Positions 1-64,000 of a DNA stretch of 64,000 nucleotides are shown one piece after another. The translations under genes and the position numbers were made by a program. Source of the DNA: Limimaricola soesokkakensis (GTDB taxonomy: Bacteria > Pseudomonadota > Alphaproteobacteria > Rhodobacterales > Rhodobacteraceae); NCBI RefSeq assembly GCF_900172345.1, contig NZ_FWFY01000002.1:372001-436000 (forward strand), given 5' to 3'. The first letter of the stretch is position 1. Every line of letters begins with the position of its first letter. The notes under the pieces were generated by a model. It searched no databases and was not told where the DNA came from. It saw only the letters and a list, made by a program, of their open reading frames with translations.

Positions 1-1103
1 CTCTGCGGGTTATTCTTTTCGCTCGCCTCGTCGAACTCGCGCAGCAATTCACGCTGCCGCGCGGTGAGGTTCACCGGCGTCTCGACCGCGAGTTCGATGA
101 ACATGTCGCCGCGCTGGCCGCCGCGCAGCGCCGGCATGCCCTTGCCGCGCAGCCGCATCTGCCGGCCCGACTGGCTGCCCTCGGGGATCTTCACCCGGCT
201 CTTGCCGCCATCGATGGTCGGCACCTCGATATCGCCACCCAGCGCCGCCGCCGCCATCGAGACGGGAACGCGGCAGTAGAGATCATGGCCATCGCGCTTG
301 AACAGCTGATGCTCGGCCACGTCGATGAAGATGTAGAGATCGCCCGAAGGACCGCCCCTGAGCCCGGCCTCGCCCTCGCCAGCGAGACGGATCCGGGTGC
401 CGGTCTCGACGCCCGCCGGGATGTTGACCGAGAGCGACTTCTCCTTTTCGACGCGTCCCGCGCCCTGGCAGGCCCGGCAGGGATCCTTGATGATCTGGCC
501 GATGCCGTTGCAGGTCGGGCAGGTGCGCTCGACCGTGAAGAAGCCCTGCTGCGCGCGGACCTTGCCCATGCCCGAGCAGGTCGGGCAGGTGGCGGGCTCG
601 GAGCCGTCGGAGGCGCCGGAGCCGTGGCACTTGCCGCAGGTGACCGAGGTCGGCACCGTCACGGTCTTCTGCATGCCGGCGAAGGCGTCCTCAAGATTGA
701 TGCGCAGGTTGTAGCGCAGGTCGTTGCCGCGCGCGGCGCGGGACCGGCCGCCGCCACCGCCGCGCTGGCCCATGAAATCGCCGAACAGATCGTCGAACAC
801 GTCCGAGAAGGCCGAGGCGAAATCGCCCTGCCCACGGAAGCCGCCAGCGCCGCCGCCCGGACGCCCGCCCATGCCGCCCTCGAAGGCGGCGTGGCCATAG
901 CGGTCATAGGCGGCCTTCTTGTCGGCGTCCTTGAGCACGTCATAGGCCTCGTTGGCGGCCTTGAACTGCTCCTCGGCCTGCGGGTTGTCGGAGTTGCGGT
1001 CGGGATGCAGCTCCTTCGCCTTGCGGCGATAGGCCTTCTTGATCTCGTCGGCGGACGCGCCCTTGGAGACCCCGAGCGTTTCGTAATAGTCGCGTTTTGC
1101 CAT
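1..1103 (-). CDS. dnaJ: Chaperone protein DnaJ (C-terminus cut by window edge)
   Basis: Hsp40 co-chaperone that stimulates the DnaK ATPase and delivers unfolded clients. The reading frame begins [12 protein letters not shown] and is open to the window edge, giving about 367 residues, so only some 15 are missing. The J-domain holds HPD at residues 33-35, followed by a Gly/Phe-rich stretch (about 70-125) and four zinc-binding CxxCxGxG repeats ([32 protein letters not shown]). The visible end, with [14 protein letters not shown], is typical of alphaproteobacterial DnaJ. It lies 81 bases behind dnaK on the same strand, with a strong stem-loop between them, and is probably co-transcribed with dnaK. 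Confidence 0.97.
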
Positions 1104-1129
1104 AGGATCGTCCTACCTTTCGGAAACGG

Positions 1130-1162
1130 AAGGAGCCGGCCCGGTCGCCGGGCCGGCTCCTT
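1130..1162 (-). terminator. Perfect 15-bp intercistronic stem-loop between dnaK and dnaJ
   Basis: A perfect inverted repeat with 15-bp arms (AAGGAGCCGGCCCGG and its complement) and a 3-nt loop lies between the dnaK stop and the dnaJ start. On the transcribed strand it is not followed by a clean U-run. A partial terminator or an mRNA stabiliser setting the DnaK:DnaJ ratio fits better than a full stop. The structure is seen directly; its role is inferred. Confidence 0.6.
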
Positions 1163-1184
1163 GGACTAGAGCTCTCGCGGCGCC

Positions 1185-3107
1185 TCAGCGGCCCCGCTTG
1201 TCGTCGTCCAGATCCTCGAAGTCGGCGTCGACGATGCCATCGTCATCGTTGTCACGCGGCTTGTCGCTCTCGGCAGGCTCCTCTTCGCCGGCCTCGGCCT
1301 GGCTGGCCTTGTAGATCGCCTCGCCCAGCTTCATCGACGCCTCGGAGACGTTCTGGATGCCGGAGCGGATCTTGTCGGGGTTGTCGCCCTCGAGTTCGTC
1401 CTTGAGCGCCGCGATGGCCAGCTCGATCGCCTCGACGGTCGAGGGGTCGACCTTGTCGGAGTGCTCCTCGAGCGATTTCTCGGTCGAGTGGATCAGGCTC
1501 TCCGCCTGGTTCTTGGCCTCGACCAGATCGCGCCGCTTCTTGTCGGCGTCGGCGTTCTCCTCGGCCTCGCGCACCATCTTCTCGATGTCCTCGTCGGTGA
1601 GACCGCCCGAGGCCTGGATGGTGATCTTCTGCTCCTTGCCGGTGCCCTTATCCTTGGCCGAGACCGAGACGATGCCGTTGGCGTCGATGTCGAAGGTCAC
1701 CTCGATCTGAGGCATGCCGCGCGGCGCGGGCGGGATGTTCTCGAGGTTGAACTGGCCGAGCATCTTGTTGTCGGCGGCCATCTCGCGCTCGCCCTGGAAG
1801 ACCCGGATCGTCACCGCGTTCTGGTTGTCCTCGGCGGTCGAGAAGATCTGGCTCTTCTTGGTCGGGATCGTGGTGTTGCGATCGATCAGACGGGTGAACA
1901 CGCCACCCAGCGTCTCGATGCCAAGGCTCAGCGGCGTCACGTCGAGCAGCACCACGTCCTTGACGTCGCCCTGCAGCACGCCGGCCTGGATCGCCGCGCC
2001 GAGCGCCACGACCTCGTCGGGGTTCACGCCCTTATGCGGCTCCTTGCCGAAGAACTTGGTCACTTCCTCGATCACCTTGGGCATGCGGGTCATGCCGCCG
2101 ACGAGCACGACCTCGTCGATCTCGGAGGTCGAGATGCCGGCATCCTTCAGCGCCGCCTGGCAGGGCTTCATCGAGGCCTTAATCAGGTCGCCCACGAGGC
2201 TTTCCAGCTTGGCGCGGGTCAGCTTCATGACGAGGTGCAGCGGCGTGCCGGTCTTGCCGTCCATCGAGATGAAGGGCTGGTTGATCTCGGTCTGCTGGCT
2301 CGAGGAGAGCTCGATCTTCGCCTTTTCGGCCGCTTCCTTCAGGCGCTGCAGCGCCATCTTGTCCTGGGTGAGGTCGCTGCCATGCTCCTTTTTGAACTCC
2401 TCGGCGAGGTAGTTCACGATGCGCATGTCGAAATCTTCGCCACCGAGGAAGGTGTCGCCATTGGTCGACTTCACCTCGAACAGGCCGTCATCGATCTCGA
2501 GGATGGTGACGTCGAAGGTGCCGCCGCCGAGGTCGTAGACGGCGATGGTCTTCGAATCCTTCTTGTCGAGGCCATAGGCCAGCGCCGCCGCGGTGGGCTC
2601 GTTGATGATGCGCAGCACTTCGAGGCCGGCGATCTTGCCCGCATCCTTGGTGGCCTGACGCTGGGCGTCGTTGAAATAGGCGGGAACGGTGATGACAGCC
2701 TGCGTCACCTCCTCGCCGAGATAGGACTCGGCGGTCTCCTTCATCTTCTGCAGGGTGAAGGCGGAGATCTGCGACGGGGAATACTTCTCGCCCTTCACCT
2801 CGACCCAGGCGTCGCCATTGCCGCCATCGACGATCTTGTAGGGCACGAGCTTGCGGTCCTTCTCGACCGCGGCGTCGGACATGCGGCGGCCGATCAGGCG
2901 CTTGACCGCGTGGATCGTGTTGGACGGGTTGGTGACGGCCTGCCGCTTGGCGGGCTGGCCGACGAGACGCTCGTCATCGGTGAAGGCGACGATCGACGGG
3001 GTGGTGCGGGCGCCTTCCGAGTTCTCGATCACACGGGGCTGCGAGCCATCCATGATCGCGACGCAGGAATTGGTGGTCCCAAGGTCGATGCCGATTACTT
3101 TAGCCAT
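1185..3107 (-). CDS. dnaK: Molecular chaperone DnaK (Hsp70)
   Basis: ATP-dependent Hsp70 chaperone, 640 aa, the normal family length. The phosphate-1 motif [10 protein letters not shown] is at the N-terminus, and the ATPase-domain signatures ([42 protein letters not shown]) follow in order. The substrate-binding domain and an acidic tail ending in DDDKRGR come after them. An in-frame TTG lies two codons upstream, but the ATG giving MAKVIGID is the standard start. First gene of dnaK-dnaJ and divergent from the AlkB-like gene. A heat-shock-like promoter candidate lies upstream. Confidence 0.99.
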
Positions 3108-3212
3108 GTTCAAAACCCTCTAGCTCTAGGCGGTTTTCCGGTGCGGACCCGTTGAGGCATCTGCCCCGGACAGGAATTTTGCGGCGGGACGGGCCCGTCG
3201 CGGATCACTGGG

Positions 3213-3243
3213 CTATATAGGGAGGGCATTTTCGGGCTGCAAC
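3213..3243 (-). promoter_or_regulatory. Candidate RpoH (sigma-32)-like promoter of dnaK
   Basis: Reading toward dnaK, a TTGCA box (complement of 3238-3242) is followed after about 16 bases by CCTATATA (complement of 3214-3221), about 105 bases before the dnaK ATG. This resembles the alphaproteobacterial RpoH pattern of a CTTG-type -35 and a CCTATAT-type -10. The match is by eye, and the start site is unknown. Confidence 0.4.
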
Positions 3244-3314
3244 TGGCAGCATTGGCCGAGACGCGCCATTTTGCCGTATGGCCGTATGGCCGGAACCGAA
3301 TGGCGGGAGAGCGG

Positions 3315-3923
3315 ATGAGAGGCGAGGAGATCGAGCTGCGCGGCGTGAAGGTGCTGCCGGGCTTCATCGATGCGGATGCGCAGGCCGCGATGCTGGCGGA
3401 GCTGCGCGAGGTGGCGCGCGCCGCCCCGGTGATGCGCCCGGTGACCCGGCGCGGCCCGATGAGCGTGCAGATGACCTCCGCCGGCCGGCTGGGCTGGGTC
3501 GCGGACCGGCGCGGCTATCGATACGCGCCGCTGCATCCCGAGACCGGCGCACCCTGGCCGCCGATCCCCGACAGCGTGCTCGCCGTCTGGCGCGCGGTCG
3601 CCGGGGTCGCGGTCGATCCCGACAGCTGTCTGGTCAATCTTTACCGCGAAGGGGCGAAGATGGGCATGCATCAGGATCGCGACGAGGGGGATTTCTCCTA
3701 TCCGGTGGTGTCGATCAGCCTCGGCGACGAGGCGCTGTTCCGAGTGGGCTCGGTCGAGCGGGGCGGTTCGACCGCCTCGATCTGGCTGCGTTCGGGCGAC
3801 GTGGCGGTGATGAGCGGCGCGGCGCGGCTGGTGCATCACGGCATCGACCGGGTCCGGGCGGGGTCCTCGACGCTGATCCCGGGCGGCGGCCGGATCAATG
3901 TCACGCTGCGGGTGGTGCGGTAG
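3315..3923 (+). CDS. alkB: AlkB-family alpha-ketoglutarate-dependent dioxygenase
   Basis: Fe(II)/2-oxoglutarate dioxygenase expected to reverse alkyl lesions such as 1-methyladenine and 3-methylcytosine in nucleic acids. The 202-aa protein carries the AlkB signature: NLYREGAKMGMHQD supplies His119 and Asp121, VHHG supplies His175 as third iron ligand, and RINVTLR supplies the 2-oxoglutarate arginines (193 and 199). The start at 3315 was chosen because GGGAGAG lies just upstream; an ATG at 3300 and a TTG at 3252 are also in frame. Single gene divergent from dnaK; its 3' end meets paired hairpins. Confidence 0.9.
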   Translation: MRGEEIELRGVKVLPGFIDADAQAAMLAELREVARAAPVMRPVTRRGPMSVQMTSAGRLGWVADRRGYRYAPLHPETGAPWPPIPDSVLAVWRAVAGVAVDPDSCLVNLYREGAKMGMHQDRDEGDFSYPVVSISLGDEALFRVGSVERGGSTASIWLRSGDVAVMSGAARLVHHGIDRVRAGSSTLIPGGGRINVTLRVVR

Positions 3924-3924
3924 C

Positions 3925-3967
3925 AAAACTCTTGCAAGAGTTTTTGCAAAAGCCTTCGAAGGCTTTT
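3925..3967. terminator. Pair of adjacent palindromes between convergent genes
   Basis: Two perfect 20-nt palindromes lie back to back: 3925-3944 centred on CTTGCAAG with A4/T4 ends, and 3948-3967 centred on CTTCGAAG with A4/T4 ends. Each gives a GC-containing stem flanked by A and T runs in both directions. They therefore look like bidirectional intrinsic terminators for the AlkB-like gene and the SH3 gene. Confidence 0.75.
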
Positions 3968-3979
3968 GGCGCGAAAGGC

Positions 3980-4582
3980 TCAGGGGGCGAGCGAACAGCA
4001 GCCGGTGCGGAGGCTGGTCTCGGGTGCCGTGCCGATCAGCATCGCCTCGAAGCCGTAGCGGCGCGAGGACATGCCGTCGGCGCATTGCTGGTTCAGCACC
4101 GACAGGGTCCAGATCGCCCCGCCCGCCGTCACCGCCCCGGCGAAGCGGCCGCGATGGGCGGCGCTGCCCAGGAGATCGGGGGCGGGCGCATCGAAGAGCG
4201 CCCCCTCGGGCGTTTCCATGCGCCATGTCGCACCGGTCTCGAGACGCCAGAACGGTTCGGTCCCGAAGCAGGCGGCGAGGGGCGGTATCGCCCCGTCCCA
4301 TTGTCCGGGGCGACGGTCGAGGAAGGCCAGCGACACCCAGCCGGTGCCCTCGCCGGCATTGACCCGGCCCCAGCGCCCGTCGCGGGACATCTCGATCACC
4401 TCGACGCCGCGCGCGTCATGGGCGAGCCTGCCGATCACCTCGTGGCTGGTGCCGGGGCCCGAGCGGATGTTGAGCGCGTCATCCGCCGCCACCCCCGCCA
4501 CGTCGAACAGCGCCGGCCAGGCATCGACCGTGGCAGAGACGGGCGCGGCCCAGAGGAACACGAGCAGCGCGAGCCACCTCAT
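3980..4582 (-). CDS. Secreted SH3b-domain protein
   Basis: Protein of 200 aa with an N-terminal hydrophobic signal peptide (MRWLALLVFLWAAPVSA). A bacterial SH3-type segment at about residues 28-90 (DALNIRSGPGTSHEVIGRL... GRWGRVNAGEGTGWVSLAFL) follows. The C-terminal part is rich in Cys and Trp and matches nothing I can name. Export to the periplasm and binding to wall material are inferred from the SH3b fold; no enzyme motif is seen. Its ATG overlaps the stop of the ABC permease (ATGA), so the two are probably translated together. Confidence 0.8.
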   Translation of the reverse strand: MRWLALLVFLWAAPVSATVDAWPALFDVAGVAADDALNIRSGPGTSHEVIGRLAHDARGVEVIEMSRDGRWGRVNAGEGTGWVSLAFLDRRPGQWDGAIPPLAACFGTEPFWRLETGATWRMETPEGALFDAPAPDLLGSAAHRGRFAGAVTAGGAIWTLSVLNQQCADGMSSRRYGFEAMLIGTAPETSLRTGCCSLAP

Positions 4583-5400
4583 CGCCCGGCGCTCCAGCTC
4601 GCGGAGGCGCGCTTGCGGGTGAAGAACTCGGCCATCATGCCGATCGCCACCAGCGCCAGCCCGACCCAGAGAGGGTAGAGGGCCGAGGTGAAATGCGGCG
4701 TGTAGTTGAGAAAGATATGGCCGCGGGCCTGATCGATCGCGTGGAACAGCGGGTTCCAGTCGAATACCGGCAGCAGGTAGCCGGGCAGCGTGTTGGCGAC
4801 AAACATCTTGCCCGAGGCGATCATATTGGTGCGCGCATAGACCGAGACGCCAATCTGGGTGAATTCCGGCAGCCAAGGCTTGATCGCCATGAAGATCATT
4901 CCGACGCCGACGCCAGAGAACCACGCAACCAGCAGCATGCCCATCGCGCCGACGGGGTCGTCGATCTCCACCGGCGTTACCAGCACGTGGTAGAAGAACA
5001 GGATCACAAGAAGTGACAGCAGCTGGATGTAGAGCGCGCCCAAGGCCGCCGCCGAGATGGTCACGGCGGTGTTGAGCGGTGCGTGCTTCATCATCGACGA
5101 GGCCGGGCCGTCCGCCTTGACCACCGCCGTCACCGCCTTGGTATGGGTCAGGAACAGGAAAATCCCCGACATCAGGTAGAGCAGGAAATCGCCCCTGAGC
5201 CCGGCGCCGCGCGCGCCGATCAGGGTGAACATCAGGTAGAAGGCGAGCACGAAGATCACCGCCTGCGCGATGTTCAACAACAGCCCGGCCAATGCGTTGC
5301 GGTGGCTCCGGCGCACCTCGCGCACCGTGGAATGATAGATCAGCTCGGCCAGTCCGGCGGCGCGTCTGCCGGTGCCACGGGGGCGCTCGCTTTCGAACAT
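4579..5400 (-). CDS. ABC-2 type transporter permease (polysaccharide export type)
   Basis: Integral membrane protein of 273 aa with about six hydrophobic segments, the first around LLLNIAQAVIFVLAFYLMF. It has the overall layout of KpsM/Wzm-type permeases that export capsule or O-antigen glycans. The start at 5400 (MFESERPRGT) was chosen for the preceding GAGG; a longer reading from 5466 has no ribosome binding site. No cognate ATPase lies next to it, so the partner must be encoded elsewhere. The downstream SH3b gene overlaps it by 4 bases. Confidence 0.8.
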   Translation of the reverse strand: MFESERPRGTGRRAAGLAELIYHSTVREVRRSHRNALAGLLLNIAQAVIFVLAFYLMFTLIGARGAGLRGDFLLYLMSGIFLFLTHTKAVTAVVKADGPASSMMKHAPLNTAVTISAAALGALYIQLLSLLVILFFYHVLVTPVEIDDPVGAMGMLLVAWFSGVGVGMIFMAIKPWLPEFTQIGVSVYARTNMIASGKMFVANTLPGYLLPVFDWNPLFHAIDQARGHIFLNYTPHFTSALYPLWVGLALVAIGMMAEFFTRKRASASWSAGR

Positions 5401-5546
5401 CTGACCTCGCTTGGCGGCCGGCGGGCCGGCGACGAATTTCTTGCCGATCCTCAGGCAGGACATCATAAGGATATCGCTCCGCCTATCAACTTTGCACGAA
5501 GCGGATGACGATTTCGGGGCACCACATTGTTGAAAGGGACGATTGC

Positions 5547-6341
5547 ATGGATTTCGAACGGCTGACGCAGGTAATGCGCACCCTGGCCATCGAAGCGGGC
5601 GAGAAGATCATGGAGATCTATGACGGCCCCGATTTCGACGTCCGCGCCAAGGGCGACGACAGCCCCGTCACCGCCGCCGACGAGGCCGCCGACGCGCTGA
5701 TCTCGGCCGGTCTGCGCGAGGCCTTTCCCGACCTGCCCTTGGTCACCGAGGAGCAGGCCGACAGCCACGGTCAGTCCGTCTCGACCTTCCTGATCGTCGA
5801 TCCGCTCGACGGCACCAAGGAATTCGTGCAGCGCCGCGGCGATTTCACCGTCAACATCGCCCTGGTCGAGGACGGCCAGCCCACCCGTGGCGTCGTCTAC
5901 GCCCCCGCCAAGCAGCGCCTGTTCTACACCGATGCCTCCGGCGTCTCGGTCGAGGAACAGGGCCCCTTCGACGCCCGGACCGCGGGCGCCACGACGCCGA
6001 TCTCGGTGTCGGTGCCCGAGGCCGCGCTGCGCGTCGTCGCCTCCAAAAGTCACCGCGACGCCGCCACCGACGACTATATCGGCAGGTACGAGGTCGCGGA
6101 CATGAAGAGCGCGGGGTCCTCGCTCAAGTTCTGCCTCGTGGCGACCGGCGAGGCCGATCTCTACCCGCGGCTCGGCCGCACCATGGAATGGGACACGGCG
6201 GCCGGTCACGCAGTGCTGGCGGGCGCGGGCGGCCGCGTGGTCCGCTTCGACGATCACACCCCGCTGGGCTATGGCAAGCCGGGCTTCGAGAACCCGTTCT
6301 TCATCGCCCATGCGCCGGGCGTGGAGCTGGCGAAACCCTGA
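5547..6341 (+). CDS. cysQ: 3'(2'),5'-bisphosphate nucleotidase CysQ
   Basis: Mg-dependent phosphatase of the inositol monophosphatase superfamily that hydrolyses 3'-phosphoadenosine 5'-phosphate, a by-product of sulfation and sulfate assimilation. The 264-aa protein has the metal-binding sequences DDSPVTAADEAAD, TEEQ, and DPLDGTKEF, with the C-terminal MEWDTAAGHAVL box. The start at 5547 follows AAAGGGA. Its TGA shares a base with the kdsB ATG. PAP removal is of interest because a sulfotransferase-like gene lies 7 kb downstream. Confidence 0.93.
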   Translation: MDFERLTQVMRTLAIEAGEKIMEIYDGPDFDVRAKGDDSPVTAADEAADALISAGLREAFPDLPLVTEEQADSHGQSVSTFLIVDPLDGTKEFVQRRGDFTVNIALVEDGQPTRGVVYAPAKQRLFYTDASGVSVEEQGPFDARTAGATTPISVSVPEAALRVVASKSHRDAATDDYIGRYEVADMKSAGSSLKFCLVATGEADLYPRLGRTMEWDTAAGHAVLAGAGGRVVRFDDHTPLGYGKPGFENPFFIAHAPGVELAKP

Positions 6342-7144
6342 TGTCCGTCCTGATCGTCATCCCCGCGCGCTATGCCTCGACCCGCTATCCCGGCAAGCCG
6401 CTGGTCGAACTCAGGGGCGCCACCGGCGAGGCGCGCAGCCTCGTCCGCCGCTCCTGGGAGGCGGCGCGGCAGGTGTCTGGCGACCCGCGTATCGTCGTCG
6501 CCACCGATGACGAACGGATCCGCGACCATGCGGAGGGATTCGGCGCCGAGGTGGTGATGACCTCGGAATCCTGCCGCAACGGCACCGAGCGCTGCGCCGA
6601 GGCGTTCGATGTGCTGGGCGGTGGCTTCGAGATCGTCGTGAACCTCCAAGGCGACGCGCCGTTGACGCCGCCCTGGTTCGTGGAGCGGCTGATCGAGGAT
6701 CTGCGCGACCACCCGGTGGCCGAGGTGGCCACGCCGGTGCTGCGTGCCGATGCGGCGGCGCTGCAGGGATTCCGCGAGGATCGCCGCGCCGGCCGGGTCG
6801 GCGGCACCACCGCGGTCTTCGGTGCCGACAACACCGCGCTCTACTTCTCCAAGGAAGTCATCCCCTACACGGGCCGCGACGATTACGCCGCCGACGAGGC
6901 GACGCCGGTGTTCCACCATGTCGGCGTCTATGCCTACCGCCCCTCGGCGCTCGCCGCCTATGGCCGCTGGCCGCAGGGGCCGCTGGAGACGCTCGAGGGG
7001 CTGGAGCAGCTGCGCTTTCTCGAGCGTCGGGTGCCGATCCTCTGCGTCGAGGTCGAGGCGCGGGGACGGCAGTTCTGGGAGCTGAACAACCCGCAGGACG
7101 TGCCGCGGATCGAGGCGATGCTCGCCGAGATGCGGGTGGCGTGA
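6341..7144 (+). CDS. kdsB: 3-deoxy-manno-octulosonate cytidylyltransferase
   Basis: Activates Kdo as CMP-Kdo for LPS inner core or capsule synthesis. The 267-aa protein begins with the nucleotide-binding sequence VIPARYASTRYPGKPLVEL and carries ATDDERI and the NLQGDAP motif. HHVGVYAYR and ELNNPQD follow near the C-terminus. Start and stop are tightly packed: the ATG overlaps the cysQ stop, and the end overlaps the next GTG start. The Kdo-pathway isomerase kdsD lies at 17.9-18.9 kb. Confidence 0.95.
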   Translation: MSVLIVIPARYASTRYPGKPLVELRGATGEARSLVRRSWEAARQVSGDPRIVVATDDERIRDHAEGFGAEVVMTSESCRNGTERCAEAFDVLGGGFEIVVNLQGDAPLTPPWFVERLIEDLRDHPVAEVATPVLRADAAALQGFREDRRAGRVGGTTAVFGADNTALYFSKEVIPYTGRDDYAADEATPVFHHVGVYAYRPSALAAYGRWPQGPLETLEGLEQLRFLERRVPILCVEVEARGRQFWELNNPQDVPRIEAMLAEMRVA

Positions 7145-8385
7145 CGCCGGGGCGCGTCAGCGTCGTCATCGCCAGCCGCGGCCGTGCATCGGCGCTGCGG
7201 CTGTGCCTCACCGCCTTGGCGCAGAACCGTCACCCCGCCTATGAGGTGATCGTCGTCACCGATGCCGAGGGCGAGGCCACGCTGGCGCCATGGGGCGACC
7301 GCATCCGGGTGCGACGTTGCGACGAGGCCAATATCAGCCTCGCGCGCAACATCGGCATCGAGGCGGCGGCGGGCGAGGTGGTGGCTTTTCTCGACGATGA
7401 TGCGCTGCCCGAGCCGGGCTGGCTCGCCGCGCTCACCTCGCCATTCGCGGACGAGACGGTGGCGGCGGCGGGCGGGTTCGTGCGCGGCCCCGGCCATCTG
7501 GGCTGGCAATGGCGGGCGCGGGCGGCCTTCGCCGATGGCAGCTGCCGCGACCTTGTCATGGAAAGGGACGAGACCATGGTGCTGCGCGGCCGGCTTGGGC
7601 GCGGCATCAAGACCGAGGGCACCAACATGGCGCTGCGCCGCTCGGTGCTCGCCGCGATGGGTGGCTTCGATCCGGCCTATCGATTCTATCTCGACGAGAC
7701 CGACCTGAATCTGCGCCTCGCGGCGCTGGGCGCGCGCACCGCCGTGGTGCCGGGGGCGCAGGTGCATCACGGCTATCTCGAGAGCCCGCGCCGCCGCCAT
7801 GACAGGGTGCCGCGGGACCTTTCCGAGATCGGCGCCAGCCTGGCGGTGTTCCTGCGGCGCCACGGCGCCCGGCTCGACGGCAATGCCCGGATCGAGGCCG
7901 AGCGGGCGGCGCAGCGGCGCAGGCTCTTGCACCACATGCAATGGGGCCGGATCGCCCCAAGCGATGTCGGGCCGCTGATGGCGGGCTTCGATGCCGGCGT
8001 CTCCGAGGGACGCCTGCGGGAGTTGAAGCGGCTGTCGCCGCTCGACGAGCCGCCGCCGCCCTTCGCGCCCCTGCATGACGACATGCCCGATATGCCCAGC
8101 GTCTGGCTGTCGGCCCGGCCCTTCACCGCGCGGGCGCAGATGGCCGAGGCCGCGATGCTCGCGGCGCGCGGCCACGTGGTGACCCTGCTGGTGCTGTGGC
8201 CCGATGCCCGACGCCACCGGCTGCGCTTCGATCCGCGCGGCGTCTGGGTCCAGTCGGGCGGGCTGTTCGGGCCGTCGCTGCCGGGCGACCCGGCCTTCCG
8301 CTACTGGCGTTTCGCCGAGCGTGCGGCCTTCGAGGAAGCGCGCCAGAGAGCGCTGCGCGACCCCGCCGCCGGTGGTGCGGTCTGA
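7141..8385 (+). CDS. Family 2 glycosyltransferase
   Basis: Inverting GT2 enzyme of 414 aa starting at a GTG that overlaps the kdsB end by 4 bases. The GT-A fold is visible: VSVVIASRGRASALRLCL at the N-terminus, AFLDDDALPEPGW as the DXD region near residue 80, and an acceptor segment with DETDLNLRLAALG. The last 130 residues are an extra region, ending in Ala and Arg-rich sequence, with no motif I recognise. Donor and acceptor are unknown; the setting with kdsB and galU suggests surface glycan synthesis. Confidence 0.85.
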   Translation: MTPGRVSVVIASRGRASALRLCLTALAQNRHPAYEVIVVTDAEGEATLAPWGDRIRVRRCDEANISLARNIGIEAAAGEVVAFLDDDALPEPGWLAALTSPFADETVAAAGGFVRGPGHLGWQWRARAAFADGSCRDLVMERDETMVLRGRLGRGIKTEGTNMALRRSVLAAMGGFDPAYRFYLDETDLNLRLAALGARTAVVPGAQVHHGYLESPRRRHDRVPRDLSEIGASLAVFLRRHGARLDGNARIEAERAAQRRRLLHHMQWGRIAPSDVGPLMAGFDAGVSEGRLRELKRLSPLDEPPPPFAPLHDDMPDMPSVWLSARPFTARAQMAEAAMLAARGHVVTLLVLWPDARRHRLRFDPRGVWVQSGGLFGPSLPGDPAFRYWRFAERAAFEEARQRALRDPAAGGAV

Positions 8386-8428
8386 TGCGATGAAACCGCC
8401 ATTGTAATCGCGTGTTCTGTGATAGACA

Positions 8429-8444
8429 GATGTGACAGCACATC
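8429..8444. promoter_or_regulatory. Inverted repeat upstream of galU, possible operator
   Basis: A perfect GATGTG-ACAG-CACATC dyad lies 61 bases before the galU start, in a region noticeably richer in A+T than the flanking genes. It could be a regulator site for galU. The only evidence is symmetry and position. Confidence 0.3.
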
Positions 8445-8504
8445 GTGATTTCGTTTTCTACGCCTCCGCTTTTTTCGGAGTGGCGACCCAAAGGACTTAG
8501 ACAG

Positions 8505-9398
8505 ATGACACAACGCGTGACCAAGGCCGTCTTCCCCGTTGCAGGACTTGGAACACGTTTCCTTCCGGCCACCAAATCGGTGCCCAAGGAAATCATGACC
8601 CTCGTCGACAAGCCGTTGATCCAATACGCGATCGACGAGGCCCGCGCCGCCGGGATCGAGGAGTTCATCTTCGTTACCGCGCGTGGAAAATCGGCGCTCG
8701 AGGACTACTTCGACCATTCCCCCGAACTGGAAGCGCGTCTCGCCGAGGATGGCAAGCAGCAGCTGCTCGACGTGCTGAAATCGACCTACATGCCGTCGGG
8801 CGCCATCGCCTATATCCGCCAGCACCAGGCGCTGGGCCTCGGCCATGCCGTGTGGTGCGCCCGCCACCTGATCGGCGACGCGCCCTTCGCGGTGATTCTG
8901 CCCGACGACGTGATCGCGGCCGACAAGCCCTGCCTGCAGCAGATGGTCGAGGCGCACCGCGAGACCGGCGGCTGCATGGTCGCCGCGATGGAGGTGCCGA
9001 ACGAGCGCACATCCTCCTACGGCGTGCTCGACGTCGAGCCGGGTGAGAGCAATGCGATGAAGGTGCGCGGCATGGTCGAAAAGCCCAAGCCCGCTGACGC
9101 GCCTTCGAACCTCGCGGTGATCGGCCGCTACATCCTGTCGCCCGAGGTGATGCACCACCTCGATTCCGGCGAAAAGGGTGCAGGCGGCGAGATTCAGCTG
9201 ACCGACGCCATCGCCAAGGAAATCGACGGGCCGCGCGGCGTCTATGGCTACCGTTTCGCAGGCGAGCGCTACGATTGCGGCTCGAAGGCAGGCTTCCTGC
9301 AGGCGACTGTGGCCTTCGGCCTCGCCCGCGAGGAGTTGCGCGACGAGTTCGGCCAGTATCTCAACGAGGTCATGGGTCTGCGCAACGCCGCGCAGTAA
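8505..9398 (+). CDS. galU: UTP--glucose-1-phosphate uridylyltransferase
   Basis: Makes UDP-glucose from glucose-1-phosphate and UTP, the donor for exopolysaccharide, LPS core and osmoregulated glucans. The 297-aa protein has the full family pattern: AVFPVAGLGTRFLPATKSVPKE at the N-terminus, LGLGHAVWCA, ILPDDVI, GMVEKPKP and GYRFAGERYDCGSKAGF. The start was placed at 8505 (MTQRVTKAVFPVAG), with AAAGGAC upstream. It heads the plus-strand run toward three more sugar-transfer genes. Confidence 0.97.
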   Translation: MTQRVTKAVFPVAGLGTRFLPATKSVPKEIMTLVDKPLIQYAIDEARAAGIEEFIFVTARGKSALEDYFDHSPELEARLAEDGKQQLLDVLKSTYMPSGAIAYIRQHQALGLGHAVWCARHLIGDAPFAVILPDDVIAADKPCLQQMVEAHRETGGCMVAAMEVPNERTSSYGVLDVEPGESNAMKVRGMVEKPKPADAPSNLAVIGRYILSPEVMHHLDSGEKGAGGEIQLTDAIAKEIDGPRGVYGYRFAGERYDCGSKAGFLQATVAFGLAREELRDEFGQYLNEVMGLRNAAQ

Positions 9399-9425
9399 TC
9401 GCGACGTAGGCGGATACCCGGCCAC

Positions 9426-10610
9426 ATGGGCGCGCCCAGGGCGCTGGTTCTCGACCTGACGCGGCTCGCGAGCCGCGCCGGGCGGACGAGGACAGGCGTC
9501 GACCGGGTCGAGCGGGCCTGGCTCGATGCCTGCCTCGCCGAGGCGCGGCCGGTCTTCGGACTGCTGCGCTCGCCGATCGGTTTTCTACTTCTTGATCGCG
9601 CCGGGCTGGCGCGCTTTGCCGCCGCGTCGGATACCGATGAATGGGGCGCGGCGGGCCGCGTGGCATCGCTGTTTCGCAGGCTGGATCCACCCCGGCGCGC
9701 GGCGCAGGGCCATGTTCGTCGCCATGCCATCGCTCGCAGCACGCGGCCCGGGCTCGAACGGATGCTGCGCCATCATCTGCCGCCAGGTGCGCTCTATCTC
9801 AACACCGGCCATGCCGATCTCGACGACCGGGTGATGCGGGCGATGCGGGGTGCGGGCGCGCGGATCGCGGTTCTGCTGCACGATACGATACCGCTCGATC
9901 TGCCTTGGGCCGCGCGCCCCGGCATAGCGGAAGGCTTTGCCGCGAAGCTCGATGTGGTGGCGCGCCATGCCGACCGGGTCATCGTCACCGCCCGGACCAC
10001 GGCCGCGCCGGTGACGGCGCATCTGGCCCGGCGCGGCTGCCTGCCCGAGATCGTCGTGGCGCCGCTGGGCGTCACGTCGGCCCGGCCCGATCCCACGACC
10101 CTGCCGCCGGGGCTCGATCTGGAAGCGCCTTTCATGGTGGTGCTGGGCACCATCGAGCCGCGCAAGAATCACGCGCTGCTGCTCGACGTCTGGGAGCGGC
10201 TGGGTCCGCAGGCGCCACGGTTGCTGATCTGCGGGGCGCGCGGCTGGAACAATGCCGACGTCTTTGCCCGGCTCGACCGGGGCGTGGCCGGCGTGACCGA
10301 GCTTCCGGGCCTGTCGGACCCGGCGATCGCGGCGCTTCTGGAACGGGCGCGGGCGCTGCTCTTTCCCTCGCTGGCCGAGGGCTACGGGCTGCCGCCGCTC
10401 GAGGCGCTGGCCCTGGGCTGCCCGGTGATCTGTGGCGATCTTGCCATCTGCCGCGAATTGCTCGGGGACCGCGCCGTTTACTGCGACCCGACCGATCGCT
10501 ACCGGTGGGAACGGGCGGTCCGGGCGCAGGCCGCGATCTCCGAAACCCCGCCTCGTCTCGCCCCGCCCAGCTGGGAGGCTCATGTCGCCCGCGCCCTGGA
10601 CGGGCTGTGA
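9426..10610 (+). CDS. Family 4 (GT-B) glycosyltransferase
   Basis: Retaining glycosyltransferase of 394 aa. The C-terminal half has the GT4 signature: VVLGTIEPRKNHALLLDVWERL, then LPGLSDPAIAALLERARALLFPS and the EGYGLPPLEALALGCPVICGD nucleotide-sugar loop with its Glu-rich EX7E arrangement. The N-terminal half is variable, as expected for the acceptor-binding domain. It lies 27 bases after galU and 28 before the next gene, consistent with one polysaccharide operon. The sugar is not predictable from sequence. Confidence 0.88.
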   Translation: MGAPRALVLDLTRLASRAGRTRTGVDRVERAWLDACLAEARPVFGLLRSPIGFLLLDRAGLARFAAASDTDEWGAAGRVASLFRRLDPPRRAAQGHVRRHAIARSTRPGLERMLRHHLPPGALYLNTGHADLDDRVMRAMRGAGARIAVLLHDTIPLDLPWAARPGIAEGFAAKLDVVARHADRVIVTARTTAAPVTAHLARRGCLPEIVVAPLGVTSARPDPTTLPPGLDLEAPFMVVLGTIEPRKNHALLLDVWERLGPQAPRLLICGARGWNNADVFARLDRGVAGVTELPGLSDPAIAALLERARALLFPSLAEGYGLPPLEALALGCPVICGDLAICRELLGDRAVYCDPTDRYRWERAVRAQAAISETPPRLAPPSWEAHVARALDGL

Positions 10611-10638
10611 GACGCGGATCGCGAGGAGGGGCAGGCGC

Positions 10639-11649
10639 GTGAAGGCCTGGCAGGCATATCGGTTGAGATTGCAGCGCAAGCGCTGGCGACTGCGCGCGCT
10701 GCGCAAGCGGCGCGAGCTGTCGGTAGTGGCCGACCGCACCGATAAGATCCGCCCCGCCGACATCCTCGTGCTGACCACCCTCCGCAACGAGAACGCGCGG
10801 CTGCCGCATTTCTTCGACTACTACCGGCGGCTCGGGGTGGGCCATTTCCTGGTGGTCGATAATGGCAGCACGGATGGCGGCGCCGAATATCTCGCGGCGC
10901 AGGAGGACGTGTCGCTGTGGCGCACGGAGGCGAGCTACAAGCGCGCGCGCTTCGGGGTCGATTGGCTCAACTGGCTGGCGCGCCGCCATGGCCACGGCCA
11001 CTGGTGCCTAACCGTCGATCCCGACGAGCTGCTGGTCTATCCGTTTTGCGATACGCGGCCGCTCAAGGCGCTGACCGACTGGCTCGACGCGTCGTCGATC
11101 CGCAGCTTCGGGGCGATGCTGCTCGACCTTTACCCAAAGGGGCCGATCGGCGCGCAGGCATACGAGCGCGGGGATGATCCGCTCGACATCGCCTGCTGGT
11201 TCGATCCCGGCAATTACAGCCTGTCGCGCAACGCGACCTACGGCAATCTCTGGATCCAGGGCGGGCCGCGGGCGCGCAGCTTCTTCGCGGACGACCCCGA
11301 ACGCGCGCCCGCGCTCAACAAGATCCCGCTGGTGAAGTGGGACCGCCGCTTCGCCTATGTCAGCTCGACCCACATGCTGCTGCCGCGCGGGCTCAACCTC
11401 GTCTTCGACGAGTGGGGGGGCGAGAAGACCTGCGGCATGCTGCTCCATACCAAGTTTCTCGACGGCTTTTCCGACAAGGCCCGCGAGGAGCTGCGGCGCC
11501 GCCAACATTACGCCGCAAGCGCCGAATACAAGGCCTATGCCGCCGCGCTTGAGGCGGAGCCCGAGCTGTGGTGCCGATGGAGCGAAAGATACATCAACTG
11601 GCGTCAACTCGAGGTGCTGGGGCTGATGTCGCGGGGCAACTGGACATGA
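10639..11649 (+). CDS. Family 2-like glycosyltransferase (Glyco_tranf_2_4 type)
   Basis: Protein of 336 aa with a GT-A-like core: ILVLTTLRNENARLPHFFDYYRRLGV, then FLVVDNGSTDGG, and CLTVDPDELLVYP as the DXD equivalent around residue 125. The GTG at 10639 was preferred because GAGGAGGGG precedes it; an ATG at 10582 is in frame but would overlap the GT4 gene. Its stop overlaps the ATG of the GT14/DUF5927 gene by 4 bases, which suggests coupled translation. Confidence 0.82.
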   Translation: MKAWQAYRLRLQRKRWRLRALRKRRELSVVADRTDKIRPADILVLTTLRNENARLPHFFDYYRRLGVGHFLVVDNGSTDGGAEYLAAQEDVSLWRTEASYKRARFGVDWLNWLARRHGHGHWCLTVDPDELLVYPFCDTRPLKALTDWLDASSIRSFGAMLLDLYPKGPIGAQAYERGDDPLDIACWFDPGNYSLSRNATYGNLWIQGGPRARSFFADDPERAPALNKIPLVKWDRRFAYVSSTHMLLPRGLNLVFDEWGGEKTCGMLLHTKFLDGFSDKAREELRRRQHYAASAEYKAYAAALEAEPELWCRWSERYINWRQLEVLGLMSRGNWT

Positions 11650-13346
11650 GCTTCGGGGTCGTCATCCTCGTGCACAACGCACTGGACCGCGCGGCCCAGG
11701 TGATCCGGCACTGGGCAAGCGCGGGCTGCCCGGTGGTGGTGCATGTCGACCGTGCCGTGCGTCGCGCTCGGTTCGAACGGTTTCGCGAGGATCTCGAGGA
11801 TCTGTCCGACCGAGTCCTTTTTTGCGCGCGCCACCGCTGCGAATGGGGCGGCTGGGGCATCGTCGCGGCGACCCAGTCCGGGGCGGAACTGCTGCTGGAG
11901 CGATTTCCGGGCCTGGGACACGTTTATCTGGCTTCTGGCTCCTGCGTGCCACTGCGCCCGGTGGCGGAGCTCGACGCCTATCTCGCGGCGCGGCCCCGCA
12001 CCGATTTCATCGAGAGCGCCCGGGTCACGCAGGTTCCCTGGACCGTTGGTGGCCTGTCCGAGGAGCGCTTCACGCTGCGCTTCCCGTTTTCTTGGAAGCG
12101 ACGGCGCTGGCTGTTCGACCGTTACGTGGCGCTGCAGCGCCGGCTCGGGGTGCGGCGCAGCCTGCCCGCAGGGTTCGAGCCGTATATGGGCTCGCAATGG
12201 TGGTGCCTGTCGGCGGCGACGCTTCGCGCGATCCTGTCGGATCCGCAGCGCCCGGAGATCGACCGCTATTTCCGCCGGGTCTGGATTCCCGACGAGAGCT
12301 ATTTCCAGAGCCTCGCGCGGCGCTGGTCGACGCATATCGAAAGCCGATCGCTGACGATGTGCAAGTTTGATTTTCAGGGCAAGCCACACCTGTTTTACGA
12401 TGATCATTTACCGTTGCTGCGCCGCTCGGGTTGTTTCGTGGCGCGCAAGATCTGGCCGCGGGCGCAGGCAATCTACGACGAGATGGCGACAGGCGGCCAT
12501 CCGGCAGATGAAGCTGCGCCTTCGCCCGCGCGCATCGACCGGGTCTTTGCCGAGGCGACCGAGCGGCGGGTGCGCGGCCGGTCGGGCCTCTACATGCAGA
12601 GCCGTCTGCCGAATCCGGGCTGGGAGAACGGCTTCACCGCCGCGCCCTATGGCGTGCTCGAAGGCTTCGCCGAGCTACAAGACGGCTTCACGGAGTGGTT
12701 CGCCCGCGCCAGCGGCGCCACGGTGCATGGCCATATCTTCGCGCCGGAGCGGGTCGAGTTCGCGGATGGAGCGACGGTCTGGCGCGGGGCCATGTCGGAC
12801 AGCGCGGCGCTGCGCGACCACCAAGGGCCGCGCTTTCTCACTAACCTGATCTGGAACGGGCGAGGCGCGCGGCAGGTATTCCAGTTCGGCCCGCGCGACA
12901 GCCAGCGGGTGAGTTGGGACATCGCCAAGGATCCCAATGCGAGGATCGGCGTGATCTCGGGAGCCTGGGCGGTGCCGCTGTTCCGCTCGGGCCGACCGGC
13001 GGCGCGGCTTTGCGATCTGGCGGCACGGCTGCAGCAGGTCGAGGCCGATCACCTCGCGGCGCTGCGCTCGCCCCAGGCCAAGGCGCGGATTCGCGTCTGG
13101 ACGCTGGCGGAATTCCTTGAGGCGCCGGCCGAGGCGCTGGCGCTGATGCTGTCGGACATCGCGCCGGGCCGAGCAGGGCCGCCGCCCGCACCGCCCGCCA
13201 TGGTGCCGCTCGACGGGTTGGGACGTTTCCTGCAGGAGATGCGCAATCTCGGTATGCATCCCTATTTGACCGGCGACATTCCGATCGAGCCGCCGGCACC
13301 GCGCCGACCTGCGCCGCGGCCCTACCTTGTGAGACCCCATGCCTGA
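11646..13346 (+). CDS. Core-2/I-branching beta-1,6-GlcNAc-transferase-like protein with DUF5927-type C-terminus
   Basis: Protein of 566 aa. Residues 1-250 resemble GT14 enzymes: GVVILVHNALDRAAQVIRHW, VVVHVDRAVRRARF, a LASGSCVPLRP core and WIPDESYFQSL. Residues from about 300 to 540 form a second domain like the one annotated DUF5927/5928 in roseobacters, with ENGFTAAPYGVLEGF and FQFGPRDSQRVSWDIAKD. A Pro/Ala-rich tail closes it. The start overlaps the upstream stop, and the end overlaps the sulfotransferase-like start by 8 bases. A role in branching or capping a surface glycan is inferred. Confidence 0.8.
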   Translation: MSFGVVILVHNALDRAAQVIRHWASAGCPVVVHVDRAVRRARFERFREDLEDLSDRVLFCARHRCEWGGWGIVAATQSGAELLLERFPGLGHVYLASGSCVPLRPVAELDAYLAARPRTDFIESARVTQVPWTVGGLSEERFTLRFPFSWKRRRWLFDRYVALQRRLGVRRSLPAGFEPYMGSQWWCLSAATLRAILSDPQRPEIDRYFRRVWIPDESYFQSLARRWSTHIESRSLTMCKFDFQGKPHLFYDDHLPLLRRSGCFVARKIWPRAQAIYDEMATGGHPADEAAPSPARIDRVFAEATERRVRGRSGLYMQSRLPNPGWENGFTAAPYGVLEGFAELQDGFTEWFARASGATVHGHIFAPERVEFADGATVWRGAMSDSAALRDHQGPRFLTNLIWNGRGARQVFQFGPRDSQRVSWDIAKDPNARIGVISGAWAVPLFRSGRPAARLCDLAARLQQVEADHLAALRSPQAKARIRVWTLAEFLEAPAEALALMLSDIAPGRAGPPPAPPAMVPLDGLGRFLQEMRNLGMHPYLTGDIPIEPPAPRRPAPRPYLVRPHA

Positions 13347-14760
13347 ATTCGACAGCTTCGTGGTGCTCGCTGAGATGCGCACCGGCTCGAATTTCCTCGA
13401 AGCCAATTTGAACGCGCTCGACGGCGTGCGCTGCCATGGCGAGGCGTTCAACCCGCATTTCATCGGCAGCCCGCAAGACGCGCCGATCCTCGGGTTTGAT
13501 CGCACCGCGCGCGACGCGGATCCCACCGCGCTCTTGGCGCGGCTGCGGGCGGCGCCCGGCCTCAACGGGTTTCGCTATTTCGGCGATCACGATCCGAGGC
13601 TCTTCGCCCCGATCATGGACGAGCCGCGCATTGCCAAGATCGTGCTGACCCGTAACCCGCTCGATTCCTATGTCAGCCATCGCATCGCCGCCGCCACCGG
13701 GCAGTGGAAGCTTACCGATGCGCGCCATGCCCGTGCCGCGCGCATCCGTTTCGAGCCGGAAGGATTCGAGGCGCATCTGCAGCGGCTGCAGGAGACGCAG
13801 ATCCGGATCATGGGGGCGCTGCAACGGCGCGGACAGACCGCCTTCTACGTCGATTACGCGGATCTGCAGGATGTCGATGTCCTGAACGGCCTCGCGGCCT
13901 GGCTCGGGGTGACGGGGCGGCTCGAAACTCTCGACCGAGGGCTCAAGAAGCAGAACCCCGGCCCGATCACGGACAAGGTCGAGAATGTCGAGGAGATGCA
14001 GGCGGCGCTGGCGCGGATCGACAGGTTCGACCTGCACCGCACGCCGAATTTCGAGCCGCGGCGCGGCGCGATGGTGCCGGGCTACATCGCCGCCGCGACC
14101 ACGGGTCTGTTGTGCCTGCCGCTGACATCGGGGCCCGAGACGGCGCTTCGGCATTGGCTCGAAGCGCTCGATGGCGCGCCGGTGCGCGAGGGGTTCACGC
14201 AAAAGACGCTGCGCGACTGGCGCCGCGCCCATCCCGGGCATCGCAGCTTCGCGGTGCTGCGCCACCCGGTGGCGCGGGCCCATGCCGCCTTTTGCGACCG
14301 GATCCTGTCCACGGGCCCCGGCTCTTATAGCGAGATCCGCAAAACGCTGCGTCACCGCCATGGGCTGCCGATCGATGCGGCTGCGAACGGGCCCGATCTC
14401 GATCCGGCGCGGCACCGCGCGGCCTTCTTGCAATTCGCGGGCTTCCTGAAGGCCAATCTCGGCGGCCAGACCGCGATCCGCGTCGATGCGGCATGGGCCA
14501 GCCAGAGTGCGCTGTTGCAGGGCGCGGCCTCGGTCGAAAGCCCGGATGCGGTGCTGCGCGAGGCGGAGTTGGCGCGCGACCTGTCATGGATCGCCGCGCA
14601 GCTCGGGCGCGAAGCGCCGCCGTGGCGGCCCGCGCCGGACCCGCAGGAGGCCGCGCTCGTGGCGATCTACGATGCCGAGGTCGAGCGGGCGATTCGCACG
14701 GTCTATGCGCGCGATTACGATCGCTTCGGGTTCGGAGATTGGCAGCCGCTGCGCGGCTGA
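13339..14760 (+). CDS. Sulfotransferase-like protein (NodH-like), apparently two-part
   Basis: Protein of 473 aa. The N-terminal half reads as a PAPS-dependent sulfotransferase: LAEMRTGSNFLEANLNALDG is the 5'-phosphosulfate loop and LTRNPLDSYVSHRIA the 3'-phosphate site. From about residue 290 a second sequence, SFAVLRHPVARAHAAFCDRI, again looks like a 3'-phosphate-binding motif, but no second phosphosulfate loop is obvious. The C-terminal half may be a degenerate repeat or acceptor domain. It follows the GT14/DUF5927 gene with an 8-base overlap. Sulfation of the glycan made by this cluster is inferred. Confidence 0.8.
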   Translation: MPEFDSFVVLAEMRTGSNFLEANLNALDGVRCHGEAFNPHFIGSPQDAPILGFDRTARDADPTALLARLRAAPGLNGFRYFGDHDPRLFAPIMDEPRIAKIVLTRNPLDSYVSHRIAAATGQWKLTDARHARAARIRFEPEGFEAHLQRLQETQIRIMGALQRRGQTAFYVDYADLQDVDVLNGLAAWLGVTGRLETLDRGLKKQNPGPITDKVENVEEMQAALARIDRFDLHRTPNFEPRRGAMVPGYIAAATTGLLCLPLTSGPETALRHWLEALDGAPVREGFTQKTLRDWRRAHPGHRSFAVLRHPVARAHAAFCDRILSTGPGSYSEIRKTLRHRHGLPIDAAANGPDLDPARHRAAFLQFAGFLKANLGGQTAIRVDAAWASQSALLQGAASVESPDAVLREAELARDLSWIAAQLGREAPPWRPAPDPQEAALVAIYDAEVERAIRTVYARDYDRFGFGDWQPLRG

Positions 14761-14773
14761 GGGCCCCGGAGGG

Positions 14774-15238
14774 TCAGGCGGCCTGTATTGCCGGGCCCTC
14801 GGTGAGGATCGCATGCAACGTGCCGATCTCGGCATTGGCGCGCAGCTTCTGGCAGGTGGCGGCGTCGCGCAGCGTGCGCGAGACCAGCGCCAGCGCTTTC
14901 AGATGCTCGACGCCGCTGCCATCCGGCGCCAGCAGGCAGAAGACGAGGTCCACCGGCTGGCGGTCGATCGAATCGAATTCGAGGGGCTTTTCCAGCCGGA
15001 TGAACAGGCCGCGCACCCGCTCGAGCCCTTCGAGCCGGGCATGCGGCAGCGCCACACCATGGCCGACGCCGGTCGGGCCGAGGCCTTCGCGCTCGAGCAG
15101 CGCCTCGACCACGCGGCCCGAGGGCAGGTCGTAGCAGCTCTCGGCGAGGTCCCCGAGATCCTGGAATAGGCGCTTCTTGGAGCTGGTGGAGGCCAGCATC
15201 TTCACGCCCTCGGAGGGTAGGATCTCGGAAATCTGCAT
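14774..15238 (-). CDS. ptsN: PTS IIA-like nitrogen regulatory protein PtsN
   Basis: EIIA-Ntr of 154 aa, phosphorylated by the PTS-Ntr relay and used as a regulator rather than a transporter. The phospho-accepting histidine is His66 in GVALPHARLEG; SSKKRLFQDLGD and LVFCLLAPDGSGVEHLKAL are typical of the family. It lies downstream of hpf on the same strand, a common proteobacterial pairing. Its stop is only 13 bases from the convergent sulfotransferase-like gene, with no clear terminator between them. Confidence 0.95.
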   Translation of the reverse strand: MQISEILPSEGVKMLASTSSKKRLFQDLGDLAESCYDLPSGRVVEALLEREGLGPTGVGHGVALPHARLEGLERVRGLFIRLEKPLEFDSIDRQPVDLVFCLLAPDGSGVEHLKALALVSRTLRDAATCQKLRANAEIGTLHAILTEGPAIQAA

Positions 15239-15291
15239 AGGGAATCCCCTGTCTGCGAGGCGGGCTCGGAGAGCCAGGATCTAGCGCCCTC

Positions 15292-15867
15292 CTAGCCGAT
15301 GTTGCGCGGGTCGATCCAGCCGAAATTGCCGTCCTCGCGGCGATAGACCACGTTGATCCCGCTATGCTTCTCGTTTCGGAACACCAGCACCGGCGCATCC
15401 GCCAGCTCAAGCTGCATCACCGCTTCACCGACCGAGAGCTCGGGAATCTTCGATTCCATCTCCGCGACGATCATCGGTGCCAGGCCGTCCTGCTCGGTCT
15501 CTTCATTGTCTCCTGACGCGGCGAGGATATAGGAGCCCGCGAGGGATTGTTCAACCGGGTTCGGGCGCGCCTTGTGGTGGTCCTTCAGGCGGCGCTTGTA
15601 GCGCCTGAGCTGCTTGTCCATTTTCTCGCAGCAGGCTTCGAAAGCGGCGTAGATCTCGGTGGCGCGGCCGGTGGCCTGGGCGTTCAGCCCGGTGGACAGA
15701 TGCACCACGGCTTCGCAGACATGCTCATGGCCGGAGCGCGAGAACACCACGTTGGCATCGGTCGGGCGACCGGCATATTTGCCGACGGTCGCGCCCAGTT
15801 CGGTCTGCACATGTATCTGCAGCGACTCGCCGATCTCGATCTGCTTGCCGGTGATCTGGTAGCGCAT
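15292..15867 (-). CDS. hpf: Ribosome hibernation promoting factor, long form
   Basis: Binds 30S subunits and promotes 100S dimers in resting cells. The protein is 191 aa, the long form: an N-terminal ribosome-binding domain (MRYQITGKQIEIGESLQIHV, with RYKRRLKDHHK near residue 95) and a C-terminal dimerisation domain ending in VVYRREDGNFGWIDPR. The start at 15867 follows a strong AAAGGAGA; a longer in-frame start is unnecessary. A gap of 214 bases separates it from lptB; rpoN, found here in some other alphaproteobacteria, is absent. Confidence 0.94.
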   Translation of the reverse strand: MRYQITGKQIEIGESLQIHVQTELGATVGKYAGRPTDANVVFSRSGHEHVCEAVVHLSTGLNAQATGRATEIYAAFEACCEKMDKQLRRYKRRLKDHHKARPNPVEQSLAGSYILAASGDNEETEQDGLAPMIVAEMESKIPELSVGEAVMQLELADAPVLVFRNEKHSGINVVYRREDGNFGWIDPRNIG

Positions 15868-16081
15868 GGACGTCTCCTTTGGGGGCACGGCTCCGCGAAG
15901 CGAGCCTCGGGCTCGCGTCGCTCAGGGGCCGGCAAGGGGTGAGGATGGGCAGGGCCCGCGCTGTCCGCGCGCCGTGCGGCCCGTTGCGTCGGAGCCGTCT
16001 GAAGCTGTGGACAAGGGTGTCTGGCCTGCGTCATCGAGTCCCATCTCGCCCGATCGCGGCCCCGCTTGTCAACTTCGCCGT

Positions 16082-16840
16082 TCAGCCGATGCGGAAGCCT
16101 TGGCCGAGATAGACGCGACGTACATTTTCGTCGCGCACCACCTCGTCGGTGGTGCCCGACATCAGAACGCGGCCGTCATGCAGGATGTAGGCACGATCGA
16201 CGATGCCCAGCGTCTCGCGGACATTGTGGTCGGTGATCAGCACGCCGAGGCCCCGGGTCTTGAGCGCCGCCACGAGGTCGCGGATGTCGCCCACCGCGAT
16301 CGGGTCGACGCCCGCGAAGGGCTCGTCGAGCAGCACGTAGCGCGGATTCGCGGCAAGGCAGCGCGCGATCTCGACGCGACGTCGTTCGCCGCCCGACAGC
16401 GCCAGCGCGGGCGCGCGGCGCAAATGGCCGATCGAGAAATCCGACAGGAGCTCCTCGAGCCGCTCGCGCCGCGAGGTGCGGTCAGGCTCGGCGATCTCCA
16501 GTACCGCGAGGATGTTGTCCTCGACGTTGAGGCCGCGGAAGACCGACATCTCCTGCGGCAGATAGCCGATTCCGAGCCGGGCGCGGCGGTACATCGGCAG
16601 CAAAGTCGCGTCGCGCCCGTCGATCGTCACCTGGCCGCCCTCGGGCGTCACGAGGCCCGCGATCGAATAGAAGCAGGTGGTCTTGCCCGAGCCGTTGGGG
16701 CCCAAGAGCGCCACCACCTCGCCGCGGTCGAGATGCAGCGACACGTCACGGATCACCGGGCGCTTGCGGTAGCTCTTGCGCAGCCCGGCGACCCGCAGCC
16801 CGCCTTGGCCCGGTGTCACGTCAAGCTCGGGCGGCGTCAC
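16082..16840 (-). CDS. lptB: LPS export ABC transporter ATP-binding protein LptB
   Basis: Cytoplasmic ATPase that powers LPS extraction by LptFG. The 252-aa protein has Walker A GPNGSGKTT, Q-loop YLPQEMSVF, signature LSGGERRRVEIAR, Walker B YVLLDEPFAGVDP and the switch ITDHNVRETL, all close to LptB rather than generic importers. Its ATG overlaps the lptA stop by 4 bases, giving the operon kdsD-lptC-lptA-lptB. Confidence 0.97.
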   Translation of the reverse strand: MTPPELDVTPGQGGLRVAGLRKSYRKRPVIRDVSLHLDRGEVVALLGPNGSGKTTCFYSIAGLVTPEGGQVTIDGRDATLLPMYRRARLGIGYLPQEMSVFRGLNVEDNILAVLEIAEPDRTSRRERLEELLSDFSIGHLRRAPALALSGGERRRVEIARCLAANPRYVLLDEPFAGVDPIAVGDIRDLVAALKTRGLGVLITDHNVRETLGIVDRAYILHDGRVLMSGTTDEVVRDENVRRVYLGQGFRIG

Positions 16841-17319
16841 TGCGCGGGCTCGATCACGGTGCGCACCTGACCTTCGAGCTGCGCCGTGCCGGCGGCAAGG
16901 TCGATCACCATGCTTTGCGACGACAGCGCGGTGCGCGCCTGCGTCAGCAGCACGTCGCCGGTGAGGGTGAGGTTGCCGCCGGCGATGTCATAGACCGCGC
17001 GGTCGGCCTCTGCGGCCTCGGTCGGGGTGACGAAGGTGACGCCGCCCTCGGCCTCCAACCGCGAAATCTCGCCCGTGGCGTCGTCATAGACCACCTCGAC
17101 CGTGGCGGCGGAGATCTTCATCTCGCCCTGGCCGATCAGCACCTCGCCCTCAAAGGTGGCGCGGCCCGTGGCCTGATCGACGCTGAGTCGCTCGGCGGTG
17201 ATCTCGACCGGCGCGTCGGGATCGGCGGCGAGCCCGCCCAGCGCCATCTGCGTCTGCGCGGCGGCGAGGCCCGGCAGCATCAGCAGGATCGTCAGCATGG
17301 CGGTCATCATGCGGGTCAT
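16837..17319 (-). CDS. lptA: LPS transport periplasmic protein LptA
   Basis: Periplasmic bridge of the LPS transport machine, 160 aa. A signal peptide (MLTILLMLPGLAAAQ region) precedes an OstA-type beta-jellyroll with VEITAERLSVDQATGRATFEGEV and GNLTLTGDVLLTQ. It overlaps both neighbours by 4 bases (lptC upstream, lptB downstream), so the three Lpt proteins are likely made in a fixed ratio. Confidence 0.92.
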   Translation of the reverse strand: MTRMMTAMLTILLMLPGLAAAQTQMALGGLAADPDAPVEITAERLSVDQATGRATFEGEVLIGQGEMKISAATVEVVYDDATGEISRLEAEGGVTFVTPTEAAEADRAVYDIAGGNLTLTGDVLLTQARTALSSQSMVIDLAAGTAQLEGQVRTVIEPAQ

Positions 17320-17927
17320 CGGCGCTCTCCCTGGTTCGCTGGATCATATAGCAGCCGAACCCCGCCGGAGAACACCATGCGCGGCGCGCCGCCCTCAGGC
17401 AGGGTGGTGCGCATCGCGGCGGCGCTGAGCGTACCATAGGGCGCGGTCACGCTGATCTCCCCGGTCGAGACCAGCCCGCCGGTGCCCAGATCGGCTTCGA
17501 GCGTCGGGGTCTCGACGCTGTAGCCGTTGCTGCTGGTGACCGATACCGGCCCGTCGAGGCGCAACAGATTGCGGCCGGTCTCGATCTCGCCACGCGCGGC
17601 GCTCAGCTCGATCCGGGTATCGCCGGGGCCTTCGATGGTGCCGCGCGGCGCCTCGACCGCGAAGATTCCCTCGCCGGCCTCGCGCGGTCGCACCGTATCG
17701 GCGGCGATCGCGATCGAGGCGCCGCTTTCGGTGCGGCCGGCGAATCGCGGCGCGCTGACGCGCTGTTCCGCGGCGATCGCCTCGATCTCGGCGAAGGGGA
17801 TCTCGCTTGGCCCGGAGGGGCCCCGGGCGATCAGGAACAGCGTCGAGAGCAGGATCAGCCCGATCAGCGGCAGCGCCACCTTGGCCCAGCCGATGAATCG
17901 CGAATAGGCGTTGTCGCGGGCGTGCAT
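17316..17927 (-). CDS. lptC: LPS export system protein LptC
   Basis: Bitopic inner-membrane protein of 203 aa that passes LPS from LptBFG to LptA. One N-terminal transmembrane helix (VALPLIGLILLSTLFLIA, about residues 16-33) is followed by a periplasmic domain with RGTIEGPGDTRIELSAARGE. Sequence conservation in LptC is low, so the position between kdsD and lptA is part of the evidence. The gene starts immediately after the kdsD stop. Confidence 0.88.
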   Translation of the reverse strand: MHARDNAYSRFIGWAKVALPLIGLILLSTLFLIARGPSGPSEIPFAEIEAIAAEQRVSAPRFAGRTESGASIAIAADTVRPREAGEGIFAVEAPRGTIEGPGDTRIELSAARGEIETGRNLLRLDGPVSVTSSNGYSVETPTLEADLGTGGLVSTGEISVTAPYGTLSAAAMRTTLPEGGAPRMVFSGGVRLLYDPANQGERR

Positions 17928-18908
17928 TCAGGCGACGCCGGCGCGCAAGCAATCATGGATGTGCAGGATGCCCAAGGGCCTGCGCGCCGCGTCGTACTCG
18001 TCCACCACGAAGAGGCAGGTAATCTTGCGCTCGTTCATCTGCGCCAGCGCTTCGGCCGCCAGCGCGTCGGGTCGGATGGTGCGCGGCGCCGGCGTCATCA
18101 CCTCATGGGCCACATGATCGAGCAGCCCGGCCATGTGACGCCGCAGATCGCCATCGGTGACGATGCCGCAAAGACCGCCTTCCGGATCGGTGACGCCGAC
18201 CACGCCGAACCCGGCGCCGGTGATCGCCAGGAGCGTGTCGGCCATCGGCGTGTCGCGATCGACCAGCGGCAGTTCCCTGGCCCCGTGCATCAGGTCGCGC
18301 ACCCGCGCCAGCCGCGCCCCGAGCTTGCCGCCCGGATGGAAGGCGCGGAAATCGGCGGCGGTGAAGCCGCGGCCGCGCATCAGCGCGATCGCCAGCGCGT
18401 CGCCCAGCGCCAGCGTCATCGTGGTGGACGTGGTGGGCACCACGCCGATGCCGCAGGCCTCGGGCAAGGCGGGCAGGACGATGGCGATGTCGGCCTGGGT
18501 CATCAGCGTGCTCTCGGGCCGTGCCGCGACGCCGATCAGCGGGATGCCGAAGCGGCGGGTATGCGCCACGAGATCGGCCAACTCGGGGGTCTCGCCGGAA
18601 TTCGACAGCACCAGCACCACGTCGCCGCGGGTGATCATGCCGAGATCGCCGTGGCTGGCCTCGGCGGGATGCACGAAGGAAGCGGGGGTGCCGGTCGAGG
18701 CGAGGGTGGCGGCGATCTTGCGCGCGACGTGGCCCGACTTGCCCATGCCCGAGACGATGACCCGTCCGGGGGCCGCGCGGATCGCTTCGAGCGCCGCGCC
18801 GAAGCCGCCGTCGAGCCCGCGTGCCAGTGCGGCGAGGCCCGCCGCCTCGTCGGCGATCACCTGCCGCGCGACTTCCAGATCGTCGGGGCGCTGGGTGTCC
18901 TCGGTCAT
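17928..18908 (-). CDS. kdsD: Arabinose-5-phosphate isomerase (Kdo pathway)
   Basis: Converts ribulose-5-phosphate to arabinose-5-phosphate, the first step of Kdo synthesis. The 326-aa protein has a sugar isomerase domain (GRVIVSGMGKSGHVARKIA near residue 50, ASHGDLGMI, LSNSGETPEL) followed by two CBS repeats from about residue 205 to the end. KpsF is the capsule-type name for the same enzyme. It sits between rnd and lptC on the minus strand and complements kdsB upstream in the window. Confidence 0.94.
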   Translation of the reverse strand: MTEDTQRPDDLEVARQVIADEAAGLAALARGLDGGFGAALEAIRAAPGRVIVSGMGKSGHVARKIAATLASTGTPASFVHPAEASHGDLGMITRGDVVLVLSNSGETPELADLVAHTRRFGIPLIGVAARPESTLMTQADIAIVLPALPEACGIGVVPTTSTTMTLALGDALAIALMRGRGFTAADFRAFHPGGKLGARLARVRDLMHGARELPLVDRDTPMADTLLAITGAGFGVVGVTDPEGGLCGIVTDGDLRRHMAGLLDHVAHEVMTPAPRTIRPDALAAEALAQMNERKITCLFVVDEYDAARRPLGILHIHDCLRAGVA

Positions 18909-18909
18909 G

Positions 18910-19521
18910 TCAGTGCGAGAAGATGTCGGTGTCGGGCCAGCCCGCGAGGTCGAGCCTGGCGCGGGTAGGCAGGAAGTCGAAGCAGGCCTGCGCCAGTTCG
19001 CTGCGCCCTTCGCGCGCCAGCTTGGCGTCGAGCGCCTCCTTCAGCCGATGCAGGTACAGCACGTCCGAGGCGGCGTAGTCGAGTTGCGCCGGGCTCAGCT
19101 CCTCGGCGCCCCAGTCGGATTGCTGCTGCTGCTTGGAGATGTCGACGCCGACCAGCTCCTGCAGCAGCTGCTTCAGCCCATGCCGGTCGGTGAAGGTGCG
19201 CACCAGCTTCGAGGCAATCTTGGTGCAGTAGACCGGGGATGCGGTGGCGCCGAAGGCGTGCTGCATCGCGGCGATGTCGAACCGGCCGAAATGGAACAGC
19301 TTGAGGATGTCGGGGTCTTCGAGCAGCCGCACGAGATTGGGGGCTTCGGACTGGCCGGGATGGACCTGGATCATGTGGCAATGGCCGTCGCCGCCCGACA
19401 TCTGCACCAGGCAGAGCCGGTCGCGCATCGGGTTCAGACCCATGGTCTCGCAATCGATCGCCACGACGGAGCCGAGGTCGAGATCGTCGGGAATATCGTT
19501 CTGGTAGAGATAGTTCGCCAT
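18910..19521 (-). CDS. rnd: RNase D-like 3'-5' exonuclease
   Basis: DEDDy exonuclease of 203 aa. The motifs are visible: VAIDCETMGL (DxE) near residue 22, LFHFGRFDIAAM (second Asp) near residue 76 and DYAASDVLYLHRL (YxxxD) near residue 167. It is about half the length of E. coli RNase D and lacks the C-terminal HRDC domains, as in many alphaproteobacteria. It starts 31 bases downstream of tRNA-Leu(CAG) on the same strand and is followed by kdsD after one base. Confidence 0.88.
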   Translation of the reverse strand: MANYLYQNDIPDDLDLGSVVAIDCETMGLNPMRDRLCLVQMSGGDGHCHMIQVHPGQSEAPNLVRLLEDPDILKLFHFGRFDIAAMQHAFGATASPVYCTKIASKLVRTFTDRHGLKQLLQELVGVDISKQQQQSDWGAEELSPAQLDYAASDVLYLHRLKEALDAKLAREGRSELAQACFDFLPTRARLDLAGWPDTDIFSH

Positions 19522-19552
19522 GATCCCTCGCGTTTCTCAATACGAGGAGGGA

Positions 19553-19639
<87 letters not shown>

Positions 19640-19869
19640 AGGTCGTGTGAGGGGCGATCTACGGAATGCCGCAGGGGGTGTCAACGGGCAATTCGCGGGA
19701 ATTTCGGTTGTCGCGGCGGAAGCGGGCCGTCGCTCGGGATGCGCCGCTTGTCGGGCATGCGGCGACGGCGATGCCGGTGACAGGGAGAGCCGCCCGGATC
19801 GGCGCTTGTCCGCGCCCGCCCCGGCGGGTAAACCGCGAGGCGTCAATTCACCTTATCAGGGCGGGGCCG

Positions 19870-20853
19870 ATGACCGGACTTGTGACCATCTACGGCGGAT
19901 CGGGCTTCCTCGGGCGCTATATCACGCGCCGGCTGGCGCAGCAGGGCTGGCGCGTCCGCGTGGCCTGCCGCCGCCCCGAGGAAGCGCTTTTCGTGCGCAC
20001 CTACGGCGTGGTGGGCCAGGTCGAGCCGGTGTTCTGCAACATCCGCGACGACGACAGCGTGCGCGCGGCGATGACCGGCGCACAGGCGGTGGTCAACTGC
20101 GTAGGCGTGCTGGCCGAAAAGGGCCGCAACACCTTCAAGGCGGTGCAGCAGGAGGGCCCCGAGCGGATCGCCCGTCTCGCCGCGGAGCTGGGCGTGGCGC
20201 GGATGGTGCATGTCTCGGCGATCGGCGCCGATGCCGACAGCCCGAGCGAATACGCGCGCAGCAAGGCCGCGGGCGAGCAGGGTGTGCTGCGGCACATGCC
20301 GCAGGCGGTGATCCTGCGCCCCTCGATCCTGTTCGGCGCCGAGGACGAGTTCTTCAACCGCTTCGCCTCGATGGCGCAAATTTCGCCGGTGATCCCGGTG
20401 GTCGGGGCCGGCACCCGGTTTCAGCCGGTGCATGTCGACGACGTGGCCCATGCCGCGGCGCTGGCGATCGAGGGTCGCGCCGCGCCGGGGATCTACGAGC
20501 TGGGCGGGCCGGACGTGCATACCTTCCGCGAGCTGATCGTGCAGATGCTGCACTACATCCGCCGCCGTCGCCTCGTGCTGTCGCTGCCCTTCGGCGTGGG
20601 CCGGATCATGGCAAGCGTCGGAGGGCTGATGCAGACGCTGAGCCTCGGGCTGGTGCGGGCGCCGATCACCGCCGATCAGGTCGCCAATCTGCGCCGCGAC
20701 AATGTCGTGAGCCCGGGCGCCAAAACTTTCGCCGATCTGGGCCTGTCGCCGATCGCGATGGAGGCCGTGCTGCCGGACTACCTGTGGCGATTCCGCCCCT
20801 CGGGGCAGTATCTGGCCATCAAGGAATCGGCGCGCAACCTGCGCAACCACTGA
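19870..20853 (+). CDS. NDUFA9-like NAD(P)-binding protein (atypical SDR)
   Basis: Protein of 327 aa with an N-terminal Rossmann motif [20 protein letters not shown] and a middle segment with [21 protein letters not shown] in which the tyrosine-lysine pair is retained. [12 protein letters not shown] follows. This pattern matches the complex I accessory subunit NDUFA9 family. A role in respiratory complex I assembly or lipid binding is inferred from the family; no direct evidence is in the window. The start at 19870 follows a GGGG run. It is followed 16 bases later by uppP. Confidence 0.85.
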
Positions 20854-20869
20854 ACGGACGGACATCGCC

Positions 20870-21676
20870 ATGACCGGAGATACGATTCTCCTGCCACTCC
20901 TCCTGGGCCTTCTGGAGGGGCTGACGGAGTTCATCCCGGTGTCCTCGACCGGGCATCTGCTGCTGGCGGGGCATTTCCTGGGATTCGAGAGCGCCGGGCG
21001 CACCTTCGAGGTGGTGATCCAGCTCGGCGCGGTGCTGGCGCTACTCACCGTCTATTTCGGGCAGCTCTGGGGCGTGCTGCGGGCGGCGCCCGCGGACCCG
21101 GCGGCGCGGCGCTTCGTCTGGGCGGTGCTGATCGCCTTCCTGCCGGCGGCGGTGATCGGCGTGCTGGCGCATGACCTGATCAAGACGGTGCTGTTCGAGA
21201 CGCCGGCCCTGATCGCGGTGATGCTAGTGCTGGGCGGGGTGGTGCTGCTCTTCGCGGACCGCATGGCACCGGAGCCGCGCCACGAGGACGCGATGCGGCT
21301 GCCGGTCCGCACGGCGCTGGCGATCGGCTTCTTCCAGGTGCTGGCGATGGTGCCGGGCGTATCGCGCTCGGGCGCGACCATCGTCGGCGGGCTGTCGATG
21401 GGCGTGGGCAAGCGCGCGGCGGCCGAGTTCTCGTTTTTCCTGTCGATGCCGACCATGGCCGGGGCCGTGGCCTATGACCTGTTCCAGAATCGCGACGTGC
21501 TCGACTGGGGCGCGCTCAACGAGATCGCGATCGGTTTCGTCGTGGCCTTCGTCACCGCCGTGGTCGTGGTGAAATGGCTGCTGGGCTACGTGTCGCGGCA
21601 TGGCTACGCGCTGTTCGGCTGGTGGCGAATCGTGATCGGGGCGGGGGCGTTGCTGGGCATTTTTATAGCCGGCTGA
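20870..21676 (+). CDS. uppP: Undecaprenyl-diphosphatase UppP (BacA)
   Basis: Recycles undecaprenyl diphosphate to the monophosphate carrier lipid used for peptidoglycan and surface glycans. The 268-aa membrane protein shows the catalytic [13 protein letters not shown] near residue 21 and [10 protein letters not shown] near residue 160. About eight hydrophobic segments and the LSMPTMAGA sequence complete the match. Short spacing to the preceding reductase suggests one transcript. Confidence 0.96.
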
Positions 21677-21710
21677 GGCGATAGGTCATTTGTTGTGACC
21701 TAAAATCGCC
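21677..21710 (+). promoter_or_regulatory. Stem-loop 1 of the uppP-gltD intergenic region
   Basis: GGCGATAGGTCA pairs with TGACCT-(AAA)-ATCGCC around a 7-nt loop. It lies directly after the uppP stop and could end that transcript. Its last four bases are shared with the next inverted repeat, so both cannot form fully at once. Confidence 0.5.
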
Positions 21711-21741
21711 AATCGGACCGAAGATTTCGATCCGATTGGCG
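21707..21741 (+). promoter_or_regulatory. Perfect 11-bp inverted repeat upstream of gltD
   Basis: CGCCAATCGGA and TCCGATTGGCG flank a 13-nt spacer. It may be an RNA hairpin competing with the preceding stem or a two-fold-symmetric protein site controlling gltD. The sequence alone does not decide. Confidence 0.5.
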
Positions 21742-21758
21742 CGAAAACCGCTAACTAG

Positions 21759-21777
21759 GTCAGCAATGCTGACTTTT
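21759..21777 (+). terminator. Short hairpin with U-run in the gltD leader
   Basis: GTCAGC-AAT-GCTGAC is followed at once by TTTT, 57 bases before the gltD start. It is small for a terminator but has the right order of stem then U-run. It may terminate or attenuate transcription entering gltD. Confidence 0.4.
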
Positions 21778-21833
21778 CATGTGGTCAAGCATTGGCTATC
21801 CCCTCGGCACGCCCAGCCAGAGGGAGACCAGCC

Positions 21834-23273
21834 ATGGCCGAAAACAAGATGCTGAAATTCGTGTCCGTGCCGCGTGACATGCCGGAGAAGCGTCTGGCGG
21901 CCGCGCGGCGCGAGGACTTCCACGAGATCTATGCCGAGTTCGCCCGCGACAAGGCGGCCGAGCAGTCGAGCCGCTGCAGCCAGTGCGGCGTGCCCTACTG
22001 CCAGACGCATTGCCCGCTGCACAACAACATCCCCGACTGGCTGCGCCTGACCGCCGAAGGCCGTCTGCAGGAGGCCTATGAGGTCTCCCAGGCGACCAAC
22101 ACCTTCCCCGAGATCTGTGGCCGCATCTGCCCCCAGGACCGGCTCTGCGAAGGCAACTGCGTGATCGAGCAGTCGGGGCACGGCACCGTCACCATCGGCT
22201 CGGTCGAGAAGTACATCACCGACACCGCCTGGGAGGAGGGCTGGGTCCAGCCGATCCGCCCCGCTCGCGAGCGCTCCGAGAGCGTCGGCATCATCGGCGC
22301 CGGGCCGGGTGGTCTGGCAGCGGCCGACTATTTGCGCCGTGCCGGCGTGCAGGTCACCGTCTATGACCGCTACGACCGCGTCGGCGGGCTGATGACCTAC
22401 GGCATTCCGGGCTTCAAGCTCGAGAAGGAGGTCGTGGACCGTCGCACCAAGCAGTTCGAGGAATCGGGCGTCGAGTTCGTGCTGAACTGCAAGGTCGGCG
22501 AGGACATCTCCTTCGACGCGATCCGTGGCAAGCACGACGCGGTGCTGATCGCCACCGGCGTCTACAAGTCGCGCGACCTGCCCGACAGCGACCATGGCGG
22601 CGTGGTCCGCGCCATCGACTACCTCACCGCCTCGAACCGCAAGAACTTTGGCGACGAGGTGCCGGAATACGACAGCGGCGAGTTGAACGCCGAGGGCAAG
22701 AAAGTCGTCGTGATCGGCGGCGGTGACACCGCGATGGACTGCGTGCGCACCGCGATCCGTCAGGGCGCGACCAGCGTGAAGTGCCTCTATCGCCGCGACC
22801 GGGCCAACATGCCGGGCAGCCAGCGCGAGGTGGCCAACGCCGAGGAGGAGGGCGTCGAGCTGGTCTGGCTCTCGGCTCCCAAGGGCTTCGAGTGCGGCCC
22901 TGACGGGGTCAAGGGTGTGCATGTCCACAGGATGCGCCTTGGCACGCCGGATGCCACGGGCCGCCGCATGCCCGAGAAGATCGAGGGCGCGGATTACCTC
23001 GAAGAGGCCGATCTGGTGGTCAAGGCGCTGGGCTTCGAGCCCGAGGACCTGCCGCAGCTCTGGGGCGTCGAGGGACTGGAGGTGACCCGCTGGGGCACGG
23101 TGCGGGCCGAGTTCGGCACCGGCGCCACCTCGCTCGACGGCGTCTTCGCCGTGGGCGACATCGTGCGCGGGGCTTCGCTCGTCGTCTGGGCGATCCGCGA
23201 CGGGCGTGACAGCGCCTCGGCGATCGTGGAGTATCTCGACCAATCCGCCAGCGCCAGCGTCGCTGCCGAGTGA
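21834..23273 (+). CDS. gltD: Glutamate synthase (NADPH) small subunit
   Basis: FAD- and NADPH-binding beta subunit of GOGAT that feeds electrons to GltB for making glutamate from glutamine and 2-oxoglutarate. The 479-aa protein has the N-terminal cysteine clusters (CSQCGVPYCQTHCPLHNNIPDW and CGRICPQDRLCEGNC), then GAGPGGLAAADYLRRAG for FAD and VIGGGDTAMDCVRTA for NADPH. The C-terminal GVFAVGDIVRGASLVVWAI box is present. The start at 21834 follows AGGGAGA. Three stem-loops lie in its leader. Confidence 0.97.
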   Translation: MAENKMLKFVSVPRDMPEKRLAAARREDFHEIYAEFARDKAAEQSSRCSQCGVPYCQTHCPLHNNIPDWLRLTAEGRLQEAYEVSQATNTFPEICGRICPQDRLCEGNCVIEQSGHGTVTIGSVEKYITDTAWEEGWVQPIRPARERSESVGIIGAGPGGLAAADYLRRAGVQVTVYDRYDRVGGLMTYGIPGFKLEKEVVDRRTKQFEESGVEFVLNCKVGEDISFDAIRGKHDAVLIATGVYKSRDLPDSDHGGVVRAIDYLTASNRKNFGDEVPEYDSGELNAEGKKVVVIGGGDTAMDCVRTAIRQGATSVKCLYRRDRANMPGSQREVANAEEEGVELVWLSAPKGFECGPDGVKGVHVHRMRLGTPDATGRRMPEKIEGADYLEEADLVVKALGFEPEDLPQLWGVEGLEVTRWGTVRAEFGTGATSLDGVFAVGDIVRGASLVVWAIRDGRDSASAIVEYLDQSASASVAAE

Positions 23274-23334
23274 GCTAGCGGCGCGAGGCCCGATCGGCCC
23301 GCGCGCGATCCATGTCTCGGTTCAGGGGCCGAGG

Positions 23335-23354
23335 CCCCGGCCACCCGGCCGGGG
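23335..23354 (+). other. GC-rich stem-loop between gltD and the periplasmic gene
   Basis: CCCCGGCC-ACCC-GGCCGGGG forms an 8-bp stem, and an alternative GGGGCC-GA-GGCCCC hairpin starts 10 bases earlier and overlaps it. No U-run follows. It could slow or divide transcription between gltD and the downstream genes. Confidence 0.45.
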
Positions 23355-23407
23355 CGGCCTGACCCCCGATCACACCACGTCCCGCGATCCTGTTTTCGGA
23401 GACCGCC

Positions 23408-24113
23408 ATGAAGACGCCCATCGCCCTCCTGATCTGCGCGCTGCCGATGACGGCCGCCGCGCAGGGGCCGCGTCAGGTGACGCTGCCCGAGGGCTGCACT
23501 GCCGAGATGACCGTGCAGGCCGCGAACTGCACCGTCTCGCATCATTTCACCTGCGAGGGCGACCCAGAGGGCTGGCGCCGCAGGGTCGATCTCGACCTCG
23601 ACGGCGTGAGCTATTTCGGGGCCATCGACGCCGAAACCCAATGGGTCGAGAGCGTCTATCCCCGCGCCGACCGGCGCGAGGAGCTGGCCCCCGACCCGGC
23701 CGACCCGGCCTCGTTCAGCGAGCTGGTCGAGGCCGGCGCCGACAGCTTCGATTTCACCACGATCTCCGATCAGGTCGGCGAGACCCGCTATGTCGGATTC
23801 GACAGCCTGACCGGCGAGACCGTCACCATCGACGGCGTCGAGCTGGAGCGCACCGATTACGAGGTCCGGGCCATCGGCCCCGATGGCGAGCAGATCTGGC
23901 GCAGCACCGGCTCGGAATTCATCGACCGGACGCGGCGCATCTTCCTGTCGGGCACCAGCGAGGTGACCAACGCGCAAGGCACCTTCACCTCCGACGACAG
24001 CCCCGTCGAATTCATCTTTCCGGACGAGCCGGGCTTCCTCTCGTCCAACCCCAAACACGGCTGCGGCGCGACCATGTCGTCGGCGCCCGCCTCCACCGCG
24101 AAGGAGATCTTCC

Positions 24114-24127
<14 letters not shown>
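23408..24127 (+). CDS. Predicted secreted protein of unknown function in the glt operon
   Basis: Protein of 239 aa starting with a clear signal peptide (MKTPIALLICALPMTAAAQ, cleaved near residue 19). The mature part has four cysteines (Cys30, Cys41, Cys49 and Cys219) that could make two disulfides in the periplasm. It is acidic and rich in beta-prone segments (VTIDGVELERTDYEVRA, IFLSGTSEV). I recognise no family. It lies between gltD and gltB and its last 14 bases overlap gltB, so it is translated with the glutamate synthase genes although it should act outside the cytoplasm. Confidence 0.8.
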
Positions 24128-28661
<4,534 letters not shown>

Positions 28662-28684
28662 CGGCCTGAGCGAAATCGAAAACA

Positions 28685-28716
28685 GGGGCCGGCGCGGCGA
28701 CGCGCCGGCCCCGCGT
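28685..28716 (+). terminator. Intrinsic terminator after gltB
   Basis: A perfect 12-bp stem GGGGCCGGCGCG/CGCGCCGGCCCC closed by a GCGA tetraloop starts 24 bases after the gltB stop. A short T-run (GTTTT) follows a few bases later. It separates the glt genes from the alpha/beta hydrolase. Confidence 0.8.
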
Positions 28717-28800
28717 CGTTTTGGGGCAGGGGAACTTGGCGCAGTCTGGCGCGTAATCCCTGCGCCGCGCTGCAGCGCGCGCCCGCAATGGAGCCGGCCC

Positions 28801-29805
28801 ATGACCCAGACCCCGCCCCCTGCCTACCGACAGCATCCTCCCGCGCGACGCCGCCCGATCCGCACGCTGGCCGGGCTCGCCGCGACCGCGCTGGCCGTGT
28901 CGGCCTATGCCAACCATCGCGCCGCCATGCAGGCCGAGCGCGACAATCCGCCTCGGGGGCGGTTCCTCGATCTGCACGGCGTGCGGCTGCATTACCTCGA
29001 TCGCGGCGACGGCCCGGTGCTGGTGCTGCTGCACGGCAATGGCAGCATGATCGAGGATTTCGTGGGCAGCGGCCTCGTGGCGATGGCAGCACGGACGCAT
29101 CGCGTCATCGTCTTCGACCGGCCCGGCTTCGGCCACAGCACCCGGCCGCGTGGCCGGGTCTGGAGCGCCGCCGCGCAGGCGGATCTGCTGCACGCGGCGC
29201 TGCGCCATCTCGGCGTGGCGCGGGCCACCGTGTTGGGCCACTCCTGGGGCTGCGCGGTGGCGGTGGCGCTGGCACGACGCGATCCGGGCATGGTCGGGGC
29301 GCTGGTGCTGGCCGCCGGCTATCACTACCCGACGGCGCGGCCCGAGGTGATCGGCCTCTCTGCCCCGGCGGTCCCGGTGCTGGGCGACGCGCTGCGCTAC
29401 ACCATTTCCCCGCCGCTGGCCCGGCTGATCTGGCCCCGGCTGATCCGCCGGATCTTCGCCCCCGCGCCGGTGGCGCCCGGTTTCGCCGGGTTCCCGCGCG
29501 AGATGGCCCTACGTCCCTCGCAGCTGCGCGCCAGCGGCGCCGAAACCGCGATGATGATCCCGCAGGCCGCCGCGGCGCGCCACGGCTACCGCGAACTGCG
29601 CATGCCGGTGGCGATCATCGCCGGGGCGGATGACCGGGTCGTTGATTCCGAGGCGCAGTCGGCGCGGTTGCACCGCGAGATCGCCCAGAGCAGCTACACC
29701 GTGCTGCCGGGGGTGGGGCACATGATCCACCAGACCGCGCCCGAGGCGGTGATGGCGGCGATCGAGCGGGCGGAAGGGCGCGTGGGGACCGCGCGACCGG
29801 CTTGA
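28801..29805 (+). CDS. Alpha/beta hydrolase, membrane-anchored
   Basis: Protein of 334 aa. The N-terminus carries an Arg-rich start then a hydrophobic segment (LAGLAATALAVSAYA, about residues 23-37) suggesting a membrane anchor. The hydrolase fold is clear: LLHGNGSMIEDF oxyanion-hole region, nucleophile elbow GHSWGCAV with Ser148, VAIIAGADDRVVD for the acid and PGVGHMIHQ for the histidine. The substrate is not predictable. It sits between the gltB terminator and mtgA. Confidence 0.85.
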   Translation: MTQTPPPAYRQHPPARRRPIRTLAGLAATALAVSAYANHRAAMQAERDNPPRGRFLDLHGVRLHYLDRGDGPVLVLLHGNGSMIEDFVGSGLVAMAARTHRVIVFDRPGFGHSTRPRGRVWSAAAQADLLHAALRHLGVARATVLGHSWGCAVAVALARRDPGMVGALVLAAGYHYPTARPEVIGLSAPAVPVLGDALRYTISPPLARLIWPRLIRRIFAPAPVAPGFAGFPREMALRPSQLRASGAETAMMIPQAAAARHGYRELRMPVAIIAGADDRVVDSEAQSARLHREIAQSSYTVLPGVGHMIHQTAPEAVMAAIERAEGRVGTARPA

Positions 29806-29836
29806 CCCGACCCCGACGCGCAGGGTCTATGGCGGC

Positions 29837-30580
29837 ATGTCCAAGCCCGTGAACACATCGAAAACAGGGTCGGCACGCCGCCGCCGGCGCAAGGCCTCAG
29901 ACACGCCGTCGAAGCCGGGCCGCAGGATCGCCCGGCTGCTGCTCTGGGCCGGAGCGGCGCTGATCGGTGTCGCCGGGGTACTGGTCCTGCTATTCTCGAC
30001 CCTCAACCCGCCGACCACTCCCTACATGATGTCGGAACGCGCCCGGCTGGGGGAGATCGCCCATGACTGGGTGCCGATGGAGGAGATCGCCCCGGTGATG
30101 GCCCGCGCCGCTGTCGCGGCCGAGGACGCGAATTTCTGCCTGCATTGGGGTCTCGATCTCAAGGCGATCCGCACCGCGATGGCCTCTGGCGGCAATCGCG
30201 GCGCCTCGACGATCAGCCAGCAGGTCGTGAAGAACGTCTATCTCTGGCAGGGGCGCAGTTGGTTCCGCAAGGCGCTCGAGGCGGGAATGACGCCCGCGGT
30301 CGAAGCGGTCTGGACCAAGCGGCGGATCCTCGAGGTCTATCTCAACGTCGCCGAGTTCGACGAGGGCGTGTTCGGCATCGGCCGCGCCGCGCCGCATTAT
30401 TTCGGCGTCGCGGCGGCCGATCTGACGGATGTGCAGGCCGCGCGCCTCGCCGCGATCCTGCCCAACCCCAAGGGGCGCTCGGCCGCGAACCCTTCCGATT
30501 TCGTGCGCCGCCGCGCCGCCGCGATCCTCGACGGCGCCGCCACGATCCGCCGCGACGGGCGAGACGACTGCTTCGAGTGA
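29837..30580 (+). CDS. mtgA: Monofunctional peptidoglycan transglycosylase MtgA
   Basis: GT51 enzyme of 247 aa that polymerises lipid II into glycan strands. An Arg/Lys-rich cytoplasmic tail is followed by one transmembrane helix (LLLWAGAALIGVAGVLVLLF, about residues 36-55). The catalytic region reads VAAEDANFCLHWGLD and the second GT51 motif is RGASTISQQVVKNVYL; EVYLNVAEFDEGVFGI and AARLAAILPNPKG follow. No transpeptidase domain is attached, as expected for MtgA. Confidence 0.95.
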   Translation: MSKPVNTSKTGSARRRRRKASDTPSKPGRRIARLLLWAGAALIGVAGVLVLLFSTLNPPTTPYMMSERARLGEIAHDWVPMEEIAPVMARAAVAAEDANFCLHWGLDLKAIRTAMASGGNRGASTISQQVVKNVYLWQGRSWFRKALEAGMTPAVEAVWTKRRILEVYLNVAEFDEGVFGIGRAAPHYFGVAAADLTDVQAARLAAILPNPKGRSAANPSDFVRRRAAAILDGAATIRRDGRDDCFE

Positions 30581-30625
30581 CGCGCGGGATTGAAGCGGCG
30601 CCACGCTTGCGGCAGATAGGGGGGC

Positions 30626-31312
30626 ATGCAGAACAGCCGTCCCGCCACACACCGCCTCTATCATTTCCCGCTCTCGCCTTTCTCGCGGAAGGTGAGGCTC
30701 TCGCTCGCCGAGAAACGCATCGAGGTGGAGCTGGTCGAAGAGCGCTATTGGGAGCAGGATCCCGAATTCATGCGCCGGAACCCGGCCGGCAAGGTGCCCG
30801 TGCTCAAGCTCGGCAACCGCATGATGTCGGAAAGCACCGCGATCTGCGAGTATCTCGAAGAGGTGCAGCCCGATCCACCGCTGTTGCCGCAATCGGTGGA
30901 TGCCCGCTACGAGGTGCGCCGGCTCGTTGGCTGGTTCGACGACAAGTTCAACCGCGAGGTGACCTCGAAGCTGCTCGGAGAGCGGGTTTTCAAGAAAGTT
31001 ATGGGCGGTGGCTATCCCGACAGCACCAACGTCAAGGCCGGGGCTCGGGCGATCAAGTATCACCTCGATTACATGGCCTGGCTTCTGGACCAGCGCCGCT
31101 GGCTCGCGGGCAACGAGCTGTCGCTCGCCGACTTCGCCGCCGCTGCGCACCTGTCCTGCCTCGACTACATCTCGGACGTGGACTGGAACCGCTCCGAGAC
31201 GGTCAAGGACTGGTACGCCAAGATCAAGTCGCGCCCCGCCTTCCGCTCGCTTCTGGCCGATCAGCTGCCGGGCTTTCCGCAGCCCGCGCATTACGCCGAT
31301 CTCGATTTCTGA
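30626..31312 (+). CDS. Glutathione S-transferase family protein
   Basis: Protein of 228 aa with a thioredoxin-like N-terminal domain (LYHFPLSPFSRKVRLSLAEK, then NPAGKVPVLKL and the ESTAICEYLEE glutathione site) and a helical C-terminal domain with LAGNELSLADFAAAAHLSCLDY. The Ser in PFSRK is the likely thiol-activating residue. It precedes queG by 46 bases. Substrate unknown. Confidence 0.9.
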   Translation: MQNSRPATHRLYHFPLSPFSRKVRLSLAEKRIEVELVEERYWEQDPEFMRRNPAGKVPVLKLGNRMMSESTAICEYLEEVQPDPPLLPQSVDARYEVRRLVGWFDDKFNREVTSKLLGERVFKKVMGGGYPDSTNVKAGARAIKYHLDYMAWLLDQRRWLAGNELSLADFAAAAHLSCLDYISDVDWNRSETVKDWYAKIKSRPAFRSLLADQLPGFPQPAHYADLDF

Positions 31313-31341
31313 GACCGCGCGCTTGGGGCCGGCGGCCCGAA

Positions 31342-31358
31342 TGCGTATTTGGTGAAAG

Positions 31359-31370
<12 letters not shown>
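31342..31370 (+). repeat. Dispersed repeat, copy A (carries the queG start codon)
   Basis: Matches the pattern TGCGTATTT-N4-AAAGATGAAC followed by a G-rich end. Its internal ATG is the start codon of queG. Other copies are at 37845, 44361, 58030 and 58106. Seen directly by comparing the five sites. Confidence 0.85.
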
Positions 31371-32423
<1,053 letters not shown>

Positions 32424-32444
32424 CAATCAGGAGAGGAGATCGAG

Positions 32445-33647
32445 ATGAGAACGCTATCCCCGATCGTGCTTGCGGCGCTGCTGCCCGGCGCGGCCTTCGC
32501 CGAACAGCATACCGAGGCCAAGCCGGTCGATCGTGGCCCGCCCAACGCCGAATACGAGCCCGCCTTTCCCGAGCAGGAGATGGCGCCGCAGCTGGAGGCG
32601 ACAGAGGTCGCCATCGAGACTTTCGCCGAGAACCTCGAACGCCCCTGGGGCATCGCGCCGCTGCCCGATGGCAGCTATCTCGTCACCGAGCGGCCGGGCC
32701 GGCTGCGCCACGTTTCCGCCCGAGGCGAGGTGCACGAGCCGATCTCCGGCCTGCCCGAGATCGACGCGCGCGAGCAGGGCGGCCTGTTGGACGTGACGCT
32801 CTCTCCCGATTTCGGCTCCGACCGCATGGTCTATTTCACCTATGCCAAGCCCGTCGATGGCGGCGTCGCCACGGCAGCCGCGCGTGGCATGCTGACCGAG
32901 GACATGACCGCGCTGGAGAATGTCGAGGACATCTTCGTGCAGGGCCCACCTTCGGACGCACCGATGCATTACGGCTCGCGCATCACCTTCGACGGCGAAG
33001 GCCGTGTCTTCATCACCACCGGCGAGCATTTCACCGACGAGTACCGCAAGATGGCGCAGGAACTCGACAACACCTATGGCAAGGTGGTGCGGCTCAATCC
33101 CGACGGCTCGGTGCCCGAGGACAACCCCTTCGTGGGGCAGGACGGCGAGGACGCGATCTGGTCCTATGGCCACCGCAACATCCAAGGCGCGGCGATCCAG
33201 CCCGCGACCGGCGACTACTGGACCATCGAGCATGGTCCGGCGGGTGGCGACGAGTTGAACCGCCCCGAGGCCGGCAAAAACTACGGCTGGCCCGAGGTGA
33301 GCTACGGCATCCGCTATGACGGTGCCCCGATCGGCACAGGTGAGCCACGCGCCGAGGGTATGGAGGAGCCAGTCTATTTCTGGGATCCGGTGATCGCGCC
33401 GGGGGGCATGGCCTTCTACGAGGGCGACGCCTTCGAGGGCTGGGAGGGCGACCTGATCATCGCTTCGCTCTCACCCGGCGAAGTCGTGCGGCTCGACTTC
33501 GACGAGGAGGGGCTCGTGGTCGGCGAGGAGGCGCTGGCTGGCGGCAATGGCCGGGTGCGCGATGTCGAAATCGCCGAGGACGGCACGGTGCTGTTCCTGA
33601 TCGACAGCGAGGCGGGCGCGATCCTGCGCATGTCGCCGAAATCCTGA
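32445..33647 (+). CDS. PQQ-dependent sugar dehydrogenase family protein (YliI/GSDH type)
   Basis: Secreted six-bladed beta-propeller of 400 aa with a signal peptide (ending GAAFA near residue 19). The family pattern is clear: LERPWGIAPLPDGSYLVTERPGRL, EQGGLLDVTLSPDF, MHYGSRITFDGEGRVFITTGEH with the catalytic-type His, and SYGHRNIQGAAIQPATG. WTIEHGPAGGDELN and NYGWPEVSYG complete it. It should oxidise an aldose with PQQ in the periplasm. No PQQ synthesis genes are in the window. It follows queG by 21 bases. Confidence 0.9.
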   Translation: MRTLSPIVLAALLPGAAFAEQHTEAKPVDRGPPNAEYEPAFPEQEMAPQLEATEVAIETFAENLERPWGIAPLPDGSYLVTERPGRLRHVSARGEVHEPISGLPEIDAREQGGLLDVTLSPDFGSDRMVYFTYAKPVDGGVATAAARGMLTEDMTALENVEDIFVQGPPSDAPMHYGSRITFDGEGRVFITTGEHFTDEYRKMAQELDNTYGKVVRLNPDGSVPEDNPFVGQDGEDAIWSYGHRNIQGAAIQPATGDYWTIEHGPAGGDELNRPEAGKNYGWPEVSYGIRYDGAPIGTGEPRAEGMEEPVYFWDPVIAPGGMAFYEGDAFEGWEGDLIIASLSPGEVVRLDFDEEGLVVGEEALAGGNGRVRDVEIAEDGTVLFLIDSEAGAILRMSPKS

Positions 33648-33775
33648 CGCGCGGCCCGATCCCCGATCTGCGGCGGCAAATGGCCCTTGCCGGGGGCCCG
33701 ATCGAAAGATGCAGACCGAATCGCGCCGATCGGTTAGGTTGCAGACCCGCGATATCCCCAAGGGAGGACATATCG

Positions 33776-33961
33776 ATGACCAAGCACGTGATCGACAAGC
33801 CCAAGGACCGCTCCGATATCAAAGCCCGCGAATACATGCGGCTCGAGCGCGAGGAGGGCCCGCACCGCGCGGTACGACGGCTCCATGCCCGCAGCCTCGG
33901 CGCCCGTGGTGCCACCCGGCTGCGTCAGTTCCTGCGCATCGAGCGCGGTCACGAAGCCTGA
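33776..33961 (+). CDS. Small basic protein, function unknown
   Basis: A 61-aa protein preceded by a strong AGGGAGGA ribosome site 7 bases before the ATG. It is rich in arginine (13 of 61) and lysine with scattered acidic residues, has no cysteine and no hydrophobic stretch, and ends in LRQFLRIERGHEA. The composition would suit binding to nucleic acid or an acidic protein. It has its own 128-base upstream region after the dehydrogenase. I recognise no family. Confidence 0.6.
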   Translation: MTKHVIDKPKDRSDIKAREYMRLEREEGPHRAVRRLHARSLGARGATRLRQFLRIERGHEA

Positions 33962-34085
33962 TGACGACCGGCCGGGGGAGTAGACCCCCTCGGTGTCATG
34001 AGAAATCCGGCCGGTAGCGCCAAGCCGCTGCCGGCCGCTTGCTCTTGTCGCGCGCGGGGCTAGGGTCGGGGCGAAAGGATCCCTC

Positions 34086-35069
34086 ATGCCACGCCCCGAA
34101 ACGCCCGCCATCTCCACGGCGCCCGCCGCGCCGCGACCGGCCCCGGTCCAGCAGCCGATGCGCGGCATCCTGTTCAAGACCGCCTCGGTCTGCGTCTTCG
34201 TCGCCATGGCCGCGATCATCAAGGCGACCTCGAACGACGTGCCGCCGGGCGAGGCGGTGTTCTTCCGCTCCTTCTTCGCGCTTCCCGTGATCATCGTCTG
34301 GCTGTTGTGGCGCGGCGAGTTGCGCCATGGGCTCGAGACCCCCAACCCGATGGGCCATCTGTGGCGCGGCGTCGTCGGCACCGCCGCGATGGGGCTGGGC
34401 TTCACCGCGCTGGGGCTGCTGCCCTTTCCCGAGGTTACGGCGATCGGCTACGCGGCGCCGCTGATGGTGGTGATCCTCGCCGCGATGTTTCTGGGCGAGG
34501 AAGTGCGGCTGTTCCGTCTCTCGGCGGTGGGGGCGGGACTCGCTGGGGTGCTGATCGTGATGTCGCCCCGGCTCTCGGTCACCTCGGACCCGCTCAGCAT
34601 GGCCGAGACGCTGGGCGCGGTGGTGGCGCTGGGCGGCGCGCTCTGCGCGGCGCTGGCGCAGGTCTTCGTGCGCAAGCTCACCCGGACCGAGGGCACGGCG
34701 GCGATCGTGTTCTGGTTCTCGACCACGGCGAGCCTTCTGGCGCTTCTGACCCTTCCCTTCGGCTGGGTACTGCCCGGGGCGGGCACCTTCGGGCTGCTGA
34801 TCCTGGCCGGACTGCTGGGCGGGGTGGGGCAGATCCTGCTCACCTCCAGCTACCGCTACGCCGACGCCTCGCTCATCGCGCCGTTCGAATACGCCTCGAT
34901 GCTGCTGGCGCTGGGCGTGGGCTATTTCCTGTTCGACGAGGTGCCGACCTGGACGATGATGCTGGGCGCGGCGATCATCGTCGCGGCGGGCATCGCCATC
35001 ATCTGGCGCGAGCGCAAGCTGGGGCTGGAGCGTGGTCGCGGTCGCCGCGCGATGAGCCCGAACGGCTAG
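34086..35069 (+). CDS. DMT-family transporter (EamA domains)
   Basis: Membrane protein of 327 aa with about ten helices arranged as two EamA repeats (first repeat from FKTASVCVFVAMAAII, second from ETLGAVVALGGALCAALAQVF). It resembles the RhaT/YdcZ-type metabolite exporters common in roseobacters. The N-terminal 24 residues are Pro/Ala-rich; an in-frame ATG at residue 25 (34158) could be the true start. The substrate cannot be told from sequence. Confidence 0.85.
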   Translation: MPRPETPAISTAPAAPRPAPVQQPMRGILFKTASVCVFVAMAAIIKATSNDVPPGEAVFFRSFFALPVIIVWLLWRGELRHGLETPNPMGHLWRGVVGTAAMGLGFTALGLLPFPEVTAIGYAAPLMVVILAAMFLGEEVRLFRLSAVGAGLAGVLIVMSPRLSVTSDPLSMAETLGAVVALGGALCAALAQVFVRKLTRTEGTAAIVFWFSTTASLLALLTLPFGWVLPGAGTFGLLILAGLLGGVGQILLTSSYRYADASLIAPFEYASMLLALGVGYFLFDEVPTWTMMLGAAIIVAAGIAIIWRERKLGLERGRGRRAMSPNG

Positions 35070-35078
35070 GGTGGGATC

Positions 35079-35537
35079 ATGGCGCCACATGAAACAGTGG
35101 GCACGGAGTGGATCGCGGGTGCGCTCGGATTGGCCGCCCTGCTGGCGCTGATGAACCTTGCAGGCTTCGCCGCCATGGCACAGGACAAGCGGCGCGCCGA
35201 ACGCGGGCTGTGGCGCTGGCCCGAACGGCGGCTGCTGCGGATCGCCTTCTGGGGAGGCGGTCTGGGCACCGTGCTGGCGCAGCGCCACCTGCGCCACAAG
35301 ACGCGCAAGCAGCCCTTCGCGCGGCATTTGAAGATGATCGTTTGGACGCAGGCGGTGCTGGTACTGGCGCTTACCCTCGCACTGGCAAGTCAGGCGCATC
35401 TGCGCCTGCAGGCCAAGCAGGCGCTGGGTGCCGTCGCCATGGCGGTGGCGGGCGTCGCCGAAGCCTGGCCCGTGGCGGAGCCGGCCGTGCCCGAACCCGC
35501 GCCGGGCAATGCGGTGAAGATCAACCGCGGCCTGTGA
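35079..35537 (+). CDS. DUF1294 family membrane protein
   Basis: Protein of 152 aa matching the DUF1294 pattern: MAQDKRRAERGLWRWPERRLLRIAFWGGGLGT followed by the RHKTRKQPF box near residue 70. Two hydrophobic segments flank this core (IAGALGLAALLALMNLAGF and AVLVLALTLALASQA). The C-terminal 40 residues are an Ala/Pro-rich extension. It starts 9 bases after the DMT transporter. Function of the family is unknown to me. Confidence 0.8.
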   Translation: MAPHETVGTEWIAGALGLAALLALMNLAGFAAMAQDKRRAERGLWRWPERRLLRIAFWGGGLGTVLAQRHLRHKTRKQPFARHLKMIVWTQAVLVLALTLALASQAHLRLQAKQALGAVAMAVAGVAEAWPVAEPAVPEPAPGNAVKINRGL

Positions 35538-35548
35538 GGGCAACGCAA

Positions 35549-35576
35549 AGGGGCGGCACCTTGCGGCACCGCCCCT
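35549..35576. terminator. Bidirectional terminator between DUF1294 gene and ilvE
   Basis: AGGGGCGG and CCGCCCCT flank a 12-nt internal part that can also fold. It lies 11 bases after the DUF1294 stop and 23 bases past the ilvE stop. Convergent genes on both sides support a shared terminator. Confidence 0.65.
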
Positions 35577-35599
35577 CTATGTCACGGCATGCAGCCGGT

Positions 35600-36469
35600 T
35601 CAGGCGCGGACGAGCTTCTCGTAGCTCTCGGCGACGTCGCGGGTCAGCGCGCCGACCTCGAAATTGTAGTCGCCGATCTGCCCCACCGGGGTGACCTCGG
35701 CCGCGGTTCCGGTGAGCCAGCACTGCTCGAAGCCCTCGAGCTCCTCGGGCATGATGTGCCGCTCATGCACGGTGATGCCCTTCTCCTTCAGCATCGCGAT
35801 CACGGTCTGACGGGTGATGCCGTTCAGGAAGCAGTCGGCCAGCGGCGTGTGGACCTCGCCATCCTTCACGAAGAACATGTTGGCGCCCGTGGCCTCGGCT
35901 ACGTAGCCGCGATAGTCGAACATCAGCGCGTCCGAGCAGCCCTTGGCCTCGGCCGCATGCTTGGACATGGTGCAAATCATGTAGAGACCGGCTGCCTTGG
36001 CCTGGCTCGGCGCGGTTTCGGGGCTCGGGCGCTTCCACTTGGCGATGTCGAGCTTAGCGCCCTTCATCTTGGCGTCGCCGTAATAGCTGCCCCATTCCCA
36101 AGCCGCGATCGCCATGCGGACCGGGTTGCGCAAGCTCGCCACGCCCATGTCGGGACCGGCGCCGCGCCAGGCCAGCGCCCGCACATAGGCGTTGGACCAG
36201 CCATTGGCCTCGAGCACCGCATATTTCGCCGCTTCGATTTCCTCGACCGAATAGGGGATCTCGAAATCCAGAAGCTCGGCCGATTTGCGCAGCCGCTGCG
36301 AATGCTCGACCCCCTTGAAGATCTTGCCGTCATAGCAGCGCTCGCCCTCGAACACCGAAGAGGCGTAGTGCAGCGCGTGGGTCAGGATGTGCACATTCGC
36401 GTCGCGCCATTCCACAAGCTGGCCGTCGAGCCAGATCTTCCCGTCGCGATCGTCGTAGCCGCCCGCCAT
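35600..36469 (-). CDS. ilvE: Branched-chain amino acid aminotransferase
   Basis: PLP-dependent class IV aminotransferase of 289 aa for the last step of Ile, Leu and Val synthesis. It has HALHYASSVFEGERCYDG near the N-terminus and the class IV signature EATGANMFFVKDGEVHTP, then LNGITRQTVI and LTGTAAEVTPVGQIG. The start was set at MAGGYDDRDGKIW, with GGGAGG 6 bases upstream. It is divergent from petP, a common neighbour in this family. Confidence 0.95.
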   Translation of the reverse strand: MAGGYDDRDGKIWLDGQLVEWRDANVHILTHALHYASSVFEGERCYDGKIFKGVEHSQRLRKSAELLDFEIPYSVEEIEAAKYAVLEANGWSNAYVRALAWRGAGPDMGVASLRNPVRMAIAAWEWGSYYGDAKMKGAKLDIAKWKRPSPETAPSQAKAAGLYMICTMSKHAAEAKGCSDALMFDYRGYVAEATGANMFFVKDGEVHTPLADCFLNGITRQTVIAMLKEKGITVHERHIMPEELEGFEQCWLTGTAAEVTPVGQIGDYNFEVGALTRDVAESYEKLVRA

Positions 36470-36625
36470 GGCGTGCCTCCCTGTCAAGATGTCGCGCGCG
36501 GATTCGGTCACCCGGGACCGAAAATTGCGCCCTATGGGGCAGATCGCTACCGCTTCGCCCTTGGAATGTCAACAAGGCTGACGTATTGTGACCCGAAGCC
36601 GAACGACCGAAGGGGACGAGACCGC

Positions 36626-37135
36626 ATGGCCGAGGCACCGGCGCCGCAGGGGGGATCGAGCCTTCTCTTCCTGACCGACGAACAGCTCAGGAAGGGCATC
36701 GAGGCGATGTTCTTCGCCTATCGCGGCTTCACCGCCGATCCCGACCGCATCCTCGAGGGGCGGGAGATGGGCCGCGCCCACCACCGGGCGATCCATTTCA
36801 TCCATCGCTCTCCCGGCACCACCGTGTCGAACCTGATGGCGCTTCTGGGCGTCACCAAGCAGTCGCTGAACCGGGTGCTGCGGGCGCTGATCGCGGCGGG
36901 TCTGGTCGAGGCGCGAGTCGGGCGGCGCGACCGGCGCGAAAGGCATCTCTACCTGACGCGCGAAGGCGCGGCACTGGAGCGCGAGCTTTCGGATGCCCAG
37001 CGCGAGCGGATGCGCGCCGCCTATCGCACCGCCGGCCCCGTGGCGGTGGCGGGCTTCCGGCAGGTGCTCGAGGCGATGATGGACGAGGAAAGCCGGCGCC
37101 AATACGAGGCGCTGGCGGGAAGGGGTGGCCAATGA
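36626..37135 (+). CDS. petP: MarR-family regulator PetP
   Basis: Winged-helix protein of 169 aa with the MarR core: TVSNLMALLGVTKQSLNRVLRAL as recognition region near residue 75 and a wing with VGRRDRRERHLYLT. In Rhodobacter capsulatus the pair petP-petR lies upstream of petABC. Here the same order is kept, with the petR start overlapping the petP stop by 4 bases, but petABC is about 16 kb away. Name given on family and gene order. Confidence 0.82.
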   Translation: MAEAPAPQGGSSLLFLTDEQLRKGIEAMFFAYRGFTADPDRILEGREMGRAHHRAIHFIHRSPGTTVSNLMALLGVTKQSLNRVLRALIAAGLVEARVGRRDRRERHLYLTREGAALERELSDAQRERMRAAYRTAGPVAVAGFRQVLEAMMDEESRRQYEALAGRGGQ

Positions 37136-37833
37136 GCACCGAACTCGCGCATCTCCTGGTGGTCGATGACGACGCGCGGCTGCGCGCGTTGTTGCAGAAG
37201 TTCCTTGCCCGGCATGGCTACCTCGTCACCGGCGCCCGCGATGCGGGCCATGCCCGTCGCCTGCTCACCGGGCTCGATTTCGACCTGATCGTGCTCGACG
37301 TGATGATGCCCGGCGAGGACGGGATCTCGCTCTGCCGGGCGCTGCGCGAGGAGTTGCCGGTGCCGATCCTGCTGCTGACCGCGCGTGGCGATACCGAGGA
37401 CCGTATCATCGGGCTCGAGGCCGGGGCGGACGACTATCTCGCCAAGCCATTCGATCCCAAGGAGCTGCTCTTGCGGATCAACGCCGTGCTGCGCCGCCAG
37501 CCCGCGCCCGACCCGGTGCCGGAGCGGCCCGCGACGCTGGAGCTGGGCCCGGTGCGCTACGACGTGGCGCGCGGCGAAATGTGGGAGGGCGAAAGCCGGA
37601 TCCGGCTCACCGCCACCGAGTCGCAACTCATGCGGATCTTCGCCGCGCGCCCGGGCGAAGCGGTGAGCCGGGCGCGGCTGGTCGAGGAGCTGGGCCGTGG
37701 CGGCGGCCAGAGCCAGGAGCGCGCGGTCGACGTGCAGATCACCCGGCTGCGGCGCAAGTTCGAGGCCGATCCGCGCCAGCCGCGCTACCTGCAGACGGTG
37801 CGCGGCGAGGGATACATGCTGGCGCCCGACTGA
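37132..37833 (+). CDS. petR: OmpR-type response regulator PetR
   Basis: Two-domain response regulator of 233 aa. The receiver domain has the acidic pocket VVDDD, phospho-acceptor Asp56 in IVLDVMMPG, Thr83 and Lys105 in AKPFDP. The winged-helix DNA-binding domain (RLTATESQLMRIF to YLQTVRGEGYML) follows. No histidine kinase is adjacent; its MarR-like neighbour petP is co-transcribed. R. capsulatus PetR is reported to be needed for growth; the same role here is inferred. Confidence 0.87.
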   Translation: MSTELAHLLVVDDDARLRALLQKFLARHGYLVTGARDAGHARRLLTGLDFDLIVLDVMMPGEDGISLCRALREELPVPILLLTARGDTEDRIIGLEAGADDYLAKPFDPKELLLRINAVLRRQPAPDPVPERPATLELGPVRYDVARGEMWEGESRIRLTATESQLMRIFAARPGEAVSRARLVEELGRGGGQSQERAVDVQITRLRRKFEADPRQPRYLQTVRGEGYMLAPD

Positions 37834-37844
37834 AGCGGCAGGAT

Positions 37845-37874
37845 TTGCGTATTTTGGGAAAGATGAACCAAGGG
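37845..37874 (+). repeat. Dispersed repeat, copy B
   Basis: TGCGTATTT followed by TGGG and AAAGATGAACC, then AAGGGG, 11 bases after the petR stop. The internal ATG would open a 40-residue frame starting MNQGA, which ends inside the start region of the next gene and is probably not a gene. Confidence 0.85.
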
Positions 37875-37978
37875 GCGTGCGGCTCCTTTGATCTCGTCCC
37901 TGAGCCACACTCTGCCGCACGCGCGACGGTGATCGCGATGCGCTTGCGCCCGTCCGTGATCTGCGCTTGCTTGCGGGG

Positions 37979-38905
37979 ATGACCACCGCGCTGATCACCC
38001 ATCCCGATGGATTCAACCATTCCACGCCGCCCGGCCACCCCGAGCAGGTGGCGCGGCTCGACGCGGTGCTGGGCGCCTTGGAGGGCGTGAATCTGCTGCG
38101 GCTCAAGGCGCCGATGGCGGCCGAGGCCGATCTTCTGAGGGTGCATCCGAAAGCTTATCTCGACGGGCTGCATGAGGACGTGCCCGAGCATGGCCGCCGT
38201 CAGCTCGACGCCGATACCTGGCTGTCGCCCGGCAGCCTCGGCGCGGCGTGGCGCGCCGCCGGTGCGGCGATCCGCGCCGTGGATGCGGTGCTGGGGGGCG
38301 AGGCGGCCAATGCCTTTTGCGCGATGCGCCCGCCCGGCCATCACGCCGAAACCGAGACCGCGATGGGGTTCTGCCTGTTGGGCAACGTCGCGGCGGCGGC
38401 GAAACACGCACTCGACCATCACGGGCTGAGCCGCGTGGCGATCATCGATTTCGACGTGCATCACGGCAATGGCACACAAGACCTCGTGGAGGACGACCCG
38501 CGCATCCTGTTCTGCTCGACCCACGAGATGCCGCTCTACCCGGGTACCGGCGATCCATCGGACACCGGGCCGCATGACACGGTGGTCAACGTGGCGCTGC
38601 GCGCGGGCTGCGACGGGACGGGGATGCTGGCGGCGCTGGAGGAGAAGGTGTTCCCGCGCGTCGTGGCGCACCGGCCCGGGCTGATCCTCGTCTCGGCCGG
38701 GTTCGACGCGCATCGCGACGATCCGCTGGCCGGGCTGATGCTCGAGGCCGAGGATTTCGCGAAGGTCACGGCGCGGATCTGCGATCTGGCGGCGGATCTG
38801 TGCTCGGGGCGCGTGGTCTCCGCGCTCGAAGGCGGTTATGACCTCGAGGCGCTGGGCGCCTGTGCGGCCGCCCATGTCAGGATATTGGAGGAACGTGGGC
38901 GATGA
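37979..38905 (+). CDS. Histone deacetylase family protein (acetylpolyamine/acetoin-utilisation type)
   Basis: Zn-dependent deacetylase of 308 aa from the arginase/HDAC superfamily. Active-site segments are RPPGHHAETETAMGFCLLGN (paired His), VAIIDFDVHHGNGTQDL (Asp and His zinc ligands) and VSAGFDAHRDDPL (third ligand), with ALEGGYDLEAL at the end. Bacterial members act on small acetylated amines or proteins. The ATG at 37979 was preferred over a TTG four codons earlier. Its end overlaps xseB by 4 bases. Confidence 0.9.
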   Translation: MTTALITHPDGFNHSTPPGHPEQVARLDAVLGALEGVNLLRLKAPMAAEADLLRVHPKAYLDGLHEDVPEHGRRQLDADTWLSPGSLGAAWRAAGAAIRAVDAVLGGEAANAFCAMRPPGHHAETETAMGFCLLGNVAAAAKHALDHHGLSRVAIIDFDVHHGNGTQDLVEDDPRILFCSTHEMPLYPGTGDPSDTGPHDTVVNVALRAGCDGTGMLAALEEKVFPRVVAHRPGLILVSAGFDAHRDDPLAGLMLEAEDFAKVTARICDLAADLCSGRVVSALEGGYDLEALGACAAAHVRILEERGR

Positions 38906-39144
38906 CCGACGCGACACCCGTGAACGAAATGAGCTTCGAGGCAGCGATCCGCGAGCTGGAGCAGGTGGTGGGCAAGCTGGAGCGCGGCGATGTCGCGCTC
39001 GACGAATCCATCGCGCTCTACCAGCGCGGCGCGGAGCTGAAGGCCCGCTGCGAGAAGCAGCTCGCCGAGGCCGAGGAGAAGGTCGCGAAGATTACCCAAG
39101 GTCCCGACGGCCAGGCGCAGGGCACCGCGCCGCTCGATGGCTGA
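38902..39144 (+). CDS. xseB: Exodeoxyribonuclease VII small subunit
   Basis: An 80-aa helical protein that joins XseA in exonuclease VII. The family pattern FEAAIRELEQVVGKLERGDVALDESIALYQRG starts at residue 12. It overlaps the deacetylase stop by 4 bases and the ispA start by 8 bases. The large subunit xseA is not in this window; xseB-ispA-dxs is a widespread arrangement. Confidence 0.94.
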   Translation: MTDATPVNEMSFEAAIRELEQVVGKLERGDVALDESIALYQRGAELKARCEKQLAEAEEKVAKITQGPDGQAQGTAPLDG

Positions 39145-40003
39145 GGGCTTTGCCGCCGCGCTGGCGCAGGCCGGGCGCGAGACGCAAGGACTGCTCCGCG
39201 AAAGGCTTGCAGGGCACGACCTGCCCGTGGCCCGCGCGATGGAGCACGCGGTCGCGGGCGGCAAGGGGCTGCGCGGGTTTCTCGTGCTCGAAGGCGCGCG
39301 GCTGCACGGGGTGGCGCGCGAGGCGGCGTTGCTGCCTGCCGCCGGGATCGAGGCGCTGCACGCCTACAGCCTCGTGCATGACGATCTGCCCGCGATGGAT
39401 GACGACGATCTGCGCCGGGGACGGCCCACCGTGCATGTCGCTTGGGACGAGGCGACCGCGATCCTCGCGGGCGACGCGCTGCAGACGCTGGCCTTCGAGC
39501 TTTGCGCCGACCCGGATGTCGGGCCGCATCGCGCCGATCTGTGCCTGTCGCTGGCGCGGGCTGCCGGCATCGCCGGCATGGTCGGCGGTCAGGCCCGCGA
39601 CATCATGGCGGAGACCGCGGCCATGCCGCTCGACATCGACCAGATCACCGTGCTGCAGCAGGGCAAGACCGGGGCGCTGATCCGCTGGTCGGCCGAGGCC
39701 GGCGCGGTGATGGCCGGCGCCGACCCGCGCCCGCTGGGGCGCTACGCGGCGGCGCTGGGCCTTGCCTTCCAGATCGCCGACGACATTCTCGACGTGGAGG
39801 GGGATGCCGCGAAGCTGGGCAAGGCCGTGCGCAAGGATGCCGGCGCCGGCAAGGCGACCTTCGTCTCGCTGCTCGGGCTCGACGCGGCGAAGACCCGCGC
39901 CGCCGAGCTCGTTGAGGGGGCCTGCGATGCCCTGTCGCCCTATGGCGCCGAGGCGGCAACCTTGCGCGACGCCGCCCGCTTCGTTATCGCGCGCGACAAC
40001 TGA
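39137..40003 (+). CDS. ispA: Polyprenyl (farnesyl) diphosphate synthase
   Basis: Class I trans-prenyltransferase of 288 aa making farnesyl (or geranyl) diphosphate. The first aspartate-rich motif is [17 protein letters not shown], and the second is [23 protein letters not shown] and [10 protein letters not shown] are other conserved segments. The gene is tightly coupled to xseB and is followed by dxs after 16 bases, so it sits in the isoprenoid supply operon. Confidence 0.94.
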
Positions 40004-40019
40004 TCAGAGGGGGCCCGCC

Positions 40020-41960
40020 ATGACCCAGACGCCGAACCGCCCCGTCACGCCGATCCTCGACCGGGTGCAGATCCCCGCCGACATGAAGCGGCTGAGCGAC
40101 GCCGAACTGCGGCGGCTCGCCGACGAGCTGCGCGCCGAGACGATCTCGGCGGTGAGCGAGACCGGCGGCCATCTCGGCGCGGGCCTCGGCGTGGTCGAAA
40201 TGACCGTGGCGCTGCACGCGGTGTTCGACACGCCGCGTGATCGGCTGATCTGGGACGTCAGCCACCAGTCCTACCCGCATAAGATCCTCACCGGCCGGCG
40301 CGACCGAATCCGCACCCTGCGCCAGAAGGACGGGCTGTCGGGTTTCACCAAGCGCTCCGAGAGCCCCTATGACCCGTTCGGCGCGGCGCATAGCTCGACC
40401 TCGATCTCGGCGGCGCTCGGGCTGGCGGCGGCGCGCGACCTGGGCGGGCGCGGGCTCGAAGGGGAGAGCCTTGGCGACTGCATCGCGGTGATCGGCGACG
40501 GCGCGATGAGCGCGGGCATGGCCTATGAGGCGATGAACAACGCGGGCCATCTGGGCAAGCGGCTGATCGTCATCCTCAACGACAACGAGATGTCGATCGC
40601 GCCCCCGGTCGGCGCGATGTCCTCCTACCTGTCGCGGCTCTATGCCGGCGCGCCGTTTCAGGAGTTCAAGGCGCTTGCCAAGGGCGCGGTGAGCTTCCTG
40701 CCGCCGCCGTTCCAGGAGGGGGCGCGGCGCGCCAAGGACGTGTTCAAGCACATGACCGTCGGCGGCACGCTGTTCGAGGAGCTGGGCTTTTCCTATATCG
40801 GCCCGGTCGACGGGCACGACATGGAGCAGCTCCTGTCGGTGCTGCGCACGGTCAAGGCGCGCGCCGACGGACCGGTGCTGATCCACGCGATCACCAAGAA
40901 GGGCAAGGGCTATGCCCCGGCCGAAGCGGCCTCGGACAGGGGCCACGCGACCGCGAAGTTCGACGTGGTGTCGGGCGCGCAGGCCAAGGCCAAAAGCAAC
41001 GCGCCATCCTATACCTCGGTGTTCTCGGACACGCTCGTCAAGCTGGCGGAGAACGACCAGAAGATCGTCGCGGTCACCGCGGCGATGCCTGACGGCACCG
41101 GGCTGGCGCGGTTCATGGACCGTTATGCCAGCCGCTGCTTCGACGTCGGCATCGCCGAGCAGCACGCGGTGACCTTTGCGGCAGGCCTCGCGGCGGGCGG
41201 GATGAAACCGTTCTGCGCGATCTACTCAACCTTCCTGCAGCGTGGCTACGACCAGGTGGTGCATGACGTCGCTATCCAGCGCCTGCCGGTGCGCTTCGCG
41301 ATCGACCGCGCCGGGCTCGTCGGCGCCGATGGCGCCACCCATGCCGGCAGCTTCGACGTGGGCTTCATGGCCAATCTGCCGGGCATGGTGGTGATGGCCG
41401 CCGCCGATGAGGCCGAGCTGGTACGCATGGTGGTGACGGCGGCGGCGCATGACGACGGGCCGATCGCCTTCCGATTTCCGCGCGGCGAGGGGGTCGGCGT
41501 CGAGATCCCGGCCGAGGCGGAGCCATTGGAGATCGGCCGGGGCCGGATCGTGCAGGAGGGCAGTCGCGTCGCGCTCCTATCCTTCGGTACGCGGTTGTCG
41601 GAGACGGTGAAGGCCGCCGAGGCGCTGTCGGCACGCGGCATCACGCCCACCATCGCCGATGCGCGCTTTGCCAAGCCGCTGGACCGGGAGATGATCCTGA
41701 CGCTGGCGCGAGAGCACGAGGCGCTGATCACCATCGAGGAAGGGGCCGTCGGCGGTTTCGGCAGTCACGTGGCGCAGCTTCTTTCCGAGGAGGGCGTGTT
41801 CGATGCCGGGCTGAAGTTCCGCTCAATGGTTCTGCCCGACATCTTCATTGACCAAGCCAGCCCCTCGGACATGTACGAGACCGCCGGTCTTTCGGCCAAG
41901 CATATCGAGGAAAAGGTGCTGTCGGTGCTGGGCGTCGAGGTGATCGGCAAGAGGGCCTGA
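40020..41960 (+). CDS. dxs: 1-deoxy-D-xylulose-5-phosphate synthase
   Basis: Thiamine diphosphate enzyme, 646 aa, first step of the MEP pathway. It has [15 protein letters not shown], the ThDP-binding [18 protein letters not shown] ... LNDNEMSI and the transketolase centre [17 protein letters not shown]. The C-terminal domain has [15 protein letters not shown]. The ATG at 40020 is preceded by GAGGGGG. Its thiamine cofactor links to the thiBPQ uptake genes later in the window. Confidence 0.97.
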
Positions 41961-41967
41961 GGGGCGC

Positions 41968-42000
41968 CGCCGCGCGGGGGCATCGAGCCCCCTTGCGGCG
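41968..42000. terminator. Terminator between dxs and the epimerase gene
   Basis: CGCCGC and GGGGGC arms pair with GCCCCC and GCGGCG around an ATCGA loop, with a two-base bulge on each side. It lies 7 bases after the dxs stop and just before the convergent gene's stop. Confidence 0.7.
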
Positions 42001-42012
42001 GGCTGCTGCGGA

Positions 42013-42870
42013 TCAGCTGCCGGTTTCGGTGCGCAGCAGCGCGGCCAGCCCCGAGCGGTAATCGGGGTGGATCAGTTCCACCCCCAGCTCGTTCTTGATC
42101 CGATCGTTCCGGACCTTCTTCGATTCGGCGTAGAAGCTGCGCGCCATCGGCGTCATCTCGGCCCGTTCGAACGGTGCCTCGGGCGGCACTGGCAGGCCGA
42201 GCAGTTCGGCGGCATGGGCGATGACGTCCTGCGGCGGCGCCGGATCGTCGTCGCACAGGTTGTAGATCGCGCCGGGGTTCGGGCGATCGATGCTGGCCTT
42301 CAGCACCTGCGCGATGTCGTCGACATGGATGCGGCTGAACACCTGCCCCTGCTTGACGATGCGCCGGGCCGTGCCCTGCCGCACCTTTTCGAACGGGCCG
42401 CGACCGGGCCCGTAGATGCCGGCGAGACGGAAGATGTGCAGCGGCAGGCCGGGAACGGCGCGCCAGGCCGCCTCGGCCCCGACCCTTGCCCGGCCGCGCG
42501 CCGTCGCGGGGCGCAGATCGCTGTCCTCATCGACCCAATCGCCGTCGCGGTCGCCATAGACGCCGGTGGTCGAAAGATAGCCCACCCATGCGAAGCGGCT
42601 CGCGCGCGCGGCGATGGCGTCGCGCCATTCGCGCAGCACCGGGTCGCCATCGGCGTCGGGGGCCGCGGAGACGAGAAGATGCGTGGCCGCGTCGAGCGCC
42701 TCAGTGAGGTCGGCGCCGGGCCAGATCGCGGGCTCGACGCCCTCGGCGCGCAAGTCTTCGGCCTTCTCGGCCGAGCGGGTGGTACCGATGATCTGCCATG
42801 CGTCGCGCGGCAACAGGCGGGCGAGGGCGCGGGCCGAATAGCCGTGGCCGAAGGAAAGGAGCGTCTTCAT
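42013..42870 (-). CDS. NAD-dependent epimerase/dehydratase (YeeZ-like SDR)
   Basis: Atypical SDR of 285 aa with N-terminal LLSFGHGYSARALARLL as nucleotide site, LSTTGVYGDRDGDWVDE containing the SDR tyrosine region, and IHVDDIAQVLKASIDRP. The layout matches YeeZ-type proteins of unknown substrate. The start at 42870 (MKTLLSFGHG) follows AAAGGAG; a TTG two codons upstream is not needed. It converges on dxs. Confidence 0.82.
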   Translation of the reverse strand: MKTLLSFGHGYSARALARLLPRDAWQIIGTTRSAEKAEDLRAEGVEPAIWPGADLTEALDAATHLLVSAAPDADGDPVLREWRDAIAARASRFAWVGYLSTTGVYGDRDGDWVDEDSDLRPATARGRARVGAEAAWRAVPGLPLHIFRLAGIYGPGRGPFEKVRQGTARRIVKQGQVFSRIHVDDIAQVLKASIDRPNPGAIYNLCDDDPAPPQDVIAHAAELLGLPVPPEAPFERAEMTPMARSFYAESKKVRNDRIKNELGVELIHPDYRSGLAALLRTETGS

Positions 42871-42894
42871 GGGCAATATGTGCCCGATGCGGCA

Positions 42895-43305
42895 CTAGCG
42901 GTCCAGCAGCGCGAGGGTCCGGTCGTCGGGCCCGTCATAGAAGGCCTCCAGAATCTCTCCGAAGACCGGGTCGGCGCCGGGCTGCGCCGCGAAGAGCGTG
43001 GCCGAACTCCTGAGCTTCAACGCGTCGATGCCGCCGAGGATGTCCTCGGGCGCGCGGCCGCGATGCGCCAGCATGGCGCGGGAGATCTCGACCAACCGGG
43101 GGCCGAGAGTCGGGTGGGCGAGATAGGCGCGCGCTTCTGCCGCATCCGCGATCCCGTAATGCTGCGCCATCTGCGAATGGCCGAGACCGCGTAGCTGCGG
43201 CCAGATGTACCACATCCAGTGGCTGCGCTTCTGCCCAGCCTCGATCTCGGACAGGGCGGTGGCGAAGCTGTCCCGCTGCGCCTCGACAAAGCGATCGAGG
43301 CTCAT
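42895..43305 (-). CDS. DUF1810 family protein
   Basis: Protein of 136 aa matching DUF1810: SLDRFVEAQRDSFATALSEIEAGQKRSHWMWYIWPQLRGLG at the N-terminus, then HPTLGPRLVEI and FGEILEAFYDGPDD. Function unknown. Its ATG overlaps the topoisomerase IB stop (ATGA), so the two are probably made together. Confidence 0.88.
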   Translation of the reverse strand: MSLDRFVEAQRDSFATALSEIEAGQKRSHWMWYIWPQLRGLGHSQMAQHYGIADAAEARAYLAHPTLGPRLVEISRAMLAHRGRAPEDILGGIDALKLRSSATLFAAQPGADPVFGEILEAFYDGPDDRTLALLDR

Positions 43306-44282
43306 GACAGCAGCCTCAGTAGGGCCCGTTCGGCCTGTCGCAGCCCGTCGGTCTCGGGGAGGCCCTGGAGCAGCGCGGCGCGGTCCTCGGGCGTGGCCTC
43401 GTGCAGCGCGATGACCTTTGGGTGGATATAGCTGTTGCGCGCGATGGTCGGGGTGTTGTGCAGCCGCTCGGCGGCGGCCTCGCTCATGCTCTTGATGGAG
43501 AGCGTCTCGTCCGAGAGCGCGCAGGCCAGAGCCGCCTCCGAGCCTGCCCATGTGCGGAAGGTCTTGGCGGTGACATGATCGGAGCCGGTGATCTCGGCCA
43601 GCCGGTCGTTCACCTGCCCCGAGGAGACGCCATGCGGCGCGCCGTCCTCGTCGATCCAGCCGATGAGCTGTTTCCCCGGCAGGTCGTGCAGCTGGCCCAG
43701 CACCTTCATAAGCGACTTGTCCTTGAGCTTGCGGTCGACTTTCTTGTTGCCCTTGGCCATGTAGCGCAGCCGCATCTGGCCGCCATCGAGCCGGATGTGC
43801 CGGCCCGTCAGGGTGGTGGCGCCATAGGTGCGGTTCTCGGCCGCGTAGGCCGGGTTGCCCACGCGGATCGAGACCCGGTCGATCAGTGCCAAGACCGCGG
43901 CGATGGCGAAATCGAGCTCGCCCGCCTCGCCGGAGAGGTCGCGGCGGATGCGGCGCCGGATCGCGGGCAGGGCCGCCCCGAACTCGTACAGGTGGTCGAA
44001 CTTGTGCGACTCGCGCCAGGCACGCCATTCGGGGTGGTAGCGGTATTGCTTGCGGGTGCGGGCATCGAGGCCGGTGGCCTGAAGGTGGCCATGCGGCTTG
44101 GGACAGATCCAGACCTTCTCGTAGGCGGGCGGTACCGCCAGCGCCTCGATCCGCCGGCGCTCGGCTCCGCGCTCGATGGTGGTGCCGTCGGGCGCGGTAT
44201 AGGAGAAACCGCGCCCGCAGCGGCGGCGCGCGATTCCGGGCTCTGAATCGGGATAGTAGACGAGCTTGGCGGGGGGCGGCAT
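43302..44282 (-). CDS. Bacterial (poxvirus-type) DNA topoisomerase IB
   Basis: Type IB topoisomerase of 326 aa that relaxes supercoils through a 3'-phosphotyrosyl link. Conserved segments include SIRVGNPAYAAENRTYGATTL with the catalytic Arg region, GNKKVDRKL, and the C-terminal ARNSYIHPKVI with the Tyr nucleophile. VTAKTFRTWAGS also matches. The start at 44282 (MPPPAKLVYYP) follows GAGGAG. The downstream DUF1810 gene overlaps it by 4 bases. Confidence 0.93.
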   Translation of the reverse strand: MPPPAKLVYYPDSEPGIARRRCGRGFSYTAPDGTTIERGAERRRIEALAVPPAYEKVWICPKPHGHLQATGLDARTRKQYRYHPEWRAWRESHKFDHLYEFGAALPAIRRRIRRDLSGEAGELDFAIAAVLALIDRVSIRVGNPAYAAENRTYGATTLTGRHIRLDGGQMRLRYMAKGNKKVDRKLKDKSLMKVLGQLHDLPGKQLIGWIDEDGAPHGVSSGQVNDRLAEITGSDHVTAKTFRTWAGSEAALACALSDETLSIKSMSEAAAERLHNTPTIARNSYIHPKVIALHEATPEDRAALLQGLPETDGLRQAERALLRLLS

Positions 44283-44360
44283 CGGCGGATCTCCTCGGCC
44301 GTGCAACGCCGGGCGCGCGGCGCCCGTTCCCGGCGCGACAATCACGCTCGCGCGCGTCCC

Positions 44361-44386
44361 CCGTTCATCTTTCCTCAAATACGCAT
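44361..44386 (-). repeat. Dispersed repeat, copy C
   Basis: On the minus strand it reads TGCGTATTT-GAGG-AAAGATGAAC, upstream of topoisomerase IB. This is the closest match to copy D over the 23-base core; the G-rich tail differs. Confidence 0.85.
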
Positions 44387-44479
44387 GCGCGGCGGTGCCG
44401 CAGGGCGCTTGCCCGGGGCCTCTCGCGCCCAGCATCCGGCGGGGTTGCGGCGGCTCGCCGGTTGGTATGAAATCCGAAG

Positions 44480-46279
44480 ATGGAACATGCCATCAGCTCC
44501 TGGGCCGAAGTTGCCCCCCGTCTCGTCGCCGTGGCCGCAGGCCGCGAGGCCGCCGATCTCGTGATCCGCGGCGGTCGTCTCGTCAACGTGCAGAGCCGCG
44601 AGATCCTCGATGGCTGGGAGGTGGCGGTGGCCGCGGGCCGCTTCGCCTATGTCGGCCCCGATGCGAGCCATTGCATCGGCGAGGGCACCGAGGTGGTGGA
44701 TGCCGCCGACCGTTACCTGATCCCCGGGCTGATCGACGCGCATATGCATGTCGAGAGCGGCATGCTGACCCCGGCGGAATTCGCCGCCGCGGTGATCCCG
44801 CACGGCACCACGACGATGTTCACCGATCCGCATGAGATCGCCAATGTGCTGGGGCTTGAGGGCGTCAGGATGATGCATGACGAGGCGTTGATGCAGCCCG
44901 TCAACATGTTCACCCAGATGCCCAGCTGCGCGCCCTCGGCGCCGGGGCTCGAGACCACCGGCCACGAGATATCCCCCGAGGACGTGGCCGAGGCGATGTC
45001 ATGGCCCGGCATCGTGGGCCTGGGCGAGATGATGAACTACCCGGGCGTGGTCGCGGGCGATCCGAAGATGCTGGCCGAGATCGCGGCCACCATGCGCGCG
45101 GGCAAGACCGTGGGCGGGCATTACGCGAGCCCCGACCGGGGCGTGCCGTTCCACGCCTATGTCGCGGGCGGCCCCGCCGACGATCACGAAGGCACGCGCG
45201 AGCAGGACGCGATCGACCGGGTCCGGCAGGGCATGCGCTCGATGCTGCGGCTGGGGAGCGCGTGGTACGACGTAGAGAGCCAGATCACCGCCGTCACCGA
45301 GCGCGGCCTCGATCCGCGCAATTTCGTGCTGTGCACCGATGACTGCCATTCCGGCACGCTGGTGAATGACGGCCACATGGACCGTGTGGTGCGCCACGCC
45401 ATCGAATGCGGCTGCGACCCGGTGGTGGCGCTGCAGATGGCGACGATCAACTCGGCTACGCATTTCGGCATGGAGCGCGAGCTGGGCAGCATCGCGCCGG
45501 GGCGGCGCGCCGACGTGATCCTGACCTCGGATCTCGCCACGCTGCCGATCGAGACCGTCTTCGCACGGGGCCAGCTGGTTGCCGAAAGCGGTGACTTGCG
45601 TGCCACATGCCCGCATTACGATTGGCCCGAAAGCGCACGGAACACCGTGCATCTGGGCCGGGAGCTGGTGGCGGATGATTTCAAGGTCGCGGCGCCCGAA
45701 GGGGCGGAGACGGTCCGTGCCAAGGTGATCGGCGTGGTCGAGAACCAAGCGCCGACCAAGGCGCTGGTGCGCGAGCTTCCCGTCGAGGGGGGCTGCGTGA
45801 TGCCCGAGGGTCCGGTGGCGCGGATCGCGCTGGTGGAGCGGCACCGTGGCACGGGGGGCGTGGTGAACGGCTTCGTCGAGGGCTTCGGCTACGAGGGTCG
45901 CATGGCGATCGCCTCAACCGTCGCGCATGACAGCCATCACATGATCGTCGTCGGCACCGATGCCGAGATGATGGCGGCCGCCGCGAACCGGCTCGGAGAG
46001 GTCGGCGGCGGCGTCACGGTCTGGCGCGACGGCGCCGAGCGGGCGCTGGTGCGGCTGCCGATCGCCGGGTTGATGTCGGATGCACCGGCACGTGACGTGG
46101 CAGCGGCCGCCGATGGCATGGTCGCGGCGATGCACGACGCTGGCTGCACGCTCAACAACGCCTACATGCAGCATTCGCTGCTCGCGCTCGTGGTGATCCC
46201 CGAGCTGCGCATATCGGATCTCGGGCTGGTGGACGTCACCCGGTTCGAGATCACGACACCATTCGAGGGACAGGACTGA
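44480..46279 (+). CDS. ade: Adenine deaminase
   Basis: Metal-dependent amidohydrolase of 599 aa converting adenine to hypoxanthine and ammonia. It has the amidohydrolase signature PGLIDAHMHVESGMLTP, HGTTTMFTDPHEIANV and FVLCTDDCHSGTL, plus the Ade C-terminal domain with TVAHDSHHMIVVGT and DAGCTLNNAYMQHSLLAL. Its stop is 5 bases from the amn start, so AMP nucleosidase and adenine deaminase form one two-step route. Confidence 0.95.
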   Translation: MEHAISSWAEVAPRLVAVAAGREAADLVIRGGRLVNVQSREILDGWEVAVAAGRFAYVGPDASHCIGEGTEVVDAADRYLIPGLIDAHMHVESGMLTPAEFAAAVIPHGTTTMFTDPHEIANVLGLEGVRMMHDEALMQPVNMFTQMPSCAPSAPGLETTGHEISPEDVAEAMSWPGIVGLGEMMNYPGVVAGDPKMLAEIAATMRAGKTVGGHYASPDRGVPFHAYVAGGPADDHEGTREQDAIDRVRQGMRSMLRLGSAWYDVESQITAVTERGLDPRNFVLCTDDCHSGTLVNDGHMDRVVRHAIECGCDPVVALQMATINSATHFGMERELGSIAPGRRADVILTSDLATLPIETVFARGQLVAESGDLRATCPHYDWPESARNTVHLGRELVADDFKVAAPEGAETVRAKVIGVVENQAPTKALVRELPVEGGCVMPEGPVARIALVERHRGTGGVVNGFVEGFGYEGRMAIASTVAHDSHHMIVVGTDAEMMAAAANRLGEVGGGVTVWRDGAERALVRLPIAGLMSDAPARDVAAAADGMVAAMHDAGCTLNNAYMQHSLLALVVIPELRISDLGLVDVTRFEITTPFEGQD

Positions 46280-46284
46280 CCAAT

Positions 46285-47760
46285 ATGGAGAGAACGCTGA
46301 AGATCCAGACGCCCCCCAGCCCCGCCGCCGAGGCCTTTACCGATCCCGAGGCGGCGCTGGCGCGTCTCAAGGAGATCTACGAGACGGCCTCGCGCTTCCT
46401 GTGCGAGAGATTCACCGAGACGTTGCGGGGCGGCGTGCCCGAAACCCGGTTCCGCGCCTTCTATCCGGAAATCCGCTTCTCGACCGCGACCTTCGCGCAG
46501 GCCGACAGCCGCTTGAGCTTCGGCCACGTGGCCGAGCCCGGCACCTATGCCACGACCGTCACCCGACCGGAGCTGTTCGGAAACTACTTGATGCAGCAGA
46601 TGCGGCTCCTGATCGAGAACCACGGCGTGCCGGTGGTGATCGGCGCCTCCGAGACGCCGATGCCGGTGCATTTCGCGGTGGCCAATGACGCGAGCGTGAC
46701 GGTGCCGCAGGACGGGGCGATGGATTTCCACCTACGAGACGTGTTCGACGTGCCGGATCTCTCGACCACCCATGACGACATCGTCAACGGCAACGGCTTC
46801 ACCTATCCCGACGGGGCGCGGCCGCTGTCGCCCTTCACGGCGCAGCGGATCGACTATTCGCTGGCCCGTCTGGCGCATTACACGGCGACCGATCCGACGC
46901 ATTTCCAGAACCACGTGCTGTTCACGAACTACCAGTTCTACGTCGAGGAATTCGAGGCTTATGCCCGCCACGTGCTGGCCGATCCCGAGAGCGGCTACAC
47001 CAGCTTCGTCGGTCCGAACAATCAGGTGATCCGCGACCCCGAGGGGGCGATGCACATCCCGGCCAAGATGCCGCAGATGCCGACCTATCACCTCAAGCGC
47101 GCCAATGGGCAGGGGATCACGCTGGTCAATATCGGCGTCGGCCCCTCGAACGCCAAGACCGCGACCGACCACATCGCGGTGCTGCGGCCGCATGCCTGGC
47201 TGATGGTCGGGCATTGCGCCGGGCTCAGGAACAGCCAGAGGTTGGGCGATTTCGTTCTGGCGCATGGATATCTGCGCGAGGATCACGTGCTCGACGACGA
47301 CCTGCCGGTCTGGGTGCCGATCCCGGCGCTGGCCGAGATCCAGATCGCGCTCGAGGACGCGGTGGCCCAGGTCACCGCCCTAGAGGGCTATGAACTCAAG
47401 CGGATCATGCGTACCGGCACCGTCGCCACCATCGATAACCGCAACTGGGAACTGCGCGACCAGTCCGGTCCGGTGCAGCGTCTGAGCCAGTCGCGTGCCG
47501 TGGCGCTCGACATGGAAAGCGCGACCATCGCGGCCAATGGCTTCCGCTTCCGGGTGCCCTACGGCACGCTGCTCTGCGTTTCGGACAAGCCGCTGCATGG
47601 CGAATTGAAGCTGCCGGGCATGGCTTCGGATTTCTATAAGACACAGGTGGCGCGCCACCTGATGATCGGGATCCGGGCGATGGAACGGCTGCGCGAGATG
47701 CCGCTGGAACGCATCCATAGTCGCAAGCTGCGTAGCTTCGAAGAGACGGCTTTCCTCTGA
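46285..47760 (+). CDS. amn: AMP nucleosidase
   Basis: Hydrolyses AMP to adenine and ribose-5-phosphate; 491 aa, the usual length. The C-terminal nucleoside phosphorylase-like domain carries INIGVGPSNAKTATDHIAVLRPHAWLMVGHCAGLR and LDMESATIAANGFRFRVPYGTLLCVSDKPLHGE. Recognised on overall Amn pattern and by its pairing with adenine deaminase. A terminator follows. Confidence 0.95.
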   Translation: MERTLKIQTPPSPAAEAFTDPEAALARLKEIYETASRFLCERFTETLRGGVPETRFRAFYPEIRFSTATFAQADSRLSFGHVAEPGTYATTVTRPELFGNYLMQQMRLLIENHGVPVVIGASETPMPVHFAVANDASVTVPQDGAMDFHLRDVFDVPDLSTTHDDIVNGNGFTYPDGARPLSPFTAQRIDYSLARLAHYTATDPTHFQNHVLFTNYQFYVEEFEAYARHVLADPESGYTSFVGPNNQVIRDPEGAMHIPAKMPQMPTYHLKRANGQGITLVNIGVGPSNAKTATDHIAVLRPHAWLMVGHCAGLRNSQRLGDFVLAHGYLREDHVLDDDLPVWVPIPALAEIQIALEDAVAQVTALEGYELKRIMRTGTVATIDNRNWELRDQSGPVQRLSQSRAVALDMESATIAANGFRFRVPYGTLLCVSDKPLHGELKLPGMASDFYKTQVARHLMIGIRAMERLREMPLERIHSRKLRSFEETAFL

Positions 47761-47771
47761 AACCCGCCGAT

Positions 47772-47794
47772 ACCGCAAGGAAACAGCGGTTTTT
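47772..47794 (+). terminator. Terminator after amn
   Basis: ACCGC and GCGGT arms with a 9-nt loop, followed by a run of T, start 11 bases after the amn stop. It separates the purine genes from the HU gene. Confidence 0.65.
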
Positions 47795-47892
47795 GCTTGC
47801 AATGACGCTTGTTTCATTGTGGGTCTAGGCAACACGCCGCGCCAAGCGGTGCAAGGACAAGCCCCGAGCGGGCTGTGGCAAGGAGACCTCGA

Positions 47893-48183
47893 ATGGCCAA
47901 ACCGATGACCAAGGCGCAGCTCGTCAGCGCCATCGCCGACGAGACCGGCGGCGACAAGAAGACCGCCGGCGCCCATCTGGACGCGCTGGTCGCCATCATC
48001 ACCCGTGAAGTGTCGCAGGGCGGCGCCGTGACCCTGCCGAACGTCGGCAAGATCTACTGCCGCGAGCGCCCCGAGCGCATGGTCCGCAACCCGGCCACGG
48101 GCGAGCAGATCAAGAAGGACGCCGACAAGGTGGTCAAGATGACCATCGCCAAGGCGCTCAAGGACAGCGTCAACGAGGAGTGA
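47893..48183 (+). CDS. HU-family DNA-binding protein
   Basis: Nucleoid protein of 96 aa of the HU/IHF superfamily. The N-terminal helices (MTKAQLVSAIADETGGDKKTAGAHLDALV) and the beta-arm with the RNPATGEQI tip, the minor-groove binding segment, are clear. HU fits better than IHF on overall sequence. A good AAGGAGA precedes the ATG. The gene is flanked by terminators on both sides, so it is monocistronic. Confidence 0.93.
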   Translation: MAKPMTKAQLVSAIADETGGDKKTAGAHLDALVAIITREVSQGGAVTLPNVGKIYCRERPERMVRNPATGEQIKKDADKVVKMTIAKALKDSVNEE

Positions 48184-48220
48184 TCGCTTCTCGCGCCCTC
48201 GCGGCGCGCTGCGGATCAGG

Positions 48221-48247
48221 AAAGGGTCGCCCTCGTGGCGGCCCTTT
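48221..48247 (+). terminator. Terminator after the HU gene
   Basis: AAAGGGTCGCC and GGCGGCCCTTT form an 11-bp stem (one G-U pair) with a CTCGT loop, 37 bases after the HU stop. A and T ends flank it. Confidence 0.75.
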
Positions 48248-48390
48248 ACCTTTGCGTGCCAATCGTGCCGATAAGTGTAGGGCCGGTCGGGTGCGGCCGC
48301 ATCTTACAAGCGAAAACCGGCGCATCGATGCAGCCTGTGGAACAGCCGAGCGGCGCTGTCGGTTTTACCGGCACAGCACAGGAGGACATC

Positions 48391-48747
48391 ATGTTCGACT
48401 ACAGCGACAGACATTCCACGATCTCGTCCGACCGGGTCAACGGTACCGAGGTCTACGGCGCCGGCGGCGAGAAGATCGGCCATATCGACCATCTCGTGAT
48501 CGACAAGAAGTCCGGCAAGATCACTTACGCCGTGATGGGTTTCGGCGGCTTTCTCGGCATGGGCGAGGAGCATCACCCGATCCCCTGGGCCAAGCTCGAA
48601 TACGACACCAGGCTGAACGGCTACCGTACGGACATCACCGAAAGCCAGCTCAAGGGGGCGCCGGAACGGCCCGAACGCTGGTATGAGGACCGCCGCTGGG
48701 AAGAGGCGACCTATGCCCATTACGGCGCGCCATATTACTGGATCTGA
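48391..48747 (+). CDS. PRC-barrel domain protein
   Basis: Protein of 118 aa with a PRC-barrel: GTEVYGAGGEKIGHIDHLVIDKKSGKITYAVMGFGGFLGMG near residues 18-58, followed by IPWAKLEYD. The start at 48391 follows a strong AGGAGGA. In roseobacters such proteins occur as free cytoplasmic stress or envelope factors; no specific role can be read here. The C-terminal 25 residues are rich in Tyr and Trp. Confidence 0.85.
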   Translation: MFDYSDRHSTISSDRVNGTEVYGAGGEKIGHIDHLVIDKKSGKITYAVMGFGGFLGMGEEHHPIPWAKLEYDTRLNGYRTDITESQLKGAPERPERWYEDRRWEEATYAHYGAPYYWI

Positions 48748-48803
48748 GCCCTTCGCGACCGCGACGCGGTGAGGCCGCTGGGCACAGCCTCGGCGGCCTG
48801 TTT

Positions 48804-48848
48804 CCGATCTCTTCCAAGAGATCGGTCCGGACCCTTGCAAGGGTCCGG
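48804..48848. terminator. Pair of adjacent palindromes between PRC gene and aroC
   Basis: Two perfect palindromes: 48804-48825 (10-bp arms CCGATCTCTT/AAGAGATCGG) and 48827-48848 (CCGGACC-CTTGCAAG-GGTCCGG). They lie between convergent genes and share the side-by-side layout and the CTTGCAAG centre with the pair at 3925-3967. Confidence 0.7.
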
Positions 48849-48850
48849 CT

Positions 48851-49951
48851 CTAGCCGATCCGGCCGCGCGCGCTGCCGGTCTGGCCGCGATCGAGCAGGT
48901 AGTGATCGAGCAGCACGCAGGCCATCATCGCCTCCGCCACGGGCACCGCGCGGATGCCGACGCAGGGATCGTGTCGTCCCTTGGTGACCACCTCGGTGGG
49001 GCTGCCATCGATGCGGATCGAGCGGCGCGGGCTCAGGATCGACGAGGTCGGCTTTACCGCGAAGCGTACCACCACATCCTGTCCGGAGCTGATCCCGCCC
49101 AGCACGCCGCCCGCATGGTTCGAGCCATATTCCGGCCCGTTCGCGCCCATGAAGATCTCATCCGCATTGTCGCGCCCGGTCAGGGCGGCGGCGGCCATGC
49201 CTTCGCCGATCTCCACCCCCTTCACGGCGTTGATCGACATCATCGCGGCCGCAAGATCGGTGTCGAGCTTGCCATAGACCGGCGCGCCGAGGCCGGCGGG
49301 CACGCCCGAGGCCGTCACCTCGATCATCGCGCCGACCGAGTTGTGGTCCTTGCGCAGCGCATCGAGATAGTCGGCCCATTCGGCCGCCGCGGCCGCATCG
49401 GGGCACCAGAAGTCGTTGCGCGCGATCTCTTCCATGTCGATCTTCGAGCGGTCGATCACCTTCTCGCCCATCTGCACCATGTAGCCGGTGATCTTCAGCT
49501 CGGGTAGCAGCGCCGCCAGCGCTGCACGCGCGACGCCGCCTGCCGCGACCCGTGCCGCCGTTTCCCGGGCGCTCGAACGTCCGCCGCCGCGATAGTCGCG
49601 CAGCCCGTATTTCTGGTGATAGGCGATGTCGGCATGGCCGGGCCGGAAGGTTTCGGCGATGTCGCCGTAATCCTTGGACCGCTGGTCGGTGTTGCGGATC
49701 ATCAGCTGGATCGGCGTGCCGGTGGATTTGCCCTCGAACACGCCCGACAGGATCTCGACCGCATCCGGCTCACGGCGCTGGGTGGTGTGCTTGTTCTGTC
49801 CCGGGCGCCGCTTGTCGAGCCAGACCTGCAACTCCTCTTCCCGGATCTCGACCCCCGGCGGGCAGCCATCGACCGTGGCGCCGAGCGCGGGGCCGTGGCT
49901 TTCGCCCCATGTGGTGACGCGGAACAGGTGGCCGAAGCTGTTGAGGGACAT
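48851..49951 (-). CDS. aroC: Chorismate synthase
   Basis: Flavin-dependent enzyme of 366 aa that makes chorismate from EPSP. Family segments are [24 protein letters not shown] at the N-terminus, [36 protein letters not shown] and the [16 protein letters not shown] segment. The start at 49951 ([10 protein letters not shown]) follows AAGGAG. It converges on the PRC gene and is divergent from thiB. Confidence 0.97.
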
Positions 49952-50041
49952 GGGCGCTCTCCTTGTGGCGGGGCCGGTGTAGCGCGGCGCGGACCCGGGG
50001 GAAAGGCCGGGGGGCTTGCGCGTGGCCCCCGATGCCCTAGT

Positions 50042-50137
50042 GTCCGGCGCACCTCGGGGAGCCAATGGCTGAGATGCGCATCGCGCGGACCCGTTGAACC
50101 TGAACCGGATCACACCGGCGGAGGGAAGGTAGCGGAC
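50042..50137 (+). ncRNA. TPP riboswitch (THI element)
   Basis: The thiamine pyrophosphate aptamer is easy to see: CGGGGAGCC, GGCTGAGATG, GACCCGTTGAACCTGA and CCGGCGGAGGGAAGG follow in the standard order. It lies 40 bases before thiB, so it senses TPP and turns off thiamine uptake genes when it is bound. Confidence 0.95.
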
Positions 50138-50172
50138 CGATGTCCTCCTTGCTCTTCGCCCGCATCGGAGGA
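50137..50172 (+). promoter_or_regulatory. Expression platform: anti-Shine-Dalgarno pairing before thiB
   Basis: CCGATG (50137-50142) can pair with CATCGG (50163-50168) and TCCTCC (50143-50148) with GGAGGA (50167-50172), the ribosome site of thiB. The pairings compete, so ligand binding could hide the ribosome site. Translational control is inferred from this. Confidence 0.6.
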
Positions 50173-50177
50173 TGACC

Positions 50178-51164
50178 ATGCACCATCGCCTGATCGCGGG
50201 TCTCGCCCTGTCGCTCGCCGCCCTGCCGGCGATCGCCCAGGACAAGACCCTCACCGTCTACGCGCCTGACTACTTCGCCTCCGAATGGGGGCCCGGCCCG
50301 GCGATCAAGCAGGCCTTTGAGGCGCGTTGCGGCTGCACGCTCGATTACCAGACCGGTGACCTGCTGCCGCGCCTGCTGCTCGAGGGCGAACGCACCGAGG
50401 CCGACGTGGCCATCGGTTTCGATTCCACCGAGATGAAGAAGGCGCGCGAGACCGGGCTCTTCGCGCCGCATGGGGTCGACACCGCCGCCCTGACGCTGCC
50501 GATCGACTGGGACGACGCGGTGTTCCTGCCCTTCGACTGGTCCTATCTTGCCTTCGTCTACGACAACGAGGCGCTGAAGGATGTGCCGGGCAGCTTCGCC
50601 GAGCTGGTCGCGGCGCCCGACGACCTGCGCATCGCGATCCAAGATCCGCGCAGCTCGGTCTCGGGCCTGTCGCTGGTGCTGTGGGCCGAGGAGGTGTTCG
50701 GCGACGAGGCGGAGGCCAAGTGGGCCGAACTCGCGCCCAAGATCACCACGGTGACGCCCGGCTGGTCCGAAGCCTATGGCCTGTTCACCGAGGGCGAGGT
50801 CGACATGGTGCTGAGCTACACCACATCGCCCGCCTATCACGCGATCGCCGAGGCCGATGACACCGTTTCGGCCGCGATCTTCGACGAGGGGCATTACATG
50901 ACCATCGAGCTGGCGGCCCAGCTCAAGGGCACCGATGACGCCGAATTGGCGCAGCAATTCATGGATTTCGTGGTCAGCGCCGATTTCCAGTCCTTGATCC
51001 CGACCTCTAACTGGTCCTACCCGGCGGCATTGCCCGAGGCCGAATGGCCTGAAGGCTTCCGCGAACTCGACATGCCCGAAAAGGCGATCTGGCTGCCCGA
51101 GGACGAGGCCGACGCGCTGCGCGCACCGGCCATCGAGGCCTGGCGGCAGGGGATGTCGCGATAA
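50178..51164 (+). CDS. thiB: Thiamine ABC transporter substrate-binding protein
   Basis: Periplasmic binding protein of 328 aa with a signal peptide ([17 protein letters not shown]). The mature protein starts [22 protein letters not shown] and has [11 protein letters not shown], typical of ThiB. The start at 50178 was chosen because GGAGG lies 6 bases before it; the ATG at 50172 touches the ribosome site. It is the first gene of thiBPQ behind the TPP riboswitch. Confidence 0.94.
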
Positions 51165-51247
51165 CGCCGGGCCTGGGCGCAGCGCCCTCCGCGCAGTGGC
51201 GGGGGGGCAACCCGACGCGCTGGGCGGGCGGCGTCGCCGCCGGGCTG

Positions 51248-52717
51248 GTGTTGGGACTGACGCTGGGCACGCTCGCCGCGGTCGCCTGGCGGGCCGGTTT
51301 CGCGCTGAGCCTCGGCCCCGCCGATCTTTCGGCGATCTGGTTCACCACTTGGCAGGCCGCGCTTTCGGCGGCGCTGTCGGTAGCGCTCGCCGTGCCGGTG
51401 GCCCGGGCATTGGCGCGGCGGCGCTTCCCCGGGCGGGGGGCGCTGGTGACGCTGCTGGGTGCCCCCTTCATCCTGCCGGTGATCGTCGCGGTGATCGGGC
51501 TGATCGGCGTGTTCGGGCGCGGCGGCATCCTCAACGACGCGCTGGCGCTCGTGGGACTGGGCCCGGTTTCGGTCTATGGTTGGCACGGTGTGGTGCTGGC
51601 GCATGTCTTCTTCAACCTGCCGCTGGCAGTGCGGCTGATCCTGCAGGGCTGGCTCTCGATCCCGGCCGAGCGGTTTCGCCTTGCCGCCTCGCTCGGCGCG
51701 CCGGTGGGCCGGCTGCTCGAATGGCCGATGCTGCGCGCCGTGGCGCCGGGGGCCTTCGCGGTCATCTTCCTGATCTGCCTGACCAGCTTTGCCGTGGCAC
51801 TGACCCTGGGCGGTGGGCCGCGCGCCACCACCGTGGAACTGGCGATCTACCAGGCGGTGCGATTCGAGTTCGACCTGGGGCGTGCGGCGGTGCTGGCGAT
51901 GGTGCAGTTCGGCCTCTGCTTGGCAGCGGCGCTGATGGTGCGCGCGGCAGGCGCGCCCGACGCCTTGGGTGCCGGGCTCGACCGGGTGGTCGAGCGGTTC
52001 GAGCCAGGCGGGCGGATGCGCGATGCAGTGGCCGTCGCGCTGGCGGCGCTGTTCCTCATGGCGCCGCTGGCGATGATCGTGGCGCGCGGCGCGCCGGGCC
52101 TGCTCGACTTGCCGGAGGGGCTTTGGGGCGCGGCGCTGCGATCGATCGCGGTGGCGCTGGGTGCGACGGCGCTGACATTGGCCATGGCGCTGGCCCTCGC
52201 GCTGCGCGGCGGCGCGCTGGCGCGACTGGCGATGCTGCTGCCGCTGGCGGCCTCCAGCCTCGTGATGGGCACCGGTCTCTTCGTGCTGCTCTACCCGGTG
52301 GTCGCGCCGCGTGACGCGGCGCTGGTGGTTACCGGGCTGGTCAACGCGACGATGGCGCTGCCCTTCGCGGCGCGGGTGCTGGTTCCTGCGCTGGCGCAGG
52401 CCGAAACCGCGCATGGGCGGCTCGCGACCTCGCTGGGGCTTGTCGGCTGGGCCCGGCTGCGCTGGCTGATCCTGCCGCGCCTGCGCCGGCCACTGGGCTT
52501 TGCCGCCGGTCTCACGGGGGCGCTGTCGATGGGGGATCTGGGCGTGATCGCGCTGTTCGCGGGCGACGGCGAGGCGACGCTGCCACTCCTGATGGTGCGG
52601 CTGATGGCGGCCTACCGGATGGAGCAGGCGGCGGGTGTGGCGCTGGTGCTTCTGGCGCTCAGCCTCGCGCTGTTCTGGATTTTCGACAGGGGAGGGCGCG
52701 TCGATGCTGCGTCTTGA
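51248..52717 (+). CDS. thiP: Thiamine ABC transporter permease ThiP (start uncertain)
   Basis: Inner-membrane permease with two BPD-type halves, as usual for ThiP: the first EAA-like loop contains RFRLAASLGAPVGRLLEWP and the second GRLATSLGLVGWARLRWLILPRL. About twelve helices are visible. The first in-frame ATG/GTG/TTG is the GTG at 51248, giving 489 aa, but it falls inside the first helix. The frame is open upstream to an ATA at 51161 that overlaps the thiB stop (518 aa). The longer form fits the helix better. Confidence 0.85.
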   Translation: MLGLTLGTLAAVAWRAGFALSLGPADLSAIWFTTWQAALSAALSVALAVPVARALARRRFPGRGALVTLLGAPFILPVIVAVIGLIGVFGRGGILNDALALVGLGPVSVYGWHGVVLAHVFFNLPLAVRLILQGWLSIPAERFRLAASLGAPVGRLLEWPMLRAVAPGAFAVIFLICLTSFAVALTLGGGPRATTVELAIYQAVRFEFDLGRAAVLAMVQFGLCLAAALMVRAAGAPDALGAGLDRVVERFEPGGRMRDAVAVALAALFLMAPLAMIVARGAPGLLDLPEGLWGAALRSIAVALGATALTLAMALALALRGGALARLAMLLPLAASSLVMGTGLFVLLYPVVAPRDAALVVTGLVNATMALPFAARVLVPALAQAETAHGRLATSLGLVGWARLRWLILPRLRRPLGFAAGLTGALSMGDLGVIALFAGDGEATLPLLMVRLMAAYRMEQAAGVALVLLALSLALFWIFDRGGRVDAAS

Positions 52718-53399
52718 GGGGCTGGAGATCCGGCAGGGAGATTTCGAGCTGCGGGCGGACTGGGCGCTGCCCGACGGCGCGGTCTGCGCGGTCATGGGTC
52801 CCTCGGGCGGCGGCAAGTCGACGCTTCTGGCGGTGATCGCGGGGTTTCTCGCGCCCACATCCGGTCGGGTCTCCTGGAACGGGCACGAGCTGACCGCGCT
52901 GCCCCCGGCGCGGCGGCCGATCTCGATCCTGTTTCAGGACAACAACCTGTTCCCGCATCTGACGGTGGAGCGCAATCTCGCGCTCGGGCTCGACCCCCGC
53001 GGGCGGCTCGACGCCGGCTCGCGCCAGCGGATCGCCGAGGTGCTGGACCGGGTGGGGCTTGCCGGCATGGGGGCGCGGAAACCCGCGGCGCTGTCGGGCG
53101 GCCAGCAGAGCCGGGCGGCGCTGGCGCGGGCGCTTTTGATGGACCGCGCGCTGGTGCTGCTCGACGAGCCGTTCGCGGCGTTGGGGCCGGGGCTCAGGAT
53201 GGAGATGCTCGACCTGGCGCGCGAGGTGCTGTCGGGGGAGGGGCGGACGCTGCTGATGGTGAGCCACGCGCCCGAGGACGCCGCGCGCATCGCCAGCCAT
53301 ATCGTCCTCGTCCACGATGGCGTCGCCGCCACGCCCGAGGCGGCAGGGCCGCTGCTGGCCGACCCGCCGCGGGCGCTCAGGAGCTATCTGGGACGCTGA
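52704..53399 (+). CDS. thiQ: Thiamine ABC transporter ATP-binding protein
   Basis: ATPase of 231 aa. Walker A GPSGGGKSTLLAVIAG, Q-loop LFQDNNLFPHLTV, signature LSGGQQSRAALARAL and Walker B LVLLDEPFAALGP are intact, with SHAPEDA as the switch histidine. The start at 52704 lies within the thiP end (14-base overlap), preceded by GGGGAGGG. The last thi gene in the run. Confidence 0.94.
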   Translation: MLRLEGLEIRQGDFELRADWALPDGAVCAVMGPSGGGKSTLLAVIAGFLAPTSGRVSWNGHELTALPPARRPISILFQDNNLFPHLTVERNLALGLDPRGRLDAGSRQRIAEVLDRVGLAGMGARKPAALSGGQQSRAALARALLMDRALVLLDEPFAALGPGLRMEMLDLAREVLSGEGRTLLMVSHAPEDAARIASHIVLVHDGVAATPEAAGPLLADPPRALRSYLGR

Positions 53400-53521
53400 G
53401 ACCTCTGCCGCCATCGCGCCAGTGCCGATGCTGCATCATGCGTTTGTGTTGAAACGCGTGAACGCGACAGGGCGCGCTCTTGTCCGTCTTCCGAGGCCGA
53501 GAAACTCACGGACCCGCGCAT

Positions 53522-53549
53522 AAAAAAGGGCGCCCCCGAAGGGACGCCC
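53522..53549 (-). terminator. UUCG-loop terminator of petABC
   Basis: On the minus strand GGGCGTCCC-TTCG-GGGGCGCCC forms a 9-bp stem (one G-U pair) with a stable UUCG tetraloop, followed at once by six T. It lies 23 bases after the petC stop and is a textbook intrinsic terminator. Confidence 0.92.
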
Positions 53550-53572
53550 CGTTTGCCGTCATGGCCCTGCGA

Positions 53573-54418
53573 TCACTCGTCGCGCGGGCCGTACTTGGCG
53601 CGGTACCAGATCCGCTTGTTGGTGAAGTAGAGCAGCACGGCGAGAAGGCCGAGGAATAGCACGCCGGTGAAGCCGGCCTGCTTGCGGGCCATCATCTTCG
53701 GCTCGGCCGCCCACATCAGGAAGGCGGTCACGTCCTTCGACTCCTCGACCACCGAGGCCTCGTGCCCGTCCTCGTAGACGACGTCGTCGCCCAGGAGCGG
53801 CGGCGGCATGGCGATCCACGAGCCGGGCGCCACGTGGTGACCCTCCTCGTCGATGCATTCCTCGGGGTAGCCGCCGGCCGCGAAGGCGACGTTGTAGTAG
53901 CCCGGGAAGTCCTCGGGGGCACAGGCCGGCGCTTCCTCGTAGCCGGTCAGCAGCGAGGCGATGTATTCCGGTCCGCCCATGCCCTTGAACAGCTGGTTGA
54001 GGCCCGAGCCGTAGGGGCCGGAGAAGCCTGCGCGCGACTTGGCCATCAGCGACAGGTCGGGCGCCTCGGGCATGGCGCTCTTGCCGAAGTGGTCAGCCGG
54101 GGTCGCCGGCCGGAAATCGTCGAGCTCCTCGTCGAAGGTCTCAAACTGCGCGGCATAGGCCCGCACCTGGTCCTCGGGCAGGCCGGGGCCGCCCTCGTCA
54201 TGCAGGGTGCGGTAGGAGACGTACTGCAACCCGTGACAGGCGGCACAGACCTCGGTGTAGACCTGCAGGCCGCGCTGCAGCTGCATCTGGTCGAAGGCCC
54301 CGAAGGGACCCTCATAGGGGAAGTCGTAATCCGTGATGTGGGTTTCGGTCTCGGCGGCCATGGCGGTGCCGGCAAGGCCCATCGCCGCGATCGCGGCCAG
54401 CGTGACGGTTCTCAGCAT
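53573..54418 (-). CDS. petC: Cytochrome c1 of the bc1 complex
   Basis: Heme c subunit of ubiquinol-cytochrome c reductase, 281 aa. A signal peptide ([18 protein letters not shown]) exports it, heme attaches at CAACH in [19 protein letters not shown], and one C-terminal helix ([15 protein letters not shown]) anchors it. The axial Met lies in the region with [18 protein letters not shown]. It follows petB by 14 bases and ends at a strong terminator. Confidence 0.96.
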
Positions 54419-54432
54419 CTGTCTTGCCTCTC

Positions 54433-55776
54433 TCACTCGGCCGGCTTGACGGCGGTGTGGGTGCCGCCGGTCTTGGGGTCGTAATGCGCGTTGAAGTCGT
54501 CTTCGATCGTCGCCGGGATCGGCAGCGGCTTCTCGATCACGCCCAGCAGCGGCAGGACCACGAGGAAGTAGCCGAACCAGTAGGCGGCGCCGATCAGCGA
54601 GATGTAGGGATAGATCCCCTCGGCCGGCATCGCACCGACCCACATCAGCACGAAGAAGTCGACGACGAGCAGCGCGAACCACCACTTGAACATCGGCCGG
54701 TAGCGGCCCGAGCGGACGCTCGAGGTGTCGAGCCACGGCGCGAGGGCGATCACCGCGATGGCGCCGAACATCGCCAGCACGCCGAAGAACTTGGCGTCGA
54801 CGATGCCGAAGGTCACCCAGTTGGCGAACATCACGACCCAGACGTCGGCGGTGAAGGCGCGCAGGATCGCGTAGAAGGGCAGGAAGTACCATTCCGGGAC
54901 GATGTGCGCGGGCGTCGCCAGCGGGTTCGCCTCGATGTAGTTGTCGGGGTGGCCCAGATAGTTCGGCATGAAGCCGACGATGGCGAAGAAGATCATCAGC
55001 ACGATCGCCAGAGCGAACAGGTCCTTCATGACGAAGTAGGGCCAGAAGGGCAGGGTGTCGCGCTTGGCCTCTTCCTTCGACGTGCGGCGCACCTCGACCC
55101 CGGTGGGGTTGTTGTTGCCGGTCGAGTGGAAGGCCCAGATGTGCACGATGGTCAGGCCCGCCAGGATGAAGGGCATCAGGTAGTGCAGCGAGAAGAAGCG
55201 GTTCAGCGCCGGCTGGCCGACGGCCGAGGCGCCCAGCAGCCAGGTCTGGATCGATTCACCGACGAAGGGGATCGCGCCGAACAGGCCGGTGATCACCGCG
55301 GTGCCGTGGAACGACATCTGGCCCCAGGGCAGCACGTAGCCCATGAAGGCGGTGCCCATCATCAGCAGGTACATCAGGATGCCGATGATCCATGTCACCT
55401 CGCGCGGCGACTTGTAGTTGCCGTAGTAGAGGCTGCGGAAGATGTGCGCGTAGACCGCCACGAAGAACAGCGATGCGCCGTTGGCGTGGATGTAGCGCAG
55501 CATGAAGCCGCCATTCACGTCGCGCATGATGTGCTCGACGCTGGCGAAGGCCATGTCGACATGCGGCGTGTAGTGCATCACCAGCACGATGCCGGTGACG
55601 ATCTGCAGCGCCAGGGTGAAGGTGAGGACGATCCCCCAGATCCACATCCAGTTCAGGTTCTTCGGCGTGGGGATCATCAGCGTGTCGTAGAGCAGGCCGA
55701 GGACCGGCAGGCGGTTGTTGAGCCAGCGCTCGCCGCCTGTCTTGGGTTCGTAGTGATCGTGCGGAATACCGGACAT
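54433..55776 (-). CDS. petB: Cytochrome b of the bc1 complex
   Basis: Membrane subunit of 447 aa binding two b hemes. Conserved quinol-site segments are [21 protein letters not shown] and [15 protein letters not shown]; the heme-ligand histidines sit in [29 protein letters not shown] and [14 protein letters not shown]. The start at 55776 ([12 protein letters not shown]) follows GAGGAGA. It sits 11 bases after petA. Confidence 0.97.
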
Positions 55777-55787
55777 CAGAGGTCTCC

Positions 55788-56348
55788 TCAGCCGAGCTTG
55801 ATGGTCGTCTCGTCGACGAATTCGGCGACGGGAATGGGCAGGTTCTTCGGCGCGGGCCCTTTGCGGATGCGCCCGGCGGTGTCGTAATGCGAGCCGTGGC
55901 ACGGGCAGAACCAGCCGCCGAAATCGCCCTGCTCGCCCAGCGGCACGCAGCCCAGATGGGTGCAGACACCCATCTGCACGAGCCAGGTGCCGGTCTCGTC
56001 GAGGGCGCGGTTCTCATCGGTCGCGGGCGCGGCACCGGCGAGGTTCTCGTTGCCGGCAACGGGGTCGGGCAGCGAGTCGACATCGACCTCGCGCGCGGCG
56101 GCGATCTCCGCCTCGGTGCGGGCACGGATGAACACCGGCTTGCCCTGCCACAGCACGGTCAGCTGGGTGCCCGGCTGGACGCCCGAGACGTCGACCCGGA
56201 TCGAAGCCAGGGCCAGGACATCGGCCGAGGGGTTCATCTGGTTGACCAGCGGCCAGACCGCGGCACCGGCGACGACGGCGCCCGCCCCGGCGGTGGCATA
56301 GTAGAGAAAATCGCGGCGGGTGCCCTGATGATCGTCTGCGTGTGACAC
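55788..56348 (-). CDS. petA: Rieske iron-sulfur protein of the bc1 complex
   Basis: Rieske 2Fe-2S subunit of 186 aa. A twin-arginine signal-anchor ([22 protein letters not shown]) is followed by the soluble domain with both cluster boxes, CTHLGCVP and CPCHGSHYD. The start is GTG at 56348, preceded by CGGAGA. First gene of petABC. Confidence 0.96.
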
Positions 56349-56677
56349 GGGGGTGGATCTCCGGTATGGCTGGGGCGGCGTCGCCCGGACGGCAAAAGAC
56401 CGCGGGCCGTGACCCGCTTGGCGTTTTCGCGCTGTTTAGCCATCAATCCCGCGCCCGTCCAGCGGACAATACCGCGCAGCCGGAGGCAGCTATGCCGTGT
56501 GATCCGGCCCGACAAGGGGCGGGAAGACACGCGTCGCGTTGCGCGAAAGCGACAACGCCGATGTGAATTGCCGTTACGTTGCGGTTTGACTCCGCAGATC
56601 CCAAATCCGGGTGATAGTAGCGCATCGCTATTCCCGATTCCGCTCCTCCGCCACCGCCTGTTCGAAAGCCGCATCCG
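56349..56677. other. Intergenic region of 329 bases between petA and the outer-membrane gene
   Basis: No open frame with a ribosome site, RNA gene or strong inverted repeat was seen. It must hold the divergent promoters of petABC and the barrel gene. A TTGACT at 56585-56590 could be a -35 box for the barrel gene, but no well-spaced -10 box follows. If PetR controls petABC, its site should be here. Confidence 0.6.
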
Positions 56678-57325
56678 ATGTTCCGCCTTGCCGCGCCGCT
56701 GCTCCTGATCCTCGCCCCCGCCCTGGCCAATGCCGAGGTCGAGCTGAGTTTCTATGGCGGTGTCCAGGGCGCGCCGCATTCGGGCGTCGACGTCGATCGG
56801 CCCGGCACCGCAAACGACCGCGACTTCACCGCCGGCTGGGACGGCAACTCCTTCGACGCGCCGCCCTATTACGGCCTGCGCGCGACCTGGTGGCGCGAGG
56901 ACAATCTCGGCTTCGGCGTCGATCTGAACCACACCAAGGTCTATGCCGACGATGATACCCTCGCCGAGCAGGGGCTCGAGACGCTGGAATTCACCGACGG
57001 GCTGAACATCCTGACCCTCAACGCCTATCGCCGCTTCCCCGATGCCGCCTACGGGCTGACGCCCTATGTCGGCGGCGGTCTCGGCATCGCGGCGCCGCGG
57101 GTCGAATATGATGACGGCGAAGGCCGCACCGACGAATACCAGATCACCGGTCCGGCGGTGGCGCTGATGGCCGGGGCGAGCTACGAGTTCAGCGACCGGG
57201 TCTCGGTGTTCGGCGAGTACAAGGGCACCTATTCCCAGAACGAGGCCGATCTGGTCGGCGGCGGCACGCTGGAATCGGATATCGTGACCAACGCGCTCAA
57301 TCTCGGCGTCAGCTTCAACTTCTGA
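56678..57325 (+). CDS. Outer-membrane beta-barrel protein
   Basis: Protein of 215 aa with a signal peptide (LLLILAPALANA, cleaved near residue 19) and alternating hydrophobic strands. It ends in the C-terminal aromatic NLGVSFNF expected for barrel insertion. LTPYVGGGLGIAAP and YEFSDRVSVFGEYKGTYS match the OmpA-like/PagL-size small barrels. Exact function unknown. Confidence 0.78.
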   Translation: MFRLAAPLLLILAPALANAEVELSFYGGVQGAPHSGVDVDRPGTANDRDFTAGWDGNSFDAPPYYGLRATWWREDNLGFGVDLNHTKVYADDDTLAEQGLETLEFTDGLNILTLNAYRRFPDAAYGLTPYVGGGLGIAAPRVEYDDGEGRTDEYQITGPAVALMAGASYEFSDRVSVFGEYKGTYSQNEADLVGGGTLESDIVTNALNLGVSFNF

Positions 57326-57347
57326 TGCGACCCGGCCGGCGCCCGCC

Positions 57348-57956
57348 TCAGGCGGCGGGCGGGGCGGTGGCGATCATGCTCTCGCGGGTGGCAAAGCGCT
57401 CGGCCCAGACGGCGAGCTGCGGGCGCCCGGCGCGCCAGTCGCGCGCGGCATGGCGCAGATCGAGATAGCCCAGCGCGCAGGCCACGGCGATCTGGCCCAT
57501 GTCGACCTGACCTTCGAGATGGCTGATCCAGCGCGCCTCGATCGCGTCGAGCGCGCGCTCGACCTTGCGCCATTGGCCGGCGACCCATTTCTCGGAGCGC
57601 TGGCCTTCAGGCCGGACGCGGGCCTCCAGCACCATGGCGAGCGCCGCGTCCATGATGCCGTCCGCCGTCGCCTCGAGCGTCAGCACCTCCCAGATCCGAC
57701 GCTCGGGATAGAGCCGCCCCTCGGCGCGGGCATCGAGATAGCGGGTGATGACCCGGCTGTCATAAAGCGCGGGCCCGTCATCGCGCACCAGCGCGGGGAT
57801 CTTGCCCAGCGGATTGGCATGGATCACATCGACCGGATCGCCGAGAGGATCGGTCGCGGCGGCGATCTCGGTGACCTGTTCGGCCTGCCCGGTCTCGCGC
57901 AGGACGACGCGGACCTTGCGCGCGAAGGGCGAGGCGGGGGAGGTGAGAAGTTTCAT
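57348..57956 (-). CDS. Glutathione S-transferase family protein
   Basis: GST of 202 aa. The N-terminal thioredoxin-like domain reads LLTSPASPFARKVRVVLRETG with a Ser before the helix, then NPLGKIPALV and LYDSRVITRYLD. The C-terminal helical domain is shorter than average. Single gene on the minus strand with a dispersed repeat just upstream. Substrate unknown. Confidence 0.88.
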   Translation of the reverse strand: MKLLTSPASPFARKVRVVLRETGQAEQVTEIAAATDPLGDPVDVIHANPLGKIPALVRDDGPALYDSRVITRYLDARAEGRLYPERRIWEVLTLEATADGIMDAALAMVLEARVRPEGQRSEKWVAGQWRKVERALDAIEARWISHLEGQVDMGQIAVACALGYLDLRHAARDWRAGRPQLAVWAERFATRESMIATAPPAA

Positions 57957-58029
57957 GTGGAACGCTCCGGTTGGCCCGCGCAGTCAAGCAGCGGCGCCCG
58001 CCACGCGCAAGGCCGACCCGGAGAGCGCG

Positions 58030-58060
58030 CCCCTTGGTTCATCTTTCCTCAAATACGCAT
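58030..58060 (-). repeat. Dispersed repeat, copy D
   Basis: Minus-strand TGCGTATTT-GAGG-AAAGATGAACC followed by AAGGGG, 73 bases upstream of the GST start. It shares the MNQGA-coding end with copies A and B. It faces copy E in inverted orientation, 46 bases apart. Confidence 0.85.
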
Positions 58061-58105
58061 GGCACCCCGTCACGGCATGTGCGCCGGTCTGAAGCGGAAG
58101 AGATC

Positions 58106-58133
58106 TGCGTATTTACGAGAAGACGAACCGGGG
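58106..58133 (+). repeat. Dispersed repeat, copy E (diverged)
   Basis: TGCGTATTT followed by ACGA and GAAGACGAACC, then GGGG. It has lost the internal ATG by an A-to-G-type change (GACGAAC), which marks it as the most diverged copy. It ends a few bases before the mtaB stop. Confidence 0.7.
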
Positions 58134-58140
58134 TCGCCGC

Positions 58141-59412
58141 TCAGGCGATGAGGCGGGTGCCGGAGACCCCGGTGATCGTGGCTTCGACGATGCGCCCTTC
58201 CGGCTGGTCACTAGCAAAATCCACCTCGGCAAAATGCTCGGTCCGCCCCATGTGCGGGCTTTCCATCAGCACGCGGTGGGTCCGCCCGACCTGCGCCGCC
58301 AGATGCGCCTGCGCCGCCAGATCGCCTGCGGCGCGCAGCCGTGCCGCGCGCGCCTTGATCGCCCGGCCATTCACCTGTGGCATCCGTGCCGCCGGGGTGC
58401 CCGGGCGGGGCGAATAGGGAAAGACGTGCAGCCAGGTCAGGTCGCACTCCTCGACCAGCTTCAGCGAGTTCTCGAACATCGCCTCGGTCTCGGTCGGAAA
58501 GCCCGCGATGATGTCGGCGCCGAAGGTCATGTCGGGCCGCAGCCGGCGCGCCTCTTCGGCAAAGCGGATCGCGTCGTCGCGCAGGTGGCGGCGCTTCATC
58601 CGCTTGAGGATCAGGTCGTCACCGTGCTGTAGCGACAGGTGTAGATGCGGCATCAGCCGCTTCTCGGTGGCGATCGCCTGCATCAGGTTCTCGTCGACCT
58701 CGATCGAATCGATCGAGGAAATGCGCAGCCGTTTCAGATCCGGCACCAGCTTGAGGATGCGCATCACCAGATCGCCCAGCTTCGGCTGCGCGGGCAGGTC
58801 AGCGCCCCAGGAGGTCAGGTCGACGCCGGTCAGCACCACCTCCTCATAGCCGCGATCCACCAGCCGCCTGATCTGCTCGACCACCACGCCCGCCGGCACC
58901 GAGCGCGAATTGCCCCGGCCAAAGGGAATGATGCAGAAGGTGCAGCGGTGATCGCAGCCGTTCTGGACCTGCACATAGGCGCGCGAACGGCTGCCGAAGC
59001 CGTCGATCAGGTGCCCAGCGGTCTCGGTCACGGACATGATGTCGTCGACCTGCACCGGCTCGGTCGCGCCGATCAGGTCGGGCGCCATGCCCTTCCAGGT
59101 TTCGGGCTGCATCTTCTCGGTGTTGCCGATGACTAGGTCGACCTCTTCCATGTCGGAAAAGCGCTTGGGATCGGTCTGCGCGGCGCAGCCGGTGACGATG
59201 ATCTTCGCCGTCGGGTTCTCGCGCCGCAGTCGGCGGATTTCCTGCCCCGCCTTGCGCACCGCCTCGGCGGTGACGGCGCAGGTGTTGATCACCACCGCAT
59301 CCTCGACCCCGGCGCGCGCGGCGAGATCCTTCATCGCCTCGGTCTCGTAGGCGTTGAGGCGGCAGCCCATGGTGGTGAAGATCGGTGCCTTGGAAGATTC
59401 GGGGCGGTCCAT
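58141..59412 (-). CDS. mtaB: tRNA t6A37 methylthiotransferase MtaB
   Basis: Radical-SAM enzyme of 423 aa that adds a methylthio group to t6A at tRNA position 37. The UPF0004 domain has GCRLNAYETEAM and three cysteines (INTCAVTAEAV, VTGCAAQ); the radical-SAM loop is CDHRCTFC in the segment NGCDHRCTFCIIPFGRG, and a TRAM-like end follows. Its ATG shares one base with the dapF stop. Confidence 0.95.
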   Translation of the reverse strand: MDRPESSKAPIFTTMGCRLNAYETEAMKDLAARAGVEDAVVINTCAVTAEAVRKAGQEIRRLRRENPTAKIIVTGCAAQTDPKRFSDMEEVDLVIGNTEKMQPETWKGMAPDLIGATEPVQVDDIMSVTETAGHLIDGFGSRSRAYVQVQNGCDHRCTFCIIPFGRGNSRSVPAGVVVEQIRRLVDRGYEEVVLTGVDLTSWGADLPAQPKLGDLVMRILKLVPDLKRLRISSIDSIEVDENLMQAIATEKRLMPHLHLSLQHGDDLILKRMKRRHLRDDAIRFAEEARRLRPDMTFGADIIAGFPTETEAMFENSLKLVEECDLTWLHVFPYSPRPGTPAARMPQVNGRAIKARAARLRAAGDLAAQAHLAAQVGRTHRVLMESPHMGRTEHFAEVDFASDQPEGRIVEATITGVSGTRLIA

Positions 59413-60230
59413 CAGAGCCTCCAGACTCCGTCGAAGACATGCGCGGTCGGGCCGGTCATCCAGACCCCGTCCTCGCGCCAGTCGATGTGAAGCGTGCCGC
59501 CGTCGAGATCGATGGTGACGGCGCGCGAGGTAAGTCCGCGCCGCGCGGCGGCGACGGCCACGGCGCATGAGGACGAGCCCGAAGCCAGCGTCAGCCCGGC
59601 GCCGCGCTCCCAGACCCGCATGCGGATTCGATCGGGCCCGGTGACCTGCGCCACCTGCACGTTGGTGCGCTCCGGGAACAGCGGGTGATGCTCATGCGGC
59701 GGGCCGAAACTGTCGAGATCGATCGCCTCGGCATCCGCGACGAAGAAGCTGCAATGGGGATTGCCCATGCCGGTGGCAGTGGGCGCGCCTTCGATCGGCA
59801 ACTCCAGCGTATCCACCTCCCTTGCCAGCGGGATCTCGCGCCAGTCGAGCTGCGGCTGTCCCATGTTCACCGCGACCAGCCCGTCTCCGGCGTCGCGGGC
59901 GGCGAGGCGGCCGCGCTCGGTAGTGAGGTCGAGCGCGGGTTTGCCGCTGCGCGCCATTTCCCATGCCGCGATGCAGCGTGTGGCGTTGCCGCAGGCCGCC
60001 GAACGCGAACCATCGGCGTTCCAGAAGACGAGATGCAGGTCGGCATCCGCGCTCGGATGGATCGTCGCCAGCTGATCGAAACCGACGCCGCGATGGCGGT
60101 CGGCGATGGCGCGCGCGAGATCGGGCGTCATCTCCGGCACCCCTCGGCGCGCGTCGATGACGACGAAATCATTGCCGAGGCCGTGCATCTTCATGAACGG
60201 CAGGCCGGGGAGGGGGCTGTTGTCCTGCAT
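59412..60230 (-). CDS. dapF: Diaminopimelate epimerase
   Basis: Cofactor-free epimerase of 272 aa for lysine and peptidoglycan synthesis. The two active-site cysteines are in [14 protein letters not shown] near residue 80 and [11 protein letters not shown] near residue 217. The start [16 protein letters not shown] segment is typical. An in-frame ATG four codons upstream (60242) is equally possible; neither has a strong ribosome site. It is translated just before mtaB. Confidence 0.95.
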
Positions 60231-60325
60231 GGCGGGGCCCATAGCAAAGCCCGCGAACTTTATCCAGAAAAAGCGTATTTTTGCGGTTGACCCCCCCGGC
60301 CACTAACCGTAGTTAGCCGCCCAGT

Positions 60326-60401
60326 GGGCCGTTAGCTCAGTTGGTAGAGCAACTGACTTTTAATCAGTGGGTCGCAGGTTCGAATCCTGCACGGCTCACC
60401 A
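60326..60401 (+). tRNA. tRNA-Lys (anticodon TTT)
   Basis: A 76-nt tRNA with encoded CCA. Acceptor GGGCCGT pairs with ACGGCTC; the D-arm TAGCTCAGTTGGTAGAGCA, the anticodon loop CTTTTAA (TTT) and the T-arm GGTTCGAATCC are all present. Confidence 0.97.
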
Positions 60402-60552
60402 CTGATCACTCCAGGATCATCGATCGCGGACGGGGCGGGAGCGCATGCCTTCCCCTACCGCGGCATCGTGCCCCTCCCGATGTGCTGCCCGGCCTCGTCA
60501 TCAATGCGCGTCATGCCGCAGTGCAGCGCACCTCTTCAATACCCGGCCTGTT

Positions 60553-61554
60553 TCAGTCGTCGAACCGCAATGTCACCGTGGTGCCGCCAGGGCCGCTCTC
60601 GATCACCGGGGTGGTGCCGAGCTGCGTGGCGAAGGCATGCACGAGCTGCTGACCGATGCCGCTGTCCGAGCGCCGATCCGCGCCAAGCCCGCAGCCGTCG
60701 TCCGCAACCGTGAGTTGCAATTTTCCATCCTGCAGCTCTTCAAGCGCCACGATGACCTTGCCCGTCCCGCCAGGTGCGAAGGCGTATTTGAGGCTGTTCG
60801 TCACCAGTTCGTTGACGATCAGCCCCAGCGGCACCGCGATCCGGGTCGAGAGCTTCATCGGCGCGATCCGGGGTTCAAGCAGGACGCTGTCGCTGCCGAT
60901 CGATTCGGACAGCCCTTCCACGATCTTGTCGAGGTAGTCGCGCGAACACACCGTGTCGATCGAACCCGAGGCATTGAGCCGGCGATAAAGGCTGGCCACG
61001 GCCTGCACCCGTGCCCCGATCCGGCGCAGCGCCTCGCGTCCCTCGCCTTCGGCGCGGGCCCGCGATTCCATCGAGATAATGGAGGAGATAGTGCCGAGGC
61101 TGTTCATCACCCGGTGGTTCAGCTCGGCCAGCAATTGCTGCGCCTCGCTCAGCGCCGCCTCGCGCTCCGCCTCGATCCGCTTGGTTTCGGTGATGTCCCT
61201 GAACTGGATCGCGAAGCGCCCATGCGGCTCGATCGGCGCGGCGTAGACGTCGAAATAGCGTCCCATGGCGAGCGAGCCCTGCTGGAAGCGCCGCGATTCA
61301 CCATTCAGGGCGATCCGGCCATAGGTCTCGATCCAGAACGTTTCGAGGTTCGGCACCATTTCGAGCGCGGTACGCCCCTTGGCGCCATAGAGGCCGGTCA
61401 TCTCCTCGAATTGCGGGTTCATCTGGAGGAACCTGTAATCGACCGGCTGACCCTCGCTGTCGGTGATCATCTCGCAGGTGCAGAAGCCGTCATCGAGAAA
61501 TCCGATGAACATGTCGACTTCGCGCGCCGACAACTGCAGCGGCATCTTGGTCAC
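60553..61554 (-). CDS. PAS-domain sensor histidine kinase (HWE/HisKA_2 type)
   Basis: Soluble kinase of 333 aa with no transmembrane segment. An N-terminal PAS-like domain (about residues 15-120, ending FAIQFRDITETKRIEAER) is followed by a HisKA_2-type helix with the phospho-acceptor His147 in AELNHRVMNSLGTISSII. The ATPase domain has the N-box IVNELVTNSLKYAF and VADDGCGLG. Start is GTG at 61554; an ATG at 61545 is close. No response regulator is adjacent, so it is an orphan with unknown signal. Confidence 0.88.
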   Translation of the reverse strand: MTKMPLQLSAREVDMFIGFLDDGFCTCEMITDSEGQPVDYRFLQMNPQFEEMTGLYGAKGRTALEMVPNLETFWIETYGRIALNGESRRFQQGSLAMGRYFDVYAAPIEPHGRFAIQFRDITETKRIEAEREAALSEAQQLLAELNHRVMNSLGTISSIISMESRARAEGEGREALRRIGARVQAVASLYRRLNASGSIDTVCSRDYLDKIVEGLSESIGSDSVLLEPRIAPMKLSTRIAVPLGLIVNELVTNSLKYAFAPGGTGKVIVALEELQDGKLQLTVADDGCGLGADRRSDSGIGQQLVHAFATQLGTTPVIESGPGGTTVTLRFDD

Positions 61555-61703
61555 GGCAAACCACTCCCCCGTCCGGGCCGCTCATTCCCGGAAGCGACCT
61601 GTGGATAACAGGCTATGCCGAATCGCGCCGTATGCGAAGCAAAGATCGGCCGAACTGCACATAAGTGCCGATTCGTACGTCCGTTTTTGGCCGGAGGAGG
61701 CTT

Positions 61704-62729
61704 TCAGTGACGCCGCAGCGTGTCGCCCCGGGCGATCAGCGGCGTCAGTTCGACCCGCTCGGCACCGCCCTCGGACGGGTTGGCACAGCGCGCCGCGATG
61801 ATCCGTGCCGCCTCGCGACCGATCTCGCGGCGGCAGGCATCCATCGTGGCCAACTGGCGCGGCAACCCGTCGAGAAGCTCGACCCCGTTGAAGCCGGCGA
61901 GTCCGATCTGCCCGGGAATGTCGATGCCCTGTTCGAGCAGCCACAGCAGTCCGCCCGCGCCGATCATGTCATTGGAGAAATACAGGAAATCGAGATCCGG
62001 CGTGCGGGTGAGCAGCGCCTCGGTCATCTCGCGGCCCTTCTTGAGCGCCGAGCCGCCGGAATAGAATTCCTGGTCGGCAATCTCTATGCCGGCGCGGGCG
62101 AGATGGCGGGTAAAGCCTTCGAAGCGTTTGCGGGCCCGGTGGTCGGCCGGCATCTTGGTGCCGAGAAAGCCGATCCGGCGATAACCCTCGCGCAGGATTG
62201 CCTCGGCCATCTCGCGCCCGGCCCGCCGATGGCTGATGCCGACGCAGGCATCGATCGGCGCGCCGTCGGTATCCATGATCTCGATCACCGGGATCTCGGC
62301 GCGCATCAGCATCGCCCGGCTCGCCTCGGTGTGCTCCAGCCCGGCAATGATCACCCCCGAGGGCCGCCAGGACAGCATCTCGAACAGCACCCGCTCCTCG
62401 GTGTCCGGCAGGTAATCCGTCACCCCCACCACCGGCTGCAGCCCGGTCCCGGCCAGCGTCTCGGAGATGCCAGACAGCACCTCGGGAAAGACCATGTTGC
62501 CAAGGCTCGGGATGATCACCGCGACCAGATTGACCCGGCTCGACGCCAGCGATCCGGCGATCCGGTTCGGCACGTAGCCCAGCTTCTTGGCGGCGGCGCG
62601 CACCTTGGTCCGGGTCGCCTCGCTGACGTCGCCCTTGTTGCGCAAGACCCGGCTCACGGTCATTTCGCTCACGCCTGACGCCTCCGAGACGTCGCGGAGC
62701 GTGAGGGGGCGGCGGGGCGGAATGGTCAT
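61704..62729 (-). CDS. LacI-family transcriptional regulator
   Basis: Repressor of 341 aa. The N-terminal helix-turn-helix reads TLRDVSEASGVSEMTVSRVLRN and the hinge GYVPNRIAGSLASSR. The periplasmic-binding-like effector domain has IIPSLGNMVFPEVLSGI and GFNGVELLDG. It resembles GntR-type gluconate repressors of the LacI family more than sugar-specific ones; the ligand is not certain. No sugar operon is next to it, so its target is elsewhere or is itself. Confidence 0.9.
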   Translation of the reverse strand: MTIPPRRPLTLRDVSEASGVSEMTVSRVLRNKGDVSEATRTKVRAAAKKLGYVPNRIAGSLASSRVNLVAVIIPSLGNMVFPEVLSGISETLAGTGLQPVVGVTDYLPDTEERVLFEMLSWRPSGVIIAGLEHTEASRAMLMRAEIPVIEIMDTDGAPIDACVGISHRRAGREMAEAILREGYRRIGFLGTKMPADHRARKRFEGFTRHLARAGIEIADQEFYSGGSALKKGREMTEALLTRTPDLDFLYFSNDMIGAGGLLWLLEQGIDIPGQIGLAGFNGVELLDGLPRQLATMDACRREIGREAARIIAARCANPSEGGAERVELTPLIARGDTLRRH

Positions 62730-62835
62730 GGCAACGGGTCCGGTGGGGGAGAACGGAACGAGCTATAGGATGCGACGCCGGGCTTGTCCAAGCGACGTTG
62801 ACGGGCCCGGCAAAGCCGGGCATGGAAGGGGCCGT

Positions 62836-62912
62836 GGCCCCGTGGCTCAACTGGATAGAGCAATCCCCTCCTAAGGGATAGGTTGCAGGTTCGAGTCCTG
62901 CCGGGGTCACCA
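62836..62912 (+). tRNA. tRNA-Arg (anticodon CCT)
   Basis: A 77-nt tRNA with encoded CCA. Acceptor GGCCCCG pairs with CGGGGTC, anticodon loop CTCCTAA gives CCT, and the T-arm GGTTCGAGTCC is intact. tRNA 3' ends often serve as integration sites, but no integrase or direct repeat is seen here. Confidence 0.97.
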
Positions 62913-63084
62913 TGGACTGACACGATGTTCGAACTTTGTGCGGCTCCGCACGGAACCTCTTGGGTTACTGGCGTTTATTATTACGGCGCAGTAGCACAGT
63001 ATGGCGGTTGCAAGGACGAATACGGGATGCATCCGCCGGGGCTGCGACGAGCGTCGTGCGACCGCCCGCGACGAGAAGGCGCCG

Positions 63085-63801
63085 ATGAAGGTCGAGGAAA
63101 AAGGTACACGGGGTGAAGGCAACCAGCTGCTGGCCCGGATGCCCGCAGCGCTTGCCGACCTCATGTTCGCCCATCTCGAACCCGTCAGCCTGCCGCAGGG
63201 CCTCGTGATCGAGCAGCCCAACGAACCGGTCGAGCACATCTATTTCCCGACAGGTGGCGTCATCTCCATCGTGGCGATGAACGGCGAGGGCAATGCCCAG
63301 ATCGAGGCGGGGCTGGTCGGCCGCGAGGGGATGTCGGGCACCATGGTGGTGATGGGCACCGACCGGTCGCCGCACCAGACCACGGTGCAAATCGCCGGGA
63401 CCGGCTACCGGCTCGAGGCGGACCGGCTGCGCGACGCGCTCGAGCAGGAGCCGCTGCGCGAGCGGCTGCTGCATTATTGCCATACGCTGTCGGTGCAGAC
63501 CGCGCATACCGCTCTGGCCAACGCCAAGCTCAAGCTCGATGCCCGGCTCGCGCGCTGGCTGCTGATGTGTCACGACCGGATCGACGGGGACGAGGTGATG
63601 CTGACGCATGATTTCCTGTCGATCATGCTCGGCGTGCGCCGCGCCGGCGTCACCGTGTCGCTGCACATTCTCGAAGGGCAGGGGCTGGTGCGGGCCACGC
63701 GCGGGCAGATCCGCATCCTGAACCGCCGCGGCCTCGAAGAGATGGTCGGCGGCTGCTACGGCGTGCCCGAGGCGGAATACGCGCGGCTGATGCGCGACTG
63801 A
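63085..63801 (+). CDS. Crp/Fnr-family transcriptional regulator
   Basis: Regulator of 238 aa. The N-terminal cyclic-nucleotide-type jellyroll reads EPVEHIYFPTGGVISIVAMNGEGNAQIEAGLVGREGM, but the phosphate-binding pocket of cAMP-responsive Crp is not conserved, and there is no Fnr cysteine set. The C-terminal winged helix has FLSIMLGVRRAGVTVSLHIL. The start at 63085 follows GAGAAGG; an upstream frame to 63001 lacks a ribosome site. The signal is unknown. Confidence 0.85.
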   Translation: MKVEEKGTRGEGNQLLARMPAALADLMFAHLEPVSLPQGLVIEQPNEPVEHIYFPTGGVISIVAMNGEGNAQIEAGLVGREGMSGTMVVMGTDRSPHQTTVQIAGTGYRLEADRLRDALEQEPLRERLLHYCHTLSVQTAHTALANAKLKLDARLARWLLMCHDRIDGDEVMLTHDFLSIMLGVRRAGVTVSLHILEGQGLVRATRGQIRILNRRGLEEMVGGCYGVPEAEYARLMRD

Positions 63802-63835
63802 GGCAGGATCGAGAACGCGGGCCGAGGGCCCGGCC

Positions 63836-64000
63836 TCACTGCATCCGGATCACCGATTTGTCGATCGCCAGCACGTAGCCGCGCTTGGCGATGTTCTTCA
63901 CCAGAAGCTCGCTCACCAGCTGGTTGCCCAGCGTATCGCGCAACCGCTTGATCCGCGTGGCTCCGGCGGCCTCGTCGCAATCGGCGGCGGAGCGGCCCGA
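63836..64000 (-). CDS. Winged-helix transcriptional regulator, C-terminal end only
   Basis: The last 54 residues of a protein whose start lies beyond the right edge. ATRIKRLRDTLGNQLVSELLVKN followed by IAKRGYVLAIDKSVI resembles the end of an OmpR/PhoB-type DNA-binding domain, where the last strand pair contains RGYVL. The upstream part and therefore the effector domain cannot be seen. Confidence 0.65.
   Translation of the reverse strand, partial: SGRSAADCDEAAGATRIKRLRDTLGNQLVSELLVKNIAKRGYVLAIDKSVIRMQ

Follow-up and report, generated by a model that had tools for sequence, protein, structure and literature searches.

The start codon of queG, a conserved tRNA-modification gene of Limimaricola soesokkakensis, lies within a short repeat that recurs in other intergenic regions nearby, which raises the question of what this repeat is and why a gene should begin on it. 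We followed the repeat through a window of 64 kb (the whole stretch of 64,000 nucleotides analysed here), the whole genome (G000), seven further Limimaricola species (G107, G198, G199, G200, G201, G202 and G203) and other genomes of the family. A reading made from the sequence of the window alone (hereafter the sequence-only reading) had recognised five copies. With small corrections of coordinates this is right: four copies match exactly and one carries 2 mismatches, and the five observed exceed what composition would yield, as 100 shuffles give an expectation of 0.00. Copies A (31342..31364) and B (37846..37868) lie on the plus strand, and copies C (44363..44385) and D (58037..58059) on the minus strand; all four are exact matches in the spelling that we call the A dialect. 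Copy A comprises the 22-bp site plus a C, with GGT as its spacer. Copy E (58106..58128, plus strand) is the one with 2 mismatches and is decayed; its counterpart is intact in G202 and further decayed in G203.

The stop codon of a response regulator gene lies 12 nt upstream of copy B, and at this locus G198, G202 and G200 have an inward-pointing pair (><) instead. Copy C is flanked by divergent genes at 43302-44282 (minus strand) and 44480-46279 (plus strand), and its position is common to G203, G202 and G198 and also to G200, where it is written in the B dialect. Copies D and E form an outward-pointing pair (<>) and the corresponding pair of G200 points inward (><); the 3' end of an MtaB-type methylthiotransferase gene (58141..59412, minus strand; TIGR01579, 449 bits) faces both copies. 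Translated from the repeat's ATG, copies A, B and D give MNQGA, as had been read from the sequence; copy C reads MNGGR, and copy E has ACG where the others have ATG. A long frame, of 354 codons, runs on from this ATG in copy A only, compared with 39 codons in B, 8 in C and 29 in D, also as first described.

Elsewhere in the window we noted a match to the Ruegeria cis2 sRNA in Rfam (RF02645; 4687-4835, 78 bits) and a TPP riboswitch (RF00059; 50045-50143) preceding the gene at 50172. At 48183-48390, six of the eight species have a transporter-like open frame, which by eye adds roughly 820 nt; at the same place G000 and G203 have just a spacer, about 207 nt long. The difference represents a lineage-specific loss or gain.

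The gene that begins on copy A is queG, for tRNA epoxyqueuosine reductase (31359..32423, plus strand; TIGR00276, 441 bits), with the ATG of the copy at 31359 as its first codon. Upstream lies a gene for an FzlA-type, GST-like FtsZ-binding protein (30626..31312, plus strand; NF050814, 340 bits), whose stop codon is 29 nt ahead of the copy. Because an in-frame TGA is found two codons upstream of the ATG, and no other ATG, GTG or TTG occurs between this TGA and the conserved LKxR of queG, the reading frame argues that translation of queG very probably starts inside the repeat. Three further species with the A spelling (G203, G198 and G202) have the same layout. The proposal that the ATG of the repeat was captured as the queG start is thus upheld in four species, none of which offers an alternative start codon downstream ahead of LKxR. 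In G199 a degraded copy has ATG GTG at the same position, and in G200 the locus holds a pair of copies, with the likely queG starts lying behind the pair. In a comparison by eye of the gap between fzlA and queG across the family, in which four genomes gave no resolved result, a version of the site is present in G010, G005, G006 and G012 and perhaps, in degenerate form, in G007; G016 and G008 have a spacer without the site, and six others have hardly any spacer.

In a genome-wide search of the kind that the sequence-only reading had proposed, here at up to three mismatches, we identified 53 copies (20 are exact, while one mismatch occurs in 23, two in 7 and three in 3); the reversed control pattern gave 0 matches in the same genome. 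The site is directional and two-part, 22 bp long, and reads TGCGTATTT-n3-GAAAGATGAA, with three nearly free letters in the middle; in the profile of the copies the flanks are likewise nearly free, save for G-richness following the site. The copies fall into 39 places, 25 of which hold a single site and 14 a pair. Mismatches per copy number 0.48 in singles, 0.43 in close pairs and 0.64 in other pairs (p 0.96); singles are as intact as paired copies, indicating that the single site is the unit. The inward-pointing (><) pairs tend to be spaced by gaps of 18-23 nt (7/10, 11/16 and 22/31 in three sets of such pairs), and apparent steps in the pair distances (about 21, 42 and 66) are suggestive only. 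Exact matches in named genomes comprise 91 stretches; among the 80 listed, 77 come from three Limimaricola, namely L. cinnabarinus XM1, L. litoreus and Limimaricola sp. G21655-S1. We rejected a chance origin on the grounds of the shuffles, the reversed controls and the background outside the family.

Two individual sites are worth recording. In a wide inverted pair (L022:1501-1694) the minus copy has the spacer TTA in G000, in G199 and G200 and at two named loci, a constancy that spacers elsewhere lack, and an overlapping function at this place is possible. Between genes that by eye resemble those for ATP synthase subunits (L043:1502), a B-like match with 3 mismatches, GAAGGGTGAA, was found; G199 and an L. 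litoreus locus contain the same word, and the match may be an old copy or a chance match.

Relative to genes called with a codon-usage model, as distinct from an annotation, 52/53 copies are intergenic or at most overlap the end of a gene, and by eye many of the neighbouring genes resemble housekeeping genes. With expectations set by intergenic length over 182 intergenic regions, convergent regions hold 12/38 clusters in G000 versus 3.4 expected and divergent regions 4/38 versus 12.5. The corresponding figures are 9/39 versus 3.5 and 3/39 versus 12.8 in G200, and 29/81 versus 7.2 and 9/81 versus 26.6 at the named Limimaricola loci, where the counts are not independent because the loci are common to these species. 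Clusters within genes or at ends are excluded from these counts (1/39 in G000, 3/42 in G200 and 5/86 in the named set). The contrasts are weaker when the expectation is set by the number of regions instead of their length (p 0.08 for divergent regions in G000, p 0.09 for convergent regions in G200). Between tandem genes, 12 singles are in sense and 5 in antisense orientation in G000, and 8 and 7, respectively, in G200; the sense singles of G000 lie 9-47 nt past the stop codon, save one of the 12 that overlaps it.

The sequence-only reading had proposed a test for positional bias near gene starts. Three of the 53 copies extend over the called start of the gene that follows: queG, an amidase-like gene (L026) and dut (L032), the last with a second ATG two codons downstream of the site-borne start. 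Convergent regions are favoured, divergent regions avoided and the copies lean to 3' ends. Because some genera spell the site without an ATG, for example CAAAGAAGAA, the capture of start codons is a side effect.

The spelling of the site differs between species of the genus. At up to one mismatch, TGCGTATTTNNNNAANGNTGAA is found in 49 copies in G000, 40 in G203, 90 in G202, 85 in G198 and 112 in G200, and in 17 copies in G201, 4 in G199 and 5 in G107. Copies listed for G202 read AAAGATGAA, one of them ending in T, and represent the A dialect. In G200, all 56 listed of the 112 copies read GAATGGTGAA, the B dialect. A third spelling, C, is that of G107, with 59 copies of GTATTTNNNGAGWRAAGTR / GAGWRAAGTR; G199 has 14 copies and the other six species have 0 or 1. 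Among 22 copies read from G107, GA replaces GC before GTATTT in 77%. As a separate observation, letters at two positions of the G107 site, five bases apart, match each other (G-G or A-A) in 36/39 exact copies, a covariation that, going by its letters, is that of two sub-dialects in one genome.

The main point of this analysis, and one beyond the reach of a reader who has the window alone, is that the spelling changes in concert at conserved loci. Nucleotide identity of the aligned stretches is about 87% between these clades and 96% between G000 and G203. Of 22 loci of G000 with a two-sided ortholog in G200, 21 have a copy in the latter species, and at 20 of these the B spelling is complete. 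This 21/22 is not an unbiased rate because most G200 stretches were chosen for holding a copy, and 17/39 clusters are without a two-sided counterpart among the G200 stretches compared. On contig C22, where all 12 clusters of G000 were compared, 11 have a G200 counterpart, including a copy within cobN that is in neither spelling. Copy number and orientation are identical at 13/22 of the G000-G200 loci, and the pair at 58 kb is turned.

For a comparison letter by letter we took the best site within 6 mismatches at each locus, used two-sided counterparts only and restricted the set to Limimaricola loci, dropping three outside loci and including the G203 stretches. This covered 30 of the 53 copies in G200, 35 in G198, 33 in G202 and 17 in G203, with one further G198 locus being siteless. 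Between G000 and G200 the dialect letters differ at 59/60 positions in 30 copies, the exception being the cobN copy, compared with 22/510 (4%) of the other core letters and 38/90 (42%) of the spacer letters. Within the A dialect the dialect letters differ from those of G000 at 1/66 positions in G202, 1/70 in G198 and 1/34 in G203; the spacer letters differ at 39/99, 43/105 and 7/51, respectively. At the level of sequence, these counts establish a concerted difference in spelling at largely shared loci. A locus at 53.4 kb has a site in the A dialect in G202, in B in G200 and G201 and in C in G107, and by eye shows remnants in G000 and G203. Several G203 copies are altered by point mutations, and the losses that we inspected look like decay by such mutations.

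A single copy lies inside a gene, in antisense orientation within cobN (TIGR02257, 1221 bits). The CobN proteins of G000, G203, G198, G202 and G200 (5/8 species) have ten extra in-frame residues at the site, which are absent in G201, G199 and G107. This distribution suggests that the site arrived once as a small insertion, and the cobN copy seems from the alignment to have added about 30 nt net. In G200 it reads GAGTGATGAA, which is neither A nor B. DNA trees group G200 with G202/G198 at 72-74 support and the protein tree disagrees; the backbone is weak, and the clade status of the five insertion-bearing species is left unsettled by the Limimaricola trees. With a past insertion visible in cobN, at one copy, the idea of a small mobile motif is partly right. 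The fuller proposal, a mobile or regulatory motif captured as a translation start, is supported in part: the repeat is real, the capture took place and one insertion is visible.

Beyond the genus, 97/198 genomes of the family match GTATTTNNNNAAAGATGAA at up to one mismatch and 53/198 have at least 10 copies, while the reversed control never exceeds 2. Spellings in the family vary by genome and include CAAAGAAGAA, GCAAGATGAA, CCAAGATGAA and AAGAGATGAA; genomes with a zero count may hold other spellings, because the GTATTTNNNNAAAGATGAA pattern is close to one dialect. Outside the family, none of 237 genomes (of 240 in the class) exceeds 5 matches, and controls reach up to 4. In several other genera a GC-rich stem, seen by eye, directly precedes the site (GTATTT). 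Two spellings coexist among the listed copies of G128, GAATGATGAA as singles and CAAAGAAGAA partly in inverted pairs. With a 64-base query, four Leisingera plasmids matched weakly (E 5); on two plasmids of that genus (NZ_CP035418.1 and NZ_CP038237.1) the matches to the site are exact over 19 bases, at E 5 each and weak singly. Among open PMC papers, a search by title and abstract returned neither this site nor a comparable repeat in the family.

Several known kinds of element share features with the site. We consider it unlikely that the copies are ancient insertions of a miniature mobile repeat of the REP/REPIN or MITE kind that a gene-conversion-like process keeps alike. Such a repeat would be extragenic and often arranged in inverted doublets at preferred distances (here 18-23 nt), with rare copies inside genes, and excerpts of PMC3733652 report REPs from convergent and tandem regions, as seen here; the 10-residue in-frame insertion in cobN (5/8 species) and the gain or loss of second copies at a locus between species fit as well. 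However, our unit is non-palindromic and hardly folds (0 to -0.4 kcal/mol across dialects A, B and C of Limimaricola), and the RAYT transposase family (PF01797) is absent in 7/8 species, being present in G203 only and not in G000. Spelling that differs in concert at shared loci and losses resembling point-mutation decay also speak against this account. In REPINs (PMC3116915 and PMC3733652) the doublet is the replicative unit and singlets decay, whereas singles here are as intact as doublets. Given the lack of appreciable folding, the intact singles and the missing RAYT in 7/8 species, we rejected a REP element as such. The poor folding also bears on the suggestion that the repeat is an RNA feature with a conserved role, which found no support: the spacers of paired copies match no more often than shuffled ones (5/21, 15/33 and 22/69 letters in the three sets, the named pairs including 4 clusters from three loci outside Limimaricola), which indicates that conservation does not act on hairpin pairing.

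The same spacers weigh against a transcription terminator or other RNA element of 3' ends, in which inverted pairs would form long hairpins and, elsewhere, a T-rich tract would follow a GC stem. Seven close pairs do fold at -27 to -39 kcal/mol, in G000 all but one of the 12 sense singles between tandem genes follow a stop codon at 9-47 nt, and the GC-rich stem ahead of GTATTT in several genera (by eye) recalls intrinsic terminators, as does the position behind stop codons. In contrast to such terminators, however, conservation here falls on letters that follow the T-rich part, and we know of nothing in termination that requires a species-wide spelling of letters there. A simple scan of 31000-46000 gives no terminator at the three copies it contains, at 53.4 kb a separate hairpin of terminator type is seen by eye next to the site, and no Rfam 15 family match overlaps a site in the subset of loci scanned. 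We therefore set aside an ordinary terminator, given the unmatched spacers of pairs and the separate hairpin at 53.4 kb, and regard a role of this general type as improbable. Alternatively, the sites might be signals for DNA uptake or transfer, homogenised like the DUS of Neisseriaceae because kin take up fragments of the right dialect. Excerpts of PMC3630211 describe short directional motifs that are uniform in a genome, differ between relatives and occasionally coexist as two dialects in one genome, much like the change at shared loci here and the two dialects of G128. The same source gives copy numbers of 943 to 5,918, whereas we count 53 copies here; the maximum is 112 within the genus, and no genome exceeds 130 at the stringency used. 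The present sites are also almost purely intergenic (52/53 copies outside genes), two-part and 22 bp long, and they diverge within one genus. For PilQ, the type IV pilus secretin, 0/8 species reach the cut-off; this absence is a weak argument against uptake because weaker matches occur in 8/8 and only 1/14 controls reach the cut-off. We rejected a DNA uptake sequence because the copies are too sparse, and judge an uptake or transfer signal in the wider sense to be very doubtful. For GTA packaging, no conserved packaging sequence was known, according to the relevant excerpt of PMC6854486.

Our favoured reading, which we hold tentatively and rate as somewhat less than probable, is that the repeats are directional two-part recognition sites for a putative sequence-specific factor of the family, with which they co-evolve. 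That loci are shared while their spelling is specific to the dialect hints at a factor that reads the sites. We infer a trans-acting putative protein that would read the site as double-stranded DNA. As the specificity of this factor drifts, the sites would be rewritten in place by selection, or because alleles that match survive preferentially after recombination has introduced them; superfluous copies would decay through point mutation. A site could arrive as a small insertion, as seen for the cobN copy only. The putative factor would probably act on DNA at gene ends. We speculate, giving this less weight, that once bound it may mark gene boundaries, for example by blocking read-through one way between convergent genes. 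Such a boundary role would make no sense for the cobN copy, which lies within a gene. Ter/Tus and Pol I terminators, on which a protein acts as a roadblock, likewise use an asymmetric site of about 20 bp with a direction-dependent position; here, in contrast, the protein is putative, the dispersed copies are many more and the spelling changes fast. Other observations count against the favoured reading as a whole. Information at the 19 core positions sums to about 35 bits, where about 17 bits are enough to locate 53 sites in 7.9 Mb of strand, and a content so far above the need for location is untypical of ordinary regulator sites. In addition, the arrangement is identical at only 13/22 loci, orientation is not strict, 4/38 clusters lie in divergent regions, two of the contrasts weaken when regions are counted by number, and the hairpin next to the site at 53.4 kb resembles an ordinary terminator.

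DNA uptake sequences are a known example of dispersed sites that change together in large numbers, driven there by a receptor. We give close to an even chance, falling slightly short of it, to a new recognition system of this family that re-spells tens of dispersed sites in place, with at least three dialects in the genus (A and B compared copy by copy), with RAYT missing from most species and no clear sign of the pilus behind the DUS dialects. The change observed here occurs within one genus, at low copy number and in a family for which we found no such system in print. The queG case shows in addition that a repeat can provide the start codon of a conserved tRNA-modification gene, and the A, B and C dialects at shared loci are ready-made material for tests. 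If the co-evolving factor is real, this would be an example from bacteria of a sequence-reading factor that co-evolves rapidly with a set of sites across the genome. The factor, if found, would reveal either a protein that marks gene boundaries or the genome, or a path by which members of an abundant marine family exchange genetic material.
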